Source of the DNA: Rhodoferax sp.
GTDB taxonomy: Bacteria > Pseudomonadota > Gammaproteobacteria > Burkholderiales > Burkholderiaceae_C
Direction: 5' to 3'
NCBI RefSeq assembly: GCF_030653815.1
Contig: NZ_JAURYQ010000003.1
Location: 1-64,000 of the forward strand
DNA length: 64,000 nucleotides
Shown in pieces: positions 1 to 64,000 of this stretch. Position 1 is the stretch's first letter. Each line of letters starts with the position of its first letter. The translations under genes and the position numbers were made by a program. The notes under the pieces were generated by a model, which saw only the letters and a program-made list of their open reading frames with translations, ran no database searches and was not told the origin of the DNA.

Positions 1-2151
1 GAAACCGAGCTGTTTGCCGCTGGCCCGACCACGCGCCGGCGCAAGAAGCAGGAGCAGGTCAGCGATGTGGACGCGCTGATCAAAGACCTGAGCGAGCTCA
101 ACGTGGGCGACCCGGTGGTGCACAACGCACACGGTATTGGCCGCTACCGGGGCCTGGTCGAGATGGACATGGGCGAGAAAAACCCGGACGGCTCGCCCGC
201 GCTGATGGAGTTTTTGCACCTGGAATACGCCGACAAGGCGGTGCTGTACGTGCCGGTGAGCCAGTTGCAGCTGATCGGCCGCTACACCGGCGTGAGCGCC
301 GACGAAGCGCCGCTGCACCGCCTGGGCAGCGGCCAGTGGGACAAGGCCAAGCGCAAAGCGGCTGAACAGGTGCGCGACGCCGCCGCCGAACTGCTCAACA
401 TCTACGCCCGCCGCGCTGCCCGCCAGGGCCATGCATTCCGTTTCTCGGCACAAGACTACGAAATTTTTGCCAACGACTTCGGCTTTGAAGAAACCGCCGA
501 CCAGCGCGGCGCCATCCACGCCGTCATCCAGGACATGATCAGCCCGCGCCCCATGGATCGGCTGGTGTGTGGCGACGTCGGTTTCGGCAAGACCGAGGTG
601 GCGCTGCGTGCCGCGTTTGTGGCGGTGACCGGCGGGCGCCAGGTGGCCTTTTTGGCCCCCACCACGCTGCTGGCAGAGCAGCATTACCAGACGCTGGTGG
701 ACCGTTTTGCCAAGTGGCCGGTGAAAGTGGCCGAGATGAGCCGCTTCAGATCCGGCAAAGAGATCACGGCCGCTTTGAAGGGCGTGGCGGACGGCACCAT
801 TGACATCGTGGTGGGCACGCACAAGCTGCTGAGCCAAAACACCCACTTCAAAAACCTCGGGCTGTTGATCATCGACGAGGAGCACCGCTTTGGCGTGCGC
901 CACAAGGAGCAGATGAAAGCCCTGCGCGCCGAGGTGGATGTGCTGACGCTCACCGCCACGCCGATTCCGCGCACGCTGGGCATGGCACTGGAGGGCCTGC
1001 GCGACCTGAGCGTGATTGCCACCGCGCCACAGCGCCGCCTCGCCATCAAGACCTTTGTGCGCACGGAAGGCAACGGCGTCATCCGCGAAGCGGTGCTGCG
1101 CGAGCTCAAGCGCGGCGGCCAGATCTACTTTTTGCACAACGAGGTCGAGACCATCGAGAACCGCCGGGCCAAGCTCGAAGAATTGCTGCCCGAAGCCCGC
1201 ATTGCCGTGGCCCACGGCCAGATGCCCGAGCGCCAGCTGGAAAGTGTGATGCGCGACTTTGTGGCCCAGCGCACCAATTTGCTGCTGTGCTCGACCATCA
1301 TCGAGACCGGCATTGACGTGCCCACCGCCAACACCATTGTCATGAGCCGGGCCGACAAGTTTGGTCTGGCCCAGTTGCACCAGTTGCGCGGACGTGTGGG
1401 CCGCAGCCACCACCAGGCCTATGCCTACCTGCTGGTGCCCGACCTGGAAGGCCTGACCAAACACGCCAAGCAGCGGCTTGACGCGATTCAGGCCATGGAA
1501 GAACTCGGCAGCGGTTTTTACCTGGCCATGCACGACCTGGAGATTCGCGGTGCCGGTGAGGTGCTGGGTGAAAACCAGAGCGGCAACATGCTGGAAGTGG
1601 GGTTTCAGCTGTACAACGAAATGCTGTCGGAGGCGGTGCGCTGCCTGAAAGCCGGCATCGAGCCCGACCTGCTGAACCCGATGAACGTGGCGACCGACAT
1701 CAACCTGCATGCGCCGGCGCTGTTGCCCGACGACTTTTGCGGCGACGTGCACCTGCGCCTGTCGTTCTACAAAAAGCTGGCCACGGCCAAGACCAGCGAG
1801 CAGATCGATGGCCTGATGGAGGAAATCATCGACCGCTTTGGCAAGTTGCCGCCACAGGCGCAAACGCTGATCGACGTGCACCGCCTGCGCGTGATCAGCC
1901 AGCCGTATGGCGTGCTCAAGGTGGACGCCGCGCCGGGCATCATCACCATCACCTTCAAGAAAGACCCGCCGATCGATGCCATGAAGATCATTGCGCTGAT
2001 CCAGAAAAACAAGCACATCCGCCTGGCGGGCAACGAAAAACTGCGCATCGAACGCGCCCTGCCCGAGGCCGCCGACCGCGCCAAGATGGTGCGCGATGTG
2101 CTGCGCAATCTGGGGCAGCCGGTGGTGGCAGCGGCCGCGGCTGTGGCGTGA
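1..2151 (+). CDS. mfd: Transcription-repair coupling factor Mfd (3' part, 5' end outside window)
   Basis: Superfamily 2 translocase that pushes stalled RNA polymerase off damaged DNA and recruits UvrA. The reading frame is open from base 1, so the gene starts upstream; about 716 of roughly 1150 residues are here. What is visible: the end of the linker, the RNA-polymerase-interacting domain (about bases 90-330), and the two helicase lobes with Walker A GDVGFGKT near base 571 and the DEEH box near base 871. The second lobe follows, with TIIETGIDVP near 1297 and QLRGRVGR near 1381, and then the C-terminal domain. The UvrB-homology region is missing only because of the window edge. The NRDE-family gene begins 16 bases after the stop. 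Confidence 0.97.
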   Translation, partial: ETELFAAGPTTRRRKKQEQVSDVDALIKDLSELNVGDPVVHNAHGIGRYRGLVEMDMGEKNPDGSPALMEFLHLEYADKAVLYVPVSQLQLIGRYTGVSADEAPLHRLGSGQWDKAKRKAAEQVRDAAAELLNIYARRAARQGHAFRFSAQDYEIFANDFGFEETADQRGAIHAVIQDMISPRPMDRLVCGDVGFGKTEVALRAAFVAVTGGRQVAFLAPTTLLAEQHYQTLVDRFAKWPVKVAEMSRFRSGKEITAALKGVADGTIDIVVGTHKLLSQNTHFKNLGLLIIDEEHRFGVRHKEQMKALRAEVDVLTLTATPIPRTLGMALEGLRDLSVIATAPQRRLAIKTFVRTEGNGVIREAVLRELKRGGQIYFLHNEVETIENRRAKLEELLPEARIAVAHGQMPERQLESVMRDFVAQRTNLLLCSTIIETGIDVPTANTIVMSRADKFGLAQLHQLRGRVGRSHHQAYAYLLVPDLEGLTKHAKQRLDAIQAMEELGSGFYLAMHDLEIRGAGEVLGENQSGNMLEVGFQLYNEMLSEAVRCLKAGIEPDLLNPMNVATDINLHAPALLPDDFCGDVHLRLSFYKKLATAKTSEQIDGLMEEIIDRFGKLPPQAQTLIDVHRLRVISQPYGVLKVDAAPGIITITFKKDPPIDAMKIIALIQKNKHIRLAGNEKLRIERALPEAADRAKMVRDVLRNLGQPVVAAAAAVA

Positions 2152-2167
2152 TGAGGGAGTATCTGCC

Positions 2168-2953
2168 GTGTGCCTGATCGCCTGGAACTGGCAGCCGGAC
2201 AACCCGGCCCCACTGCTGCTGATTGCCAACCGCGACGAGTTTTATGCGCGGCCAACCGCCCCGCTGGACTGGTGGCAGGACGCGCCCATCCTGGCCGGGC
2301 GCGACTTGCAGGCGGGTGGCACTTGGCTGGGCGTGAGCCACAGCGGGCGGCTGGCGGCGTTGACCAACCACCGCGCGCCCGAAAGCCAGCGGGCTGACGC
2401 GCCGTCGCGCGGTGCGTTGGTCAGCGGGTTTCTGCAATCGGAGGTCAGCGCCGAGGACTACCTGGGCGAACTGGCCGGGCACGCCGCCGACTACAACCCG
2501 TTCAACCTGCTGGTCTTTGATGGCACCCGCCTGATGGGCCTGGAGAGCCGGCACGCCAAAGTGATGCCTATCCAGCCCGGCATTGGCGCGGTGTCCAATG
2601 CCGATTTTTTAACGCCCTGGCCCAAGCTGACGCGCTTGAGCGGCGACCTGCAAACGCTGCTGGCCCAGGCCCATCCCAGCGATGCCGAGTTGCTGGCGCT
2701 GCTGCACAACCCGGTGCCCGCCCTTGACGCCGACTTGCCGGTCACCGGCATCCCGATGGCGCTGGAGCGTGCGCTCTCAGCCGCTTTTGTTGCCCTGCCC
2801 GACTACGGCACCCGGGCCTGCAGCGTGGTGCGGTTTGAGGCAGGTCAGATCGCATTTCTGGAGCAGAGCTTTGATGCCGATGGCAGCATTGGCACCCGGC
2901 AAGTCACAACGACTTTTCAGTGCACCTTGAGCCGTCAGACCACATTGCGATGA
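2168..2953 (+). CDS. NRDE family protein (TANGO2-like)
   Basis: A 261-residue protein of the NRDE/TANGO2 (DUF833) family. The conserved N-terminus is present: Met-Cys2 at the start, then the family-naming motif NRDE in IANRDEFYARP at residues 19-29. Cys2 is conserved in the family and resembles an N-terminal nucleophile hydrolase arrangement; the bacterial biochemical role is unsettled. I chose the GTG at 2168 because it puts Cys at position 2 and has a GAGGGAG ribosome site upstream. An upstream in-frame start at 2096 would lie inside mfd. It sits immediately after mfd and is probably co-transcribed. Confidence 0.85.
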   Translation: MCLIAWNWQPDNPAPLLLIANRDEFYARPTAPLDWWQDAPILAGRDLQAGGTWLGVSHSGRLAALTNHRAPESQRADAPSRGALVSGFLQSEVSAEDYLGELAGHAADYNPFNLLVFDGTRLMGLESRHAKVMPIQPGIGAVSNADFLTPWPKLTRLSGDLQTLLAQAHPSDAELLALLHNPVPALDADLPVTGIPMALERALSAAFVALPDYGTRACSVVRFEAGQIAFLEQSFDADGSIGTRQVTTTFQCTLSRQTTLR

Positions 2954-2955
2954 CA

Positions 2956-2969
2956 TATGCCTCGGCATA
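2956..2969. promoter_or_regulatory. Probable vapBC autoregulatory operator
   Basis: Perfect 6+2+6 palindrome TATGCC-TC-GGCATA lying 38 bases before the vapB start. A TAAACT hexamer that could serve as a -10 box follows at about 2973. AbrB-fold VapB antitoxins usually bind such short palindromes together with their toxin. Position and symmetry are seen directly; function is inferred. Confidence 0.5.
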
Positions 2970-3007
2970 GGCTAAACTCAAGCCATCATCGCCTCGGGAG
3001 AAGCACC

Positions 3008-3292
3008 ATGCCCATCGTCTCGGAAAAATCCGCCGACTATTCGCCAGAGTCACCGGTCCGCCATGTGCGCCTGTTTCGCAACGGCGCCAACCAGGCGGTG
3101 CGTATTCCCAAAGAGTTCGAACTGCCGAGCAAGGAGGCCATCATGTACCGTGAAGGTAACCGGCTGATCATCGAACCAACCCACGGCGACGGCCAAACCT
3201 TGGCCGAGTTGATGAACGGCTGGGAAAACATCGATGAACCGTTCCCTGACGTGGACGAAGGACTGCTCCCACTGGACGACATTGTGCTGTGA
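3008..3292 (+). CDS. vapB: VapB-type antitoxin (AbrB/SpoVT fold)
   Basis: A 94-residue antitoxin that would bind and neutralise the PIN toxin encoded next and repress the pair. The swapped-hairpin AbrB DNA-binding core is visible at residues 20-55 (LFRNGANQAVRIPKEFELP), the typical VapB/VagC signature. The acidic C-terminal half (NIDEPFPDVDEGLLPLDD) is the usual toxin-wrapping tail. The ATG at 3008 is preceded by a GGGAG site at good spacing; the longer frame from 2957 would read through the operator palindrome. Its stop overlaps the GTG of vapC by four bases, so the two are translationally coupled. Confidence 0.88.
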   Translation: MPIVSEKSADYSPESPVRHVRLFRNGANQAVRIPKEFELPSKEAIMYREGNRLIIEPTHGDGQTLAELMNGWENIDEPFPDVDEGLLPLDDIVL

Positions 3293-3729
3293 GCAATAAC
3301 GTACCCAAGCTTTATTTGCTTGACACCAACATCATTTCACACGCCGTTCGCTATCCACATGCGCCATTGGCCAAGCACATCCAGTTTCTTAGCGCAGGAA
3401 ACCCGACCTGTCTTTGCACAAGCGTCATCGTTGTTTGTGAACTGCAATTCGGCATCACCAAAAGGGATGCGGACCATCTCGCATCGAAAGTTGAAATTTT
3501 GTTGCGATTCATTCGTGTCCTTGAAATTGATAGCCGAGTGATACCGCACTACACCAACACCCGCGCCCACCTGGAACGCCAAGGCACCCCCATCGGCCCC
3601 AACGACATGTTCATCGCCGCCCACGCGCTGGCGCTGGGTGCCACGCTGGTCACTGCAGACGCAGAATTTGCCCGCATTCCCGGGCTCACCGTTGAAAACT
3701 GGTTACTGTCAACCGCGGCACAAAAATGA
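3289..3729 (+). CDS. vapC: VapC-type PIN-domain ribonuclease toxin
   Basis: A 146-residue PIN-domain endoribonuclease, the toxin of the VapBC pair; family members cleave tRNA or rRNA. The acidic metal-binding residues are all present: Asp12 in LLDTNIIS, Glu in VVCELQFG, Asp in GPNDMFIAAHA, and Asp in LVTADAEFARI. It starts with GTG overlapping the vapB stop. The first half is AT-richer than the flanking chromosomal genes, which suggests a transferred module. The motifs are intact, so the toxin looks functional. Confidence 0.9.
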   Translation: MSNNVPKLYLLDTNIISHAVRYPHAPLAKHIQFLSAGNPTCLCTSVIVVCELQFGITKRDADHLASKVEILLRFIRVLEIDSRVIPHYTNTRAHLERQGTPIGPNDMFIAAHALALGATLVTADAEFARIPGLTVENWLLSTAAQK

Positions 3730-3789
3730 ATTCCCAAGCTGGCTAACATCGCGCAAAGTCGTTAGAAAAAACATTACCACGTCCTCTCC

Positions 3790-4503
3790 ATGAAACCCTC
3801 CGAGTTTGCCCCCGGCCTGATCATTGCAGGCATCACCCCACCGCTGCGCTTGAGCGATTTCAAGCTGATCGCCTTCGATATGGACTCAACCCTGATTGAC
3901 ATCGAGTGTGTCGATGAAATTGCCGCTGCCGTGGGTCGCAAGGAAGAAGTGGCGGCCATCACCGAGGCCGCCATGCGCGGCGAGATCAGTGACTACAAGG
4001 AAAGCCTGCGCCAGCGCGTGGCGCTGCTCAAGGGCGTCACGGTGGCTGACATGGAGCGCATTTACCAGAACCACCTGCAGCTCAACCCGGGCGCGGCCGA
4101 ACTGGTGCGCGCCTGCCAGCAAGCCGGGCTCAAGGTGCTGCTGGTGTCGGGCGGCTTTACTTTTTTTACCGACCGCATTCGCGACCGGCTGGGTATCGAT
4201 TACAGCCGCGCCAATGTGCTGGAGCTCGACAAGGGCGTCTTGACCGGTCACATGGTGGACCAGCCCTGGGGCGATATTTGCGATGGCGCTGAAAAACGCA
4301 CCATGCTGCTGCAAACCTGCGCAGCCCTGGGCATTGGCCCAAGCCAGGCGATCACGGTTGGCGACGGCGCCAACGACCTGCCCATGATGGCGGAGTCCGG
4401 CTTGTCGGTGGCCTTTCACGCCAAACCGGCGGTGCGTGAACTGGCCAATGTGTCGATCGAGTCCGGCGGGCTGGATCGGCTACTGACGCTGTTCCAGGAC
4501 TGA
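3790..4503 (+). CDS. serB: Phosphoserine phosphatase
   Basis: HAD-superfamily phosphatase for the last step of serine synthesis, O-phospho-L-serine to L-serine. Motif I is at residues 30-35 (DMDSTL: Asp30 nucleophile, Asp32 general acid). Motif II serine is in LLVSGGFT (about 117-124) and motif III/IV is GDGANDLPMM at 191-200. The substrate-capping region with Glu/Arg is in between. At 237 residues it lacks the N-terminal ACT-like extension of the E. coli enzyme, as is common in Burkholderiales. The ATG at 3790 is preceded by only a weak ribosome site. Confidence 0.95.
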   Translation: MKPSEFAPGLIIAGITPPLRLSDFKLIAFDMDSTLIDIECVDEIAAAVGRKEEVAAITEAAMRGEISDYKESLRQRVALLKGVTVADMERIYQNHLQLNPGAAELVRACQQAGLKVLLVSGGFTFFTDRIRDRLGIDYSRANVLELDKGVLTGHMVDQPWGDICDGAEKRTMLLQTCAALGIGPSQAITVGDGANDLPMMAESGLSVAFHAKPAVRELANVSIESGGLDRLLTLFQD

Positions 4504-4581
4504 CCGCCGCCATGCACTGCGCACCTCCCGCGCCGGATCCCCTATCATTTGTGTGCCGGTCGTTCCCCGGATCGAGTATTT

Positions 4582-5409
4582 ATGTCACCCACCATCAATC
4601 CATCACTTGTTGAATTACGTCAACTGAGCTTTGGCTACGCCGAGCGCCCCGTGCTGACGGATGTTTCAATGCACATCCCCCGAGGCAAGGTGACGGCACT
4701 CATCGGGCCGATGGGCGGCGGCAAGTCGACCACGCTGCGCCTGATGGGCGGCCAGAGCCGGGCCTGGTCGGGGCAAATGTTGTTTGACGGGCAGGACCTG
4801 GGGCCGATGAACCAGCAACAGCTTTACGCCGTCAGGCGCCGCATGGGCATGCTGTTTCAGTTCGGTGCCTTGTTTGCCGACATGAGCGTGTTCGAGAACG
4901 TGGCCTTCCCGCTGCGCGAGCACACCGACCTGCCCGAAGCCCTGATCCGTGACATTGTGCTGATGAAGCTCAATGCCGTGGGCCTGCGCAATGCGCGGGA
5001 TCTCATGCCCAGCGAGGTCTCGGGCGGCATGGCCAAGCGGATCGGCATTGCGCGGGCCATTGCGCTGGACCCGGAACTGGTGATGTACGACGAGCCTTTT
5101 TCCGGGCTCGATCCGATTTCCCTGCGCGTCGCGGCGCGGCTGATTCGCCAGCTCAACGACTCCATGGGGCTGACCAGCATTTTTGCCTCACATGAACTGA
5201 CCGAAACTCTTGAGATTGCCGATCATGTGATCATTCTCGACCAGGGCAAGCTCGCGTTCCAGGGCACCGTGACCGAGGTACGCGCCAGCACCGACCCGCT
5301 GGTGTTCCAGTACATCAACGAACGCCCGGATGGCCCGGTGCGCTTTCACTACCCAGCGGTTCCACTTGCGGAAGACTTTGGCAGCCCGGCACGCAGCGCC
5401 TTGCACTAA
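4582..5409 (+). CDS. mlaF: MlaF-type phospholipid ABC transporter ATP-binding protein
   Basis: ATPase subunit of a lipid-asymmetry (Mla) transporter that moves phospholipid between inner and outer membrane leaflets. Walker A is GPMGGGKST at 42-50, Q-loop MLFQFGALF, signature VSGGMAKR, Walker B LVMYDEPFSGLDP, and the switch His is in ASHELTE. The family-specific stretch FENVAFPLREHT and the C-terminal VRFHYPA motif match MlaF rather than a generic ATPase. I chose ATG 4582; an upstream GTG at 4549 adds an unrelated leader. Oddity: mlaE/D/C/B normally follow, but here the next gene is convergent and overlaps the stop by three bases. Confidence 0.85.
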   Translation: MSPTINPSLVELRQLSFGYAERPVLTDVSMHIPRGKVTALIGPMGGGKSTTLRLMGGQSRAWSGQMLFDGQDLGPMNQQQLYAVRRRMGMLFQFGALFADMSVFENVAFPLREHTDLPEALIRDIVLMKLNAVGLRNARDLMPSEVSGGMAKRIGIARAIALDPELVMYDEPFSGLDPISLRVAARLIRQLNDSMGLTSIFASHELTETLEIADHVIILDQGKLAFQGTVTEVRASTDPLVFQYINERPDGPVRFHYPAVPLAEDFGSPARSALH

Positions 5410-6881
5410 ATGGAAGGTGCGACCTCGGCGAAGACACCCACCTGGTTACGACCACTGCGCTTGGCTTGGTAAAGTCCGCCATCAGCACGCTGGATGGCCT
5501 GATCAAGCGTTTCATCGGGCCGGAGTTGACTCACACCCACACTGGCTTCCACCACCAGCACTTTGTCAGCCACAGCCAGAGGAGCCCGGGCAATGCGCTC
5601 CCGAATCTTCTCGGCAATGAGCCCGGCTTCATCGAGGGCACAGTTGTTCAGCACCACCAAAAACTCTTCGCCACCCCAGCGCACCGCAACGTCCGACTTG
5701 CGAAGAGACTGCTGCAACACATCGGCCACCAGGCACAGCACCTGGTCGCCCACGGCGTGACCATGCTGGTCGTTGATCCGCTTGAAATGATCCAGATCGA
5801 TCATCAGGATGGATAAAGGACGGGGTGAGCGCGCGCAGTCGGCCATCAGTTTGTCCATCAGGATGGTAAAAGCCTGTCGGTTCAGCATGCCGGTGAGTTT
5901 GTCGGTGGAGGCCATGTCTTCGATGCGGCGCTGGTAGCGGGCCAGGGACAGGTTGGTGAGCATCAGAACGATCAGGGTGATGACCAGACAAATACCAAGA
6001 TTGATATAGAGCGTCTGGCGGATCTTGACAAGTGCCTCGGACTCGTCCTTTTCAACGAACAGATACCACTTGAGCTCCGGGATGTAATGCACATTGAGCA
6101 GGTGGTTGGTGCCGTTGGCTTCGTACTGGTAGCCGCCGCTCTTGGCCTCAAGAATCTGGTCGATGATGTCGCGAAGCCCGGGGCTGGTGCGCAGATCGTC
6201 AACCTGCGATGCCGCGTTTTGGCCCCGCAAAACCACCCGCCCCTGGTGATTCACAAAGTAAATCGTGCGCTGGTAACGTTGCTGGTATTCCTTGATGCGG
6301 CGATACATGGCATCCATCGTCAGGCCAATGCCGGTCGCACCCAGGTAGTTCCCCTCAAAATCAAATGCCCGGTAATTGATGAAAATTGTCAGGGCATCCT
6401 GGTTGGCCAAGTCGGGGTCCACATTGATCTCGTAGTCTTCCTTGAGATCACGCACGCGGTAATACCAGGCATCGCGCGGTTCGGTGGGAGACACTTTTTT
6501 GAGGACACCACCGCCGGTGTAATAGCTCAAAGAGCGGTCGGAGACAAAAAAACTGCTGAACGCCCCATGGCGTGTCTTCACTTCCTGCAGGTAACGGTTC
6601 ATTTCACTGACGTCACGCTCACCCCGAAGAACCCAATCGCGCAAGAACGTGTCGTGCGCCATGGTGGATGAAATCACCACGGGCTGGACCAGGTCCTTCT
6701 GCAGTTCGACGTAGATATTGCTGGAGGCCAGTGGCAACTCGCGCCCCAGAATGGCCTCACGGATCGCGTCCTTGGAGACAAGGTAGCTGCCCAGGGTGGT
6801 GGCAAAAAAACCCAGTGACAGCAATATGCTGAGCAAAACCAGCAAACGTCGGCCGTGGAAAATACGATGGGAAGAAGTCAT
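5406..6881 (-). CDS. Membrane diguanylate cyclase (Cache-GGEEF)
   Basis: A 491-residue inner-membrane sensor that should make cyclic di-GMP. One transmembrane helix at about 12-33 and a second at 291-311 flank a periplasmic Cache-like sensing domain of about 255 residues. The cytoplasmic C-terminus is a GGDEF domain with an active-site GGEEF at 403-407. An allosteric inhibition site RKSD lies five residues before it (394-397), so product feedback is expected. The ligand cannot be told from sequence. It converges with mlaF; the two stops overlap. Confidence 0.9.
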   Translation of the reverse strand: MTSSHRIFHGRRLLVLLSILLSLGFFATTLGSYLVSKDAIREAILGRELPLASSNIYVELQKDLVQPVVISSTMAHDTFLRDWVLRGERDVSEMNRYLQEVKTRHGAFSSFFVSDRSLSYYTGGGVLKKVSPTEPRDAWYYRVRDLKEDYEINVDPDLANQDALTIFINYRAFDFEGNYLGATGIGLTMDAMYRRIKEYQQRYQRTIYFVNHQGRVVLRGQNAASQVDDLRTSPGLRDIIDQILEAKSGGYQYEANGTNHLLNVHYIPELKWYLFVEKDESEALVKIRQTLYINLGICLVITLIVLMLTNLSLARYQRRIEDMASTDKLTGMLNRQAFTILMDKLMADCARSPRPLSILMIDLDHFKRINDQHGHAVGDQVLCLVADVLQQSLRKSDVAVRWGGEEFLVVLNNCALDEAGLIAEKIRERIARAPLAVADKVLVVEASVGVSQLRPDETLDQAIQRADGGLYQAKRSGRNQVGVFAEVAPSI

Positions 6882-6974
6882 GAATCAAGTCTGAAAATCA
6901 GGCGGGAGAAGAACGACACATCGTCCCCACAAGCCAGGTCGGCACGGCAGTTACACAAGCAGCTCTATACAGGC

Positions 6975-8345
6975 TCACACCGGCTCGGGCACGCTGGGCA
7001 GGCCTGCCAGCGCCATGGCCAGTTCGCTTTCGGAATAGTGCTCGTCGGTCAATTCACCGGCAAAGTACTTTTGGTACGAGGTCATGTCGAAGTGGCCGTG
7101 GCCGCAGAGGTTGAACAGAATGGTCTCGGTCTTGCCTTCGGCTTTGCAGCGCAACGCTTCGACAATCGCGCCCTTGATGGCGTGGTTGGCCTCCGGGGCG
7201 GGCACGATGCCCTCATGGCGCGCAAACAGCACACCGGCCTCGAAGCACTCGACCTGGTTGTACGACACCGCCTCCAGCAAGCCGAGTTCCTTGACGTGCG
7301 ACACCATCGGCGCCATGCCGTGGTAGCGCAGGCCGCCGGCGTGAAAACCGGGCGGCGTGAACTGGCTGCCCAGCGTGTGCATTTTGGTCAGCGGCGTCAT
7401 GTGGCCGGTGTCGCCGAAGTCGTAGGCGTATTTTCCGCGCGTCAATGACGGGCAGGCGGCGGGCTCGACCGCCACGATACGCGGCTTGGGGCCACCGCGC
7501 AGGCCATGGCCAATGAACGGGAAGGCAATGCCGGCAAAGTTGGAGCCACCACCAGTGCAGCCCACTACCACGTCGGGCCAGGCGTCGGCCATTTCCATCT
7601 GCAGCATGGCTTCCTGGCCGATGATGGTCTGGTGCAGCAGCACATGGTTGAGGACCGAGCCGAGCGCATATTTGGTGTCGTCACGCTGCACGGCCAGCTC
7701 GACCGCTTCCGAGATGGCAATGCCCAGGCTGCCGGGGTGGTGCGGGTCTTTGGCCAGCACCGAGCGGCCGTAAGCGGTTTCGGTGGACGGGGAGGCAAAG
7801 CAGCGGGCGCCATAGGTTTCCATGACAGCACGGCGGTAGGGCTTCTGGTCGTAGGACACGCGTACCTGAAACACCTCGACCTCCAGGCCGTAAATCTGGC
7901 CAGCGAACGCCAGCGAGGTGCCCCACTGACCGGCGCCGGTCTCGGTCACCAGGCGCTTGATGCCGGCCTCCTTGTTGTAAAAAGCCTGCGGCACCGCGGT
8001 GTTGGGCTTGTGGCTGCCGGCGGGGCTGCCGCCTTCGTACTTGTAGAAAATTTTGGCTGGCGTGCCCAGCGCTTTTTCCAGGCGGTGGGCACGAAACAAC
8101 GGCGCCGGGCGCCACAGCTGGAACACCTCGCGCACGGGCTCGGGGATTTCAATCTCGCGCTCCACGCTCACCTCCTGCATGATGAGGGACATCGGGAACA
8201 GCGGCGCCAGATCGTCGGGGCCCACCGGCTTCATGGTGCCGGGGTGCAGCACGGCAGGCAAGGGCTTGGGCAGGTCAGCCTGCAGGTTGTACCAGAACCT
8301 GGGCATCTGGTTTTCGTTTAACAGGTACTTGGTTTGCTGGCTCAT
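6975..8345 (-). CDS. TrpB2-type tryptophan synthase beta-like protein
   Basis: A 456-residue fold-type II PLP enzyme of the TrpB2 class, longer at the N-terminus than classic TrpB. The PLP Schiff-base lysine is Lys113 in GSHKPNTA; the catalytic Glu is Glu135 in TETGAGQWG; the phosphate-binding loop is GGGSN at 265-269. TrpB2 enzymes condense serine with indole and often work without TrpA. No trpA is nearby, which fits a stand-alone enzyme, for instance indole salvage. It lies 90 bases downstream of rpiA on the same strand. The exact physiological substrate is not certain. Confidence 0.88.
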   Translation of the reverse strand: MSQQTKYLLNENQMPRFWYNLQADLPKPLPAVLHPGTMKPVGPDDLAPLFPMSLIMQEVSVEREIEIPEPVREVFQLWRPAPLFRAHRLEKALGTPAKIFYKYEGGSPAGSHKPNTAVPQAFYNKEAGIKRLVTETGAGQWGTSLAFAGQIYGLEVEVFQVRVSYDQKPYRRAVMETYGARCFASPSTETAYGRSVLAKDPHHPGSLGIAISEAVELAVQRDDTKYALGSVLNHVLLHQTIIGQEAMLQMEMADAWPDVVVGCTGGGSNFAGIAFPFIGHGLRGGPKPRIVAVEPAACPSLTRGKYAYDFGDTGHMTPLTKMHTLGSQFTPPGFHAGGLRYHGMAPMVSHVKELGLLEAVSYNQVECFEAGVLFARHEGIVPAPEANHAIKGAIVEALRCKAEGKTETILFNLCGHGHFDMTSYQKYFAGELTDEHYSESELAMALAGLPSVPEPV

Positions 8346-8435
8346 GGCGGTTCCTGAAAAGTGATGAATAACGCTTGTCTTAAGTATGCGCTTGATCCGC
8401 TGCGCAGCACCCGTGACAAGCGCCCGGGTTTACCC

Positions 8436-9116
8436 TCAAAACGTCAGCGTTTTGACGCCGTCGGCGGTGCCCAGCAGACAAATCTGTGCTTTTTGAAAAG
8501 CAAACACGCCCACGGTCACCACGCCCGGCCATTGGTTCACTTGCGCCTCGAAGGCCAGCGGGTCGCTGATCTGCAAGCCGGTCACATCGATCAGGTACTG
8601 GCCGTTGTCGGTGACGAGCGGCGAGTCATAGCGCAGGCGCAACGTTGCTTGCCCGCCCATGGCGGCGAACTGGCGCATCACACGCTGTGCTGCCATGGGG
8701 ATCACTTCCACCGGCAGCGGGTAGTTGCCCAGCGTTTGCACCAGCTTGGACTCGTCGGCAATGCAGACAAACTGGCGCGACTGCGCCGCCACAATTTTTT
8801 CGCGCGTGAGCGCGGCACCGCCGCCCTTGATCATGTGGCCGTGGTGGTCGATCTCGTCGGCGCCGTCGATGTAGACCGCCAGTTGGTCCACCTCATTGGC
8901 ATCGAAGACCCGGATGCCCAGCGCCTGCAAGCGCTCGGTGCTGGCCACGGAGCTTGACACCGCCCCCTTGATCTGGTCCTTGATGCTGGCCAGCGCGTCG
9001 ATGAATTTGTTCACCGTGGAGCCGGTGCCCACGCCCACGATCTCGCCGGGGACCACAAATTTAAGCGCCGCCTGACCCACCAGGGTTTTGAGTTCGTCTT
9101 GAGAAAGTGTTGCCAT
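8436..9116 (-). CDS. rpiA: Ribose-5-phosphate isomerase A
   Basis: Interconverts ribose-5-phosphate and ribulose-5-phosphate in the non-oxidative pentose phosphate pathway. The 226-residue protein has the phosphate loop [11 protein letters not shown] (about residues 26-36), the catalytic Asp/Glu segment DGADEID and the Lys-containing [13 protein letters not shown] start it at ATG 9116, which gives the family-typical [10 protein letters not shown] beginning and has an AAGGA site seven bases upstream. The open frame extends to 9176, where it would run into pyrD on the other strand. pyrD is divergent, so the 59-base gap holds both promoters. Confidence 0.95.
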
Positions 9117-9175
9117 AACGGTGTCCTTGGGGGGGTTGATCGGGGAAAATACCTGAAACTTGATGGAATTATCCA

Positions 9176-10270
9176 ATGGCTCTCGTCCCCTACGCCCTCA
9201 CCCGTCCCTTTTTATTCAGCCTCGACCCCGAAGTTGCCCACGAAGTCACACTGCATTCGCTGGCGCGCACCCAGGGCAACGCCCTGAAATGGGCTTATGG
9301 CAGCACGCGTGTGAACGATCCGGTGGTGCTGGCCGGGCTGAATTTCCCCAACCGGGTCGGCATGGCCGCCGGACTGGACAAAAACGCCCGCTGCATCGAT
9401 GGTCTGGGCGCCATGGGCTTTGGTTTTGTCGAGGTCGGCACCGTCACGCCGCTGGCACAGCCCGGCAACCCCAAGCCACGCATGTTCCGCCTGCCACAGG
9501 CGCAGGCGCTGATCAACCGGCTGGGTTTCAACAATGACGGCTTGGCGGCTTTTATTGCCAACGTGAAGCGCTCCAGGTTGTACCAGACACGCCAGTCCGG
9601 CTCGCCTGACGCCTCGCCCATGCTGCTGGGCCTGAACATTGGCAAAAATGCTGCCACGCCCATCGAGCGCGCCACCGACGACTACCTGACCTGCCTGGAC
9701 GGGGTCTACCCTTACGCCGACTACGTCACGGTCAATATTTCCAGCCCCAACACCAAAAACCTGCGCAGCCTGCAAAGTGACGAGGCGCTGGATGGCTTGC
9801 TGGGCGCCATTTCAGAGCGGCGTGAGGCGCTGGCACTGCAACATGGCAGGCGCATCCCGATCTTCCTCAAAATTGCACCCGACCTGGACGCAGACCAGAT
9901 CCAGGTGATCGCCGAAACCCTGAAACGCTACGGGCTTGACGCGTCTGGCCAAGTCAACAACGCCTGGGGCGTGGTGGCCACCAACACCACCCTGGGCCGC
10001 GAGGCCGTCAAGGGACTGGCCCATGCCGATGAGGCCGGCGGCCTGTCGGGCGCACCGGTGTTGGCCATGAGCAACCAGGTGATCAGCCAGTTGCGCGCCG
10101 CCCTGGGACCGCGGTTCCCGATCATCGGTGTTGGCGGCATCATGAACGCCGAAAATGCGGTGAGCAAAATCAGGGCCGGCGCCGATTTGGTGCAAATCTA
10201 CACCGGCCTGATTTACCAGGGACCCACCTTGGTCAAACAGGCCGCCGCCCTGATCAAGAAAACCTTTTAA
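9176..10270 (+). CDS. pyrD: Dihydroorotate dehydrogenase (quinone), class 2
   Basis: FMN enzyme of pyrimidine synthesis that oxidises dihydroorotate to orotate and passes electrons to the membrane quinone pool. It is 364 residues long, class 2 size. The N-terminal amphipathic helix region leads into [10 protein letters not shown] and the [11 protein letters not shown] substrate region. The catalytic Ser is in [11 protein letters not shown]. The FMN phosphate site is [11 protein letters not shown] and [11 protein letters not shown] near the end. The TAA stop at 10268-10270 lies at the outer edge of the REP-like inverted repeat, so that repeat is probably also its transcription end. Confidence 0.97.
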
Positions 10271-10337
10271 TGGGGGTCAGATTCCAATTAACTCTTGGAG
10301 CTGATCAGGTGAAATTAATTGGAATCTGACCCCCATT
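10269..10337. repeat. REP-like perfect inverted repeat (23-bp arms, 23-base loop)
   Basis: Left arm 10269-10291 and right arm 10315-10337 are perfect reverse complements, separated by 23 bases. The core GGGGTCAGATTCC resembles the palindromic repeats associated with RAYT (Y1-type) transposases in many Proteobacteria; that resemblance is from memory and no transposase is in the window. The element lies between two convergent genes. It supplies the stop codon of the flavoprotein gene and its last few residues, and touches the pyrD stop. It can form a strong bidirectional hairpin. Confidence 0.8.
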
Positions 10338-11421
10338 GTTTGACCAGGTCAGCGATGGCGAGGCAACTGGTGAGGCCGGGTGACTCGATGCCGAACAGGT
10401 TGACCAGGCCCGGCACGCCGTGCTCGCGCGGGGTCTGAATCACGAAGTCACTGGCAGGCGCGCCCGGGGCGTTGATCTTGGGGCGAATGCCGGCATAACC
10501 GGGCAGCAGCGCGCCGTCCTGCAGCCCGGGCCAGTACTTGCGCACTTCGGCGTAAAAGGCGTCACCGCGCGCGGGGTCGACCGTCAGGTCATCCGGAGAG
10601 TCGACCCACTGCACATCGGGGCCAAACTTGGCCTGGCCGCCCAGGTCCAGCGTCAGGTGCACACCCAGCCCGGCGGCTTGGGGTACCGGGTAGATCAAAT
10701 GCGAGAACGGTGCCCTTGTGGCCAGGGTGAAATAGTTGCCCTTGGCGTAAAAGGCTTGCGGCACGAACTGCGGGTCCAGTCCGGCAAAACGGGCGGCCAA
10801 AGCAGGCGCCTGCAAACCCGCTGCGTTGATGACGGTTTTGGCCTGCAATCGGGTGCCATCAGCGGCCTGTAGTTCAAGACCGGACGGACCGACCCGCGCA
10901 CTCGCCAGCGGTGAATTGAGCGCCAGCACACCGCCCGCGTTTTCCAGGTCGCCCAGCAGCGCGAGCATGAGGCCGTGGCTGTCAATGATGCCGGTGCTGG
11001 GTGACAGCAGGGCGGCATGGCAGTGCAGTGCGGGCTCCAGTTGGTGTGCTTCATCGGCGCTCAGGAATGCCAGATCGGTCACGCCGTTGCGCCGTGCCTG
11101 GTCAGCAATGCCCTGCAACTGCGCTACTTGTGCCTGGTCGGTCGCCACCAGCAGTTTGCCGCAACGGCGGTGACTGATGCCGCGCGCCTGGCAATAGTCA
11201 TACAACAGCGCCCTGCCCTGCACACACAAACGCGCTTTGAGCGACCCCGGCGGGTAGTAAATGCCGGCGTGGATGACCTCGCTGTTGCGTGAACTGGTGC
11301 CGGTGCCAAAGGCGTTGGCCGCTTCCAGCACCAGTACCTCGCGCCCCTGCAACGCCAGCGCACGCGCCACCGCCAGGCCCACCACACCGGCGCCCACCAC
11401 CACACAATCCACTTGTTCCAT
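10315..11421 (-). CDS. FAD-dependent oxidoreductase, L-2-hydroxyglutarate dehydrogenase family
   Basis: A 368-residue flavoprotein of the DAO fold. The N-terminal dinucleotide-binding motif [13 protein letters not shown] is at residues 8-20 and Glu33 binds the ADP ribose. The segment [19 protein letters not shown] (about 42-60) is the signature of the LhgO/L2HGDH group, which oxidises L-2-hydroxyglutarate to 2-oxoglutarate, often as metabolite repair. The last residues (WGSDSN and stop) are encoded by the right arm of the REP-like repeat, so the original C-terminus was probably replaced. The core enzyme looks intact. Related glycine/sarcosine-type oxidases are an alternative. Confidence 0.82.
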
Positions 11422-11564
11422 CTGTCATCTCCAAGCTCTTCAAGACACACTCGCCACCAAATGAGTTTAGCCAAGACGCCGACAGCACCCGGTCGTCGGT
11501 AAAATAAAGGGTTTCTACCAGTGGCCGAAGGGTCACTTTCACAACCCACCACAGGACTTTTGTC

Positions 11565-12761
11565 ATGTCACTTTTTTCCGCTGTCGAAATGGCCCCGCGC
11601 GACCCGATTCTGGGTTTGAACGAACAATTCAACGCCGACACCAACCCCGCCAAGGTCAACCTGGGCGTGGGCGTGTACTTCGACGACAACGGCAAGCTGC
11701 CTTTGCTAGGCTGTGTGCTGGCTGCTGAGAAAGCCATGATGGACGCCCCCAAGCCACATGGCTACCTGCCCATCGACGGCATTGCCGCCTATGATGCCGC
11801 CGTCAAGGCGCTGGTTTTTGGTGCGGACAGCGAGCCTGTCACCTCGGGCCGCGTGGCCACCATTCAGGCGATCGGTGGCACCGGTGGCCTCAAGGTCGGC
11901 GCCGACTTTTTGAAACACGTCAGCCCTGGCGCCAAGGTGCTGATCAGTGACCCGAGCTGGGAAAACCACCGCGCACTGTTCACCAACGCCGGCTTCACCG
12001 TCGAGTCTTACCGCTATTACGACGCTGCCACCCGCGCCCTCAACTTCGACGGCATGCTGGCCGACCTGAACGCAGCCAGCGCCGGCACCGTCGTGGTGTT
12101 GCACGCCTGCTGCCACAACCCCACCGGCTACGACATCACCCCGGCCCAATGGGACCAGGTGATTGCCGTGGTCAAGGCCAAAAACCTGGTGCCTTTCCTT
12201 GACATGGCTTACCAGGGCTTTGGCTACGGCCTGAAAGAAGACGGCGCCGTGATCGGCAAGTTTGTCGCCGCCGGCCTGCTGTTTTTTGTGGCCACCAGCT
12301 TCAGCAAGAGCTTCAGCCTGTACGGTGAGCGTGTTGGCGCCCTGAGCGTGGTGTGCGAGAACAAGGAAGAAATGGGCCGCGTGCTGAGCCAGCTCAAGAT
12401 CGTGATCCGCACCAACTACAGCAACCCGCCGACCCACGGCGGCGCCATCGTGACCGCCGTGCTGAACTCGCCTGAACTGCGTGCCCAGTGGGAAGCCGAG
12501 TTGGGCGAGATGCGCGTGCGCATCAAGGCGATGCGGCAAAAACTGGTGGACGGCCTCAAGGCCGCCGGCGTCAAGCAGGACATGAGTTTCATCACCCAGC
12601 AAATCGGCATGTTCAGCTACTCGGGCCTCAACAAGGACCAGATGGTGCGCCTGCGCAATGAGTTTGGCGTTTATGGCACCGACACCGGCCGCATGTGCGT
12701 GGCCGCCTTGAACAGCAAAAACATCGACTACGTCTGCGCCAGCATTGCCAAAGTCCTCTGA
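11565..12761 (+). CDS. Aromatic amino acid / aspartate aminotransferase, class I
   Basis: A 398-residue fold-type I PLP aminotransferase of the AspC/TyrB group. It has the N-terminal DPILGLNEQFNAD, the CHNPTGYD substrate/PLP motif, Asp and Tyr in FLDMAYQGFG, the Schiff-base Lys in SFSKSFSLYGERVG, and the C-terminal Arg in TDTGRMCVAALN. It should transfer amino groups between aromatic or acidic amino acids and 2-oxoglutarate. TyrB-type aromatic specificity is likely in this lineage, but sequence alone does not separate it from AspC. The DUF2520 gene follows at 11 bases and probably shares its transcript. Confidence 0.9.
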   Translation: MSLFSAVEMAPRDPILGLNEQFNADTNPAKVNLGVGVYFDDNGKLPLLGCVLAAEKAMMDAPKPHGYLPIDGIAAYDAAVKALVFGADSEPVTSGRVATIQAIGGTGGLKVGADFLKHVSPGAKVLISDPSWENHRALFTNAGFTVESYRYYDAATRALNFDGMLADLNAASAGTVVVLHACCHNPTGYDITPAQWDQVIAVVKAKNLVPFLDMAYQGFGYGLKEDGAVIGKFVAAGLLFFVATSFSKSFSLYGERVGALSVVCENKEEMGRVLSQLKIVIRTNYSNPPTHGGAIVTAVLNSPELRAQWEAELGEMRVRIKAMRQKLVDGLKAAGVKQDMSFITQQIGMFSYSGLNKDQMVRLRNEFGVYGTDTGRMCVAALNSKNIDYVCASIAKVL

Positions 12762-12772
12762 GGCCAAAGCCC

Positions 12773-13600
12773 TTGAAAACCATCAACCTGATTGGTGGTG
12801 GCCGGGTCGGTCAAACGCTGGGGCGACTGCTGGCCCAGGACGGCCAGGTCATAGTGCAGGACCTGCTAACCCGTACCCAGGCCTCGGCCGAGCTGGCGCT
12901 GGCTTTTATTGGCTCGGGTCGCGCCGCGCAGCACGTGTCGGACATGCGCCCAGCCGACTTGTGGCTGGTCGCGGTGCCGGACGCGCAGATCGCGCCCGTC
13001 GCGGCGGCGCTGGCCGCTTGTGACGGCTTGCCACCAGCCACGGTTTTTCACGCCAGCGGCGCCTTGAGCGCCGACCTGCTCAAACCCCTGCAGGACAAAG
13101 GCTGGCGCGTGGCCAGTGCGCACTGCCTGCTGAGCTTTGCCAGCCCGGCTCTGGCGCTACAGCAGTTCGCCGGCACGCCCTGCGCCCTGGAAGGCGATGC
13201 ACAGACCCTGGCTGAATTGCGGACTCTTTTTACCCGCCTGGGGGCCCAATGCTTTGATGTTCGAACGCAGGACAAGATGCTCTACCACGCCGGCGCCATC
13301 TTTGCCACCAACTTTTTGCCGGTGCTGCAAGACCTGGCGGAACAGCTTTGGCAGCACAGCGGCATGCCCCAGCCCATGGTGCAGCACTTGCGCGCCAGCC
13401 TGCTGCAGAATGCTGTCGACAACATCACCCGCCTGGGGCCGCAAGCTGCCCTGACCGGTCCGGCTGCCCGTGGCGACACGGCACTGGTGGCTGCGCAGGG
13501 TCAGGCTGTGCAACAGTGGAACGCCAGTGCAGGCCAGGCCTACCAGGCCCTGAGTGCATTGGCCCGACAACTGGCGCAGCGCAAGCCCTTTGTTTCCTGA
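12773..13600 (+). CDS. DUF2520 Rossmann-fold protein
   Basis: A 275-residue protein with an N-terminal NAD(P)-binding Rossmann domain (INLIGGGRVGQTLG at 4-17). A C-terminal helical domain of the ketopantoate-reductase/pyrroline-carboxylate-reductase-like type (DUF2520) follows. I chose the TTG at 12773 because the dinucleotide motif begins directly after it and GAGG lies nine bases upstream; the frame from 12695 overlaps the aminotransferase. The substrate is unknown. It is likely co-transcribed with the aminotransferase. Confidence 0.8.
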   Translation: MKTINLIGGGRVGQTLGRLLAQDGQVIVQDLLTRTQASAELALAFIGSGRAAQHVSDMRPADLWLVAVPDAQIAPVAAALAACDGLPPATVFHASGALSADLLKPLQDKGWRVASAHCLLSFASPALALQQFAGTPCALEGDAQTLAELRTLFTRLGAQCFDVRTQDKMLYHAGAIFATNFLPVLQDLAEQLWQHSGMPQPMVQHLRASLLQNAVDNITRLGPQAALTGPAARGDTALVAAQGQAVQQWNASAGQAYQALSALARQLAQRKPFVS

Positions 13601-13695
13601 GCACAGGAATGGGGGTTCAGTGGCGTCTTTGAACATTTATCATTCGCGGCTCTGGATCGTTCGGCAGGTCACAGACGCAACATCTCAAGACCTGT

Positions 13696-13711
13696 TATAT
13701 TGCACTGCAAC
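13696..13711 (+). promoter_or_regulatory. Candidate phaZ promoter/operator
   Basis: TATATT at 13696-13701 could be a -10 box. It overlaps an 11-base palindrome TTGCA-C-TGCAA at 13700-13710, just 24 bases before the phaZ start. TGC/GCA-containing palindromes are known PhaR recognition elements in PHA-producing bacteria, so PhaR-type control is plausible but unproven. No good -35 box was found. Confidence 0.35.
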
Positions 13712-13734
13712 ATTTTCTTACAAGGTGAATCCCC

Positions 13735-15309
13735 GTGCTGTACAAATTTTACGAAGCGCAACGTTCTTTGATGGAGCCATTCACTGATTTGGCGCAGTCT
13801 GCCGCCAAGGTGTACGGCAATCCGCTGTCGGTGTTTGGCCAGCATCCTCTGGCACAGCGAATTTCCGCCGGTTACGACTTGATGCACCGCTTGGGCAAGG
13901 ACTACGAGAAGCCTGAATTTGGTCTGCGTACCGTCGATGTGGACGGCGTCGAGGTGGCGATTCATGAGCGCATCGAGCTCAAGAAGCCCTTTTGCGAATT
14001 GCGCCGTTTCAAACGTTTCACCGACGATCAAGACACGCTGACCAAGCTCAAGGACCAGCCTGCGGTGCTGATCGTGGCGCCGCTGTCGGGCCACTATGCC
14101 ACCTTGCTGCGCGACACCGTAAAAACCATGCTGAAGGACCACAAGGTCTATATCACCGACTGGACCAACGCCCGTCTGGTGCCCACGTCCGAGGGCGGTT
14201 TCAGCCTGGACGACTACATCAACTACGTGCAGGAGTTCATTCGTCACGTGCAAAGCCGCTATGGCAACTGCCACGTCATGAGTGTCTGCCAGCCCACCGT
14301 GCCAGTACTCGCCGCGGTGTCGCTGATGGCCAGCCGGGGTGAACTGACGCCCTTGAGCATGGTCATGATGGGCGGCCCGATTGACGCCCGCCTGTCTCCC
14401 ACCGCGGTCAACAACCTGGCCATGAACAAGAGCATCGAGTGGTTTGAGCACAACGTGATTTACCGCGTGCCCACCCGCTTCCCGGGTGCCGGGCGCAAGG
14501 TTTACCCCGGCTTCTTGCAGCACTCCGGCTTTGTCGCCATGAACCCGAGCAACCATGCGCGCAGCCATTACGACTACTTCAAGGACCTGATCAAGGGAGA
14601 CGACGCCAGTGCCGATGCCCACCGCAAGTTTTATGACGAGTACAACGCCGTGCTCGACATGGATGCGCAGTACTACCTCGACACCATCAAGGTCGTGTTC
14701 CAGGAGTTCAACCTGGTCAACGGCACCTGGGACGTCAAGGGTGTCGATGGCACCGTGGAACGCGTGCGCCCCGAAGACATCCACAACACCGCCCTGTTGT
14801 CGGTTGAGGGTGAGCTCGACGACATTTCCGGCTCTGGTCAAACCGCGGCAGTGCACACCATTTGCACCGGTGTCGACAAGAAAGACCAGCGCCACCTGGA
14901 GGTGGAGGGCGCGGGCCACTATGGCATTTTTGCCGGTCGTCGCTGGCGCGACGTGGTTTACCCGCAGGTCAAGGACTTTATTTTGTCCTACCAGCCCAAA
15001 CCCTTGGTCGAAACCCCAGTGGTGGCGGCCAGTCCGTCCGCACCCGTGTTGACCCATCCGGAACCTGAACTGACCGAGCCGGCACCGGCCTTTGTCTTGC
15101 CCGAAGCACCCGCCACGGCTGAAATTCAGTTGCGCGACAAGCGCCCCGAACCCATCCGCAAAGCTGTGGTCAAGGCGAAGACTGCGCCGGCTAAAGCCAA
15201 GCCTGCCGCCCCTGCTACCGCCAGCAAGGCGGCTGCGAGCAAAACCGTGATCAGTGTGGCCGAACCCGCCAAACCGGCCCGCAAGCGACCGACCCAACGC
15301 CACGGATGA
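13735..15309 (+). CDS. phaZ: Intracellular poly(3-hydroxybutyrate) depolymerase
   Basis: Mobilises intracellular PHB granules. The first about 420 residues match the PhaZ1-type cytoplasmic depolymerase: alpha/beta-hydrolase with a Cys nucleophile in the lipase-box position ([11 protein letters not shown]), catalytic Asp in [11 protein letters not shown] and catalytic His in [11 protein letters not shown]. It has no signal peptide, as expected for the granule-bound form. The last about 100 residues are a low-complexity Pro/Ala/Lys-rich tail absent from the compact enzyme, and could aid granule or DNA association. It starts with GTG after an AAGG site and overlaps the next gene by four bases. 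Confidence 0.92.
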
Positions 15310-15965
15310 AACCCTGCGTAGCCGACATCCTGGCGGCATTGCCGCAAACCCAGTGCACCCGCTGCGGCTACCCGGACTGTGCGGCTTATGCCCAGGCCTT
15401 GCATGAAGGCAGCGCCGACATCAACCAGTGTCCGCCCGGCGGGGCTGCTGGGGTCGAGCGCCTCGCCAGGCTGACCGGGCGCGCAGCCAAACCGCTGAAT
15501 CCGGAAAACGGCCTTGAGGGACCACGCACCGTGGTCTTTATCGACGAGGCCTGGTGCATCGGCTGCACGCTGTGCATCAAGGCCTGTCCGGTCGATGCCA
15601 TCGTGGGTGCCAACAAGCTCATGCACACGGTGATGGAGCCCTATTGCACCGGCTGCGAATTGTGCCTGCCAGTGTGCCCGGTGGACTGCATTGAAGTTGA
15701 GAATGTCACTGGCAGCGCCACCGGTTGGGCCGCGTGGTCACAGCAGCAAGCAGAGGAAGCTCGTCAGCGCTACGAATTCCACACGCTCAACAGCCAGCGT
15801 GAAGCGCTTGAAAATGACAAAAGGCTGGAAGAAAAAGCGCTGCTGAAGCTGTCCGACCTGGCCGCCCACTCGCAGCACACCGACCCGGTCGTGCTGGACA
15901 AGAAACGCGCCGTGATCGAAGCCGCGCTGGCCCGGGCCCGGGCCAAGCGCGAAGCAGCGCCCTAA
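15306..15965 (+). CDS. RnfB-like polyferredoxin
   Basis: A 219-residue iron-sulfur protein. The N-terminal 4Fe-4S domain ([13 protein letters not shown], then Cys in NQCPPGG) and two further ferredoxin motifs ([12 protein letters not shown] and [12 protein letters not shown]) match RnfB/RsxB. It lacks the N-terminal membrane helix of E. coli RsxB, and a charged helical tail of about 80 residues ends it. The ATG overlaps the phaZ stop (ATGA), so the two are translationally coupled. No other rnf genes are in the window. Its redox partner is unknown; it converges on the VOC gene with overlapping ends. Confidence 0.85.
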
Positions 15966-16438
15966 GCCGCCAGTCTGGCAAACGCCGCTACCACCTCGGG
16001 TGGCGCCTGCACCATCTCGATCAACACGCCCTCGCCCGCAATCGGGAATTCGTCATTGGCCTTGGGGTGCAAAAAGCAGATGTCAAAGCCCGCTGCCCCC
16101 TTGCGGATGCCGCCCGGTGCAAATCGCACACCCTGCGCCGTGAGCCATTCCACCGCATTGGGCAGGTCGTCAATCCACAGACCCACATGGTTCAGCGGCG
16201 TGGCGTGCACGGCGGGCTTTTTGTCGATGTCCATCGGCTGCATCAGGTCAACCTCGACCTTGAACGGGCCCACGCCCATGGCGCAGATGTCTTCATCGAC
16301 GTTTTCACGCTCGCTCTGAAACGTGCCGGTGATTTCCAGGCCCAGCATGTCGACCCAGAGCTTTTGCAGGCGCGTCTTGCTGGTGCCGCCAATGGCGATT
16401 TGCTGGATGCCCAGCACCTTGAACGGGCGCGGGCTCAT
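15962..16438 (-). CDS. VOC-family protein, possible methylmalonyl-CoA epimerase
   Basis: A 158-residue vicinal-oxygen-chelate protein at the 3' end of the propionyl-CoA operon. The two beta-alpha-beta modules and stretches such as [20 protein letters not shown] and [10 protein letters not shown] resemble methylmalonyl-CoA epimerase, which the pathway needs between carboxylase and mutase. Aligned by eye, the second-module His and the last Glu metal ligands are present. The usual first-module His (DHIAIA) is Gln here (IQQIAIG). The ATG overlaps the pccA stop by four bases. A glyoxalase-like role is the main alternative. Confidence 0.6.
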
Positions 16439-18483
16439 ACAAACTCCACAATCGGCTGGTCCACGGTGAGGCTTTCGCCCTTGGCGGCCAGCACCTTGCC
16501 CACCACCCCATCCGCGGCAGCAAACAACACGTTTTCCATCTTCATGGCCTCGATCACGGCGACGCGTTCACCAGCCTGCACCTTCTGGCCCACCTGCACC
16601 GCCACCTCGGCGAGCAGACCGGGCATCGGCGACAGCACATAACGGCTCATGTCCGGCGGCGCCTTGAACGGCATCAGCGCGTGCAACTCGGCCATGCGCG
16701 GTGAAATCACCAGCACATCGATGCGCGTGCCGTTGTGCTGCAGGCGCAAGGCCAGCGGGTTCTTGGGGGTGCCGCGCTCGACCTGAGCGGTGAAAGGCGT
16801 GCCGTTCACCGTGCCGGTGATGCAAACATCGTTGAGACGCGAGTCACTGCATAACTCATACGTACTGGCACCCATCTTGACGCGGGCAAAACCGGTCTTG
16901 CCGGCAAACTCATCAACATGCACCGGGGTATAGGCATTCGCCCCATCCTCGCCCAGGGTCACCACCACGTAATCACTGCCCACATTGACGGCATAACCGG
17001 GCAACTGGCCACTGATACCAGCCGCACGCTCGCGCGACTTGCGCCGCACAAAGGCCGCCAGCGCCAGCATGAAGTGGGGGTCTTCGTGCGGGACGTCGGC
17101 TGCCCTGAAGCCGTGCGCATAGTTTTCGGCAATGAAGCCGGTGTTGAAGTCGCCCGAAACAAACTTGGGGTGCGCCAGCAAAGCCGCCTGGAACGGGATG
17201 TTGCTGCTGATGCCGCGAATCACGAAACCGTTGAGCGCCTCGCGCATCTTGGCGATCGCATCGCGCCGATCCACCCCGTGCACGATGAGCTTGGCAATCA
17301 TCGAGTCGTAGTACATCGGGATCTCGCCACCGTCCTGCACCCCGGTGTCGACCCGTACGCCAAACCAATCAATGGTGTTGCCCTGTTCCATGGTCTGGGT
17401 CGGTGGCGAGAAGCGCACCAGGCGACCGGTGCTGGGCAAGAAGTTGCGGTACGGGTCTTCGGCATTGATGCGGCACTCCATGGCCCAACCGTTGCGTTTG
17501 ACCTCGGCCTGGGTGAGCGGCAGCTTTTCGCCAGCGGCGACGCGAATCATCAGTTCGACCAGGTCCAGCCCGGTGATGCATTCGGTCACCGGGTGCTCCA
17601 CCTGCAGGCGCGTGTTCATCTCCAGGAAATAAAAGCTCTGGTCCTTGCCGACCACAAATTCCACGGTGCCGGCGCTCTGGTACTTGACCGCCTTGGCCAG
17701 GGCCACCGCCTGCTCGCCCATGGCCTTGCGCGTCGCGTCGCTGATGAATGGACTTGGAGCTTCTTCAATCACCTTCTGGTGGCGGCGCTGGATCGAGCAC
17801 TCACGCTCATTGAGGTACACCACGTTGCCAAAACTGTCACCAATGAGCTGGATTTCGATGTGGCGCGGCTCTTCGACGAACTTCTCGACAAACACGCGGT
17901 CGTCACCAAAGCTGTTGCGTGCTTCATTGCGGCAACTGGTGAAACCCTCAAACGCTTCCTTGTCGTTGTAAGCCACGCGCAGCCCCTTGCCGCCACCGCC
18001 GGCGCTGGCCTTGATCATGACCGGGTAGCCTATACCCTGGGCAATTTCAACCGCCGACTCGGCTGTTTCGATGGCGCTGTTGACACCGGGGATGCAATTG
18101 ACACCCGCTGCACCGGCCAGCTTTTTGGACTCGATCTTGTCGCCCATGGCCGCCATGGAATAGTGTTTGGGACCGATGAAGACAATGCCTTCTTCTTCGA
18201 CACGCTTGGCAAACTCGGCGTTTTCGCTCAAGAAACCGTAACCCGGGTGCAGGGCTTGCGCGCCGGTTTGTTTGCAGGCGGCAATGATTTTTTCACCCAC
18301 CAGGTAACTCTCACGGCTTGGCGGCGCGCCAATATGCACGGCTTCGTCAGCCATCAGCACAAAACGCGCGTCCTTGTCCGCGTCCGAATAAACGGCCACG
18401 GTCTTGATGCCCATTTTCTTGGCGGTGGTGATGACACGGCAGGCGATTTCACCGCGGTTTGCAATCAGTATTTTGGTAAACAT
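16435..18483 (-). CDS. pccA: Propionyl-CoA carboxylase alpha chain (biotin carboxylase + BCCP)
   Basis: Carboxylates its own biotin with bicarbonate and ATP for the PccB step. Biotin carboxylase is at about 1-450 (N-terminal [20 protein letters not shown]-grasp GGGGKGLR, catalytic [13 protein letters not shown]). A linker BT domain follows, then a C-terminal biotin-carrier domain with EAMKMEN, in which Lys648 is biotinylated. The 682-residue length fits PccA rather than AccC alone (about 450). The order pccB-pccA-VOC below mutase and meaB places it in propionate catabolism (branched-chain and odd-chain degradation). Confidence 0.93.
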
Positions 18484-18547
18484 AGAGTTCTCCTATTCGG
18501 GATTCAGTTTGTGTTCTTTGTGCGATTGAACTCAAGCAGCCATTTCA

Positions 18548-18635
18548 GGATCGGGCTGCCCGGGCGTTTTGCGCAGGTCAAGGAGGAGGCCGCAGGCCGG
18601 GGGACACGGAGCAAAGCGCCCGGGCAACCCGATCC
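18548..18635. repeat. Long imperfect hairpin between pccB and pccA
   Basis: Arms 18548-18572 and 18611-18635 are 25 bases long and complementary except at two positions, both C/T differences that allow G-U pairing in one RNA strand. The 38-base loop contains a smaller GGCC-GCA-GGCC hairpin. There is no T-tract, so it is not a classical terminator. It occupies most of the 188-base spacer and looks like a dispersed intergenic palindrome or an RNA processing/stability site within the operon. Confidence 0.6.
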
Positions 18636-18671
18636 AGCGCGATACACAGTCATGCTGTATTCCACAAACAC

Positions 18672-20204
18672 TCAAAGTGGAATGTTGCCGTGTTTACGCC
18701 ACGGGTTCTCAAGCTTTTTGTCCTTCAGCATGACCAGGCTGCGGCAAATGCGCTTGCGGGTCTCTGACGGCAAAATCACGTCGTCGATAAAACCGCGCGC
18801 GCCGGCCACAAACGGATTGGCAAAACGGGCCTTGTACTCGGCTTCCTTGGCCGCCAGTTTTTCCGGGTGGCCCTTGTCCTCGCGGAAGATGATCTCGACC
18901 GCACCCTTGGCACCCATCACCGCAATTTCAGCGTTGGGCCAGGCAAAGTTGACGTCACCACGCAGGTGTTTGGAGGCCATCACGTCGTAGGCACCACCGT
19001 AGGCCTTGCGGGTGATCACGGTGATCTTGGGCACCGTGCACTCGGCGTAGGCATAGAGCAACTTGGCCCCGTGCTTGATGATGCCGCCGAACTCCTGGGC
19101 GGTGCCGGGCATGAAACCGGGCACATCGACAAACGTGATCACCGGGATGTTGAAGGCATCACAAAAGCGCACAAAACGCGCGGCCTTGATGCTGCTCTTG
19201 ATGTCCAGGCAGCCCGCCAGCACCAGCGGCTGATTGGCCACGATACCGATGGTCTGACCGTCCATGCGGGCGAAGCCAATCAAAATGTTTTTGGCGTACT
19301 CAGGCTGCAATTCAAAGAAGTCGCCGTCGTCGACGGTCTTGATGATCAGCTCCTTCATGTCGTAAGCCTTGTTCGGGTTGTCGGGCACCAGCGTGTCCAG
19401 GCTGTGCTCCATGCGCCCGGCTGGGTCACCACTCTGGCGCACCGGGGCTTTTTCACGGTTGTTCAGCGGCAGGTAGTTGTACAGGCGGCGCAGCATCAGC
19501 AGCGCCTCGACGTCGTTCTCGAATGCCAGGTCGGCGACACCGCTCTTGGTGGTGTGGCTGATGGCACCGCCAAGCTCTTCGGCCGTCACTTCTTCGTGCG
19601 TCACGGTCTTGACCACCTCCGGGCCGGTGACAAACATGTAGCTCGAGTCTTTCACCATGAAGATAAAGTCGGTCATGGCGGGCGAATAGACCGCACCACC
19701 GGCTGACGGCCCCATGATCATGCTGATTTGCGGCACCACGCCGCTGGCCATCACGTTGCGCTGGAACACGTCGGCATAACCACCGAGCGAGGCCACGCCT
19801 TCCTGAATACGCGCACCACCCGAGTCATTGAGACCAATCACCGGGGCGCCGACCTTCATGGCCTGGTCCATGATCTTGCAGATTTTTTCGGCATGGGCTT
19901 CACTCAGCGCACCGCCGAACACGGTGAAGTCCTGACTGAAGACAAACACCAGGCGGCCATTGATCATGCCGTAGCCGGTGACCACACCGTCGCCCGGGAT
20001 CTTGTTGTCCTGCATGCCAAAGTCGGCGCAGCGGTGCTCGACAAACATGTCCCATTCTTCAAAGGTGCCTTCGTCGAGCAGCACGTCCAGCCGTTCACGG
20101 GCCGTGAGCTTGCCCTTTTTGTGCTGCGCATCAATGCGGTTCTGGCCCCCGCCCAAACGGGCGAGTTCGCGCTTTTTTTCCAGTTGTTCAAGAATATCGT
20201 GCAT
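18672..20204 (-). CDS. pccB: Propionyl-CoA carboxylase beta chain
   Basis: Carboxyltransferase that moves CO2 from biotin to propionyl-CoA, giving methylmalonyl-CoA. It is 510 residues with two crotonase-like halves: the N-terminal half carries the acyl-CoA oxyanion hole ([22 protein letters not shown]), the C-terminal half the biotin site ([22 protein letters not shown]). Asp in GGAYDVM is the residue linked to propionyl- over acetyl-CoA preference in actinobacterial homologues. The ATG at 20204 has a purine-rich leader. The hairpin-bearing spacer separates it from pccA. Confidence 0.94.
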
Positions 20205-20265
20205 GGCTTGGTCTTTCTTTGGTCAGGAAATAGTGAGTTAGTCGTGTTTTAAATGGATGGTCGAA

Positions 20266-21279
20266 TCAGGCTTTTTCGGCATGGACCGACAGCAGGTTTC
20301 TGGCGGCCGTGGAGGCCGCCAGCCGGCCTGTCAGCACGTCTTGGGTCAGCTGAGGCAACAGGGTTTTGACCTGCGGATGCTGGGCAAACGCGGTCTTGAG
20401 GCCGGCGTCGATGCGTTCCCACATCCACGCCAGCGCCTGCTTCTGGCGCCGCACATCAAACTTGCCATTGGCAGTTTGCAGGGCCTTGAACTCAAGCACC
20501 CTGGCCCAAAAGGTATCGACCCCCTGGGCGCGCAAAGCGCTGAGCTGCATGACCTGCGGGTGCCATATTTTTTCATCATGGTGCGCGTGGTCCGGGCTGC
20601 CATGCAGGCCCAGCAAACGCAAGCTGGAGCTGATTTGGGCGCGGGCGCGGGTGGCGGCGTCGGGGTCAATGTCGGCCTTGTTGATGACCACCAGGTCGGC
20701 CAGCTCCATCACGCCTTTCTTGATGGCCTGCAAATCGTCACCCGCATTGGGCAACTGCATCAGCACAAACATGTCGGTCATGTTGGCCACGGCCGTTTCG
20801 CTTTGTCCCACCCCCACGGTTTCCACGATCACCACGTCATAACCCGCCGCCTCGCAAACCAGCATGGCCTCGCGGGTTTTTTCGGCCACGCCACCGAGCG
20901 TGCCGCTGCTGGGGCTGGGGCGGATGTAGGCTTTCTCATGAACGGACAGCAGTTCCATGCGCGTCTTGTCGCCCAGAATCGAGCCCCCCGACACCGTGCT
21001 GGAGGGGTCGATCGTCAGCACCGCCACACGGTGGCCCTGGCCAATCAGGTACAAGCCCAGCGCCTCGATAAAAGTCGATTTGCCCACGCCCGGCACGCCA
21101 CTGATGCCCAAGCGAAACGACTGGCCGGTGTGCGGCAACAGGTTTGTGAGCAACTCGTCGGCCTGCAGGCGGTGGTCAGCCCGGGTGGATTCGAGTAGCG
21201 TGATGGCCTTGGCCATGGCGCGACGCTGCATGGCGGCATCACCCTGCAGCACGGCCTCCACCAGAGCGCCGGGAATCAC
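20266..21279 (-). CDS. meaB: MeaB-type G-protein chaperone of methylmalonyl-CoA mutase
   Basis: A G3E-family GTPase that guards loading and reactivation of adenosylcobalamin in the mutase. The 337-residue protein has Walker [10 protein letters not shown] at 61-69, the DPSS switch [10 protein letters not shown] switch II, and base-recognition motif NKAD. A C-terminal helical dimerisation region follows. The start overlaps the mutase stop (ATGA), so the two are coupled, the usual arrangement for this pair. pccB starts 61 bases downstream. Confidence 0.95.
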
Positions 21280-23453
21280 TTCAGCGCAGCCTTGATTTGC
21301 TTGAGCACATCCTTGGCGCTCACCGGGATCGGCGTGCCGGGGCCGTAAATGCCCTTGACACCGGCGGCATACAGCATGTCGTAGTCCTGGCGCGGGATGA
21401 CACCGCCGACAAACACGATGATGTCGTCGGCGCCCTGCTTCTTGAGCTCGGCAATGATGGCGGGCACCAGCGTCTTGTGGCCGGCAGCCAGCGTGCTGAC
21501 CCCCACGGCATGGACATCGTTCTCAATCGCCTGGCGTGCGCATTCCTCGGGGGTCTGGAACAGCGGCCCCATGTCGACGTCAAAGCCGAGGTCGGCAAAG
21601 GCCGTGGCCACCACCTTGGCACCGCGGTCATGGCCGTCCTGGCCCAACTTGCTGATCATGACGCGCGGGCGGCGGCCTTGCTCGGTGGCAAAGTCGGCGA
21701 TTTCTGCCTTGAGTGCGTTCCAGTAGTCCATGGTGTCCCCGTCGGTGGCGTCGGTATCGTAAGCGGCGGCATACACACCGGTCACTTTTTGCGTGTCGGC
21801 ACGGTGACGGCCAAAGGTTTTTTCCATGGCGTCGCTGATCTCACCCACGGTGGCACGGGCGCGCACTGCCTTGATGCTCAAGTCGAGCAGGTTGCCCTGG
21901 CCACTGGCAGCGGCGGCCTCGATCGCTTCCAGGGCTTGTTGCACTTGCGCGGCATCGCGTTTCTGCTTGATGGCATTGAGCCGGGCGATTTGCGAGTCGC
22001 GCACCGCGACGTTGTCGATGTCACGGGCGTCAATCGCATCCTCGGTTTTGAGCTTGTATTTGTTGACACCCACGATCACGTCGCGGCCGGAGTCGATGCG
22101 CGCCTGCTTGTCGGCCGCAGCTGCCTCGATCTTGAGCTTGGCCCAACCCGAATCCACGGCCTTGGTCATGCCGCCCATGGCTTCGACCTCTTCGATGATG
22201 GTCCAGGCGGCATCAGCCATGTCCTGCGTCAGTTTTTCCATCATGTAGGAACCAGCCCAGGGGTCGATCACGTTGGTGATGTGGGTTTCTTCCTGGATGA
22301 TGAGTTGGGTGTTACGCGCGATGCGCGAACTGAACTCGGTCGGCAGCGCGATGGCCTCGTCGAACGAGTTGGTGTGCAGGCTCTGCGTGCCGCCAAACAC
22401 CGCCGCCATGGCCTCGATGGTGGTACGCACCACGTTGTTATACGGGTCCTGCTCGGTCAGGCTCCAGCCGCTGGTCTGGCAGTGGGTGCGCAACATCAGC
22501 GATTTGGGATTCTTGGCGTTGAAGCCTTTCATGATGCGGCACCACAGCAGGCGCGCGGCGCGCATCTTGGCCACCTCCAAATAGAAGTTCATGCCAATGG
22601 CCCAGAAAAAGCTCAAACGGCCGGCAAAGCCGTCGACATCCATACCCTTGGCAATGGCGGTCTTGACGTACTCCTTGCCGTCAGCCAGCGTGAACGCCAG
22701 TTCCAGCGCCTGGTTGGCGCCAGCTTCCTGCATGTGGTAGCCCGAGATGCTGATCGAGTTGAATTTCGGCATGTGTTTGGCCGTGTACTCGATGATGTCG
22801 CCAATGATGCGCATGCTGGGCTCGGGCGGGTAAATGTAGGTGTTGCGCACCATGAATTCTTTCAGAATGTCGTTCTGAATGGTGCCGCTGAGCTTGTCTT
22901 GTGAAACGCCCTGCTCTTCGGCCGCCACCACATAACCCGCCAGCACCGGCAGCACCGCGCCGTTCATGGTCATCGAGACACTCACCTTGTCGAGCGGGAT
23001 CTGGTCGAACAGGATCTTCATGTCCTCCACCGAGTCGATCGCGACACCGGCCTTGCCGACGTCACCGGTGACACGCGGGTGGTCCGAGTCATAGCCACGG
23101 TGTGTGGCCAGGTCGAACGCCACACTCACACCCTGACCGCCAGCGGCCAGTGCCTTGCGGTAAAAGGCGTTGGACTCTTCGGCGGTGGAAAACCCGGCGT
23201 ACTGGCGAATGGTCCAGGGCCGCACCGCGTACATGGTGGCTTGCGGGCCACGCAGGTAGGGCTCGAAGCCCGGCAGCGTGTTGGCGTAGGGCAGGTTTTT
23301 CGTATCCTCTGCGGTGTATAAAGGCTTGACCGAAATGCCATCGGGCGTGAGCCAATTCAGCGCGCTCACATCCCCCCCAGGCGCAGATTTGGCTGCAGCT
23401 TTGGCCCAGGCCTCCAAGTTCGCTGACTGAAATTCAGGATTTTTTTGGGTCAT
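21276..23453 (-). CDS. scpA: Methylmalonyl-CoA mutase (single chain, adenosylcobalamin)
   Basis: Isomerises (R)-methylmalonyl-CoA and succinyl-CoA. At 725 residues it is the single-polypeptide, homodimeric form. The N-terminal TIM barrel binds acyl-CoA ([17 protein letters not shown]). The C-terminal flavodoxin-like domain binds B12 base-off through DGHDRGA (606-612, His608 the cobalt ligand) with the following Ser/Gly motifs. It is the first gene of the minus-strand operon mutase-meaB-pccB-pccA-VOC. A divergent GntR regulator starts 130 bases away. Confidence 0.95.
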
Positions 23454-23583
23454 GATGGCAAACGGTTAAGGGTTGGATGGTCGACGCACGCCACTGTACA
23501 GCGATGCGCAATTTAGAGCCAATGAGTTTACATTATTTATAATTATTGATGCAAAAAATTCCATCCAGCTTACAATTTGCCCC
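23454..23583. promoter_or_regulatory. Divergent promoter region of the mutase operon and the GntR gene
   Basis: This 130-base gap is distinctly AT-rich from 23520 to 23580, in contrast to the GC-rich flanks. It holds a consensus TATAAT at 23538-23543 on the plus strand, though no clear -35 box at 17 bases, and near-palindromic AT runs around it. FadR/VanR-type GntR proteins usually bind inside such divergent gaps, so this is the expected operator region. No single operator can be fixed by eye. Confidence 0.45.
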
Positions 23584-24231
23584 ATGTCTGCACCTTCCCT
23601 AGCCCCCCGCGCACTTTACGAAGAAGTGGCTGAATTGCTGCGTCAGCGCATCTTCAGCCGTGAGCTGGAACCCGGCAGCTGGATCGACGAACTCAAGATT
23701 GCCCATGACTACGGCATCAGCCGCACGCCCATGCGCGAAGCGCTCAAGGTGCTGGCCACCGAGGGCCTGGTGACCATGAAGGTGCGCCGCGGTGCCTATG
23801 TCACCGAAGTCTCCGAGCGCGACCTGGCCGACGTCTACCACCTGCTGAGCCTGCTCGAATCCGATGCCGCGGGCGTCGTGGCACACACCGCCGCCGATGT
23901 CCAGATGGCTGAGTTGCAGGCGCTGCACCAGGCGCTCGAAGACGCCGCCCGGCCAGAACAGGTGGATCGCGAACGTTTCTTTGAAATCAACGAGCGTTTT
24001 CACATGCGCCTGCTGGAAATTGCCGACAACCGCTGGCGCAACCAGATGGTGGCCGACCTGCGCAAGGTCATGAAGCTCAACCGCCACAACTCGCTGCTGA
24101 AATCCGGCCGCATTCAGGAGTCCCTGGCTGAACACCGCGCCATCATGGCCGCGCTGGCAGCACGCGACCCGCAGCTGTGCACCCAGCGCATGCAAGAGCA
24201 TTTTTCAAACGGCCTTGAAGCGGCCGTTTGA
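23584..24231 (+). CDS. GntR-family regulator (FCD subfamily), probable propionate-operon regulator
   Basis: A 215-residue transcription factor. An N-terminal winged helix (residues about 10-75, with ISRTPMREALKVLATEGLV as recognition helix and wing) is followed by an all-helical FCD ligand-binding domain. In that domain, Asp/His residues (FHMRLLEIADN, AEHRAIMAAL) form the usual metal and acid-binding pocket. I start at ATG 23584; the longer frame reads through the promoter. Divergent position next to the mutase operon makes it the likely regulator, with an organic acid or acyl-CoA as effector (inferred). Confidence 0.85.
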   Translation: MSAPSLAPRALYEEVAELLRQRIFSRELEPGSWIDELKIAHDYGISRTPMREALKVLATEGLVTMKVRRGAYVTEVSERDLADVYHLLSLLESDAAGVVAHTAADVQMAELQALHQALEDAARPEQVDRERFFEINERFHMRLLEIADNRWRNQMVADLRKVMKLNRHNSLLKSGRIQESLAEHRAIMAALAARDPQLCTQRMQEHFSNGLEAAV

Positions 24232-24251
24232 CAGCAGGCAGCCCGCACCAC

Positions 24252-25364
24252 ATGATCCTGCCGCAATCCAACACCTTCATGCAGCAGGCGCTGGCACTGG
24301 CTGCGCAAGGCCTGCTGCTCACGTCCCCCAACCCCCGCGTGGGCTGCGTCATCACCACGCCCGACGGCGAGCTGCTGGGCCAGGGCGCCACCCAGCGCGC
24401 TGGTGAGGCCCATGCCGAAGTGATGGCGCTGCGCAACGCCGCTGCCCATGGCCACAGCGTGATCGGAGCCACGGCTTATGTGACGCTGGAGCCCTGTTCA
24501 CATCAGGGGCGCACCGGGCCGTGCTGCGATGCCCTGGTGGCTGCGGGCATCAAAAAAGTGGTGGCCGCCATTGGCGACCCCAACCCCCTGGTCATCGGCC
24601 ATGGCTTCGCCAGGTTGCGTGCCGCCGGCGTTGACGTCGACATCGGTCCCGGTGGTGCTGAATCGCGCGAACTCAACATCGGTTTTTTCAGCCGCATGCT
24701 GCGCCAAACGCCCTGGGTGCGCATGAAGCTGGCGGCCTCGCTCGACGGAAAAACCGCGCTCGACAACGGCCTCAGCCAATGGATCACCTCGCCCGAAGCG
24801 CGCACCGACGGCCACGCCTGGCGTGCCCGCGCCTGTGCCGTGCTCACCGGCATTGGCACGGTACTGGCGGACAACCCCAAACTCGACGTGCGGCTGGTGG
24901 ACACACCGCGCCAGCCGAGCCTGGTAGTCATTGACAGCCGCCTGGAGACGCCGCTGGACGCCGCGCTGTTCATTCCGGGTCGCACGCTGATCATTTACGC
25001 CGCTGTTCCCGATGCGGCCAAACAAGCGGAACTGGCCGCACGCGGTGCCACCGTCGTGCTGCTGCCCGGACCCGGGGGCAAGGTCGATCTGGCCGCCATG
25101 CTGCGCGACCTGGCTCGCCGCGAAATCAACGAGTTGCATGTGGAAGCCGGCGAGAAGCTCAATGGCTCGCTGATTCGCGAGGGCCTGGTCGATGAATTTG
25201 TGGTTTATCTGGCCCCCAAGCTGATCGGCCTGGGCCGCGGCATGGCACACTTTGGCCCGCTGCAGGATCTGGCGCAGGCCGTGTCACTGGAATTCAGGTC
25301 CACAGCCATGCTGGGACCCGACCTGCGTATCATCGCCCGCATCAGTGGTCGCGACATTTTTTAA
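24252..25364 (+). CDS. ribD: Bifunctional riboflavin deaminase/reductase RibD
   Basis: Catalyses deamination of the pyrimidine ring and then side-chain reduction in riboflavin synthesis. The N-terminal cytidine-deaminase-like domain has the zinc site HAEV (GEAHAEVMAL) and PCSHQGRTGPC. The C-terminal reductase domain begins near residue 150 (WVRMKLAASLDGKTA) and holds the NADPH site (VLTGIGTVLADNP). At 370 residues it is a normal length. ATG 24252 is preferred; a TTG at 24228 overlapping the GntR stop is possible. Riboflavin synthase follows after 10 bases. I see no FMN riboswitch in front. Confidence 0.95.
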   Translation: MILPQSNTFMQQALALAAQGLLLTSPNPRVGCVITTPDGELLGQGATQRAGEAHAEVMALRNAAAHGHSVIGATAYVTLEPCSHQGRTGPCCDALVAAGIKKVVAAIGDPNPLVIGHGFARLRAAGVDVDIGPGGAESRELNIGFFSRMLRQTPWVRMKLAASLDGKTALDNGLSQWITSPEARTDGHAWRARACAVLTGIGTVLADNPKLDVRLVDTPRQPSLVVIDSRLETPLDAALFIPGRTLIIYAAVPDAAKQAELAARGATVVLLPGPGGKVDLAAMLRDLARREINELHVEAGEKLNGSLIREGLVDEFVVYLAPKLIGLGRGMAHFGPLQDLAQAVSLEFRSTAMLGPDLRIIARISGRDIF

Positions 25365-25374
25365 CTGGAAAAAC

Positions 25375-26034
25375 ATGTTCACAGGCATCATCACCGGCAT
25401 CGGCCACATCAGCGCCGTGACCCCCTTGGGCGACACCGCCATCCATGGCAAGCGCCTCACCCTGACCTGCCCCACCGGCTACCTCGACGACGTGGGCCTG
25501 GGCGACAGCATCGCGCTCAATGGCGCCTGCATGACCGTCACCACGCTTGATGCAACCCAACAGCAGTTCACCATCGACATCTCAGCCGAGTCGCTCGACA
25601 AAACCGCCGGGCTTGACCAGCCGGGACCCGTGAACCTGGAAAAGGCGCTGCGCGCCCATGACCGCTTGGGTGGCCACATCGTCTCGGGCCATGTCGACGG
25701 CATGGGTCACGTCACCTACTTTGCTGAAATCGGCGAAAGCTGGCAATTGCGCGTGATGGCGCCGCCCGCCCTGGCCAAGTACCTGGCCTACAAGGGCTCG
25801 ATCACCGTCAACGGTGTCAGCCTGACCGTCAACCAGATTCAAGACCGCGCTGAGGGCTGCGAAATGTCCATCAACCTGATCCCGCACACCGTGCAAAACA
25901 CCGCGCTGGGTTCGCTCAAGGTCGGTTCAAGCGTGAACCTGGAAATCGACCTGATCGCGCGCTATGTTGAACGGATGCTCAGCGTGGATGCTGGTGACTT
26001 GAAAAATGACTTCTCCATTGGGAAACAGCGCTAA
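25375..26034 (+). CDS. ribC: Riboflavin synthase alpha chain
   Basis: Dismutates two 6,7-dimethyl-8-ribityllumazine molecules to riboflavin. The 219-residue protein shows the two tandem beta-barrel repeats of the family: MFTGIITGIG at the N-terminus, CMTVTTLD and the first lumazine site, GGHIVSGHVDG, and in the second repeat KGSITVNGVSLTVN and IPHTVQNTALG. I start at ATG 25375, the universal MFTGI beginning, rather than at the longer frame that overlaps ribD. Confidence 0.95.
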   Translation: MFTGIITGIGHISAVTPLGDTAIHGKRLTLTCPTGYLDDVGLGDSIALNGACMTVTTLDATQQQFTIDISAESLDKTAGLDQPGPVNLEKALRAHDRLGGHIVSGHVDGMGHVTYFAEIGESWQLRVMAPPALAKYLAYKGSITVNGVSLTVNQIQDRAEGCEMSINLIPHTVQNTALGSLKVGSSVNLEIDLIARYVERMLSVDAGDLKNDFSIGKQR

Positions 26035-26077
26035 TCCTGTTTACTGGCGAAGTTATTTGGCGGTGCTTCTGACAGAA

Positions 26078-26119
26078 CCAGGCAGGCCACAAAGTCGATA
26101 ATTTAGCCGTCCTGCCTGG
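26078..26119. repeat. Inverted repeat after riboflavin synthase
   Basis: CCAGGCAGG at 26078-26086 and its perfect complement CCTGCCTGG at 26111-26119 are separated by 24 bases, in the gap between riboflavin synthase and the convergent antitoxin gene. It could end transcription from either side, although there is no convincing T-tract. Confidence 0.4.
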
Positions 26120-26158
26120 GGGAATTTGAAGTGGCCATCAGGGGTTATCGAACCAGCT

Positions 26159-26398
26159 TTACACCCGCTCGTCTCCCACCTGCGCCGTTACATCCGGCAC
26201 CATGCTCAGATAGTGATCGAAGTCACTGCGTTTGCCTTTGGCGGCTTCCGCCTTGAGGAAGTCCAGCGTCATAACCGATGCCATCTTTTCGGACGCAGCA
26301 CTGGCAATGAACTGGTTCACGGAAACGTCATCCCGGGCGGCCAGCTCTTTGATCTTCTGGTGAACAGAGTTCGGCAAACGAATGGTTATTGCGGTCAT
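26159..26398 (-). CDS. Ribbon-helix-helix antitoxin
   Basis: A 79-residue RHH protein: beta strand AITIRLPNSVH, then two helices (IKELAARDDVSVNQFIASAASEKM), as in HicB-type and Arc-like antitoxins. The acidic/Lys-rich tail could bind the PIN toxin. The ATG is two bases after the toxin stop, with the ribosome site GAGGAA inside the toxin's 3' end. It is therefore the second gene of the pair, the reverse of the usual antitoxin-first order. Confidence 0.8.
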   Translation of the reverse strand: MTAITIRLPNSVHQKIKELAARDDVSVNQFIASAASEKMASVMTLDFLKAEAAKGKRSDFDHYLSMVPDVTAQVGDERV

Positions 26399-26400
26399 GG

Positions 26401-26817
26401 TCAGTTCCTCAACAGATTCAAGAAATCAGCAGGTTTGATGGCCTGCACCTTCAGTTCGGGCACCCGTCGAAAGTCTTTGACATTGTGGGTCACGATGTAC
26501 TGACTGCCCGAGGCCACGGCACATTCCAGCACCATGTCATCGTCGGGGTCATGCAAAAACGGACGCCACAAAAAATGCACGTCTTGCAAGTGCGCCAGAG
26601 ATGCCAGGTAGCGTAGGTAGGCCAGCGCAGCATCCACAGACACTCCGGGCGGCATGTGCTCCGGCCTGGTCAAGGCAGCCTGCCACTCGGTGTAGAGGGC
26701 AATGGTCAGCGCAAAGTCAAAGCGTGGCGTTGGCCGCATGGACACGAGCTGGTAACTGGCTCCGTTGCGCGAACGCGCGGCAACCACCAAAACAGAAGTC
26801 TCAAGGACTATACGCAC
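26401..26817 (-). CDS. PIN-domain toxin (COG1569-like)
   Basis: A 138-residue PIN-domain protein, putative ribonuclease toxin. The family start IVLETSVLVVAARSRNGAS is typical of PIN toxins, but the first catalytic Asp is Glu here (VLETS). The later acidic positions (LYTEWQAAL, DPDDDMVLECA, IVTHNVKDFR) are present. I start at GTG 26817, which gives the normal N-terminus. There is no ribosome site in front, only AT-rich palindromes, so a leaderless message is possible. The open frame continues to 26961 without recognisable family sequence. Confidence 0.75.
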   Translation of the reverse strand: MRIVLETSVLVVAARSRNGASYQLVSMRPTPRFDFALTIALYTEWQAALTRPEHMPPGVSVDAALAYLRYLASLAHLQDVHFLWRPFLHDPDDDMVLECAVASGSQYIVTHNVKDFRRVPELKVQAIKPADFLNLLRN

Positions 26818-26823
26818 AATGGC

Positions 26824-26851
26824 TATACGGGTGTATATGGTTGCATATGCA
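26824..26851. promoter_or_regulatory. Two palindromes upstream of the PIN/RHH pair
   Basis: TATAC-GGGT-GTATA (26824-26837) and TGCATATGCA (26842-26851) lie directly before the toxin GTG on the minus strand, in an AT-rich patch that also offers TATAC-type -10 hexamers. Ribbon-helix-helix antitoxins bind such short palindromes in tandem, so this is the likely autoregulatory operator. Confidence 0.45.
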
Positions 26852-26991
26852 TAACCAAATTTTGCTGGGCCTGGTGAAGAATGCAACCGAGATAGACGGC
26901 TCCCCTGAATTATCCGATTTCGCTCACACTGTGCAAGTGAAATACTGCCCTGACACGGCACAACGGCAGTGACCCCACTTGCCGGGACGAC

Positions 26992-29604
26992 CTACCCGGC
27001 GTCTGGGCGTGATCGTTGACTGAAAAAGTGGACTCTATTGCGGCCTGCGGCTTTGGCCTGGTACATGGCCATATCGGCCTGCTTCAATAGGTCTTCGGGC
27101 AACGCCTTGTCATTGACCAGCAGCGCCACGCCAATGCTGGCTGACAGGCTCCAGGTGACATCAGGCAAGACAAATGGCTGTGCCATGGCCTGCAAAATCT
27201 TGTTGGCCACCGCTTGCGCCCCGGCATGCGCCAGATCGGCATCGTCGCTCAACTGCGCCAAGGCCACCACAAACTCGTCGCCCCCCAGGCGCGCGACCGT
27301 ATCGATCTCACGCACGCAGGCCTGCAGGCGCTGCGCCACCTGAATCAACAACTCATCGCCCTGGTCGTGGCCGTAGCTGTCATTGAGCAGTTTGAACCGG
27401 TCCAGATCCAGAAACAGCACCGCCGCCACCTGGTTGTTGCGCGCCCGCATCGCGCTCAATTGCTGCAAGCGATCCAGCAGCAGGCGGCGATTGGGCAGTT
27501 GCGTCAACGGATCAAAAAACGCCAGTTTGCGAATATCTTCGTCGAACCGCTTGCGCAAGGTGACGTCGGTATGCATCGACACATAGTGCGTGACCTGGCC
27601 CTGCGGATTTTTCACCGCGGTGATCGACAACCAGTCCGGGTACATATCGCCATTCTTACGCCGGTTCCAGACCTCCCCCTCCCAATGGCCGGTCTGCGTC
27701 AGACTGTGCCACATGGCCTGGTAAAACACCGGGTCATGGCGGCCAGACCTGAGTATGTTGCTGGATTGCCCGACCGCCTCGTCAAAACCGTACCCGGTCA
27801 AGGCCACAAAAGCGTGATTCACCCGCAAAATACGTAAATCTGCCGAACTGACCACCATGGAGGCGCTGGACTCAAACGCCACGGCCGCCACCCGCTGCGC
27901 TTCTTCGGCCTGGATGCGCTCGGTGATGTCAAAAATTGCCCCATGAAAGACCACACTGCCATCCTCACGCTTTTGCGGCACGGCGCGGCCACCGCGCCAA
28001 CGCACGGTGCCGTCAGGCAGCTTCAATCGGTATTCCGTTTGCCAGTGTGTCAAGTGGGTCGCGGCCTGCTGGATCGACTGCTTGACCCTGGCGACATCGT
28101 CTGGATGTTGCCAGGCAAAAACCAGCGACGCATCGCGCTGCACCTGCTCCAGCGTCAGCCCATAAAAATCCAGAAAATGCTTGGACAAATACGAAAAGTG
28201 CATACGCCCGTCGGTGTCCACCGTGAACTGAAACAACTCGGCAGGCACCTGGTCGGTGAGGTCTCGTAACAAAGCCTGGCTTTGCTGCACGGCCAGCTCC
28301 AGCCGTTTTTGTTCGCTGCGATCGACTTCGGTACCCATCATCCGCAAGGCCCGTCCTGCCGCATCACGCGCAACCACCTGCCCGCGCGCCATCAAATGCA
28401 CCCAATGCCCATCCTGGTGGCGCAACCGGTGCTCCAGCAGCAAACGCGGTACTTCTCCTCTAAGCACTGGCGGCAAGCGCTCGGCCAACATCGGCCTGTC
28501 GTCCGGGTGCAGGAGTTCGGCAAACAGATTGTTGTCAAGTGTCCGCTCGCCGGGCACAACGCCCAGCATGGCCCACAAGCGATCATCCATCGCCATCTTG
28601 CCGGTAACCAAATCCCAGGTCCACAGCGCCAGTCCGCCACTGTCAAGCGCCAGGGTCATCTGCTTGTGACTCTGCGCCAATTGTTGATGTTGCTGCTGGA
28701 CGAGGTAACGATCCCAGGAAAAAAATGCAGCGAAACCCAGCAACAACAAGCTGCCCAGGCTTGCCAGCAGCCAGTTCAGTCGATTCGTCTGCTGCCCCGC
28801 CTGAAGGTACTCTTGTTTGCCCAAGGCCACCGACACATAGAGTGGAAAATCGGACACCTGCCTGAAGTGGTACAAGCGCGGCACGGTCACGGTGTCCCCA
28901 TCAAAAAAACCTTCCGCTGGCGCTTGCGGAAAAGCCATTTCGATCACCCCCCCTGTTGGCAGCTTGTCGCGCTGCGCCAGGACCCTGCCATCACGCCCGA
29001 GCAGCATCGCATTGCCTTGCTGCCCCAAATCCAGACTGGCGTAAAAACTGGCAAAGTAACCGGCGTCCAGCGACACCACCGCCACCCCGGCAAAGCCGCC
29101 ATCAGGTTGACTGATGCGCCGGGTGAGCTGAATCGTCCATTTATTGGAGACCCGCCCCAGCATCGGTTGCGAAACAAAAAGTTCATTGCCTGCGCGTGCC
29201 ACATGCACCTTGAAGTACTCCCGGTCGGCCAAATTGACAGCCGGGGTTTGGGGCAAGTTGCTCAAGCGAAAAATACCTTGGGCATCGATGATGCCCACCT
29301 GGTGCAACAAATCCACATCCACGGCACCTTCACGCACCAAGGCGGCCAGATCAAGCGCCATGCCATCGCGCAGGTAAAGCGCGCGAATAATTTGCAGCGT
29401 CTGGTCAGCCGCGTGCAGCGTGCGGTTGGCATGCTGCTGGCTCAGCTGTGACAGGTTGGCCAGTTCACGCCGGGCGCTGCGCTCAGACTCCTGCAAATGG
29501 GCTTGCGTGACCTGGCGCGTCAGCAGCAACAACGCCAACACAACGACCACAGCCAAACTCCATGCCACCAGATGCGGCAGACGAATTTTCCAATGCGGAC
29601 TCAA
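26992..29604 (-). CDS. Membrane PAS-PAS-PAS-GGDEF diguanylate cyclase
   Basis: An 870-residue membrane sensor making cyclic di-GMP. Transmembrane helix at about 12-30, periplasmic double-Cache-like domain to about 275, second helix at 277-296. Three PAS modules follow (about 320-440, 450-575, 580-695), then a GGDEF domain with intact LGGDEF and inhibition site REID five residues before it. No EAL domain follows. The start is TTG at 29604 with AAGGGA six bases upstream; no ATG fits the membrane helix better. The input signals are not predictable. Confidence 0.9.
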   Translation of the reverse strand: MSPHWKIRLPHLVAWSLAVVVVLALLLLTRQVTQAHLQESERSARRELANLSQLSQQHANRTLHAADQTLQIIRALYLRDGMALDLAALVREGAVDVDLLHQVGIIDAQGIFRLSNLPQTPAVNLADREYFKVHVARAGNELFVSQPMLGRVSNKWTIQLTRRISQPDGGFAGVAVVSLDAGYFASFYASLDLGQQGNAMLLGRDGRVLAQRDKLPTGGVIEMAFPQAPAEGFFDGDTVTVPRLYHFRQVSDFPLYVSVALGKQEYLQAGQQTNRLNWLLASLGSLLLLGFAAFFSWDRYLVQQQHQQLAQSHKQMTLALDSGGLALWTWDLVTGKMAMDDRLWAMLGVVPGERTLDNNLFAELLHPDDRPMLAERLPPVLRGEVPRLLLEHRLRHQDGHWVHLMARGQVVARDAAGRALRMMGTEVDRSEQKRLELAVQQSQALLRDLTDQVPAELFQFTVDTDGRMHFSYLSKHFLDFYGLTLEQVQRDASLVFAWQHPDDVARVKQSIQQAATHLTHWQTEYRLKLPDGTVRWRGGRAVPQKREDGSVVFHGAIFDITERIQAEEAQRVAAVAFESSASMVVSSADLRILRVNHAFVALTGYGFDEAVGQSSNILRSGRHDPVFYQAMWHSLTQTGHWEGEVWNRRKNGDMYPDWLSITAVKNPQGQVTHYVSMHTDVTLRKRFDEDIRKLAFFDPLTQLPNRRLLLDRLQQLSAMRARNNQVAAVLFLDLDRFKLLNDSYGHDQGDELLIQVAQRLQACVREIDTVARLGGDEFVVALAQLSDDADLAHAGAQAVANKILQAMAQPFVLPDVTWSLSASIGVALLVNDKALPEDLLKQADMAMYQAKAAGRNRVHFFSQRSRPDAG

Positions 29605-29700
29605 CGGCGATCCCTTAGTAATAAACAGTGTCTCTTGTGCGCTGAGTTTAAGCGCTCGGCGCCTGGCTTATCTGCTGCAAATCGTTAGCGCCGCTGCGCA

Positions 29701-29738
29701 CCATGCAAAAGCGACCCCGAAGGGCCGCTTTTGCATGG
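29701..29738 (-). terminator. Rho-independent terminator after the crystallin-repeat gene
   Basis: Thirteen-base arms (29701-29713 and 29726-29738) are perfectly complementary, and the stem continues through three G-C pairs. On the minus strand it is capped by a UUCG tetraloop and the GC stem is followed by TTTTGC. It begins 16 bases beyond the crystallin-repeat stop. The A/T symmetry may allow it to work in both directions. Confidence 0.85.
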
Positions 29739-29753
29739 TCGATGGTACAGGCC

Positions 29754-31118
29754 CTAGTTACGGGGCTCACCCCGCTCGTTGACGGTCACGGTGGCTCCGG
29801 GCGGAGCGCTCATCTGGGTGCGGTGTTCCTGACCCCGAAAGGTGTAACTGACATCCCAATACTGGGCCTGGGCCCGGTTCGGGATGCTTTCGCAACGCTG
29901 CACATCCTGGGTCGCGGTTTCGGTCCGACCCATGTTGGCGCCAAGGGCGGCCCCGGCGATCAGGCCACCGGCAGTGGCGATGTCCTTGCCGCTACCGCCA
30001 CCCACCTGGTGACCCAGAATGCCACCAATGAGGGCACCTGCAATCGCACCAGGAATATTGGCGCTGCCTTGCGTCTGGGCGACTTGCCCGGGCTCGACCC
30101 AGCAGCGCTGCTCAGGGGTTCCGACCACGGCACGCACCGAGGTTACATTGGCCTCATAGAGCCGCTCATTGCTGCGCTGACGGTAGTCAGGTCCGGCAAC
30201 AGGCTGGTAGCGATTGTCATCATTGCGTGCGTCCTGGCTGACGGCGCGAACCGACGAGACACGGTCATTCAAGCCCATGGCCGACATCGAAGGATATTGT
30301 CCCGGGCGCAACACAACGCATCGGCCGCCGTAGCGAACATCGTCACACAACTCCCAAGGTCCGCCGGTGACCACCACCGAAGAAGCGCGGTCATTGAAGT
30401 TTTTTTGCACAAAGTTGTCAACTGGCTGAAGCGTGGTGAACGAACGGCCGGTAAAACCATCGTTTTCATAAAAAGTGACCTGTCCGCTGGCCGCAGCGGG
30501 CGCATAACGGTCTTCATCCGCACGTGCTTCCCGGCTGGCCAGCCGCACCGACGAAACACGGTCGTTCAGGCGCATGGCGGTCATGGAGGGGTACTGTCCC
30601 TGACGCAGGACGACACAACGTCCCCTGAACTGGTTGTCTTCACACAGCTCCCAGGGACCACCCACCACAACCACCGAGGACGCACGGTCATTGAACTGGT
30701 TGCGATTGAGGTTCCTGACCTGCGTGTTGGTCAGGAAAGAGCGGCCGCTAAAGCTTTCGTTTTCGTAGAAGGTGATTTGCGGTGTGACCGCAGGGGGCGC
30801 ATTGTTGCGCACCGCCCGCACCGACGACACGCGGTCGTTCAAGCCCATCGCGGCCAGGGAAGGATACTGGCCCGGTTGCAGGACGGCACAACGACCACCG
30901 AACTGGTTATTTTCACAAACCTCCCAGTTGTCTTTGGTCACCACCACAGATGAAGCACGGTCGTTGAAGCCGTAACGCTCGAAATTCCCGATCTGGCTCT
31001 CGGTGGTGAAGGACCGGCCTTGAAAGCCGTCCCGCTCATAAAAGGTAACCTGTGCCATGGCCTGGCTGGCGAGCGCCACAGCCGTCAGTGCCAGGGCGTT
31101 TTTCAAATAGGATTTCAT
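29754..31118 (-). CDS. Exported triple beta/gamma-crystallin protein with glycine-zipper domain
   Basis: A 454-residue exported protein. Signal peptide at 1-22, cut after ASQAMA. Three tandem beta/gamma-crystallin domains follow (about 24-104, 114-204, 213-304), each with two Greek-key motifs. Each domain has two canonical calcium motifs, NDRASS and NDRVSS, so six sites in all. After a linker, a glycine-rich 2TM/zipper segment (about 353-396) like that of the 17-kDa surface antigen family suggests outer-membrane insertion or multimerisation, and a short beta-rich tail ends it. I start at ATG 31118, with a GGAG site and a proper signal peptide. Function unknown; calcium-dependent envelope stability is plausible. 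Confidence 0.85.
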   Translation of the reverse strand: MKSYLKNALALTAVALASQAMAQVTFYERDGFQGRSFTTESQIGNFERYGFNDRASSVVVTKDNWEVCENNQFGGRCAVLQPGQYPSLAAMGLNDRVSSVRAVRNNAPPAVTPQITFYENESFSGRSFLTNTQVRNLNRNQFNDRASSVVVVGGPWELCEDNQFRGRCVVLRQGQYPSMTAMRLNDRVSSVRLASREARADEDRYAPAAASGQVTFYENDGFTGRSFTTLQPVDNFVQKNFNDRASSVVVTGGPWELCDDVRYGGRCVVLRPGQYPSMSAMGLNDRVSSVRAVSQDARNDDNRYQPVAGPDYRQRSNERLYEANVTSVRAVVGTPEQRCWVEPGQVAQTQGSANIPGAIAGALIGGILGHQVGGGSGKDIATAGGLIAGAALGANMGRTETATQDVQRCESIPNRAQAQYWDVSYTFRGQEHRTQMSAPPGATVTVNERGEPRN

Positions 31119-31319
31119 TGGTCGTTTCTCCAGAAAGTTAGGGTCAGCTGCCAAGTTACGGCTGCTATGTCCTGCCACCGTGGGATTCAAGTGACACAAG
31201 GCAGACTGTCGTTGCCCCCTGGGTTTGTGTCTGTGCGCCAGCATACAAAGCCAGACGGCATGAGGTGCTGGTGCCTGACGGATGGGAAAACAGCCGTGCC
31301 ATCTGCTACGCTTGAAGGC

Positions 31320-32537
31320 ATGCCAAACCACGCCACTGCCACAGCCATGCCACCCGCTGTGATCGTCCTGCTGTTGTCGCTGCTGCTCGGACTGCAGCCC
31401 ATCACCACCGACCTGTATTTGCCTGCACTGCCGGTGCTCACCGCCGGCTTTGGCGCGCCCATGCAGCAGGCGCAATTGACGCTGACGGCACTGCTGCTGG
31501 CGTTTGGGGTCTCGCAACTGGTGTGGGGGCCACTGTCCGACCGCTTTGGCAGACGACCCATTTTGCTCATTGGCCTGAGCGCTTACGTGCTGGCGGCCGT
31601 GGGCAGCGCGCTGGCGCCCAGCATGACTGCCTTGATTGTGTGGCGCACGGTGCAAGGTGCGGCCATGGGCGCGGGGGTCATGTGCGCACGCGCCATCGTG
31701 CGCGACCTGTACGCCCCGGCACAAGGCGCGGGCGTGATGAGCAAGGGTTTGAGCGGCCTGGGCGTGATTGCTTTTTTGAGTGCCCCCTTGGGCGGACTGA
31801 TGACCGAGGCGTTCAACTGGCGGTTTGCCCTGCTGTCGCTGGCGGTCTTTGGTGCGGTCGCTCTGGGGCTGATCGCTTGGCGTTTTGAAGAAACCTTGCA
31901 GCGCAAAAACCCAGCGGCGCTGCAAACCGCCACCTTGATGAGCACCTGGAAAAGCATCCTGCGCCATCCGACCTTTCTGGCATTCTCGGCACTGTCTGCG
32001 TCATCCTACGGCGGTCTATTCACGTTTTTGGCGACCTCGTCGTTCGTTTTCATGAACGTGCTGGGTTTGAGCAAGACGCATTACGGCGCGCTCATGGCAC
32101 TGAACTCGCTGGCCTATATTGGCGGCACTTTTTTGTGCCGCCATTGGCTGCCCCGCTTTGGCGTGCGCCGCTCACTCAAATGGGCCGGTGTACTGTCGCT
32201 GGCTGGCGGCACGCTGATGGCTGGGCTCAGCCTGGCTGGCATGCAAAACGTGTGGGCCATCATGCTGCCGCAGTTGCTGTTTATCGTGGGGCATGGCATT
32301 CACCAACCCTGTGGCCAAAGCGGCGCGGTGGGGCCGTTCCCGCACGCGGCCGGTGCGGCGTCGGCCTTGAACGGATTTTTGATGATGCTCGCCGCCTTTG
32401 CCATGGGCAGTTGGCTCGGGAACCACATGGACGGCACCGTGCTGCCGCTCACGCTGGGCGTGTGGTTCTGGAGCGCCCTGATTGCGCTGTCGGCCTGGAC
32501 CCTGGTGCAAAAATACGGGGAACCCCATGCAGCCTGA
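31320..32537 (+). CDS. MFS multidrug transporter, Bcr/CflA family
   Basis: A 405-residue inner-membrane exporter with 12 predicted helices. Motif A is [14 protein letters not shown] between helices 2 and 3. Drug:H+ antiporter features include [13 protein letters not shown] in helix 1, which carries the Asp typical of Bcr/CflA, and [21 protein letters not shown]. It expels small drugs or metabolites with proton entry; substrates are unknown. I start at ATG 31320, where the first membrane helix begins shortly after. It is divergent from the crystallin-repeat gene and overlaps the miaA start. Confidence 0.88.
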
Positions 32538-33516
32538 ATCCATGACTTCCACTGCTTCACGGTCCGCCCTGCCCCGCCACCTGGCATTGGCCGGCCCCAC
32601 CGCGTCTGGCAAAACAGCGGCTGCGCTGGCCATTGCACAAGCCTGGCCGGTGGAGATCATCAGTGTCGATTCGGCGCTGGTGTACCGGGGCATGGACATT
32701 GGCACGGCCAAACCCAGCGCGGCCGAACTGGCCGCCGTGCCGCACCACCTGATCAACATCCGCGACCCACGGCAGGCCTACAGCGCCGCCGAGTTTGTGA
32801 CTGACGCCCGGCAGTTGATGGCCGACATCACGACGCGCGGCCGACTGCCGCTGCTGGTGGGCGGCACCATGCTGTACTTCAAGGCGCTGCGCGAGGGTCT
32901 GGACGACATGCCCCGTGCCGACCCGGCCATTCGTGCCGACATCGAAGCGCGGGCACTTGGTGTGGGCTGGCCTGCCCTGCACGCCGAGCTGGCGCAGCTT
33001 GACCCGGTCACGGCCGCACGGCTGGCCCCGGCAGACTCCCAGCGCATTTCCCGGGCACTGGAGGTGTACCGCATCAGCGGGCGACCGCTGTCCTCATTTC
33101 AAACCAGACTGGCTGCCCAAGACGAGGCCCCGGTGCACGATCCAGACCACCTGCTGATTTCCCTGGAACCACAAGACCGCGCCTGGCTGCACCAGCGCAT
33201 TGCACAGCGCTTCGATGCCATGCTGGCGAGCGGTTTTCTGGACGAGGTCCGGGCCTTGCGTGCACGCGGCGACTTGCACCCTGACCTGCCCTCGATGCGC
33301 TGCGTCGGCTACCGCCAGGCTTGGGAAGCATTGGATGGTTTATGGCCCATGAGCGAACTGCGTGACAAGGGCATTGCCGCCACACGCCAGCTCGCCAAGC
33401 GCCAGATCACCTGGCTGCGCTCCACCCATCAGCGCCAGGTGGTGGCCTGCGATGCGCCCGATGCCCTGGAGCAGGTGTTGGCGCGGACGAAATGTTTTAT
33501 TGAAGGCCCACCATGA
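32527..33516 (+). CDS. miaA: tRNA dimethylallyltransferase
   Basis: Adds the isopentenyl group to A37 of tRNAs reading UNN codons. The 329-residue protein has the P-loop [10 protein letters not shown], then [16 protein letters not shown], the HHLINIRDP motif, [10 protein letters not shown], and the tRNA-binding [13 protein letters not shown] chose ATG 32527, with GGGGA upstream; ATG 32542 would also leave the P-loop intact. The 5' end lies within the transporter gene's last codons and the stop overlaps the ABC ATPase start (ATGA). Confidence 0.96.
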
Positions 33517-34175
33517 CCTTGACCATCAACAAATTGAGCAAGCGCTACGACCAGACGCCAGTCTTCAGCCAGGTTTCTCTGCGTGTGGCCCCCGGTGAAT
33601 TTGTCGCCATCGTCGGCGAGTCGGGCGTGGGCAAGTCCACCTTGCTCAACTGCATGGCGGGGCTGGACGCGTGGGACAGTGGCAGCGTGCTGCTCGACGG
33701 GCAGGACCTGGGCGCGCTCAGCGACGAGCAACTGGCGCGCCTGCGCCGGGAGAAAAACGGTTTTGTCTTTCAGGCCTTTCACGTGTTGCCGCACCTGAGC
33801 GTGGCGCAAAACGTGGCCTTGCCGTTAATGCTGCTGGGCCAGCATGACGACGCGCGGGTCCAGGCCATGCTGGATGCCGTGGGCCTGGGCGGCTTGGGCG
33901 AACGCTTGCCACAGCAACTCAGCGGCGGCCAGTTGCAGCGCGTGGCGATCGCCCGGGCCCTGGTGCACCGCCCCATACTGCTGCTGGCGGACGAACCCAC
34001 CGGCAACCTCGACCCCAGCACCGCCGCGCTGGTGATGAATGCGCTGGTCGGGCAAACGCGACAGCACGGTGCTGCCATGGTGCTGGTGACGCATTCGCTG
34101 GCGGCGGCAGAGCGCGCCGACCGGGTGCTCAAACTCACCCCCGAGGGGCTGGTTTCAAATGCAAGTCCTGATTGA
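33513..34175 (+). CDS. ABC transporter ATP-binding protein, LolD/AttE type
   Basis: A 220-residue ATPase of the LolD/MacB/FtsE class, which powers FtsX-fold permeases rather than canonical importers. Walker [10 protein letters not shown] (about 35-43), Q-loop [10 protein letters not shown], signature [10 protein letters not shown], Walker [14 protein letters not shown], and switch His in VTHSLAAAE. No permease is adjacent; the nearest FtsX-type permease is at 40859. The gene overlaps miaA by four bases and pabB by 17, so all three are probably one transcript. Lipoprotein or lipid-like cargo is typical of the class. Confidence 0.9.
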
Positions 34176-35895
34176 TTTTTGCGACCCGCACGGTCAACAG
34201 GCCGCCTTGCGCTGTGCTTTCGACGCGCCTGTGCAGACCCTGGTAGCGCACACGCCCCACCAGGTCAAGCCGCTGCTGGACGCCGTCGACGCGCTGTCCC
34301 AACAAGGCTTGTGGTGCGTGGGTTATGTGCGTTACGAGGCTGCGCCGGCGTTTGATGCCGCGCTCAAAGTGCATGCATCAGACGGCCCGCTGGCCTGGTT
34401 CGGCGTCTATGCCCAAACCCTGCCGTGGCCCGACGAGGCGGCCAATGACGCCGATAAAAATGACGCCACCCGCGTGTTATGGCAAGGCAGCCTGGACCGG
34501 GCAAACTTTGATGCAGCCATGAACAACATCCACCAGGCCATCGCGGCCGGTGACCTGTACCAGGTCAACTACACCGCGCCGCTATATGGTGAGTTTTCTG
34601 GCGCTGCGCAAACGCTTTTCAAGCGCCTGCACCGGGCCCAACCGCAAGGCTACGCGGCCTACATCGACAGCGGTTTCGAGCAAGTGCTGTCGGTCTCGCC
34701 CGAGCTGTTTTTTGACTGGCAGGACGGTCAGCTGCTGACTCGCCCGATGAAGGGCACGGCGCCGCGTGGCGACAGCGTGGAACATGACAAAACGCTGGCC
34801 GCCGCGCTGGTAGCCTCGCCCAAGGAGCGCGCCGAGAACGTCATGATTGTCGATTTGCTGCGCAATGACGTGTCGCGCGTGGCGCAGCCGCACAGTGTCA
34901 AGGTGCCGCGTCTTTTTACTGTGCAAACGCTGCCCACGGTGCTGCAAATGGTGTCCGACGTGACCGCCGTCACCCGACCCGGCACCAGCTTATGCGATGT
35001 GTTCAGCGCGCTGTTTCCGTGCGGTTCGGTCACCGGCGCACCCAAGGTGCAGGCCATGCGCATGATTCAAGACCTGGAACCCGCCCCGCGCGGCATTTAC
35101 TGCGGTGCCATCGGGGTGGTGCGCCCGGGTGGCCACGCCACTTTCAACGTGGCGATCCGCAGCGTCACTTTGCAAGGCGCAAAGGCAACGTGTGGCATTG
35201 GCAGCGGCATCACCTTTGACGCCACGGCAGAGGCCGAGTGGCAGGAATGGCGCGTCAAACGCGGCTTTCTGGAGCGCGCCAGCGAACCCTTCCAGTTGCT
35301 GGAAACTCTGCGGCTGGAAGCTGGCGTTTTTCACCACTTGGAGGCGCACTTGGCGCGATTGAAGCGGGCGGCGTCACACTTCGCCTATCCGTTCGACGAA
35401 TCCGACATCCGCCAGGTCTTGCGTAATCTGATAACCGATGAATCAGCCTGGCGGGTCCGTCTTTTGCTCGACGACCAAGGCTACCCACGAGCTCAGACCT
35501 TTGCGCTACCACCTTCTCCAGCGCCGGTGACGCTGCAATTGGCAGACCGGCCTTTTGATCACGCGCACAGCGAGTTCACGCGTTTCAAAACCACGCACCG
35601 CGCCCATTACGAGGCCTTTGCCCCGACCGACCCGGCCGTCTTCGACACCCTGCTCTACAACGACGCCGGCGAGCTGACCGAATGCACGCGCGGCAATATC
35701 GCCTTGCGGATTGATGGCCGCTGGGTGACACCGCCACTGCGCTGCGGCTTGCTCGACGGCATCGGGCGCGAGTTGTATTTGAAGGAAGGCCGCCTGCATG
35801 AAGCCGTGGTACGGGTTGACGACCTGCCGCGCGTGCAAGCGCTGGCCTTCATCAACAGCTTGCGCGGCTGGCTGGACGCCCGGCTGCTCAGATAA
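34159..35895 (+). CDS. pabB: PabB-PabC fusion: aminodeoxychorismate synthase component I / lyase
   Basis: A 578-residue fusion for p-aminobenzoate synthesis (folate). The N-terminal about 360 residues are chorismate-binding ADC synthase (GDLYQVNYTAPL, PMKGTAPRG, FPCGSVTGAPK, GIYCGAIGVV). The remaining about 215 are a PLP-dependent ADC lyase (LLETLRLEAGVF, FKTTHRAHYEA with the Schiff-base Lys, ELTECTRGNIAL, LLDGIGRELYL). The glutaminase PabA is not here. Such fusions occur in other Proteobacteria, so this is natural, not an assembly error. Confidence 0.93.
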   Translation: MQVLIDFCDPHGQQAALRCAFDAPVQTLVAHTPHQVKPLLDAVDALSQQGLWCVGYVRYEAAPAFDAALKVHASDGPLAWFGVYAQTLPWPDEAANDADKNDATRVLWQGSLDRANFDAAMNNIHQAIAAGDLYQVNYTAPLYGEFSGAAQTLFKRLHRAQPQGYAAYIDSGFEQVLSVSPELFFDWQDGQLLTRPMKGTAPRGDSVEHDKTLAAALVASPKERAENVMIVDLLRNDVSRVAQPHSVKVPRLFTVQTLPTVLQMVSDVTAVTRPGTSLCDVFSALFPCGSVTGAPKVQAMRMIQDLEPAPRGIYCGAIGVVRPGGHATFNVAIRSVTLQGAKATCGIGSGITFDATAEAEWQEWRVKRGFLERASEPFQLLETLRLEAGVFHHLEAHLARLKRAASHFAYPFDESDIRQVLRNLITDESAWRVRLLLDDQGYPRAQTFALPPSPAPVTLQLADRPFDHAHSEFTRFKTTHRAHYEAFAPTDPAVFDTLLYNDAGELTECTRGNIALRIDGRWVTPPLRCGLLDGIGRELYLKEGRLHEAVVRVDDLPRVQALAFINSLRGWLDARLLR

Positions 35896-35935
35896 TGTCA
35901 GCGCAGATCACCCTAAAAATTCCGAGGAAACAGAC

Positions 35936-36229
35936 ATGTTCGTCGTCATTTTTCGCGCCAAGGTTCGCAGCACTGACAGCGAATACACCCAGGTCGCAGC
36001 GCGCATGCGCGAGCTGGCACTGGGTCAGTTCGGCTGCCTTGAATTTACCGCAGTGACCGAAGGCCAGGACGAAATTGCCCTGTCTTATTGGCCTTCCGAG
36101 GAACACATCCGGGCCTGGAAGTCACACGCTGAGCATGTGCTGGCCCAGCAACTTGGCCGCGAACGCTGGTACGAATCCTATGTGGTGCAAGTGGCCGAAA
36201 TCACCCGGGAATACAAATCCAGGCTTTAA
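35936..36229 (+). CDS. Antibiotic-biosynthesis-monooxygenase (ABM) domain protein
   Basis: A 97-residue ferredoxin-like ABM-fold protein: FVVIFRAKVRS at the start, GQFGCLEFTAV in the middle and the WPSEEHIRAWKSHAEH segment typical of this family. Members include quinol monooxygenases, haem-degrading enzymes and many uncharacterised proteins, so the substrate is unknown. The ATG at 35936 has GAGGAA upstream. It follows pabB by 40 bases and may be read with it. It borders the accessory block that starts with the cytochrome. Confidence 0.82.
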   Translation: MFVVIFRAKVRSTDSEYTQVAARMRELALGQFGCLEFTAVTEGQDEIALSYWPSEEHIRAWKSHAEHVLAQQLGRERWYESYVVQVAEITREYKSRL

Positions 36230-36322
36230 GAAACTTTTAGGGTTCACTTAAGCATCATTTAGCAAACAGTTTTTTTTGGCCGGCCTACCATTCTCCTTCG
36301 TTAATCAACCAAGGAGAGATCC

Positions 36323-36823
36323 ATGAAATTTGCGCATTCGTTACTGGGCTTCGGCTTTGCCGCCTTGCTCGCTGCACCGGTTTCGGCCAGCGACACACTC
36401 AACACCAACATGGTCGAACGCGGCCGCTACATCATCGCCACGAGCGGCTGCAACGACTGCCATACGCCCGGTTACATGCAAAAGGACGGCAACGTGCCAG
36501 AGTCCGAATGGCTGACCGGCGAGGGCATCGGATGGCAAGGACCATGGGGCACGACCTATCCGGCCAACCTGCGTCTTTCGCTCAGTCAACTGACGGAGCC
36601 GCAATGGCTCGACCGTGCTCGCGGCGCGTTCCGTCCGCCCATGCCGGGCTTCAACCTGCGCGCGATGACCGACGCCGACCTCAAGGCCATCTACCACTAC
36701 GTGAAAAGTTTGCCGGTCAAGGGTGGTCCGTCGCCGGCCTATGTGCCGCCGGGCGGGCAGGTCGCCACCCCCTATTTGGATTTGACGCCCAAAAATCTGC
36801 CCAAGCAGACAGCCGCCCGATGA
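36323..36823 (+). CDS. Periplasmic mono-haem cytochrome c
   Basis: A 166-residue class-I-like cytochrome c. Signal peptide at 1-22 (MKFAHSLLG..APVSAS). One haem motif CNDCH at about 43-47, and a likely axial Met in RPPMPGFNL. The sequence resembles a single domain of the multi-haem subunits of membrane alcohol and aldose dehydrogenases. AAGGAGAG precedes the ATG. Its stop overlaps a possible ATG of the E1 alpha gene, so they look co-transcribed, unusual because one product is periplasmic and the other cytoplasmic. Confidence 0.87.
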   Translation: MKFAHSLLGFGFAALLAAPVSASDTLNTNMVERGRYIIATSGCNDCHTPGYMQKDGNVPESEWLTGEGIGWQGPWGTTYPANLRLSLSQLTEPQWLDRARGAFRPPMPGFNLRAMTDADLKAIYHYVKSLPVKGGPSPAYVPPGGQVATPYLDLTPKNLPKQTAAR

Positions 36824-36837
36824 GCAAGGAATCCACC

Positions 36838-37788
36838 ATGAACGAAGTCATCGACAACGACGCCTTGCGCGCCATGCTGGAAACCATGCTGACGATCCGC
36901 ACCTACGAGGAAAAGGCCGCTGCCATGCAGGCTGCCGGTCAAGCCGCCGGCACCTGCACCTCGGTTGGCCAGGAAGCCGCCGCCGTCGGCGTGGTCGCGG
37001 CATTGGGCGCTGACGACTTCATCCTCACCAACCACCGCAGCGCCGGCCACCTGCTCGCGCGCGGCGCCGACCCGGCGCGCATCTATGCCGAAGTGCTCGG
37101 CAAGGCCACTGGCTACTGCAAGGGCAAGAGTGGTTCGTTGCACGTTTCGGCGAAGGAACTTGGCGTGGTGCTCACGTCCACCATCGTCGGCGCGGAACTC
37201 TCGCTCGCCGCCGGCGTGGGCCTGGCCGCCTCCATGCAGGAACGCAACAACGTGGTGGCCTGCTTTTTTGGCGACGGCGCCGCCTGCGAGGGTTCGTTCC
37301 ACGAGTCGCTCAACCTTGCCTCCGTGTGGAAGCTGCCGATTCTGTACGTGTGCGAAAACAACCAGTGGCAGGCCTTCGTGCATCGACGCGAGACCATGCC
37401 CATGGACCACGTCAGCACCTGGGCCGCGTCGCACGGCATGCCCGTAGCCACCGTGGACGGCAACGACGTGGAAGCGGTGTACCGCGCCGCGCAAGTCGGC
37501 ATCGCCCACGTCAAGGCCACCGGACAGCCGTATTTCCTCGAAACCTGCACCTACCGCACGCGCGGCCATTTCGAGCCGGACGACCAGGCTTATGTGGACA
37601 AGAGCGAACTCGCCGCCTGGCGCGCGAAGGACCCGATCGATCGCCTGCAGCAAAAATTGCAATTGAATGCGGCGGAGTTCCAGGCCGTCAACCAACGCGT
37701 GCTTGAGCGCATCGAGGCCGCCTGGGACACGGCCGTGGCCGCGCCCTATCCCAGCTTCTCTGAACTGACCACCGATGTCTACGCCTAA
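36838..37788 (+). CDS. acoA: TPP-dependent 2-oxoacid/acetoin dehydrogenase E1 alpha
   Basis: A 316-residue E1 alpha subunit. The TPP/Mg motif GDGAACEGSFHESLNLAS ends in CENNQW (residues about 143-176). Phosphate-contact and loop residues such as HRSAGHLLA and the YRTRGHFEPDD region match the AcoA (acetoin dehydrogenase) branch more than the long homodimeric E1. I start at ATG 36838, with AAGGA seven bases upstream; ATG 36820, overlapping the cytochrome stop, adds six residues. E1 beta follows; no E2 or E3 gene is nearby, so the true substrate is open. Confidence 0.85.
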   Translation: MNEVIDNDALRAMLETMLTIRTYEEKAAAMQAAGQAAGTCTSVGQEAAAVGVVAALGADDFILTNHRSAGHLLARGADPARIYAEVLGKATGYCKGKSGSLHVSAKELGVVLTSTIVGAELSLAAGVGLAASMQERNNVVACFFGDGAACEGSFHESLNLASVWKLPILYVCENNQWQAFVHRRETMPMDHVSTWAASHGMPVATVDGNDVEAVYRAAQVGIAHVKATGQPYFLETCTYRTRGHFEPDDQAYVDKSELAAWRAKDPIDRLQQKLQLNAAEFQAVNQRVLERIEAAWDTAVAAPYPSFSELTTDVYA

Positions 37789-37801
37789 GGAGAACAACAC
37801 C

Positions 37802-38803
37802 ATGCAAACCCTCACCATCCACGACGCCATCGGCCAGGCCATCGCCGAGGAAATGCGCCGCGATCCTAGCGTGATGATGTTCGGCGAAGGTGTCGCCACC
37901 AAGCGCGGCGACCTTCTGCAGGAATTCGGCAACAAGCGCATTCGCAACACACCGCTCGCCGAAGGCATCATCGCCGGCGCGGCCGTGGGTGCTTCCGCCA
38001 TGGGCATGCGCCCGGTGATCGACCTGCTGTTCGCGCCCTTTCTCACGCTAGCCATGGACGAACTCGTCAACAGCGCCGGCAAGCTGCGCTACCTATCGGG
38101 CGGTCAGTTCAAATTTCCGCTGGTGGCCATGGCCATGACCGGCACCGGCTGGGCCGTGGGTGCGCAGCACAACCACAACCTGGAAGCCTGGTTCGTGCAC
38201 AGTCCCGGCCTCAAGGTGGTGATGCCCTCCACCGCCGCCGACTTCAAAGGCCTGATGAAAACTGCCATCCGCGACGACAACCCGGTGCTGTTCTTTGTGG
38301 AAATGGCCATGACTTACGAGACCGGTGACGTGCCTGACGGCGAGCACCTCGTGCCATTGGGCCGCGCCGCCGTGCGCCGCACCGGCAGTGACATCACGCT
38401 CATCTCCTACGGCAAGACCGTGCGCGCCTGCGAGAAGGCAACGTCGCTGCTCGCCGAAAAGGGTGTGTTCGCCGAAGTCATCGACCTGCGCTCGCTCAAG
38501 CCGCTGGACGAAGATGCGATTCTCGCTTCAGTGCGCAAGACCGGCCGCGTGCTGGTGGTGCACGAAGCCAACCGCATGTGTGGTGTGGGCGCTGAAGTCG
38601 CCGCGATTGTTGCAGAGAAGGCATTCGATGCGCTCAAGGCACCGGTGCTGCGCCTCACCAGCCCGGATGTGCCGGCACCCTCGAGCTATCCACTGGAACT
38701 CGCGTTCGCGCCGCAGGCGGATGCCATCATGGCCGCCGCTGAAAGCCTGTTGGTGCAATCCACTAACAAAGCCGAACCTGCGCTGGCCGTGAATGCAGGC
38801 TAG
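37802..38803 (+). CDS. acoB: TPP-dependent 2-oxoacid/acetoin dehydrogenase E1 beta
   Basis: A 333-residue transketolase-like beta subunit that completes the alpha2beta2 active site. It has GEGVATKRGDL, the RIRNTPLAEGIIAGAAVGA segment, Glu for TPP activation in that motif, DLLFAPF, and the C-terminal VIDLRSLKPLDEDAI. The ATG at 37802 sits after AAGGAGAA. The stop codon shares the palindrome CTAG with the stop of the convergent GAF gene. No acyltransferase or lipoamide dehydrogenase follows, so it must borrow an E2/E3 from elsewhere or act without them. Confidence 0.85.
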   Translation: MQTLTIHDAIGQAIAEEMRRDPSVMMFGEGVATKRGDLLQEFGNKRIRNTPLAEGIIAGAAVGASAMGMRPVIDLLFAPFLTLAMDELVNSAGKLRYLSGGQFKFPLVAMAMTGTGWAVGAQHNHNLEAWFVHSPGLKVVMPSTAADFKGLMKTAIRDDNPVLFFVEMAMTYETGDVPDGEHLVPLGRAAVRRTGSDITLISYGKTVRACEKATSLLAEKGVFAEVIDLRSLKPLDEDAILASVRKTGRVLVVHEANRMCGVGAEVAAIVAEKAFDALKAPVLRLTSPDVPAPSSYPLELAFAPQADAIMAAAESLLVQSTNKAEPALAVNAG

Positions 38804-40113
38804 CAGTCCAGCTTTACCGGCCGGTCCACCGCCAGCCTGAAGCGGCCGCGCCCGGTTTTTTCGATGCGCAGATAGGGGCAACGCTCAGCCAGACGGCGTT
38901 GCAAAAGAATCAGCCGCGCTTCCAGGTTGTCGCTGATGTCTGGCAAGCGCAGCGAAGCATCGAGCCGCAGTTCGCGGTTGGAAAATTCGCTGCGCCCCCG
39001 GGCATGGCCGAACAGGAGTTTCCACAAGATGGCCCCGGCCACGCCCTTGATCAGATACTCGCCGTCGACAAACACGCTGTTGTCGGCGGGGTAGATCTTG
39101 ACCATCACTTCCGCGCCGCTCGACACAATGGCCTCAGGCGCGTCAGGCTGGTCGTCGCCGCTTTCGCTGTTCTGCTCGAAAAGCTGCATGGCGAAACCCA
39201 GCTGGCCTGTGATCGCCATCAACGCATCCTCGTCTTCGTAGGTGAAACGCAGCTTCTGCTCGCTTTCCGCGTACAGCACACCGAGCAAGCGGCCGCTGGC
39301 CATGATGGGCAGCGCCACCTGGCTGTGCGGCTCGGCCAAACCCGGAAAAGGAATTTCCTTTTCTCCACCCTCACCCAAGCTGTCGCGCAGGGCCAGGCTA
39401 TAGGCGTAGTCGCCGGTCAGGAAGGCGATGCGAATCGGCGTCTGCTGCTGTGCGGCCACCCCGATCACGCCTGCACCCAGCGCCACTTCCGAACCGGCGC
39501 CGGATTTCGCGTAGCCCCGGCTCGCCACGGTATAGAGGCGATCATTGGCAGCATCGAGCACCAGCACCATGGCGTGTTCGATGCCGAAATGCCGTGCAAG
39601 GCCTGCCAGCAGCTCGTCCAGCAGCGACGACAAATCAGCGCATTGCGCCATGCGCTCCGAGCAGGCACGCAAGGCCGGCATGCGGTTCGTCGGCATGGAG
39701 CCGCATTCCGGGGCAACGGGATCGGTGCACGCGACGTCGAGCACGCGGTAGACATCGGAACCGCGCAACCTGAATACTTTGCTCATGCCCGTCAGCGAAG
39801 CCACGCCAGCGAGCCGCGCCTTCATGTACTCAAACAGCGGGCCCTCGGTCTCGGTGCGCATGTATTGCAGCGCCAGCTGGTACTGGATGCCGGTGGCCGG
39901 GTCGATGACCTGGGCCTGGGCAAAGGGATTGGCCAGCACGTTCTCGCGCGTCTTGCTGAAGAACTGGAAGGACAAGGCCACGTGGTCGCTGTCCACGTAA
40001 TGCACCTGCGAAAGATAGGCCACATTGGGCGTCCCGTCGGATGCGCAAGTAGCGATCTGTGCCGGCTGGGCACCCTCGAAGCAGTGGCGCAAGGATTCGA
40101 GCGTGATGTTCAT
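38800..40113 (-). CDS. Flavin-split-barrel / GAF / winged-helix regulator (three-domain fusion)
   Basis: A 437-residue protein with an unusual order of domains. Residues 8-128 look like a pyridoxamine-phosphate-oxidase-type FMN split barrel (PAQIATCASDGTPNVAYLSQVHYVD). Residues 160-312 form a GAF domain (LLDELLAGLARHFGIEHAMV, LGAGVIGVAA, GVLYAE). Residues about 335-430 look like an OmpR-type winged helix (SVFVDGEYLIKGV, LEARLILLQRRLAE). It contains eight cysteines. It could be a redox or small-molecule sensor controlling the facing cytochrome/E1 genes (inference). It is coupled to the next gene by a four-base overlap. Confidence 0.7.
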   Translation of the reverse strand: MNITLESLRHCFEGAQPAQIATCASDGTPNVAYLSQVHYVDSDHVALSFQFFSKTRENVLANPFAQAQVIDPATGIQYQLALQYMRTETEGPLFEYMKARLAGVASLTGMSKVFRLRGSDVYRVLDVACTDPVAPECGSMPTNRMPALRACSERMAQCADLSSLLDELLAGLARHFGIEHAMVLVLDAANDRLYTVASRGYAKSGAGSEVALGAGVIGVAAQQQTPIRIAFLTGDYAYSLALRDSLGEGGEKEIPFPGLAEPHSQVALPIMASGRLLGVLYAESEQKLRFTYEDEDALMAITGQLGFAMQLFEQNSESGDDQPDAPEAIVSSGAEVMVKIYPADNSVFVDGEYLIKGVAGAILWKLLFGHARGRSEFSNRELRLDASLRLPDISDNLEARLILLQRRLAERCPYLRIEKTGRGRFRLAVDRPVKLDC

Positions 40114-40664
40114 GACTTCGACCCCAGTTTCTCGCCCGCATTCGGGCCCGGGGTCTGATCGAACATGGCCTCCGGCTCAAACACGACCGCGACGGCGCTT
40201 TCAGAACCGGCGAGAAGCTGGCGGGTGAATTCGGCCGAATAAGCCAGTTGCTCCAGCTCGGCGACGAAAGATTCCTGGTACGCCACCATCTCCCGCCGGT
40301 CTTCGTCCGACAGCGGCCCGACCTCCCGCACCTGCCCTTTGAACTGCAGCGTCTGGTGGGTCTTGGGTCGCGTGACCGCCAGAGCGATGGCACCGTTCTC
40401 GCGCAGGCATGCCAATACCCGGCTCGAATGCGTCTCGCTCAGGAACACCGTCAACGTGCGTCGGTCGGGAGATACGCGGATGCCGAGCCCGCGCGCCAGC
40501 GCAGGCCGGTGCAGCGCGTCACGCCCGGCGACGTTCATGGAGGTAAAACGCTGGACGAAGGCGGCGTTCACCTCGCTCAGCAGGGGAAGGTCGTCGGCGT
40601 GGGCTTTCACTGAAGGCGGCTGAATTTTCTTGTCCGTTTCGGAAGCATTTATAGAATCGCGCAT
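40110..40664 (-). CDS. Pyridoxamine-phosphate-oxidase-like flavin protein
   Basis: A 184-residue split-barrel protein with the family pattern: strand LGIRVSPDRRTLTVFLSE, then RVLACLRENGAIALAVTRPKTHQTLQFKGQV, then a C-terminal helix pair. The substrate could be a flavin, haem or F420-like cofactor; true PNPOx active-site residues are not obvious. I start at ATG 40664; the frame opens further to 40712. Its ATGA overlap with the GAF fusion, which itself begins with the same fold, suggests that the two work together. Confidence 0.72.
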   Translation of the reverse strand: MRDSINASETDKKIQPPSVKAHADDLPLLSEVNAAFVQRFTSMNVAGRDALHRPALARGLGIRVSPDRRTLTVFLSETHSSRVLACLRENGAIALAVTRPKTHQTLQFKGQVREVGPLSDEDRREMVAYQESFVAELEQLAYSAEFTRQLLAGSESAVAVVFEPEAMFDQTPGPNAGEKLGSKS

Positions 40665-40858
40665 GAGATGCAGTGACAGTGGAACAGACAATGGTGGACC
40701 CGAACAATACACCCTCCCTGCATGCGGGGCAAGCTTGAGGTGGCGTCAACATCACTGCAAGTGCGCAGTTTGGCAGTGCCCGCTTCGTAGCTGAGCCATT
40801 GAAAACCGCTCACAATATGGCATCCCCTGCACGTCAGGTTTGATGGCTTACCCACCCC

Positions 40859-43426
40859 ATGCTTGACCTGCTCAAAACCTTCTCCTGGCAAGAACTCCGG
40901 CACCACCCGTGGCGCAACGCGGCCGCCGTGATGGCGGTGATGCTGGGCGTGGCGCTGGCGTTTTCGGTGCATTTGATCAACGCCAGCGCACTCGATGAGT
41001 TTTCGCAGGCGGCACGCTCGGTGAGTGGCCAGCCCGACCTGGAATTGCGCGGCGTGCAGGGCCAGTTTGACGAGGCCTTGTTTGCCCGCGTGGCGCGGCT
41101 GCCTGAAGTGGCGCTGGCCTCACCCGTGCTTGAAGTGGGCACCTACGCCCTGTTGCCAGAAGGCAAGCGCAGCTTGCAAGTGGTCGGTGTGGATGCGCTG
41201 GTGGTGGCCTTTGTGGCGCCCGACCTGATGCCGCTGCCCGCCCGCCGCGGCGACCAGACCGCGCCCGACCGATATGTGCTGTTTGCCCCGGGGCAGGTGT
41301 TTTTGAACCCGGCCGCACTTGCCCTGGCGGGCGCAAGGCTGCAACTGCAGAGCGGCCTGGAGCCGGTCACGGTCAGCGTGGCCGGTAGCGTGCGCGCCTC
41401 GGGACGGGCACTGGCGGTGATGGACCTTGGCGCCGCGCAGGAGCTGTTTGGCAAGCAGGGGCAGCTCAGCCGCATCGACTTGCGCTTGAGGGCCGGCGTC
41501 AACCGCGACGACTTTGTTCGCAGTCTGGCCAGCGCACCCGACTGGCCCGCCAACCTGAGCCTGACGGTACCGGGTGACGCACAGTCGCAAATCAACAAGC
41601 TCTCGCGCGCCTACCGCGTCAACCTCACGGTGCTGGCTTTCATCGCCCTGTTCACCGGGGCCTTTCTGGTGTTCTCGGTGCTGTCCCTGAGCGTGGCCAA
41701 ACGGGCGCAGCAGTTTGCGCTGCTCGGGGTGCTGGGCCTGAGTGGGCACAAACGGCTGAGCCTGGTGTTGTGGGAGTCGCTTTTTCTGGGCTTGCTGGGC
41801 AGCGCCGTCGGCATTGCGCTGGGCACGGCGCTGGCAGCACTGGCCTTGAAATGGCTGGGTGGCGACCTGGGCGGTGGTTTTTTTGCCGGCAGCGCACCCC
41901 GGTTGCAGTTCAGTGCCTGGGCCGCGCTGCTCTACGGTGCCATGGGCGTGGCCGCCGCGCTGGTGGGCGGCTGGTGGCCGGCCCGGGCGGCACAGGCGCT
42001 GCCGCCAGCACAAACCCTCAAGGGGTTGGGCGGCGGGCGGGTCAATCCGCACAGCCATTGGCTCAGCCTGATGCTGATTCTGCTGGGCGCCGCGCTGACC
42101 CAGGCACCCCCGCTGTGGGGCATTCCGGTGGCAGCCTATGTGTCGGTGGCCTTGCTGCTGGTGGGTGGCATCACCGCCCTGCCGTGGCTGATTGGCCTGC
42201 TGCTGGACCGCTTGGCGCCTCTGGTGGCGCGCCAAACCCTGCCTTTATTGGCCGTGGCGCGCGCCCGGCACCAGCGCGAGACGGCGGCGGTGGCCGTGAG
42301 CGGCGTGGTGGCTTCGCTGAGTCTGGCGGTGGCACTGACGGTGATGGTGGCGAGTTTTCGGGAGTCGGTCACGCAGTGGCTGGAGCAGGTGCTGCCCGCC
42401 GATTTGTACGTGCGCAGCGCCGGCAACCTAAATGCCAGCGATACGGTGTATTTCAGCCCGGAATATGTCCAGGCCGCAGCGACTTTGAAAGGTGTCAAAC
42501 AATTGCAGGCCCAGCGCGTGCTGCCGCTGCTGCTGCAAGCCAGCCTGCCGCCGGTGGCTTTGCTCGCCCGCGACATGTCGGACCCCGCCAAAAACCTGCC
42601 CATGGTGAATGCACCCCTGCCGGTGCCGGCCGGACAGATCGGCATTTATGTGAGCGAAGCGGTGGTGGACCTGCATGGCGCTGTTTCAGGCCAGGCGTTT
42701 GCGCCCATGGGCAAGGCGTTCAAACCCTTGACCCACGCCGGACAAGCGCCTGACGCAACTTATTTTGTGGCCGGTGTCTGGCGCGACTACGCCCGCCAAA
42801 CCGGCGCCATTGCCATCGACAAGGCCGCTTTTGAGCGCCTCACCGGCGACCAGCGCGCCAACGACCTGGCACTGTGGCTGACCCAGCCCGCGGACGCTCC
42901 CCAGGTGCAGGCGGCCTTGCGCGCGCTGGCGGATGGCATTGGCTCGGGCGCGGGAGAGCTGATGGAGTTCGGCACGCCGGGGCAGATCCGCGCCACCTCG
43001 CTGCGTATTTTTGACCGCAGCTTTGCCGTGACTTACTGGCTGCAGGCGGTGGCGATTGCGATTGGCCTGTTTGGTGTGGCGGCCAGCTTCAGCGCCCAGG
43101 TGCTGGCCCGGCGCAAGGAGTTTGGCCTGCTGGCGCACCTGGGGCTGACGCGGCGGCAAATCCTGACCGTGGTCGCCTTTGAGGGTGCCGCCTGGACGCT
43201 GCTGGGTGCCCTGGCCGGGTTGGCGCTGGGCCTGGTGGTCTCAGGCGTGCTGGTGCATGTGGTGAACCCGCAAAGTTTTCACTGGACCATGGACCTGATG
43301 CTGCCCTGGCTCAAGTTGCTGGGCCTGTGCCTGGCGGTGGTGACGGCCGGCACATTGACTGCCTGGCTGGCCGCGCAGGCCGCCGCCGGGCAGGACGCGG
43401 TGCTGGCGGTCAAGGAGGATTGGTAA
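40859..43426 (+). CDS. FtsX-fold ABC permease (double MacB/LolE-type)
   Basis: An 855-residue permease with two FtsX-type halves. An N-terminal helix at about 20-40 is followed by a large periplasmic domain. Membrane helices lie around 255-380, with more near 400-440, and then a second periplasmic domain and final helices near 720-850 (VAASFSAQVLARRKEFGLLAHLGL is a cytoplasmic coupling region). The fused arrangement corresponds to AttF plus AttG. It needs an ATPase of the LolD type; none is adjacent, but one is at 33513. The kinase gene overlaps its 3' end by 17 bases. Confidence 0.88.
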   Translation: MLDLLKTFSWQELRHHPWRNAAAVMAVMLGVALAFSVHLINASALDEFSQAARSVSGQPDLELRGVQGQFDEALFARVARLPEVALASPVLEVGTYALLPEGKRSLQVVGVDALVVAFVAPDLMPLPARRGDQTAPDRYVLFAPGQVFLNPAALALAGARLQLQSGLEPVTVSVAGSVRASGRALAVMDLGAAQELFGKQGQLSRIDLRLRAGVNRDDFVRSLASAPDWPANLSLTVPGDAQSQINKLSRAYRVNLTVLAFIALFTGAFLVFSVLSLSVAKRAQQFALLGVLGLSGHKRLSLVLWESLFLGLLGSAVGIALGTALAALALKWLGGDLGGGFFAGSAPRLQFSAWAALLYGAMGVAAALVGGWWPARAAQALPPAQTLKGLGGGRVNPHSHWLSLMLILLGAALTQAPPLWGIPVAAYVSVALLLVGGITALPWLIGLLLDRLAPLVARQTLPLLAVARARHQRETAAVAVSGVVASLSLAVALTVMVASFRESVTQWLEQVLPADLYVRSAGNLNASDTVYFSPEYVQAAATLKGVKQLQAQRVLPLLLQASLPPVALLARDMSDPAKNLPMVNAPLPVPAGQIGIYVSEAVVDLHGAVSGQAFAPMGKAFKPLTHAGQAPDATYFVAGVWRDYARQTGAIAIDKAAFERLTGDQRANDLALWLTQPADAPQVQAALRALADGIGSGAGELMEFGTPGQIRATSLRIFDRSFAVTYWLQAVAIAIGLFGVAASFSAQVLARRKEFGLLAHLGLTRRQILTVVAFEGAAWTLLGALAGLALGLVVSGVLVHVVNPQSFHWTMDLMLPWLKLLGLCLAVVTAGTLTAWLAAQAAAGQDAVLAVKEDW

Positions 43427-44918
43427 CGCCGATTTCATCCGGGCCCAGAGGCTCGATGGTTTGCAGCTGCTCATCGAGCACGGTCAGCGTGGCTTCTGAC
43501 GCGTCATGCCCGGCAGCGGTGCGCGCCACGATGCGCTGGCGCAACTGACCAAGGCTGGCCTGCGGCGCCAGGATGCTGAAACTGGCGCCCATCTGCTGTG
43601 CCAGCGCGCGAAACGCATCGCGATCGGCACGCTTCAAGAAGGCGGCATCCACCACCACCGACCAGCCGGCCTGCAACAAGATCTCAGCCTGCTCAAGCAA
43701 GTGCGCATAGGTGCGCCGATGCGCATCAAGAGCGTAAATGCCAGCGCCCACGCCCGAGCCGCTGGCCGCAGTGGGTGCCAGCCCGTACAGGCGCTTGCGC
43801 TGCACGTCCGAGCGCAGGCGCAAGGTGGCGGCCTGCGGGTCGGCTTGTAACAGCGCGTTCGACGCCACGGTTTTGCCGCAACCCGACAAGCCGTGGGTGA
43901 TCACCAGACGCAACGGCACGGGCCGCAGCAAGCGCTCGGCCAGCGCCACATAGGCTTCAACTTCGCCCGCATCATCACCCGTTTGCACCTGACGCAATGC
44001 CGCCACCTTGGCCCGCACCATGGCGCGGTACACCGCGTAAAAGCGCAGCACGCGTGCCGCTTCGTAGTCGCCGCTGCGGCTCAGCACCTCGTCGAGCAGC
44101 CAGTTGGCCAGGCCCGGCTTGTCGTGCGCCAGCAGGTCGATGTAAATGAAGGCGATTTCGCTGGCCACGTCCATCCAGCGCAGGTCCTCGTTGAACTCGA
44201 TGCAGTCGAACAGCTGCACCCGCCCGTCCATCAGCACCATGTTGGCCAGGTGCAGGTCGCCATGGCACTCCCGCACCCGGCCCGCCTGCTGGCGCGCCTG
44301 CATCAGCGGCGCCAATTGTTCAAACCGGGTTTGGGTCCATTTGCGCAAGGCCGACAACCGGGCCTGAAAGCCTGGATCAGGCAGCGCACGCAACAAGTCA
44401 GTGAAGTTGTCGAGCGCGGGTTGCAGGATGTGCCGGCCCGAGCCGAAGCGCGAGCCCGCCAGCGCCACCGCTGCCGCTTGATGAAACGCCACCACGGTAT
44501 CGGCCAGCGCGGACACGTGTCGGGCCTGTAATTCGCCGCGCGCACACACATGGTCCAGCCTGCATGACTCCTCAAAACGGTGCATCTTGACGGCATATTC
44601 GATCGGCGCACCAGAACCATGCCATTGCGGATCTTGCGAGGTGTTGTAAATACCGACCACGTCCAGATAAAGCTCAGGCGCAAAACGGCGGTTCAGGCGC
44701 AATTCCTCCTGGCAATATTTCTTCCGGAGCGCCAGCGTGCTGAAGTCCAGAAATGACAGCGTGACCGGTTTCTTGATCTTGTAGGCGAAGTCCCCGGCCA
44801 GCAGCACCCAGGAGATGTGGGTTTGCATCCATTCAACGCGCGTCACGCCATCCGGATAACGTGCAGGATCAAGCAAAGCGTGAATCAGCGGTGGCAAATC
44901 GGCAAGCATGTCTGTCAT
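43410..44918 (-). CDS. Two-domain kinase: aminoglycoside-phosphotransferase-like + P-loop AAA kinase
   Basis: A 502-residue fusion. Residues about 20-330 resemble protein/aminoglycoside kinases: KIKKPVTLSFLDFS, catalytic HGDLHLANMVL and metal-binding FDCIEFNEDLRWMD. Residues about 335-490 are a P-loop kinase with GLSGCGKT and a downstream DVQRKR. This COG2187/COG0645-type arrangement is known but poorly characterised; the substrates are unknown. The start is uncertain: ATG 44918 gives MTDMLADLPP, while an upstream ATG at 44957 adds 13 residues. It overlaps the permease tail by 17 bases, facing it. Confidence 0.8.
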   Translation of the reverse strand: MTDMLADLPPLIHALLDPARYPDGVTRVEWMQTHISWVLLAGDFAYKIKKPVTLSFLDFSTLALRKKYCQEELRLNRRFAPELYLDVVGIYNTSQDPQWHGSGAPIEYAVKMHRFEESCRLDHVCARGELQARHVSALADTVVAFHQAAAVALAGSRFGSGRHILQPALDNFTDLLRALPDPGFQARLSALRKWTQTRFEQLAPLMQARQQAGRVRECHGDLHLANMVLMDGRVQLFDCIEFNEDLRWMDVASEIAFIYIDLLAHDKPGLANWLLDEVLSRSGDYEAARVLRFYAVYRAMVRAKVAALRQVQTGDDAGEVEAYVALAERLLRPVPLRLVITHGLSGCGKTVASNALLQADPQAATLRLRSDVQRKRLYGLAPTAASGSGVGAGIYALDAHRRTYAHLLEQAEILLQAGWSVVVDAAFLKRADRDAFRALAQQMGASFSILAPQASLGQLRQRIVARTAAGHDASEATLTVLDEQLQTIEPLGPDEIGVTNPP

Positions 44919-45077
44919 GATGCCAGATTTGACCTCGAATGAACGCATTATGGGCACGATGTTTGCGTGACTTAGTAGAAACCAACCCCCGCCAAGCGCC
45001 GGCCAGACCGTAGAATCAGTTTTTAATTTTTTATTAACCCGCCGGGCTACGCCCAGGCATTTTTGAGAAAGCTGCTT

Positions 45078-45845
45078 ATGAAAAAACTTCTGCTCGCTGC
45101 TGCCATCAGCGCCTTGTGCGCCTCAAGCTTTGCCCAGGGCAAAGACCTCAAGGTGGCCATCGACGCCACCTACGAACCCTTTACCTTCAAGACCGCTGAC
45201 GGCAAACCCACCGGCTTTGACGTGGATATTGCCAGCGCCTTGTGCGAACAAATCAAGCGCAAATGCGTGTTTGTCGAACAAGCCTGGGACGGCATGATCC
45301 CCGGTCTGCAGGCCAAGAAATACGACGTCATCATCAGCTCGATGTCGATCACCGCAGACCGCCTGAAAGTGGTGGACTTTACCGACAAGTACTACAACAC
45401 CCCCAGCAAACTCGTGCTGAAAAAGGACATCAAGTTTGACGGCCCAGCCTCCATCAAAGGCAAAAAGATTGGCGTGCTGAAAGCCAGCACCCAGGAAAAA
45501 TATGCCTTGGGCGAGCTCAAGACCAAGGGTGTGGAAGTGGTGTCGTATGACGCCCAGGACCAGGTCTACCTGGACATCAAGGCCGGCCGTCTGGACGGCA
45601 CCGTGGCTGACGTGATGGAAGTCGGTGGCGGCTTCCTGGACAAGCCGGGCGCTGAAAACTACCATTTCGTCGGTGAAGAACTCTACATTCCGAAGTACTT
45701 CGGTACCGGTGCCGGCGTCGCTTTACGCAAAGGCCAGGGCGACCTCAAAAAAGAACTCAACGCGGCCATTGTGGCCATTCGCGCCAATGGCAAGTACAAG
45801 GCCATCAACGACAAGTACTTCAAGTTTGACGTTTACGGCAAGTAA
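45078..45845 (+). CDS. argT: Periplasmic polar amino acid binding protein (Lys/Arg/Orn type)
   Basis: A 255-residue solute-binding protein of family 3. Signal peptide at 1-20 (MKKLLLAAAISALCASSFAQ), then two lobes: IDATYEPFTFKTADGKPTGFD starts lobe I, the hinge region is SSMSITADRLKVVDFTDKYY, and the Asp-containing binding segment DGTVADVMEVG lies in lobe II. It is most like the LAO/HisJ/ArgT group, so lysine is a plausible ligand; the lysine-catabolic operon 3.4 kb away supports this. ATG 45078 is preferred over a TTG at 45063. It is followed by the two permeases. Confidence 0.9.
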   Translation: MKKLLLAAAISALCASSFAQGKDLKVAIDATYEPFTFKTADGKPTGFDVDIASALCEQIKRKCVFVEQAWDGMIPGLQAKKYDVIISSMSITADRLKVVDFTDKYYNTPSKLVLKKDIKFDGPASIKGKKIGVLKASTQEKYALGELKTKGVEVVSYDAQDQVYLDIKAGRLDGTVADVMEVGGGFLDKPGAENYHFVGEELYIPKYFGTGAGVALRKGQGDLKKELNAAIVAIRANGKYKAINDKYFKFDVYGK

Positions 45846-45905
45846 TTCATCCGCAAACAGCCGGCCTTCTGAGCACGCGCGCAGGGCCGGTTGACTGGCG
45901 CCTCC

Positions 45906-46604
45906 ATGACATCCACCACGCAGTCCTACCTTCTTGTGATCTTGCAGGGCTCCCTGCTCACGGTTGGCGTGTCGCTGGGCGCGCTGCTGGTGGCTATCGT
46001 CCTGGGCTTGGCCGGTGCTGCCGCCAAGCTCTCGGGACGCCCGGTGCTGGTGGCGGTGGGCACCTTTTACACCACCATCATTCGCGGCATCCCGGACCTG
46101 GTGCTGATGCTGCTGGTGTTTTACGGTGGCACCATCGGCATCAACACCTTGCTTGAAAAGATGGGCAGTGAGGCCACCATCGACATCGAACCCTTTGCCG
46201 CCGGCGTCATTACCATCGGCTTCATCTACGGCGCCTACATGACCGAGACCTTTCGCGGCGCCATTCTGAGCATTCCCAAAGGCCAGATGGAAGCCGCCTG
46301 GGCCTTTGGCATGAGCCGCTCGCAAACCTTCCTGCGCATCACGCTGCCGCAAATGGTGCGCTACGCCCTGCCCGGCTTCACCAACAACTGGCTGGTGCTG
46401 ATCAAGTCCACCGCGCTGGTGAGCCTGATCGGCTTGCAGGAAATGACCTATCTGGCCAAGCAGGCCAGCGCCGCCACCCGCTCGCCTTTTGCCTTCTTTT
46501 TGTTCACCGGCGCCTTGTTTCTGGTCTACACCTCGATCAGCCTGGTGGCTCTGAAAAAGCTCAACGCCCGCTACAGCCTGGGTACGAAAAAGGTGCAGCT
46601 GTAA
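45906..46604 (+). CDS. hisQ: Amino acid ABC permease (HisQ type)
   Basis: A 232-residue permease of the HisMQ group with about five membrane helices and the EAA loop MEAAWAFGMSRSQTFLRITLPQM, which docks the ATPase. It follows argT by 60 bases; its stop (TAATG) overlaps the next permease start, so the two are coupled. ATG 45906 is preferred; a TTG at 45891 is possible. Confidence 0.9.
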   Translation: MTSTTQSYLLVILQGSLLTVGVSLGALLVAIVLGLAGAAAKLSGRPVLVAVGTFYTTIIRGIPDLVLMLLVFYGGTIGINTLLEKMGSEATIDIEPFAAGVITIGFIYGAYMTETFRGAILSIPKGQMEAAWAFGMSRSQTFLRITLPQMVRYALPGFTNNWLVLIKSTALVSLIGLQEMTYLAKQASAATRSPFAFFLFTGALFLVYTSISLVALKKLNARYSLGTKKVQL

Positions 46605-47317
46605 TGGAATGGGCCGTCATTTTCGAGCCCGATAACCTGGCCCTGTTTGGCAACGGGATGGTCATCACGCTGTGGTTGTTGTTTTCGTCGCTGGCCGTGG
46701 GGGCCGTGCTGGCGCTCATTTTTGCCCTGATGCTGACCGGCCCGTGGGCGCCGCTGCGCTGGCTGGTCGGTGCCTACACCTTTGTGATTCGCGGCACGCC
46801 GCTGCTGATTCAGGTCTATCTGATCTATTACGGTCTGGGTCAATTGGAGTGGATTCAGGCGCGTTGGGACTCGGTCTGGCCCTGGACGCATTTCAAGGAA
46901 CCTTTCTTTTGCGCGCTGCTGGCCTTCAGCCTGAACACCGCCGGCTACACCGCCGAGATGCTGGCAGGCGCCATCCGCGAGACCAGCGCCGGCGAAATTG
47001 AGGCCGCCCACGCTTACGGCATGAACCGCTTCCAGACCATGCTGCGGGTGGTGCTGCCCAGCGCCATGCGCCGCACCCTGCCCGCTTACAGCAACGAGGT
47101 GGTGATGATGCTGCATGCCACCAGCCTGGCCAGCGCGGTGCCCAACATGCTCGACGTGACCTCGGCAGCGAGCCGAATTTATGCCACCTACTATCTGCCG
47201 TTCGAGGCTTATCTGGCCGCCGCCGCCATTTACCTCGCGGCGTCGTTTTGCCTGATCGGCTTTTTCCGCTTCTCCGAGGGGCGTCTGCTGGCGTACCTGT
47301 CGCCGCGCAGAGATTGA
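46604..47317 (+). CDS. hisM: Amino acid ABC permease (HisM type)
   Basis: A 237-residue partner permease with helices around 15-45, 55-85, 95-115, 150-170 and 200-225, and EAA loop IEAAHAYGMNRFQTMLRVVLPSA. Its start overlaps the hisQ stop by one base. HisQ/HisM heterodimers carry histidine, lysine, arginine and ornithine. Eighteen bases later comes the AstE-like gene rather than the ATPase, an insertion within the transporter operon. Confidence 0.92.
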   Translation: MEWAVIFEPDNLALFGNGMVITLWLLFSSLAVGAVLALIFALMLTGPWAPLRWLVGAYTFVIRGTPLLIQVYLIYYGLGQLEWIQARWDSVWPWTHFKEPFFCALLAFSLNTAGYTAEMLAGAIRETSAGEIEAAHAYGMNRFQTMLRVVLPSAMRRTLPAYSNEVVMMLHATSLASAVPNMLDVTSAASRIYATYYLPFEAYLAAAAIYLAASFCLIGFFRFSEGRLLAYLSPRRD

Positions 47318-47335
47318 CACAAAAACTGTTGAACC

Positions 47336-48466
47336 ATGCAACGCATTGACCACCCGCTGCTCTCGCCCAGCCTGGGCAGCCATAAAGCCCTGACCAGTTT
47401 TCACTTTGGTCAGCCCGGACGCGTCCGCAAGATTTATATCCAGGCCAGCCTGCACGCCGAGGAGTTGCCCGGCATGTTGGTGGCGCACCATTTGCGCGCG
47501 CTGTTTGACACCTTGGAAGCGGCCGGGCACATCCACGGCGAAATTGTGCTGGTGCCGGTGGCCAACCCGATCGGTCTGGCGCAGCGGCTGGACCACAAAC
47601 CCATGGGCCGCTTTGAGCTGGACACCTCGGAAAACTTCAACCGCCATTACCCCGACCTGGCTGCCGCCGTGGCACCGGTTGTCGTCACTCAGCTGGGTGA
47701 CAACGCGGTGACCAATGTGGCTTTGGTGCGTCAGGCCATGCGGAACCACCTGCAACAATGGGCGCCTGCCACCGAACTGCAAAGCCTGCGCCGCACCCTG
47801 TTGCTGCTGGCGCATGATGCCGACTTCATGCTGGATTTGCATTGCGACTGCGAAGGGGTGCTGCACTTCTACACCGAGGAGGCCTGCTGGTCCCAGATGC
47901 AGGAACTGGCGCACTTCTTGGGCGCACAGGCGATTTTGCTGGCCAAAAGCTCGGGCAACCGACCCATCGACGAATGCCTGTCGGGTGCCTGGTGGCAACT
48001 GGCTGACCGGCTCAAGGCCCGCGGGCTGGACGTGCCCCTGCCGCAAGCCTGCTGCAGCACCACCATCGAGTTGCGTGGCGAGCTGGACGTCAGCCACGCC
48101 TGGGCGGCCACCGATGCGCAGGCCATCGTAAGCTGGCTACAGTTCATCGGCGTCTTGGCCTGCCCGCAGCCCCCCGAAGTGCCCGCGCCCCGCTGCGCTG
48201 CCACGCCGCTGGCAGGCTCGCAAACTCTGACAGCCCCCAGCCCCGGCATCGTGGTGTTTGCCGCCGAAGTGGGCCAGCAGTTGCAGGTGGGTGATCTGGT
48301 CGTCGAAATCATTGACCCCATTGCCAACACCACGCAGCGCATCACGGCCGGTGTTGCCGGTGTGCTTTATGCGCGCATTCGCGACCGCTACATCACCGCC
48401 GGCGGTGAACTCGGCAAAATTGCCGGCGCCACGGCTTTTCGCAGCGGCGAACTGCTGGGTGCCTGA
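47336..48466 (+). CDS. Succinylglutamate desuccinylase/aspartoacylase-family (AstE-like) hydrolase
   Basis: A 376-residue M14-fold zinc hydrolase. Zinc ligands are His/Glu in SLHAEELPG (residues about 39-47) and His in LDLHCD (about 164-169). The catalytic Glu is in [10 protein letters not shown]. The C-terminal about 80 residues fold like a biotinyl/lipoyl beta-barrel ([21 protein letters not shown]), as in other AstE-like proteins. It sits between hisM and hisP, so it probably deacylates an imported N-acyl amino acid, for instance acyl-lysine; this is inferred from position only. Confidence 0.82.
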
Positions 48467-48474
48467 GGATTGAT

Positions 48475-49251
<777 letters not shown>

Positions 49252-49254
49252 GGA

Positions 49255-50067
49255 TCAGCTCAGGCCGAGCATTGCACGGGCCTCATCGGGTGTGGCGACA
49301 GGCCGGTCCAATTCCTGGCTGATGCGGGCCATGCGCGCCACCAATTGCGCATTGCTGGTGGCGAGTTCCCCCTTGCGGTAATACACGTTGTCCTCAAAAC
49401 CCACACGCACATGGCCGCCCAGCACGATGGCCAGTGTGCCCAGTGGCAGTTGCGCCGGGCCGATGCCGGCCACGGTCCAACTGGACTGCGCCGGCAACTG
49501 GGACCGCAGGTACATCAGCGCCTCGGGCGTGCCGGCCATGCCACCAGGAATGCCCAGCACAAAGTCGAAATGCTGCGGGCCACTCAGCAGGCCTTTTTTC
49601 AGCCAACGTTGCGCGGTGCTCAGCATGCCGGAATCAAAAATCTCCAGCTCGGGTTTCACGCCATGGTCACGCATGGCCGCGGCAAACATTTCCATCTCGG
49701 CCGGCGGGTTCATGAACACGTCGCCACCAAAGTTGACCGAGCCCATGGACAGCGTCGCCATCTCCGGTTTGAGGGTGAGCGGGGCCAGGCGCTCCTGCGG
49801 CGTCATGCCCACGGCACCGCCGGTGGACACCTGAACGATCACGTTGCAGCGCGCCTTGACCGCCGCAATGATCTGGCGATACATCTCCTTGTCCTGTGTC
49901 GGCGTGCCATCGGGCAAGCGAGCGTGCACATGGACCATGGCCGCCCCAGCCTGGGCGCATGCATAGGCCGCGTCGGCAATTTCCTCCGGCGAGATGGGCA
50001 AGGCTGGTTGCTGTGCGCGGGTCACTTCGGCACCGGTCAACGCGGCCGTGATGATGAGCTTGTTCAT
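49255..50067 (-). CDS. kce: 3-Keto-5-aminohexanoate cleavage enzyme (BKACE)
   Basis: Splits 3-keto-5-aminohexanoate with acetyl-CoA into acetoacetate and 3-aminobutyryl-CoA, step 4 of the lysine route. The 270-residue TIM-barrel protein has the zinc motif HVHAR (His46, His48) and the N-terminal TGAEVT loop whose Glu14 is a zinc ligand. FDSGML, IPGGMAGTPE and GGHVRVGFEDNVY are the family's substrate and CoA regions. BKACE proteins vary in substrate, but next to kal, kamD and kamE true Kce is the best call. I start at ATG 50067, one base after the kal stop. It is the last gene of the operon. Confidence 0.92.
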   Translation of the reverse strand: MNKLIITAALTGAEVTRAQQPALPISPEEIADAAYACAQAGAAMVHVHARLPDGTPTQDKEMYRQIIAAVKARCNVIVQVSTGGAVGMTPQERLAPLTLKPEMATLSMGSVNFGGDVFMNPPAEMEMFAAAMRDHGVKPELEIFDSGMLSTAQRWLKKGLLSGPQHFDFVLGIPGGMAGTPEALMYLRSQLPAQSSWTVAGIGPAQLPLGTLAIVLGGHVRVGFEDNVYYRKGELATSNAQLVARMARISQELDRPVATPDEARAMLGLS

Positions 50068-50068
50068 G

Positions 50069-50482
50069 TCAGCAGGTGATGGTGGGGTGCGTGATGCGCT
50101 GACACGCGGCGGGTACCACGCAGGTGCCTGAGGCCTGGCATACCAGGATCGGCTCGGCCAGCACATCGGCCGCAGACGCCTGACCGGCGACACCGGCCGA
50201 GGCAATGACCTTGCGCGCTTCAAAGGCCATCGTGCGCGAGGTCTTGCCCATGGCCACGATGCGACCGGTGGCCTCGATGTAGTCACCTGCGTAGACCGGC
50301 GCCAGAAACTGCACGCTGTCATAGGCCACAAACAGACCTTCGTCGCCATCGCTGCGAATCAGCAACTCGGTGGCCACGTCGCCAAACAGGTGCAGCATTT
50401 TGGCGCCGTCGACCAGGCCGCCGGCGTAATGGGCGTCATGTGCACTGATGCGCAGGCGGATCAAGCTGGTGTAGTTTTCCAT
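50069..50482 (-). CDS. kal: 3-Aminobutyryl-CoA ammonia-lyase
   Basis: Removes ammonia from 3-aminobutyryl-CoA to give crotonyl-CoA, the last dedicated step of the pathway. A 137-residue hotdog-fold protein: [30 protein letters not shown] carries the Asp/His-rich substrate helix, and [19 protein letters not shown] the central strands. I start at ATG 50482 with AAGGA upstream; the longer frame to 50569 has no family sequence. It lies ten bases below kamE and one base above kce. Confidence 0.9.
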
Positions 50483-50492
50483 GTTCTTTCCT

Positions 50493-51242
50493 TCAATGTC
50501 TTTTGATCCACTCATGAATGGCAAAAGAGGCCACGTCCTCGGCATAACTCTTGACGCCAAAACCGGCATCGTAGCCCAGTTCCTTGGCCAGCTCGTGGCT
50601 GATCCGCGGTCCGCCCACCACCAAAATCACCTTGTCGCGCAGCCCCTCGGCTTCCAGCAAATCAGCAAGTTTGGTCAGGTTGTCGAGGTGGATGTTCTTT
50701 TGCGTCACCACCTGCGACACCAAAATCACGTCGGCGTTTTCTTCAATCGCACGCGTCACCAGGTCTTCGGAGTCCACCTGCGCGCCCAGGTTGATGGCGC
50801 GGATCTCGTGGTAACTCTCCAGCCCCTTGTGGCCGTTGTAGCCCTTCATGTTCATGATGGCGTCAATGCCCACGGTGTGGGCGTCGGTCTCGATGCACGC
50901 GCCGACCACCACCATGCGCCGTTTCATTTTTTCGGCGATCAGCGCGTTGATGCCATCCTTGTCCATCACCTCGTACTCGGGCTTGACCACCGTGTAGCTG
51001 TTCAGGTCGACCTGGTGTTTGCACTGACCATAGACCACGTAAAAGCTGAAACCCTGGCCCATGTCCTCGCAGTGCACCACCGCCGGCTCGTCCAGCCCCA
51101 TTTGCGCTGCCAGACGTTTGGCACCCTCCTTGGCGCGCTCATCCAGTGCGACCGGCAGGGTGAACGAGAGCTGCACGCGGCCGTCACCGAGCGTGTCGCC
51201 GTAGGGCTTGACCCATTGTTCGGGTTGTTTGGTTTCAAGCAT
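50493..51242 (-). CDS. kamE: Lysine 5,6-aminomutase beta subunit (B12/PLP)
   Basis: Small subunit of the AdoCbl- and PLP-dependent mutase that moves the epsilon-amino group of beta-lysine to C5. The 249-residue protein has the base-off cobalamin motif DAHTVG (120-125, His122 the cobalt ligand). Lys133 (NMKGYNG) aligns with the PLP-binding Lys144 of the Clostridium sticklandii beta subunit, keeping the same spacing from the B12 His. Its start overlaps kamD by eight bases. The conserved loop [20 protein letters not shown] is at the C-terminal side. Confidence 0.94.
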
Positions 51243-52794
51243 GGTCTGCTCCTTGAGTTGGCAGCATCAGTTCAGGGAACGGGTTGAAGTAGTCAGGTGC
51301 TTTGGCGATCACGCCATCGAGTCCCTTGCCTCCGCTCGGCGTGCGCGAAATTTCGGCAAACAGGCCCTTGCCAATGGCGCCCGGCAGACCTGTGGCCTCG
51401 ATCTCGGCCAGCATGGTCTCCGCTTGTGCCAGCACTTCCTGGGCACGTTGCTCGATCTTGCCGCCGCGCTTGAATTCAATTTCCGAGTGCAGATCCTTCA
51501 TGGTGCCAAACACGTACCGGGCGTTCTGGATCGCCAGAAAACGGTCGTGGATGAAGGGCGTGTGGATGGCCTCGGTCATCATGCCCAGCAGGTGGATGTT
51601 CTGGTTGGTGACGGTGCTCACGATGTTGAACAGCGCGTCCTGCACATGGCCCTTGAAGATATTGCCGGTCATGTGTTTGGTGGGCGGCATGTATTTCAGG
51701 CAGGCCTCGGGAAAGACCTGGCGCACCAGTTGCGCATGCGCCAGTTCCCACAAAAAGCCGTTTTCCAGCTCCGGATGAATCTCGAAGGCATGGCCCAGGC
51801 CCATCTGTTCCGGCTTCAGTCCCGACAACCCGGCAAACTGCTCGTTGATGAGCTGTGACGCCAGCACCGTGTGCGCCGCCTCAAAGGCGTCCGCCGTGGT
51901 GAGGTAATTGTCTTCGCCGGTGTTGATGATGATGCCCGCATAGGCATTGACCATGCGCGAAAAAAACTGGTCGATGAAGGTGCGCTTCATGTTGATGTCG
52001 CGAAAGATGATGCCGTACATCGCGTCGTTAAGCATCATGTCGAGCCGCTCGATGGCGCCCATGGCGGCAATCTCGGGCATGCACAGGCCCGAGCAGTAAT
52101 TGGTCAGGCGGATGTAGCGGCCCAGCCGGTTGCCGACCTCGTCCAGCGCGGCGCGCATCAGCCGGAAGTTTTCCTGCGTGGCATAGGTGCCGCCAAAACC
52201 CTCGGTGGTGGCGCCATGGGGCACGTAGTCGAGCAGGCTCTGGCCGGTGGAACGGATCACCGCAATGATGTCGGCCCCCTGCTCGGCGGCGGCACGGGCC
52301 TGCACCACGTCTTCATGGATGTTGCCGGTGGCCACGATCAGGTAGAGCCAGGGCGTTGGGGCTTCGCCGCTGTTCTTGATTTTCTCGGTGCGCTGGGCGC
52401 GCTGCGCGGCAATGTGGTCACACATGGTGCGGGCCTGCGCCTGCGCGCAAACGCGGGCCGCAGTTTCATCGTCAGGGCGCGCCAAGGTCAGGCTGCCGCT
52501 TGCCACGGCCTCGGCGACCTGTTGCGCCGTCAGGCCAAGCTTTTCCATGGCACCCGCCAGCACTGTGGCGGCACCGTGCTGCAGCAGATTTTGATCCTGC
52601 AAATGGCTGACCAGCCGATTGGGCAGCGGGACGCCGACCTCGTCGACACCGTCCACCCCCATGAGGCGCAGCGTGGCACGCTCCACGGTGGTGGTGGTGA
52701 AGCCCGACATGTCGTCAAAGACCTGGCGCGCAATGCGTCGTGCCGAATCGCGGGCGCGGTCAATTTGCGCCTGGTCCAGGTTCAAGTGGCTCAT
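51235..52794 (-). CDS. kamD: Lysine 5,6-aminomutase alpha subunit
   Basis: Large (519-residue) TIM-barrel subunit that holds the substrate and partners with KamE to form 3,5-diaminohexanoate from beta-lysine. Family stretches are LRLMGVDGVDEVGVPLPNR, STGQSLLDYVPHGATTEGFGGTYATQENF (about 190-220), RLTNYCSGLCMPEIAAMGA and FRDINMKRTFIDQFFSR. The order kamD then kamE with overlap is as in Clostridia. Its first four bases overlap the upstream P-loop gene, so translation is coupled. Confidence 0.94.
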   Translation of the reverse strand: MSHLNLDQAQIDRARDSARRIARQVFDDMSGFTTTTVERATLRLMGVDGVDEVGVPLPNRLVSHLQDQNLLQHGAATVLAGAMEKLGLTAQQVAEAVASGSLTLARPDDETAARVCAQAQARTMCDHIAAQRAQRTEKIKNSGEAPTPWLYLIVATGNIHEDVVQARAAAEQGADIIAVIRSTGQSLLDYVPHGATTEGFGGTYATQENFRLMRAALDEVGNRLGRYIRLTNYCSGLCMPEIAAMGAIERLDMMLNDAMYGIIFRDINMKRTFIDQFFSRMVNAYAGIIINTGEDNYLTTADAFEAAHTVLASQLINEQFAGLSGLKPEQMGLGHAFEIHPELENGFLWELAHAQLVRQVFPEACLKYMPPTKHMTGNIFKGHVQDALFNIVSTVTNQNIHLLGMMTEAIHTPFIHDRFLAIQNARYVFGTMKDLHSEIEFKRGGKIEQRAQEVLAQAETMLAEIEATGLPGAIGKGLFAEISRTPSGGKGLDGVIAKAPDYFNPFPELMLPTQGADHA

Positions 52795-53864
52795 ATTGCT
52801 TCCTTGGTTTCATTCATTGTGTTCTCCAACATCACATCGCTGACGCCATAACCCACAAAGGCGGCGCGAGCGATCTCCAAAAATTCGGTGGCATCAAAAC
52901 TCCCGCCCAGGGGTGAAAACGGATTGAGCGTGATGCCGGTCATGTGGATGCCACGGTAGGCCATCAGGCGCGCGCCCTGCTTGTCAAATGCTGTCAGATC
53001 GGCCGCCTCGACAAACAGGCGCGTGCCATCGTTAACCACCACGCGCAGTCCCGGCTTGTGGTTTGCCAGTGTCACCAGCGCGCGCCACAGGGAGCGGCCC
53101 ACTGCGCCGCTGAGCGCCACCGTGGCCACATCGGCCTGCTGGTGCTGCAGCAAAGTGGCGGCCGCGTTCAGCGTCGCGATCTCGGCCAGCAGCAGGGGCT
53201 GGCCCGCGCTGTTCCACAGGCCCACGCCACCCCGCGCAAAAACAGGTTCGCACAGGCGGCGCGTGGCCTCGTCGGCTTGCGGGATGCCCAAAATGGCCAG
53301 GCGGTCGCGTGTCTTGCGGATCACGTCGCCCATGCCGCCGCCGATGGCGGCACCGGTCGCCAGAATCACGCCGTTGGCAACGGCCGGCGAGGCATGGTGG
53401 CTGCGCCCCAGCGCGCCGTCCAGCATCACCAGCGTGGCGCCACATTGCTTGAGGCGGGCAATCACGGTGAGCTGGTCCGAACTGCGCGAGGCACCGGCAA
53501 TTTCCATCTCGCCGTGCTCCAGCACCTTGACCACCAGGATTTCACCCATCGGGCTGTCGATGCTGGTGGCAGCGATAAGTTTGGTGCGCACCTTGGCGCG
53601 CTCCAAGGTGGAACGCGCGGTGGCCACCAGGTTGCCAGGCCACACCACAATGGCTGGCTTGGGTACAAAAAACACCGCATCGCGATCTTCCCCGTCACGC
53701 CCGATCGACGTAACCCCGAGCGCCACGCCAGATGCCGCAGCCTGCGCCAACAAGTGGTTCAGCGCCACTGTTTTCCCGGTGTTCTTGGTCATGCCCATGA
53801 CGGCCAGCGTGCTCATGCCACTGGCCTGGATGCGTTGCCACAGCGGGCTTTGTCCTGCGGTCAT
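52791..53864 (-). CDS. P-loop protein of the lysine aminomutase operon (KamB-like candidate)
   Basis: A 357-residue protein with a P-loop GMTKNTGKT at 24-32 in the G3E/NTPase-like context AVMGMTKNTGKTVALNHLL, then GRDGEDRD (switch-like) and VMLDGALGRS. There is no recognisable membrane segment. In fermenting bacteria the lysine 5,6-aminomutase is accompanied by KamB/KamC-type proteins thought to reactivate it. The position directly above kamD with overlaps at both ends, and the P-loop, make a KamB-like reactivase the best guess. No second MutS-like KamC gene is present here. Confidence 0.65.
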   Translation of the reverse strand: MTAGQSPLWQRIQASGMSTLAVMGMTKNTGKTVALNHLLAQAAASGVALGVTSIGRDGEDRDAVFFVPKPAIVVWPGNLVATARSTLERAKVRTKLIAATSIDSPMGEILVVKVLEHGEMEIAGASRSSDQLTVIARLKQCGATLVMLDGALGRSHHASPAVANGVILATGAAIGGGMGDVIRKTRDRLAILGIPQADEATRRLCEPVFARGGVGLWNSAGQPLLLAEIATLNAAATLLQHQQADVATVALSGAVGRSLWRALVTLANHKPGLRVVVNDGTRLFVEAADLTAFDKQGARLMAYRGIHMTGITLNPFSPLGGSFDATEFLEIARAAFVGYGVSDVMLENTMNETKEAI

Positions 53865-54898
53865 ACGTAGAGTTGTTCAAACAGGGCGCGCAGCTTGGCA
53901 CTCTCGCGCAGCAGGTTCAGCGCAAATTCGGCGTGCCCGGTGGCATAGCCGTTGCCCACGATCATTTCCACATCCTTGCCCACGCCCTCCGCGCCCAGCG
54001 CGGCTGCGGTGAAGCTGGTCGCCATGGAAAAGAAGTAAATCTTGCCGTGCTGTTTCGTGGCCAGGATGCTGCCCATCTCGGTGTTTTGAATGTTGACACA
54101 GTTGATCACCACGTCGGCCAGCTTGCCGCCGGTCACCTTTGATACAGCGTCCATCAAGGCCAATGCGTCGGTGGCATCCACCTGCAGCGCATGATCGACC
54201 CAGCCCAGATCAAGCATGCGCTGGCAATCCTTGGCAAATGGCGACACGCCGATCACACAACCACCCGCACCCGCGCGCTTTTTGGCCTCATAAACACACA
54301 GCGTGCCTGACTTGCCACCGCCGCCAATCACCACCACGGTGTCGCCCTCCTTGACCAGACGGGCCGTCTGGGCCGGAGCCCCGGCGACATCCAGAATGGC
54401 CAGCGCCAGCTTTTTGTCGATGTCCGCAGGCAGTTTGGCGTACAGACCGGTTTCGAACAGGATGGCGCGGCCCTTGATCTCGATCTGGTCCTTGTCCATA
54501 TGGATCTTGGTGATTTCGTCAATGCGCAAGGGAGTGAGTGACAGCGACACCAGCGTGGCGATCCTGTCGCCCACCTTCAGGTCGATCTTGCCGAGCAAGG
54601 CCGGGCCGATCTGGGCCACCGTGCCAATCAGCATGCCGCCCGACCCGGTCACCGGGTTGTGGTGTTTGCCGCGCCGGGCCACGATGTCCTTGACCATGGC
54701 TGCCACGGCGGCTTCGTCGCTGCCGGTGGCGCTTTTGATCTGGGTGAAACTGGCCGAGTCGATGTTGAGCGCCGACACGTCAATCAGGATCTCGTTGTCA
54801 TAAATGGCCATGGTGTTGTCGAGCTTCCAGGCGGGCTGGGGCAACACGCCAAGCGGTTCGAGCACACGGTGTGTGCCGTAGGGGGAGCCGTGTTTCAT
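53861..54898 (-). CDS. kdd: L-erythro-3,5-diaminohexanoate dehydrogenase
   Basis: NAD(P)-dependent oxidation of 3,5-diaminohexanoate to 5-amino-3-oxohexanoate with loss of ammonia. The 345-residue protein has an MDR-like architecture: N-terminal substrate domain and a nucleotide domain with VVVIGGGGKSGTL (about 188-200). Family stretches include GSPYGTHRVLEPLGVLPQPAWKLDN and NPVTGSGGMLIGTVAQIGP. I start at ATG 54898, two bases after the kamA stop; the frame open to 54979 lies inside kamA. The end overlaps the P-loop gene by four bases. Confidence 0.92.
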   Translation of the reverse strand: MKHGSPYGTHRVLEPLGVLPQPAWKLDNTMAIYDNEILIDVSALNIDSASFTQIKSATGSDEAAVAAMVKDIVARRGKHHNPVTGSGGMLIGTVAQIGPALLGKIDLKVGDRIATLVSLSLTPLRIDEITKIHMDKDQIEIKGRAILFETGLYAKLPADIDKKLALAILDVAGAPAQTARLVKEGDTVVVIGGGGKSGTLCVYEAKKRAGAGGCVIGVSPFAKDCQRMLDLGWVDHALQVDATDALALMDAVSKVTGGKLADVVINCVNIQNTEMGSILATKQHGKIYFFSMATSFTAAALGAEGVGKDVEMIVGNGYATGHAEFALNLLRESAKLRALFEQLYV

Positions 54899-54900
54899 GG

Positions 54901-56082
54901 TTAATTGCTCACACTGGGCAGACTGAAGTCCTGCCCCAGGCCAGGCATTTCGACCGTTTTGCCGGCGTAGTTGCGGCACTTCACCGTGGTGCCACTGCCA
55001 TCGGGCAAGGCTTCTTCGCGCACATAACTCGGGATAATCGGCAACTTGCCCAGGCCACCCAGGCCATCGACGATAAAGGTGGGCACGGCCGGGCCGCTGA
55101 TCCAGCCGCGCAGACCTTCGTACAGTTCGAGCATGCGGCGGTGCGGCACGATGAAATGGTGCGCACCTTCGACCATGTCGGTCGAATACACGTAATAGGG
55201 ACGCACGCCCATCTCGACGCTTTGCATGAACAGCTCGCGCATCACTTCGACGCTGTCATTCACGCCCTTGAGGCACACGGTTTGCAGCCCCATCATGATG
55301 CCGGCCTTCTGCAACATCTTGACACGCTGGCGAAGCAGCGGCGTGATTTCCTTGGGGTGGTTGATGTGGATATTGACCATCTGCACGCGGTGACGCTCCA
55401 GCACCGCGCAGAGTTCGGCCGTGACACGCGTGGGCAATTGCACCACCATGCGCGAGCCGATGCGCAGGAAGCGCACATGCGGTGCCCGGCTGCGGATCAT
55501 GCCCAGGATTTCGTCGAGGCGCTCGTCGGTGAAGGTCAGCGGGTCGCCGCCGGACAACAACACGTCTTCGATGTTCTTGTTGTTGGCAATGTAGTCGATC
55601 GATGCCTCGATTTCGTCCTTGTGCACCGAGCCGGAAGGCTGCGACACCATGCGCTTGCGGGTGCAGAAACGGCACAGCGTGGCGCAGGTGTTGCTCACCA
55701 GAAACAACACCCGACGCGGGTAACGGTGCACGATGCTGGTGCCGGGAATGGTGTCACCCTCCTCCCCCAACTGGTCGAGCATGGTGGCAAAGCCGGGCTT
55801 GGTTTCCTCATGAAACGACGGCAGGTACTGCATGCGGATCGGGCAATTGGGGTCGTTGCGGTCCATCAGCCGGGCCATGTAGGGCGTGACCGCAATCGCG
55901 AACTTGTTGTAAACGGTGTCGTTGACGTCCTCGACATGGTTCAACACGCCCTTCAGTTGCGCATGGTGGGTGTAACGCCTGGCAAACTGCTTCTGCCAGG
56001 ACTCGGACTCCGGGTCGTAGGCTTGCAGTTCGTCATAACTCATGAAAACTTTGGGGGTGGCGAATTCGACGGCTTGCAGCAT
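54901..56082 (-). CDS. kamA: Lysine 2,3-aminomutase (radical SAM)
   Basis: First enzyme of the route, L-lysine to L-beta-lysine. A 393-residue radical-SAM PLP enzyme: 4Fe-4S cysteines Cys133, Cys137 and Cys140 in CATLCRFC, and the PLP Lys346 in GGLGKLPII. Two Asp candidates for binding the lysine epsilon-amine are present (YSTDMVEG and Asp339 in IVDGLGG), as in the clostridial enzyme. EF-P-type EpmB proteins are shorter and lack these, so catabolic KamA is the better call, and the operon supports it. It is the first gene, transcribed away from the Lrp-type gene. Confidence 0.95.
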   Translation of the reverse strand: MLQAVEFATPKVFMSYDELQAYDPESESWQKQFARRYTHHAQLKGVLNHVEDVNDTVYNKFAIAVTPYMARLMDRNDPNCPIRMQYLPSFHEETKPGFATMLDQLGEEGDTIPGTSIVHRYPRRVLFLVSNTCATLCRFCTRKRMVSQPSGSVHKDEIEASIDYIANNKNIEDVLLSGGDPLTFTDERLDEILGMIRSRAPHVRFLRIGSRMVVQLPTRVTAELCAVLERHRVQMVNIHINHPKEITPLLRQRVKMLQKAGIMMGLQTVCLKGVNDSVEVMRELFMQSVEMGVRPYYVYSTDMVEGAHHFIVPHRRMLELYEGLRGWISGPAVPTFIVDGLGGLGKLPIIPSYVREEALPDGSGTTVKCRNYAGKTVEMPGLGQDFSLPSVSN

Positions 56083-56132
56083 GGGAGGTCTCCTGATTGG
56101 TGGTTCAAGTCTATGGAGTCACGCCGCCGCTG

Positions 56133-56187
56133 AAAACAAGCAAATCGCCTGAAATTAATGTGAAAATTCAGTCATATTGCTTGTTTT
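56133..56187. promoter_or_regulatory. Inverted repeat in the kamA/lrp divergent promoter
   Basis: AAAACAAGCAA at 56133-56143 and its exact complement at 56177-56187, with 33 bases between, so arm centres are 44 bases apart (about four helical turns). Inside lies a weaker CTGAAATT...AAATTCAG palindrome (about 56149-56172). The whole gap is AT-rich and only 114 bases long. Spacing and divergent position suit binding by the adjacent Lrp/AsnC protein, which could control both genes. Confidence 0.6.
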
Positions 56188-56196
56188 TAAAACACT

Positions 56197-56655
56197 ATGA
56201 CTCATCCACCTCAAAAACCCAATCTTGACGCGCTGGATTACCAATTGATCGAACTGCTCAAGGTCAATGCCCGGTTGCCCATGGTCAACCTGGCCAAGGC
56301 CCTGGGTTGTGCGCGCAGCACCGCCCAACTGCGGCTCAAGGCACTGGAAGACGCTGGCGTCATCACCGGTTATACCGTGGGCGTCAGCAGCCCGCGCGTG
56401 TCCCGTGGCTTGCGGGCCATGGTGCTGATTTCGATGGAATCCCAGAACGAGCCCGACGTGGTGCGCGCGCTGTCCAAGCGGCATGAAATCACCAAGCTGT
56501 ACTCGGTCAGTGGCCGCTACGACCTGTGCGCCATGCTGCTCACTGAATCGACCCAGGAACTCGATGCGGTGCTGGACAAAATTCGCGTCATCAAGGGCGT
56601 GGTGGACACGTTTTCAACCATCATGCTGTCGACCAAGCTCGACCGGCCCGAGTGA
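56197..56655 (+). CDS. Lrp/AsnC-family transcriptional regulator
   Basis: A 152-residue feast/famine regulator: N-terminal helix-turn-helix (residues 10-60; LDYQLIELLKVNARLPMVNLAKALGCARSTAQLRLKALEDAGVI split as usual) and C-terminal RAM ligand-binding domain (about 70-145, with TKLYSVSGRYDLCAML and the Gly-rich turn). Divergent from kamA, with the inverted repeat between them; lysine or another amino acid is the likely effector. Conservation of the RAM core suggests an active sensor. It may also control the importer and the cyclodeaminase gene. Confidence 0.9.
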   Translation: MTHPPQKPNLDALDYQLIELLKVNARLPMVNLAKALGCARSTAQLRLKALEDAGVITGYTVGVSSPRVSRGLRAMVLISMESQNEPDVVRALSKRHEITKLYSVSGRYDLCAMLLTESTQELDAVLDKIRVIKGVVDTFSTIMLSTKLDRPE

Positions 56656-56713
56656 CGCAACAAATTAGCCAGCATCAGGATCGGTTCTGTCAATGTGATA
56701 GAAAGCGATCCCT

Positions 56714-56739
56714 TTTTGATAACATTTTGACTATTTTGA
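56714..56739 (+). promoter_or_regulatory. Three phased TTTTGA boxes upstream of the cyclodeaminase-like gene
   Basis: TTTTGA occurs at 56714-56719, 56725-56730 and 56734-56739 in an otherwise AT-rich leader, 11 and 9 bases apart, about one helical turn each. Two of them (TTGATA at 56716, TTGACT at 56727) also resemble -35 hexamers. Phased A/T tracts are typical of Lrp binding and of curved promoter DNA. The gene starts 72 bases later. Confidence 0.35.
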
Positions 56740-56810
56740 ATTAAACCTGCCGATTTACATTGGCATGAGGGCTTGAGATACTGCTTTCCAACCAAGGAAA
56801 CCAGCCCATC

Positions 56811-57908
56811 ATGAAACTCCCTCAACTCGTCCAAACCCAATTTCTCAGCGTCCAGGACGTGGCCACCATCATCAACAAGATGGGCCTCAAAACTGTGTTC
56901 ATGCGCATGGCCGACTACATCCGCGCCGACTACCTGCGCTGGCACGATTTTGAAAAATGCGCCCGTGTGGCCAACCACTCGAAAGACGGCGTGATCGAAT
57001 TGATGCCGATCTCGGATGCCAAAAGTTACGCTTTCAAGTACGTCAACGGCCACCCCAAGAACACCATCAACGGCCTGCCCTGCGTGATGGCCTTTGGCGT
57101 GCTGGCCGATGTCGACACCGGCATTCCCGAATTCCTCAGTGAGTTGACCCTCAGCACGGCTTTGCGCACGGCGGCCATGTCGGCGGTGGCAGCGCAGGAA
57201 CTGGCGCGCCCTGACAGCAAATCAATGGCCTTGATCGGCAACGGCGCCCAGAGCGAATTCCAGGCGCTGGCGTTCCACTACCTGCTCGGCATCGAGGAAC
57301 TCCGTCTGTTCGACACCGACCCCAAGGCCACGGAAAAGCTGATCGCCAACCTGAAGTCAACGGCGCTGCGCCTGACGGTGTGCAGCAGCATTGCTGAGGC
57401 CGTGCGTGGTGCCGACATCGTGACCACCGTGACCGCAGACAAGACCAATGCCGCCATCCTGACCGCCGAAGATATTGAGGCCGGCATGCACATCAATGGC
57501 GTGGGTGGCGACTGCCCGGGCAAAACCGAACTGCATTCCGACGTGTTGCACCGCAGCGCGGTGTTTGTCGAGTACGAGCCGCAAACCCGTATCGAGGGCG
57601 ACTTGCAACACCTGCCGGCTGATTTTGAAGTCACTGAGCTCTGGCAGGTGCTGGCGCGCCAGGCCCCCGGTCGCCGTGACGCCGACCAGATCACGCTGTT
57701 TGATTCGGTCGGTTTCGCCTTGCAGGACTACTCCGCCCTGCGCTTCATGCGGGACGCCGCCAGGGAACTCGGCCTGGGCCAGGTGGTGTCGCTGATTCCC
57801 GAACTGGTCAACCCGAAAGACCTGTTCGTGTTGATTCACCCGGAAAACCATGAAGCTTCCAAGTCGCGTCAGCACCCGGATTTTTGCGCCATACTCGCAG
57901 CTGCCTGA
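56811..57908 (+). CDS. Ornithine cyclodeaminase / mu-crystallin-family protein
   Basis: A 365-residue NAD-binding protein of the OCD family: substrate loop FMRMADYI, conserved Lys/Asp in the first domain, and Rossmann motif ALIGNGAQSEFQ (about 139-150). GMHINGVGGDCPGKTELHSDVL follows. OCD converts ornithine to proline plus ammonia; lysine cyclodeaminase (to pipecolate) is in the same family. Its place beside Lrp and the lysine operon makes lysine or ornithine the expected substrate, but the choice cannot be made from sequence. The start of the AttH-like gene follows after 16 bases. Confidence 0.85.
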   Translation: MKLPQLVQTQFLSVQDVATIINKMGLKTVFMRMADYIRADYLRWHDFEKCARVANHSKDGVIELMPISDAKSYAFKYVNGHPKNTINGLPCVMAFGVLADVDTGIPEFLSELTLSTALRTAAMSAVAAQELARPDSKSMALIGNGAQSEFQALAFHYLLGIEELRLFDTDPKATEKLIANLKSTALRLTVCSSIAEAVRGADIVTTVTADKTNAAILTAEDIEAGMHINGVGGDCPGKTELHSDVLHRSAVFVEYEPQTRIEGDLQHLPADFEVTELWQVLARQAPGRRDADQITLFDSVGFALQDYSALRFMRDAARELGLGQVVSLIPELVNPKDLFVLIHPENHEASKSRQHPDFCAILAAA

Positions 57909-57924
57909 CAACCCCATCCAACGC

Positions 57925-59028
57925 ATGAACCGTCGAGATTGCCTGATCGCAAGTTTGAGCCTGCCGCTTTGGCCTGGGGCGGCGCAAGCCCAGGCCAGGC
58001 AGGCCTTGCAGTTCCCGCGTGACCTTGGCAGCCACCCCGACTTTGCCATCGAGTGGTGGTACATCACCGGGCACCTGCAGGCGGGGCAGCGCGAGTTTGG
58101 TTTTCAGATCACTTTTTTCAGGTCGCGTGTGCCGGTCACACAGGACATGCGCTCCAGCTTTGCCGCCAAACAACTGATCTTTGCCCATGCCGCCGTGACC
58201 GACGTGGCGGGCAAGCGCCTGTTGCACGACCAGCGCATTGCCCGCGCCTCGGGCAACGCCCAAATCGATCAGGCCACAGCCAGCGAAACAGACACTGACC
58301 TGCGCCTGGGCAACTGGCTGCTCAAGCGCGATGGCAATGGCGGCACCTACCAGACGCAGGCCAGCGGGTCGGACTTCTCGTTTCAACTGAAGCTGCGCGA
58401 GACCCAGCCGCTGCTGCTGCAAGGCGACCAGGGCTGGTCGCGCAAGGGACCCGAGGCCAGCCAGGCGAGTTATTACTACAGCCTGCCGCAGTTACAGGTC
58501 AACGGTCAACTGAGCCTGGGCGAGCAAACGCTGCCAGTGCAGGGACAGGCGTGGCTCGACCACGAGTGGAGCCGGTCGCTGATGCACCCGGATGCGGTGG
58601 GTTGGGACTGGATCGGCATGAATCTGCTGGATGGCAGCGCGCTGACGGCCTTCAGATTACGCACCAAAGACGGCACCGCGCTGTGGGCCGGCGGCTCGCT
58701 GCGTGCGCCGGGGTCAACCCAAGCCGAAATTTTTGGCCCCGAAGATGTCATCTTCACGCCGCAGCGCCAATGGAAAAGCCCGGCCAGCGGCACCAGCTAC
58801 CCGGTGCAGTGGTTAGTGCAGATCAGGCGCGCACAGCCCAAGACAGGTTTGAAAGAACCCGAGCGCTACACCGTCAGCGCCGTCATCGACAACCAGGAAC
58901 TCGATAGCCGTCAGTCCACCGGCGCCATTTACTGGGAAGGCCTGAGCGAGTTGCGAGACAGCCGCGGCACGGTGGTTGGGCGCGGGTATCTGGAGATGAC
59001 GGGGTATGCGAGCCCGTTGCAACTTTGA
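57925..59028 (+). CDS. AttH/CrtC-like exported lipocalin-type protein
   Basis: A 367-residue protein of the AttH/hydroxyneurosporene-synthase (CrtC) fold: two calycin-like barrels, with the opening EWWYITGHL pattern and the inner WLDHEWSRS motif. An N-terminal MNRRD...PGAAQAQA segment looks like a signal peptide, possibly of the twin-arginine type. Such proteins normally accompany an FtsX permease plus LolD-type ATPase (AttEFGH locus), which here lie at 40859 and 33513. I start at ATG 57925. No carotenoid genes are in the window, so a hydratase function is unlikely. Confidence 0.82.
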   Translation: MNRRDCLIASLSLPLWPGAAQAQARQALQFPRDLGSHPDFAIEWWYITGHLQAGQREFGFQITFFRSRVPVTQDMRSSFAAKQLIFAHAAVTDVAGKRLLHDQRIARASGNAQIDQATASETDTDLRLGNWLLKRDGNGGTYQTQASGSDFSFQLKLRETQPLLLQGDQGWSRKGPEASQASYYYSLPQLQVNGQLSLGEQTLPVQGQAWLDHEWSRSLMHPDAVGWDWIGMNLLDGSALTAFRLRTKDGTALWAGGSLRAPGSTQAEIFGPEDVIFTPQRQWKSPASGTSYPVQWLVQIRRAQPKTGLKEPERYTVSAVIDNQELDSRQSTGAIYWEGLSELRDSRGTVVGRGYLEMTGYASPLQL

Positions 59029-59223
59029 ATTTTTTTATTCCAGGCGCCGCAGCTTGAAACCGACGTTCGGCAATTGATCGCCAGGGTCGCACCCGCTTCA
59101 CACCGCTTTCCAACCTCATTTCAGTCGAACTAAACGGACCGGTCAGTGCCCTGAAGCAGAAGTATGGCCATCCCAATTCGTCGCCTGATAGGTGGCAGTC
59201 AACATCTTGTCAGCACAAGTACT

Positions 59224-59598
59224 TCACATCACCATCGCTTCGAGGCGGAAAATGCCTGCAGATGCTCGAATCTCTTTCATGTGACCATGACCTGGAAGAA
59301 TCTTGGTTTCTATCGTCACAAGTCCGACTTGTGCCAACTGGTCTACATCACGTTTGACGGCGCTGCGATCGCGATGCAGTCGCCCGGCGATGGCTGTGAT
59401 CGAACCCGGTTCACCCTTGACACTGCGGAACACGTCAAGTCGGCTGGCAGTCAGCAGGCGCAGGAGATCGGCAGGCTCTTCAAAGCTGACAGTGCGTTCC
59501 TCTGGCATCGGTTGACCAGCGTCAGCCAATCGTGCCAAGACCTTCCCTCGGCGAAAGAAATCTTGTTCGTTGCTTGCTTTAAGGGTGACATTTTTCAT
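59224..59598 (-). CDS. Winged-helix DNA-binding antitoxin (TumA-like)
   Basis: A 124-residue MarR-like winged-helix protein: LLRLLTASRLDVFRSV, then GSITAIAGRLHRDRSAVKRDVDQLAQVGLV (recognition helix), then the wing TKILPGHGHMKE. It is the usual partner of DUF6516 (TumE) toxins. I start at ATG 59598 with CAGGAG upstream; its first four bases overlap the toxin stop. It probably represses the pair. Confidence 0.75.
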   Translation of the reverse strand: MKNVTLKASNEQDFFRRGKVLARLADAGQPMPEERTVSFEEPADLLRLLTASRLDVFRSVKGEPGSITAIAGRLHRDRSAVKRDVDQLAQVGLVTIETKILPGHGHMKEIRASAGIFRLEAMVM

Positions 59599-59891
59599 CC
59601 TGTGCTCCTGAGTGCAGTCCAATCGGTCTGAAACTGATCTTCGATGTCGTCAAAACTCGTGAATTCAACCGCAGCCACAACACCGAAATAGTGCCGGTGG
59701 TGATACCCATGCTGGTTGTCATAACCGACCACGCGTCCGTTATCAGCACCGTGCATTGCATGATTGACATAGGCAAGGTTGTAACGAGTCACCTGACCTT
59801 GCGCATCAACCCAAATTTCACGTCGAAGCTGATCATTCCCACGCTTTTGCGTGATGTGGTGCGTATCGTCGACAATTTTTCGATCAGCCAT
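59595..59891 (-). CDS. TumE-type (DUF6516) toxin
   Basis: A 98-residue protein: NDQLRREIWVDAQGQVTRYNLAYVNHAM, then GRVVGYDNQHGYHHRHYFG, a His/Asp/Tyr-rich stretch typical of DUF6516/TumE toxins, then an acidic tail. I start at ATG 59891, the family-like beginning; there is no clear ribosome site, and a GATAAT hexamer sits close upstream, so a leaderless start is possible. It precedes its antitoxin, toxin first. The pair is less GC-rich than mutS and looks acquired. Confidence 0.72.
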   Translation of the reverse strand: MADRKIVDDTHHITQKRGNDQLRREIWVDAQGQVTRYNLAYVNHAMHGADNGRVVGYDNQHGYHHRHYFGVVAAVEFTSFDDIEDQFQTDWTALRSTG

Positions 59892-60150
59892 GACATATAT
59901 TATCGTGGCTGTCTCCCGGGCATGGTTTGATTTGTCGGACTGCAGGGCACATTGAGATGGGTCCCAACATCGGCTCAGTCGCTTGACCTTCAGCCGCGTG
60001 AGAAGGATTTCGATGACTGCAGTCCCCGTATCAGCAATTCGGACTCCCATCTACGTGACTCTTAAAGTCTGAAGTCAACGAATGCGATGACGTTCACGCT
60101 TTATTGGGGAACATTGATGTTGTGCAGTTGAAGTTGCTAGACTCCAAGCG

Positions 60151-62781
60151 ATGACCGATACAGAAAAGCACACCCCCATGATGGCCCAGTACCTGGGCCT
60201 GAAAGCAGATTACCCCGACACCCTGCTGTTCTACCGCATGGGCGACTTCTACGAGCTGTTTTTTGCCGATGCCGAAAAAGCCGCGCGGCTGCTCAACATC
60301 ACGCTGACGCAGCGCGGCCAGTCGGCGGGTGCGCCGGTGGTGATGGCGGGCGTGCCTTTTCATTCTGTCGACACCTACCTGGCACGGCTTATCAAGCTGG
60401 GTGAATCGGTGGCCATTTGCGAGCAGGTGGGCGATGTGGCCACCAGCAAAGGCCCGGTAGAGCGCAAGGTGGTGCGGGTGGTGACGCCCGGCACGCTGAC
60501 CGACCTGGAACTGCTGGGTGACAAAACCGAGTCGATGTTGCTGGCGGTGCACCAGGGCGCGCGCAACAGCTGCGGCCTGGCCTGGCTGAGCGTCACCCAG
60601 GGCGAGGTGCACTTGGCCGAGTGCACGCCCGACGAACTCGCCGACTGGGTGGGCCGCATTGCGCCGGGCGAGCTGATCTTCAGCGCCGGTGCCACGCCCG
60701 CCTTCGAGGCCCGGCTGCGCGCGCTGCCCGTGGCCGGCGCGGTGTCGATCTCGGTGCGCCCCGACTGGCAATTTGACGCCGGTCTGGGCCAGCGCAAGCT
60801 GCTGGAGCATTTGCAGGCCGCCAGTCTGGCGCCCTGGCAAGCGCAGGACCTGATGCAGGCGCAAGCCGCCGCCAGCGCGCTGCTGGCCTACGCCGAGCAC
60901 ACCCAGGGCCGCGCGCTCACCCACGTCCACCGCGTGCGGGTGCAACGCGCGGGCGAACTCATCGACCTGCCACCCAGCACCCGGCGCAACCTGGAACTGC
61001 TGCAAACCCTGCGCGGTGAAGACAGCCCCACCCTGTTTTCCCTGCTCGACACCTGCATGACCGGCATGGGCAGCCGGCTGCTGAAAAGCTGGCTGGTGTC
61101 GCCCAAGCGCGACCGCACCGAGGCCCGGCAACGCCTGGGCGCCATTGCCGCCCTGCGCGACGGCCCCGCCCTGACAGCGGGCACCGGACCCTGGGCCAGG
61201 CTGCGTGACAAGCTCAAGGGCAGCACTGACGTCGAGCGCATCACCGCGCGCATCGCGCTACGCCAGGTGCGCCCGCGCGAACTGGTCGGCCTGCAGTTGA
61301 CCCTGCAAAGAACCCAGTTGCTGGCCCCGGCCTTGCAGGGCCTTGAGACCTACTTGACGAGCCTGGCCAACAACCTGCTGCCGCCAAGCGGTTGCGCCGA
61401 GTTGCTGCAGCGCGCCATCGCCCCCGAGCCCGCGGCGCTGGTGCGCGACGGCGGTGTCATTGCCGTAGGCTTTGACGCCGACCTCGACGAACTGCGCGCC
61501 ATCCAGACCAACTGCGACAGCTTTTTACTGGACCTGGAAACCCGCGAGAAAGCGCGCACCGGCATTGCCAATCTGCGCGTGCAGTTCAACCGCGTGCACG
61601 GTTTTTTCATCGAGGTGTCGCAAGGCCAGCTTGACAAGGTGCCCGACGACTACCGGCGCCGCCAGACCCTGAAAAACGCCGAGCGCTTCATCACGCCCGA
61701 ACTCAAGGCCTTTGAAGACAAGGCGCTCAGCGCCCAGGAGCGCGCCCTGGCGCGCGAGAAATTTCTTTACGAGCAGGTGCTCGATGCCTTGCAGCCCTTT
61801 GTGCCTGCATTGACTGAGCTGGCGCGCGCGCTGGCCACGCTCGACGCGCTGTGCGCTTTGAGTGAGCGCAGCCTGACGCTGGACTGGTGCGCGCCCCAGT
61901 TGGCCAAAGAGCCCTGCCTGGACATCGAGGCCGGTCGCCACCCGGTGGTGCAGGCGCGGCTGGCCGAGACCAGCGCCGGGGCCTTTATTGCCAACGACAC
62001 GCATCTGGGCCCCAAGCAGCGCATGCAGATCATCACCGGGCCCAACATGGGCGGCAAATCCACCTACATGCGCCAGATCGCGGTGATCACGCTGCTGGCC
62101 AGCATGGGCAGTTATGTGCCAGCCAAACGTTGCCGGCTGGGACCGATCGATGCCATCCACACCCGCATTGGCGCGGCCGACGATCTGGCCAACGCCCAGT
62201 CGACCTTCATGCTGGAGATGACCGAGGCCGCGCAAATCTTGCATGCGGCCACGCCCAACTCGCTGGTGCTGATGGATGAAATCGGCCGCGGCACCAGCAC
62301 CTTTGATGGCCTGGCGCTGGCCTCGGCCATCGCCACCCAGCTGCATGACAAGACCCAGGCTTACACCCTGTTTGCCACGCATTACTTCGAGTTGACCGAA
62401 TTCCCCACGACACACCATGGCGCCATCAACGTGCATGTGAGCGCGGCCGAATCGGGCCGCAACATTATTTTTCTGCACGAAATCCAGCCCGGTCCGGCGA
62501 GTAAAAGTTATGGGGTTCAGGTGGCGCGACTGGCGGGCATGCCGGCTACCGTGCTGAACCAGGCCCGCCAGACACTGGCGGCGCTGGAGGCGCAGGCGTC
62601 AACCCAGCAGGCGCAGATCGATTTGTTTGCCCTGCCCGCGGTGACCGAAATCGTGACCAGTAGCGCGGTAGAGAATGCGCTCGAAGCCATCAACCCCGAT
62701 GACTTGAGCCCGCGTGAAGCCTTGGAAGCACTTTATCAATTAAAGAAAATGAGCCATGCTGCCAACAAAGCGCCGGGCTGA
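60151..62781 (+). CDS. mutS: DNA mismatch repair protein MutS
   Basis: An 876-residue mismatch sensor and ATPase. The N-terminal mismatch-binding domain has the wedge Phe-x-Glu in [11 protein letters not shown] (residues about 27-37). Connector and lever domains follow. The C-terminal ATPase has GPNMGGKST at about 630-638, [12 protein letters not shown] (Walker B and signature) and the dimerisation helix-turn-helix. There is no sign of frameshift. Convergent with the tRNA-Pro gene; the hairpin between them is in the next entry. Confidence 0.97.
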
Positions 62782-62793
62782 GCACCAAAAACA

Positions 62794-62824
62794 AAGGCTC
62801 ATCGGTCAAAAACCGACGAGCCTT
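62794..62824 (-). terminator. Terminator of the tRNA-Pro gene (minus strand)
   Basis: Arms of 13 bases (62794-62806 and 62812-62824) are complementary with one mismatch, with a five-base loop. On the minus strand the stem is followed by TTTGTTTTT, so it should end the tRNA transcript. It starts 13 bases after the mutS stop and may also stop mutS transcription, although there is no T-tract on that side. Confidence 0.75.
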
Positions 62825-62831
62825 GAAATAA

Positions 62832-62908
<77 letters not shown>

Positions 62909-62983
62909 ACTCAGGTATTGTAATCGCTGGCGCCGCCGTTTTTGAATGCCACCCGCCATGCAAACCCCTTGCACCACAGTTAA

Positions 62984-63748
62984 ATGACAGACGACGCTGC
63001 CCCATTGCCCTGGCTGGCTGGCGGTGAGCCTTTTCCACCGGTGGATTCAGCGTGGGGTCTTGACGCGGTGGCGCCAGGTCTGTTGTGCGCAGGCGCCGAT
63101 TTGTCCGTCGGTACGCTCCAGGCAGCCTACCGCAACGGCATCTTTCCCTGGTTCAGTGCCGGACAGCCTATTTTGTGGTGGAGCCCGGCGCCACGCATGG
63201 TGCTTGAAGTCGATCAGTTCAAGCTGTCACCCTCGTTGAAAAAAACCCTGAAAAAATTCGCCAGTGATCCTGCTTGCGAGATCCGCATTGACAGCGCCTT
63301 TGCCCGGGTGATCCAGTCCTGTGCATCCAGCCCAAGGCACGGCGCGCACGGAACCTGGATCGTGTCCGACATGATCGATGCTTACATCGCGCTGCACCAG
63401 GCTGGTTTTGCCCACAGCATCGAGACCTGGGTCAAAGGTGAATTGGCAGGCGGCCTGTATTGTGTCGCGATCGGGCAGTCGGTGTTTGGCGAGTCGATGT
63501 TTTACCGCCAGCCCGACGCCTCCAAAATTGCCCTGGCGGCCCTGGTCAGTCTGTGCCGCCATCATCAGATCAGCCAGATCGATTGCCAGCAAAACACGGC
63601 ACATCTCAAGTCGTTGGGTGCGCACGAAATTTCCCGGGCTGAGTTTGTCAAACGGGTTGACGACTTGTCCGGACGCCCTGCGCCCGACTGGCATTTCAAG
63701 TCCCTATACTGGCAGGAACTCTTTGCTTTCAATACGGCCCCAGCGTGA
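62984..63748 (+). CDS. aat: Leucyl/phenylalanyl-tRNA-protein transferase
   Basis: Adds Leu or Phe to N-terminal Arg/Lys of proteins, sending them to ClpAP (N-degron pathway). The 254-residue protein has the family core: [33 protein letters not shown], then [22 protein letters not shown] and [10 protein letters not shown], and the C-terminal [15 protein letters not shown]. The start ATG is 75 bases after the tRNA 5' end. Its stop overlaps the GTG of the next gene (GTGA). Confidence 0.95.
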
Positions 63749-64000
63749 ATCAGTCCCAGGAAACAGCGCTCAAAACTTTGCAGTTTTATGCCACGGCAGA
63801 CTACCCCTGCAGTTATCTGCATGGGCAGATCGCCCGCTCGCAGGTGGCCACGCCCGCGCATCTGATCGACACCGCGGGCTACTCGGTGCTGATGCGCCAT
63901 GGTTTCAGGCGTAGCGGCCTGTTTTATTACCGCCCTCATTGTGATCAATGCCAGGCCTGCCGCTCGCTGCGTTTGCCGGTGGCCGAGTTCCAGCCGGACC
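63745..64000 (+). CDS. bpt: Aspartate/glutamate leucyltransferase Bpt (ATE family), 3' end outside window
   Basis: About 85 N-terminal residues are visible. They show [12 protein letters not shown], then [24 protein letters not shown] with the Cys pairs that characterise the ATE/Bpt N-terminus. Bpt moves Leu from tRNA to N-terminal Asp/Glu, complementing Aat. The GTG start overlaps the aat stop by four bases. The rest of the gene (usually about 240 residues) lies beyond the window. Confidence 0.92.

Follow-up and report, generated by a model that had tools for sequence, protein, structure and literature searches.

A stretch of 64,000 nucleotides from a Rhodoferax sp. contig (hereafter the window) carries on its minus strand, at 49255-56082, a lysine-degradation operon of seven intact genes in the order kamA-kdd-kamB-kamD-kamE-kal-kce, by which a respiring betaproteobacterium very probably breaks down L-lysine without an oxygenase. 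At the sequence level, gene identities, gene order, motifs, conservation and the respiratory genes of the host are established; from these we infer the substrate of this KamA, the role of KamB without KamC, the direction of flux, the fate of the products, the regulation and the use of the pathway in air.

Gene content and proposed pathway

Six of the seven operon genes pass their NCBIfam equivalog cut-off, the exception being kamA (54901-56082, minus strand), which encodes a KamA-family radical SAM enzyme (TIGR00238), a predicted L-lysine 2,3-aminomutase of the truncated type. It is followed on the same strand by kdd for L-erythro-3,5-diaminohexanoate dehydrogenase (53861-54898; NF052381, 238.8 bits, cut-off 200), kamB for the lysine 5,6-aminomutase reactivase subunit (52791-53864; NF052386, 322.3 bits, cut-off 210), kamD (51235-52794; NF052384, 859.4 bits, cut-off 600), kamE (50493-51242; NF052385, 392.3 bits, cut-off 280), kal for 3-aminobutyryl-CoA ammonia lyase (50069-50482; NF052388, 191.3 bits, cut-off 160) and kce (49255-50067; NF052387, 426.2 bits, cut-off 382), whereby for scoring the frames of kdd and kce were taken from 54814 and 50076, respectively. 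Every gene of the lysine operon proposed in an earlier note on this DNA was thus recovered by family score, and kamB, unnamed there, is the seventh.

The operon belongs to the 3,5-diaminohexanoate pathway, as KamDE, Kdd, Kce and Kal are encoded together and all score above their equivalog cut-offs. The pathway identity given in the earlier note is supported by these scores and by the retained catalytic residues, and its statement that key motifs are intact holds where inspected, for KamA and KamE at the level of residues and for the remaining enzymes in alignments with relatives of solved structure. Kdd matches 7DL3 (E 1.1e-112), KamD 8T0V (E 6.5e-210), Kce 2Y7D (E 6.4e-90) and Kal the beta-alanyl-CoA:ammonia lyase 4MTU (E 6.9e-24). 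In KamE, the positions of the B12-ligand histidine and the PLP lysine, the roles of which are given in PMC3958899, are conserved in 96 of 96 aligned rows, some of which share a genome.

In the proposed pathway, KamA would convert lysine to beta-lysine. The B12- and PLP-dependent KamDE, its activity maintained by KamB, would rearrange beta-lysine to 3,5-diaminohexanoate. Kdd would oxidise this product to 3-keto-5-aminohexanoate with release of ammonia, Kce would react the keto acid with acetyl-CoA to acetoacetate and 3-aminobutyryl-CoA, and Kal would release the second ammonia to yield crotonyl-CoA. As crotonyl-CoA would most likely enter beta-oxidation in this host and acetoacetate would be activated by a 3-oxoacid CoA-transferase, lysine would end not as butyrate but as about three acetyl-CoA plus NADH, to be oxidised with oxygen or nitrate.

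A divergent first enzyme

KamA is the odd gene of the operon, with a ratio of between-group to within-group divergence of 3.98 versus 1.66-2.50 for the other six genes. It is the only match to TIGR00238 in its genome and passes this subfamily model (267.2 bits, cut-off 199.2), but falls below the cut-off of the lysine 2,3-aminomutase model TIGR03820 (320.6 versus 525.4 bits) and is by this measure not a canonical lysine 2,3-aminomutase. TIGR03820 is nevertheless its best-scoring model, with the glutamate and arginine 2,3-aminomutase models close behind (303.8 and 287.3 bits), which counts against the proposed reading. On the same model, relatives from Sphingomonadales (L031), Bacillota (L036) and Loki (L034) score 322.4, 629.5 and 600.6 bits. 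Nor does KamA qualify as EpmB/YjeK (TIGR03821, 217.5 bits, cut-off 369.3).

Alignment to 2A5H shows Cys125, Cys129, Cys132, Arg134, Asp293, Asp330 and Lys337 to be conserved, among which we take the cysteines to be those of the radical SAM cluster, the lysine to bind PLP and the two aspartates to contact the substrate. The residues so assigned are found in 26/26 beta-type sequences and in 35/35 and 19/19 of the other two groups. On the other hand, the C-terminal CxCxxC tail is present in none of the 26 beta-type proteins versus 30 of 35 from Bacillota and Loki, and Cys268, present in 33 of these 35, is replaced in all 26. In a tree of 80 rows, including the very long row L125, beta-type KamA forms a separate clade with a support of 100/100. 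When L125, L123 and 18 thinned rows are left out, the tree of the remaining 60 still keeps the groups apart, with SH-aLRT values of 100 for the beta-type, 98 for the others and 91 (unstarred) for Bacillota/Loki. A single-sequence structure model was useless (pLDDT 37.7); a nine-sequence model had 2A5H as its top structural match, which, as the model itself is weak (pLDDT 63.1), lends weak support. From its sequence, KamA is placed in a separate, truncated KamA clade with lysine as its predicted substrate.

The foremost alternative, which we consider rather unlikely, is that this KamA is not a lysine 2,3-aminomutase producing (S)-beta-lysine but acts on another substrate or produces (R)-beta-lysine, and that the operon serves to break down beta-lysine taken up from outside, or a related diamino acid. 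The separate clade and a mean identity of 40% to the KamA of Bacillota operons speak for it, as does the missing C-terminal tail, which is also absent from the (R)-beta-lysine-producing YjeK/EpmB according to PMC2821294. Against it stand the invariable linkage of KamA to KamDE-Kdd-Kce-Kal and TIGR03820 as the best model. The presence of Asp293, Asp330, Arg134 and Lys337 in 26/26 beta-type rows points in the same direction, but is no proof of lysine specificity, as all four are also kept in 19/19 other KamA-like proteins.

KamB without KamC

A KamBC reactivase is defined by the presence of both subunits, and in the host KamB lies above its cut-off while no KamC does so anywhere in the genome. 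KamC above cut-off was found in none of the 26 beta-type entries (23 distinct genomes) versus 4/4 Bacillota. A KamC hidden elsewhere in these genomes was considered and rejected: one beta-type entry is without any match, and the other 25 show sub-cut-off matches of 157-175 bits in frames of 856-1003 amino acids, the size of MutS; two entries of one genome have an additional match of 19 bits. KamB, the position of which is identical in 23 of 29 related loci, would serve the upkeep of KamDE without KamC.

Respiration and lysine metabolism of the host

Haem-copper oxidase subunit I is encoded in all 18 operon-bearing genomes tested, with three matches in the own genome, versus none in the single clostridial genome tested, and NarG scores above cut-off in 10/18, including a full-length match in the own genome. 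The assumption of a respiring host in the earlier note is borne out by these matches, and the quinone-type PyrD it cited lies at 9176-10270; the window also encodes a methylmalonyl-CoA mutase (21276-23453). With respect to product and cofactor metabolism, CoA-transferase subunit B (TIGR02428) is above cut-off in 15 of the 18 genomes and CobS is found in 12, the own genome included in both cases; this supports the proposed reading, whereas the three genomes with no CoA-transferase above cut-off and the six without CobS count against it.

Concerning other lysine routes, CsiD was found in 0/18 operon-bearing genomes, and the saccharopine dehydrogenase C-domain in six, the own genome not among them. 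The absence of a cadaverine route, stated in the earlier note for the window, holds for the window alone: an Orn/Lys/Arg decarboxylase-family gene is present in 17/18 genomes, in the host at C42:54410-55747, so that lysine may be decarboxylated as well. The host copy scores 613.2 bits on the LdcC and 607.8 bits on the arginine model, neither above cut-off, which leaves lysine and arginine unseparated.

A classical fermentation of lysine to butyrate and acetate, operating only when an electron acceptor is lacking and with the respiratory genes irrelevant, is quite improbable. In its favour, enzymes of the radical SAM and B12 radical types are sensitive to oxygen. For steps one to five, moreover, the operon encodes the enzyme set of the fermentation route (pathway in PMC3149608). 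Respiratory oxidases in 18/18 hosts tested nevertheless argue against fermentation, and, as weak evidence, no butyrate-forming gene was recognised when the ORF groups repeatedly found next to the operon were read. Respiratory oxidation of lysine carbon remains the preferred reading.

Distribution and conservation

The operon recurs in many betaproteobacteria and is not a one-off; this recurrence, like the separate KamA clade and the presence of KamB without KamC, was missed in the earlier note. The eight-gene block lrp|kamA-kdd-kamB-kamD-kamE-kal-kce is shared by 23 of 29 external related loci, an identity of gene order that excludes chance; among the remaining six, five are interrupted by contig ends and one (L031) lacks kamB. 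Among the 23 are records of Paucibacter, Aromatoleum and Dechloromonas not labelled as MAGs. KamD is nevertheless rare, being encoded in 10/399 genomes of the family and 2/398 of a phylum sample, the own genome counted in each. Plasmid-borne spread was ruled out, as a tblastn search with KamD against 72,556 plasmid records gave two matches, from Acetoanaerobium and Fusobacterium, both chromosome-sized. An assembly artefact or a foreign contig in a betaproteobacterial bin, which the 44 contigs of the host genome might suggest, is practically out of the question: G121, a genome of the same genus assembled as a single contig, has the operon too, as do named-strain records, and the operon blocks have a G+C content (0.597-0.648) inside the window range (0.573-0.668) on a contig that also bears a MutS-like gene and a tRNA-Pro.

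Regulator and neighbouring genes

The Lrp regulator mentioned in the earlier note as a neighbour is an Lrp/AsnC-family gene divergent from kamA (56197-56655, plus strand; PF01037, PF13404), the best NCBIfam model of which is LysM (93.2 bits, cut-off 180). A divergent lrp precedes kamA in all 23 complete loci and additionally in L025 and L031. Alignment of 26 lrp-kamA intergenic regions, the window among them, delineated conserved sites, enriched over shuffles, which in the window lie at 56108-56174 on the minus strand: TGACTGA (56168-56174), TTCAGGCGATTTGC (56140-56153) and the -10-like hexamer TAGACT (56108-56113). The window region has a match to TGACYGA, but none to the hexamer pattern or to the patterns in combination. 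A strict pattern of two half-sites was discarded, as it is matched by six of the 26 regions, the window not among them, and a sigma-70 scan upstream of kamA gave no promoter-like site. The Lrp-type protein probably controls kamA by binding to the sites between both genes.

Convergent to the operon, an ABC importer for polar/basic amino acids (45063-49251, plus strand), made up of a binding protein, a pair of permeases and an ATPase, encloses an AstE/AspA-like gene in its cluster. The importer announced in the earlier note exists; the best models HisQ, HisM and HisP are all below cut-off, and the binding protein is slightly so (TIGR01096, 247.3 bits, cut-off 256.35). A constant operon part it is not, as 4/23 complete loci have a permease match on the stretch compared; it is possibly an optional partner for lysine supply. 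Outside the operon, an ornithine cyclodeaminase gene (56811-57908, plus strand; NF005762, 555.1 bits, cut-off 350) likewise has matches in 4/23 complete loci, judged on the stretches compared around each locus.

Significance and comparison with known systems

If the preferred reading holds, an oxygenase-free lysine route is added to the respiring proteobacteria, some of them in genera common in wastewater (Accumulibacter, Dechloromonas, Rhodoferax), and the split into full-length catabolic and truncated EF-P enzymes published for KamA proteins in PMC2821294 would be broken. The operon would be a natural test of the need for KamC in lysine 5,6-aminomutase reactivation and a clear test case for an oxygen-sensitive lysine route working in respiring cells. 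More speculatively, and doubtful at present, this KamA may represent a third subfamily, which combines the truncation of EpmB with a catabolic role and took the place of the clostridial lysine 2,3-aminomutase in the operon ancestor; together with KamC-free upkeep of the B12 mutase, it may enable the oxygen-sensitive pathway to operate in cells that respire, even aerobically, and to feed acetyl-CoA or PHB.

Among the matches listed, a literature search gave no recognised account of the operon in betaproteobacteria, whereby the genome list of Kreimeyer 2007 may include relatives; the accessible sections of PMC6449761, PMC12069332, PMC11961710 and PMC12531142 do not describe it either.

The common denominator with the 3,5-diaminohexanoate lysine fermentation of Clostridium sticklandii and Fusobacterium nucleatum (kdd, kce, kal) is the set of enzymes for the first five steps, with mean identities to 13 Bacillota operons of 70% for Kal, 61% for KamD, 57% for Kdd, 53% for KamE, 52% for Kce, 40% for KamA and 30% for KamB. 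Here, however, the gene order is different and fixed, KamA belongs to another clade, KamC is missing, the host respires and an Lrp gene takes the place of the sigma54-type activator gene of L036. In the case of AblA/KamA (2A5H), the radical SAM core and the substrate and PLP residues are shared, whereas the betaproteobacterial enzyme is about 40% identical, below the TIGR03820 cut-off and without CxCxxC tail and Cys268. EpmB/YjeK, the truncated beta-lysine mutase of EF-P, likewise lacks the C-terminal multimerisation domain (PMC2821294), but the operon KamA is encoded within a degradation operon and scores below the TIGR03821 cut-off. With the KamB-KamC reactivase only KamB is shared, and the L031 operon dispenses even with kamB. 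Variation of the route has a precedent in the Kat variant of lysine fermentation, in which Kat replaces the Kal present here (PMC3149608). The operon is accordingly a variant of a known lysine pathway, in which the KamA clade, the absence of KamC and the fixed Lrp-linked gene order with its conserved upstream sites differ from the clostridial version.

Gene assignments

The operon kamA-kdd-kamB-kamD-kamE-kal-kce is a real and recurrent variant of the known lysine degradation pathway in respiring bacteria. All seven genes are on the minus strand, arranged head to tail across window positions 49255-56082, as the earlier note had placed them; the genes named there stand, while kamB (52791-53864) had gone unnamed. 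Equivalog-level NCBIfam names are obtained for six of the seven products (Kdd, KamB, KamD, KamE, Kal and Kce), and solved relatives are consistent with the family naming of KamDE (lysine 5,6-aminomutase, 8T0V and 9Q1A), Kdd (3,5-diaminohexanoate dehydrogenase, 7DL3) and KamA (lysine 2,3-aminomutase, 2A5H); Kce is related to the Kce structure 2Y7D and Kal to the beta-alanyl-CoA:ammonia lyase 4MTU. For the operon's pathway, working likeness and family membership agree.

KamA subtype

KamA exceeds the cut-off of the NCBIfam KamA subfamily model only. Its score with the lysine 2,3-aminomutase model, 320.6 bits, falls short of the 525.4-bit cut-off, yet this is still the top-scoring model, ahead of those for glutamate (303.8 bits) and arginine 2,3-aminomutase (287.3 bits); the window KamA departs from the lysine 2,3-aminomutase family in two features that define that family. 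The three cluster cysteines, Arg134, Asp293, Asp330 and Lys337, whose roles are those in 2A5H, are present in 80/80 KamA rows. As other KamA-like proteins also carry them, they indicate that the active site is intact but do not speak for lysine as the substrate. KamA proteins of the window's kind (beta-type) measure 393-417 residues with starts assigned by script and possess neither a CxCxxC tail (0/26) nor a cysteine at position 268 (0/26), which are found in 30/35 and 33/35, respectively, of the Bacillota/Lokiarchaeota operon KamA and in 0/19 other Pseudomonadota KamA-like proteins. Passages of PMC2821294 describe YjeK as being without the C-terminal multimerisation domain and as forming (R)-beta-lysine.

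In the 80-row KamA tree the beta-type rows are a single clade (support 100/100). A thinned 60-row tree, with support from SH-aLRT alone, has for every one of the three groups a branch that sets it apart from all other rows (beta-type 100, others 98, Bacillota/Lokiarchaeota 91), with mean paths of 5.5 from beta-type to Bacillota/Lokiarchaeota, 6.8 from beta-type to others and 4.2 from Bacillota/Lokiarchaeota to others. The ratio of mean between-group to mean within-group divergence, calculated for 24 beta-type operons (window included) and 13 Bacillota loci with all seven genes, reaches 3.98 for KamA, compared with 1.66 to 2.50 across the remaining six genes, an excess which fits both displacement by a different KamA and a single episode of rapid change along the stem branch. 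Among the matches listed from 299 phylum genomes, no protein outside the host genome exceeds 45% identity to the window KamA, and the host genome holds no second TIGR00238 match. KamA most likely acts as a lysine 2,3-aminomutase, and for this protein, unlike the pathway, working likeness and family membership diverge. As the identity of its substrate and the identity of the pathway are in part independent questions, the odds of the explanations may overlap.

KamB without KamC

KamC, the ATPase partner of KamB, is above the NF052383 cut-off in 4/4 Bacillota genomes and in 0/26 beta-type entries (23 distinct genomes), the matches of which are below cut-off and MutS-sized. As KamC is over the cut-off in none of these beta-type genomes, the predicted KamB would have to act by itself or with a different partner, unless it does not function as a two-part reactivase at all. 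In one of 29 external loci, the Sphingomonadales locus L031 (operon 7129-13549), kamB is absent between kdd and kamD and the genome has no KamC over the cut-off; a reactivase may be dispensable there.

Distribution and gene order

A scan of genome contigs with KamD confirmed at least 566 stretches, of which the best 80 were retained. Among these, 22 bear Pseudomonadota titles (75-87% identity), with genera including Rhodoferax, Paucibacter, Aromatoleum, Accumulibacter, Dechloromonas and Aquabacterium besides one Sphingomonadales bin; one, a contig binned as Negativicutes (L029), has 71% KamD identity and the window-type gene order; and the remaining 57 belong to Bacillota, Bacteroidota and Lokiarchaeota (59-65%). 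L029 carries at 1-5600 the end of a beta-type kamB (44% identity) followed by kamD, kamE, kal and kce (69-77%), and its KamD joins the beta-type rows in one clade of a quick tree (SH-aLRT 98, branch 0.46); transfer or misbinning may account for these genes. KamD is present in 10/399 genomes from the host's family, the host among them, in 2/5 members of its genus within that sample, and in 2/398 genomes of the phylum sample, the host and G434. The latter encodes a divergent KamDE pair (L106, 9667-12092; 49/38% identity) above the KamD cut-off (675.2 vs 600), with no further kam match on the surrounding 20 kb, and the substrate may differ.

The order lrp (divergent), kamA, kdd, kamB, kamD, kamE, kal, kce is shared by 23/29 external loci, the 29 consisting of 20 of the 23 of this type from the scan (three duplicates omitted) and nine from family genomes; contig ends interrupt 5/29. 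With flank lengths varying among loci, an importer resembling that of the window and an ornithine cyclodeaminase each accompany 4/23 complete loci, and an arginase is close to the operon in L012 and L020. An AstE/AspA-type hydrolase (PF24827; 47336-48466) lies amid the window's importer genes, between permease and ATPase, and has no tblastn match in the related loci compared. Compared at the DNA level with L013, a near relative, the window is only 77-80% identical in parts of kamD (51000-52799) but 90% identical in kamA, and the operon may be mosaic.

Regulation

Most of the 26 intergenic regions compared between lrp and kamA, the window's own among them, share a TGACtGA site and, at similar spacing, a TTCAgnCAnTTTGC-like site with a CTAnACT-like hexamer. 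TGACYGA occurs in 19/26 regions (0.47 expected in shuffled sequences) and CTARAMT in 20/26 (0.46 expected), the shuffles leaving sequence kinship in place. The window region has TGACYGA, with the TTCAgnCAnTTTGC-like site and hexamer as variants; strict combined patterns recover only 6/26 and 9/26 regions and a single second-site pattern 9/26, the window being in none of these sets. The Lrp protein would presumably bind these predicted sites.

Host metabolism

The host genome (3.57 Mb, 98.3% complete) encodes three haem-copper oxidase subunit I matches, a full-length NarG match, CobS and 3-oxoacid CoA-transferase subunit B. In 18 operon-bearing genomes, part of those found, an oxidase is present in 18/18, NarG above cut-off in 10/18, the CoA-transferase above cut-off in 15/18 and CobS in 12/18. 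The Orn/Lys/Arg decarboxylase family is found in 17/18, a saccharopine dehydrogenase C-domain in 6/18 (none in the host) and CsiD in 0/18. The window also encodes methylmalonyl-CoA mutase, a B12-dependent enzyme. By the known chemistry, each lysine would yield net three acetyl-CoA (four formed, one consumed by Kce), two ammonia and two NADH, on a route that would require no oxygenase and lose no carbon.

Comparison with known systems

In the literature searched, including passages of PMC3149608, PMC3958899, PMC2821294, PMC6449761, PMC12069332, PMC11961710 and PMC12531142, no description of the variant was found. Bacteroidales/Bacteroidetes bins with kamD-kamE (L059, L060, L069, L074-L076, L084, L088-L091) show no kamA, kdd, kal or kce match within about 21 kb. 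Three Bacilli loci (L046, L048 and L072), from Thermoactinomyces, Hazenella and Alicyclobacillus, genera known to be aerobic, have kdd-kamA-kamB-kamC-kamD-kamE, with no kal or kce match on the stretch examined. In Fervidicella (L036), kamA and kamD are separated by kamB and kamC, the opposite strand carries kal and kce downstream, and ahead of kdd there is a sigma54-type activator gene, which the gene in the same place in the three Bacilli loci resembles by eye. Unlike the window type, the arrangement upstream of kamD is kal-kce-kdd-kamA in 16 Bacillota loci.
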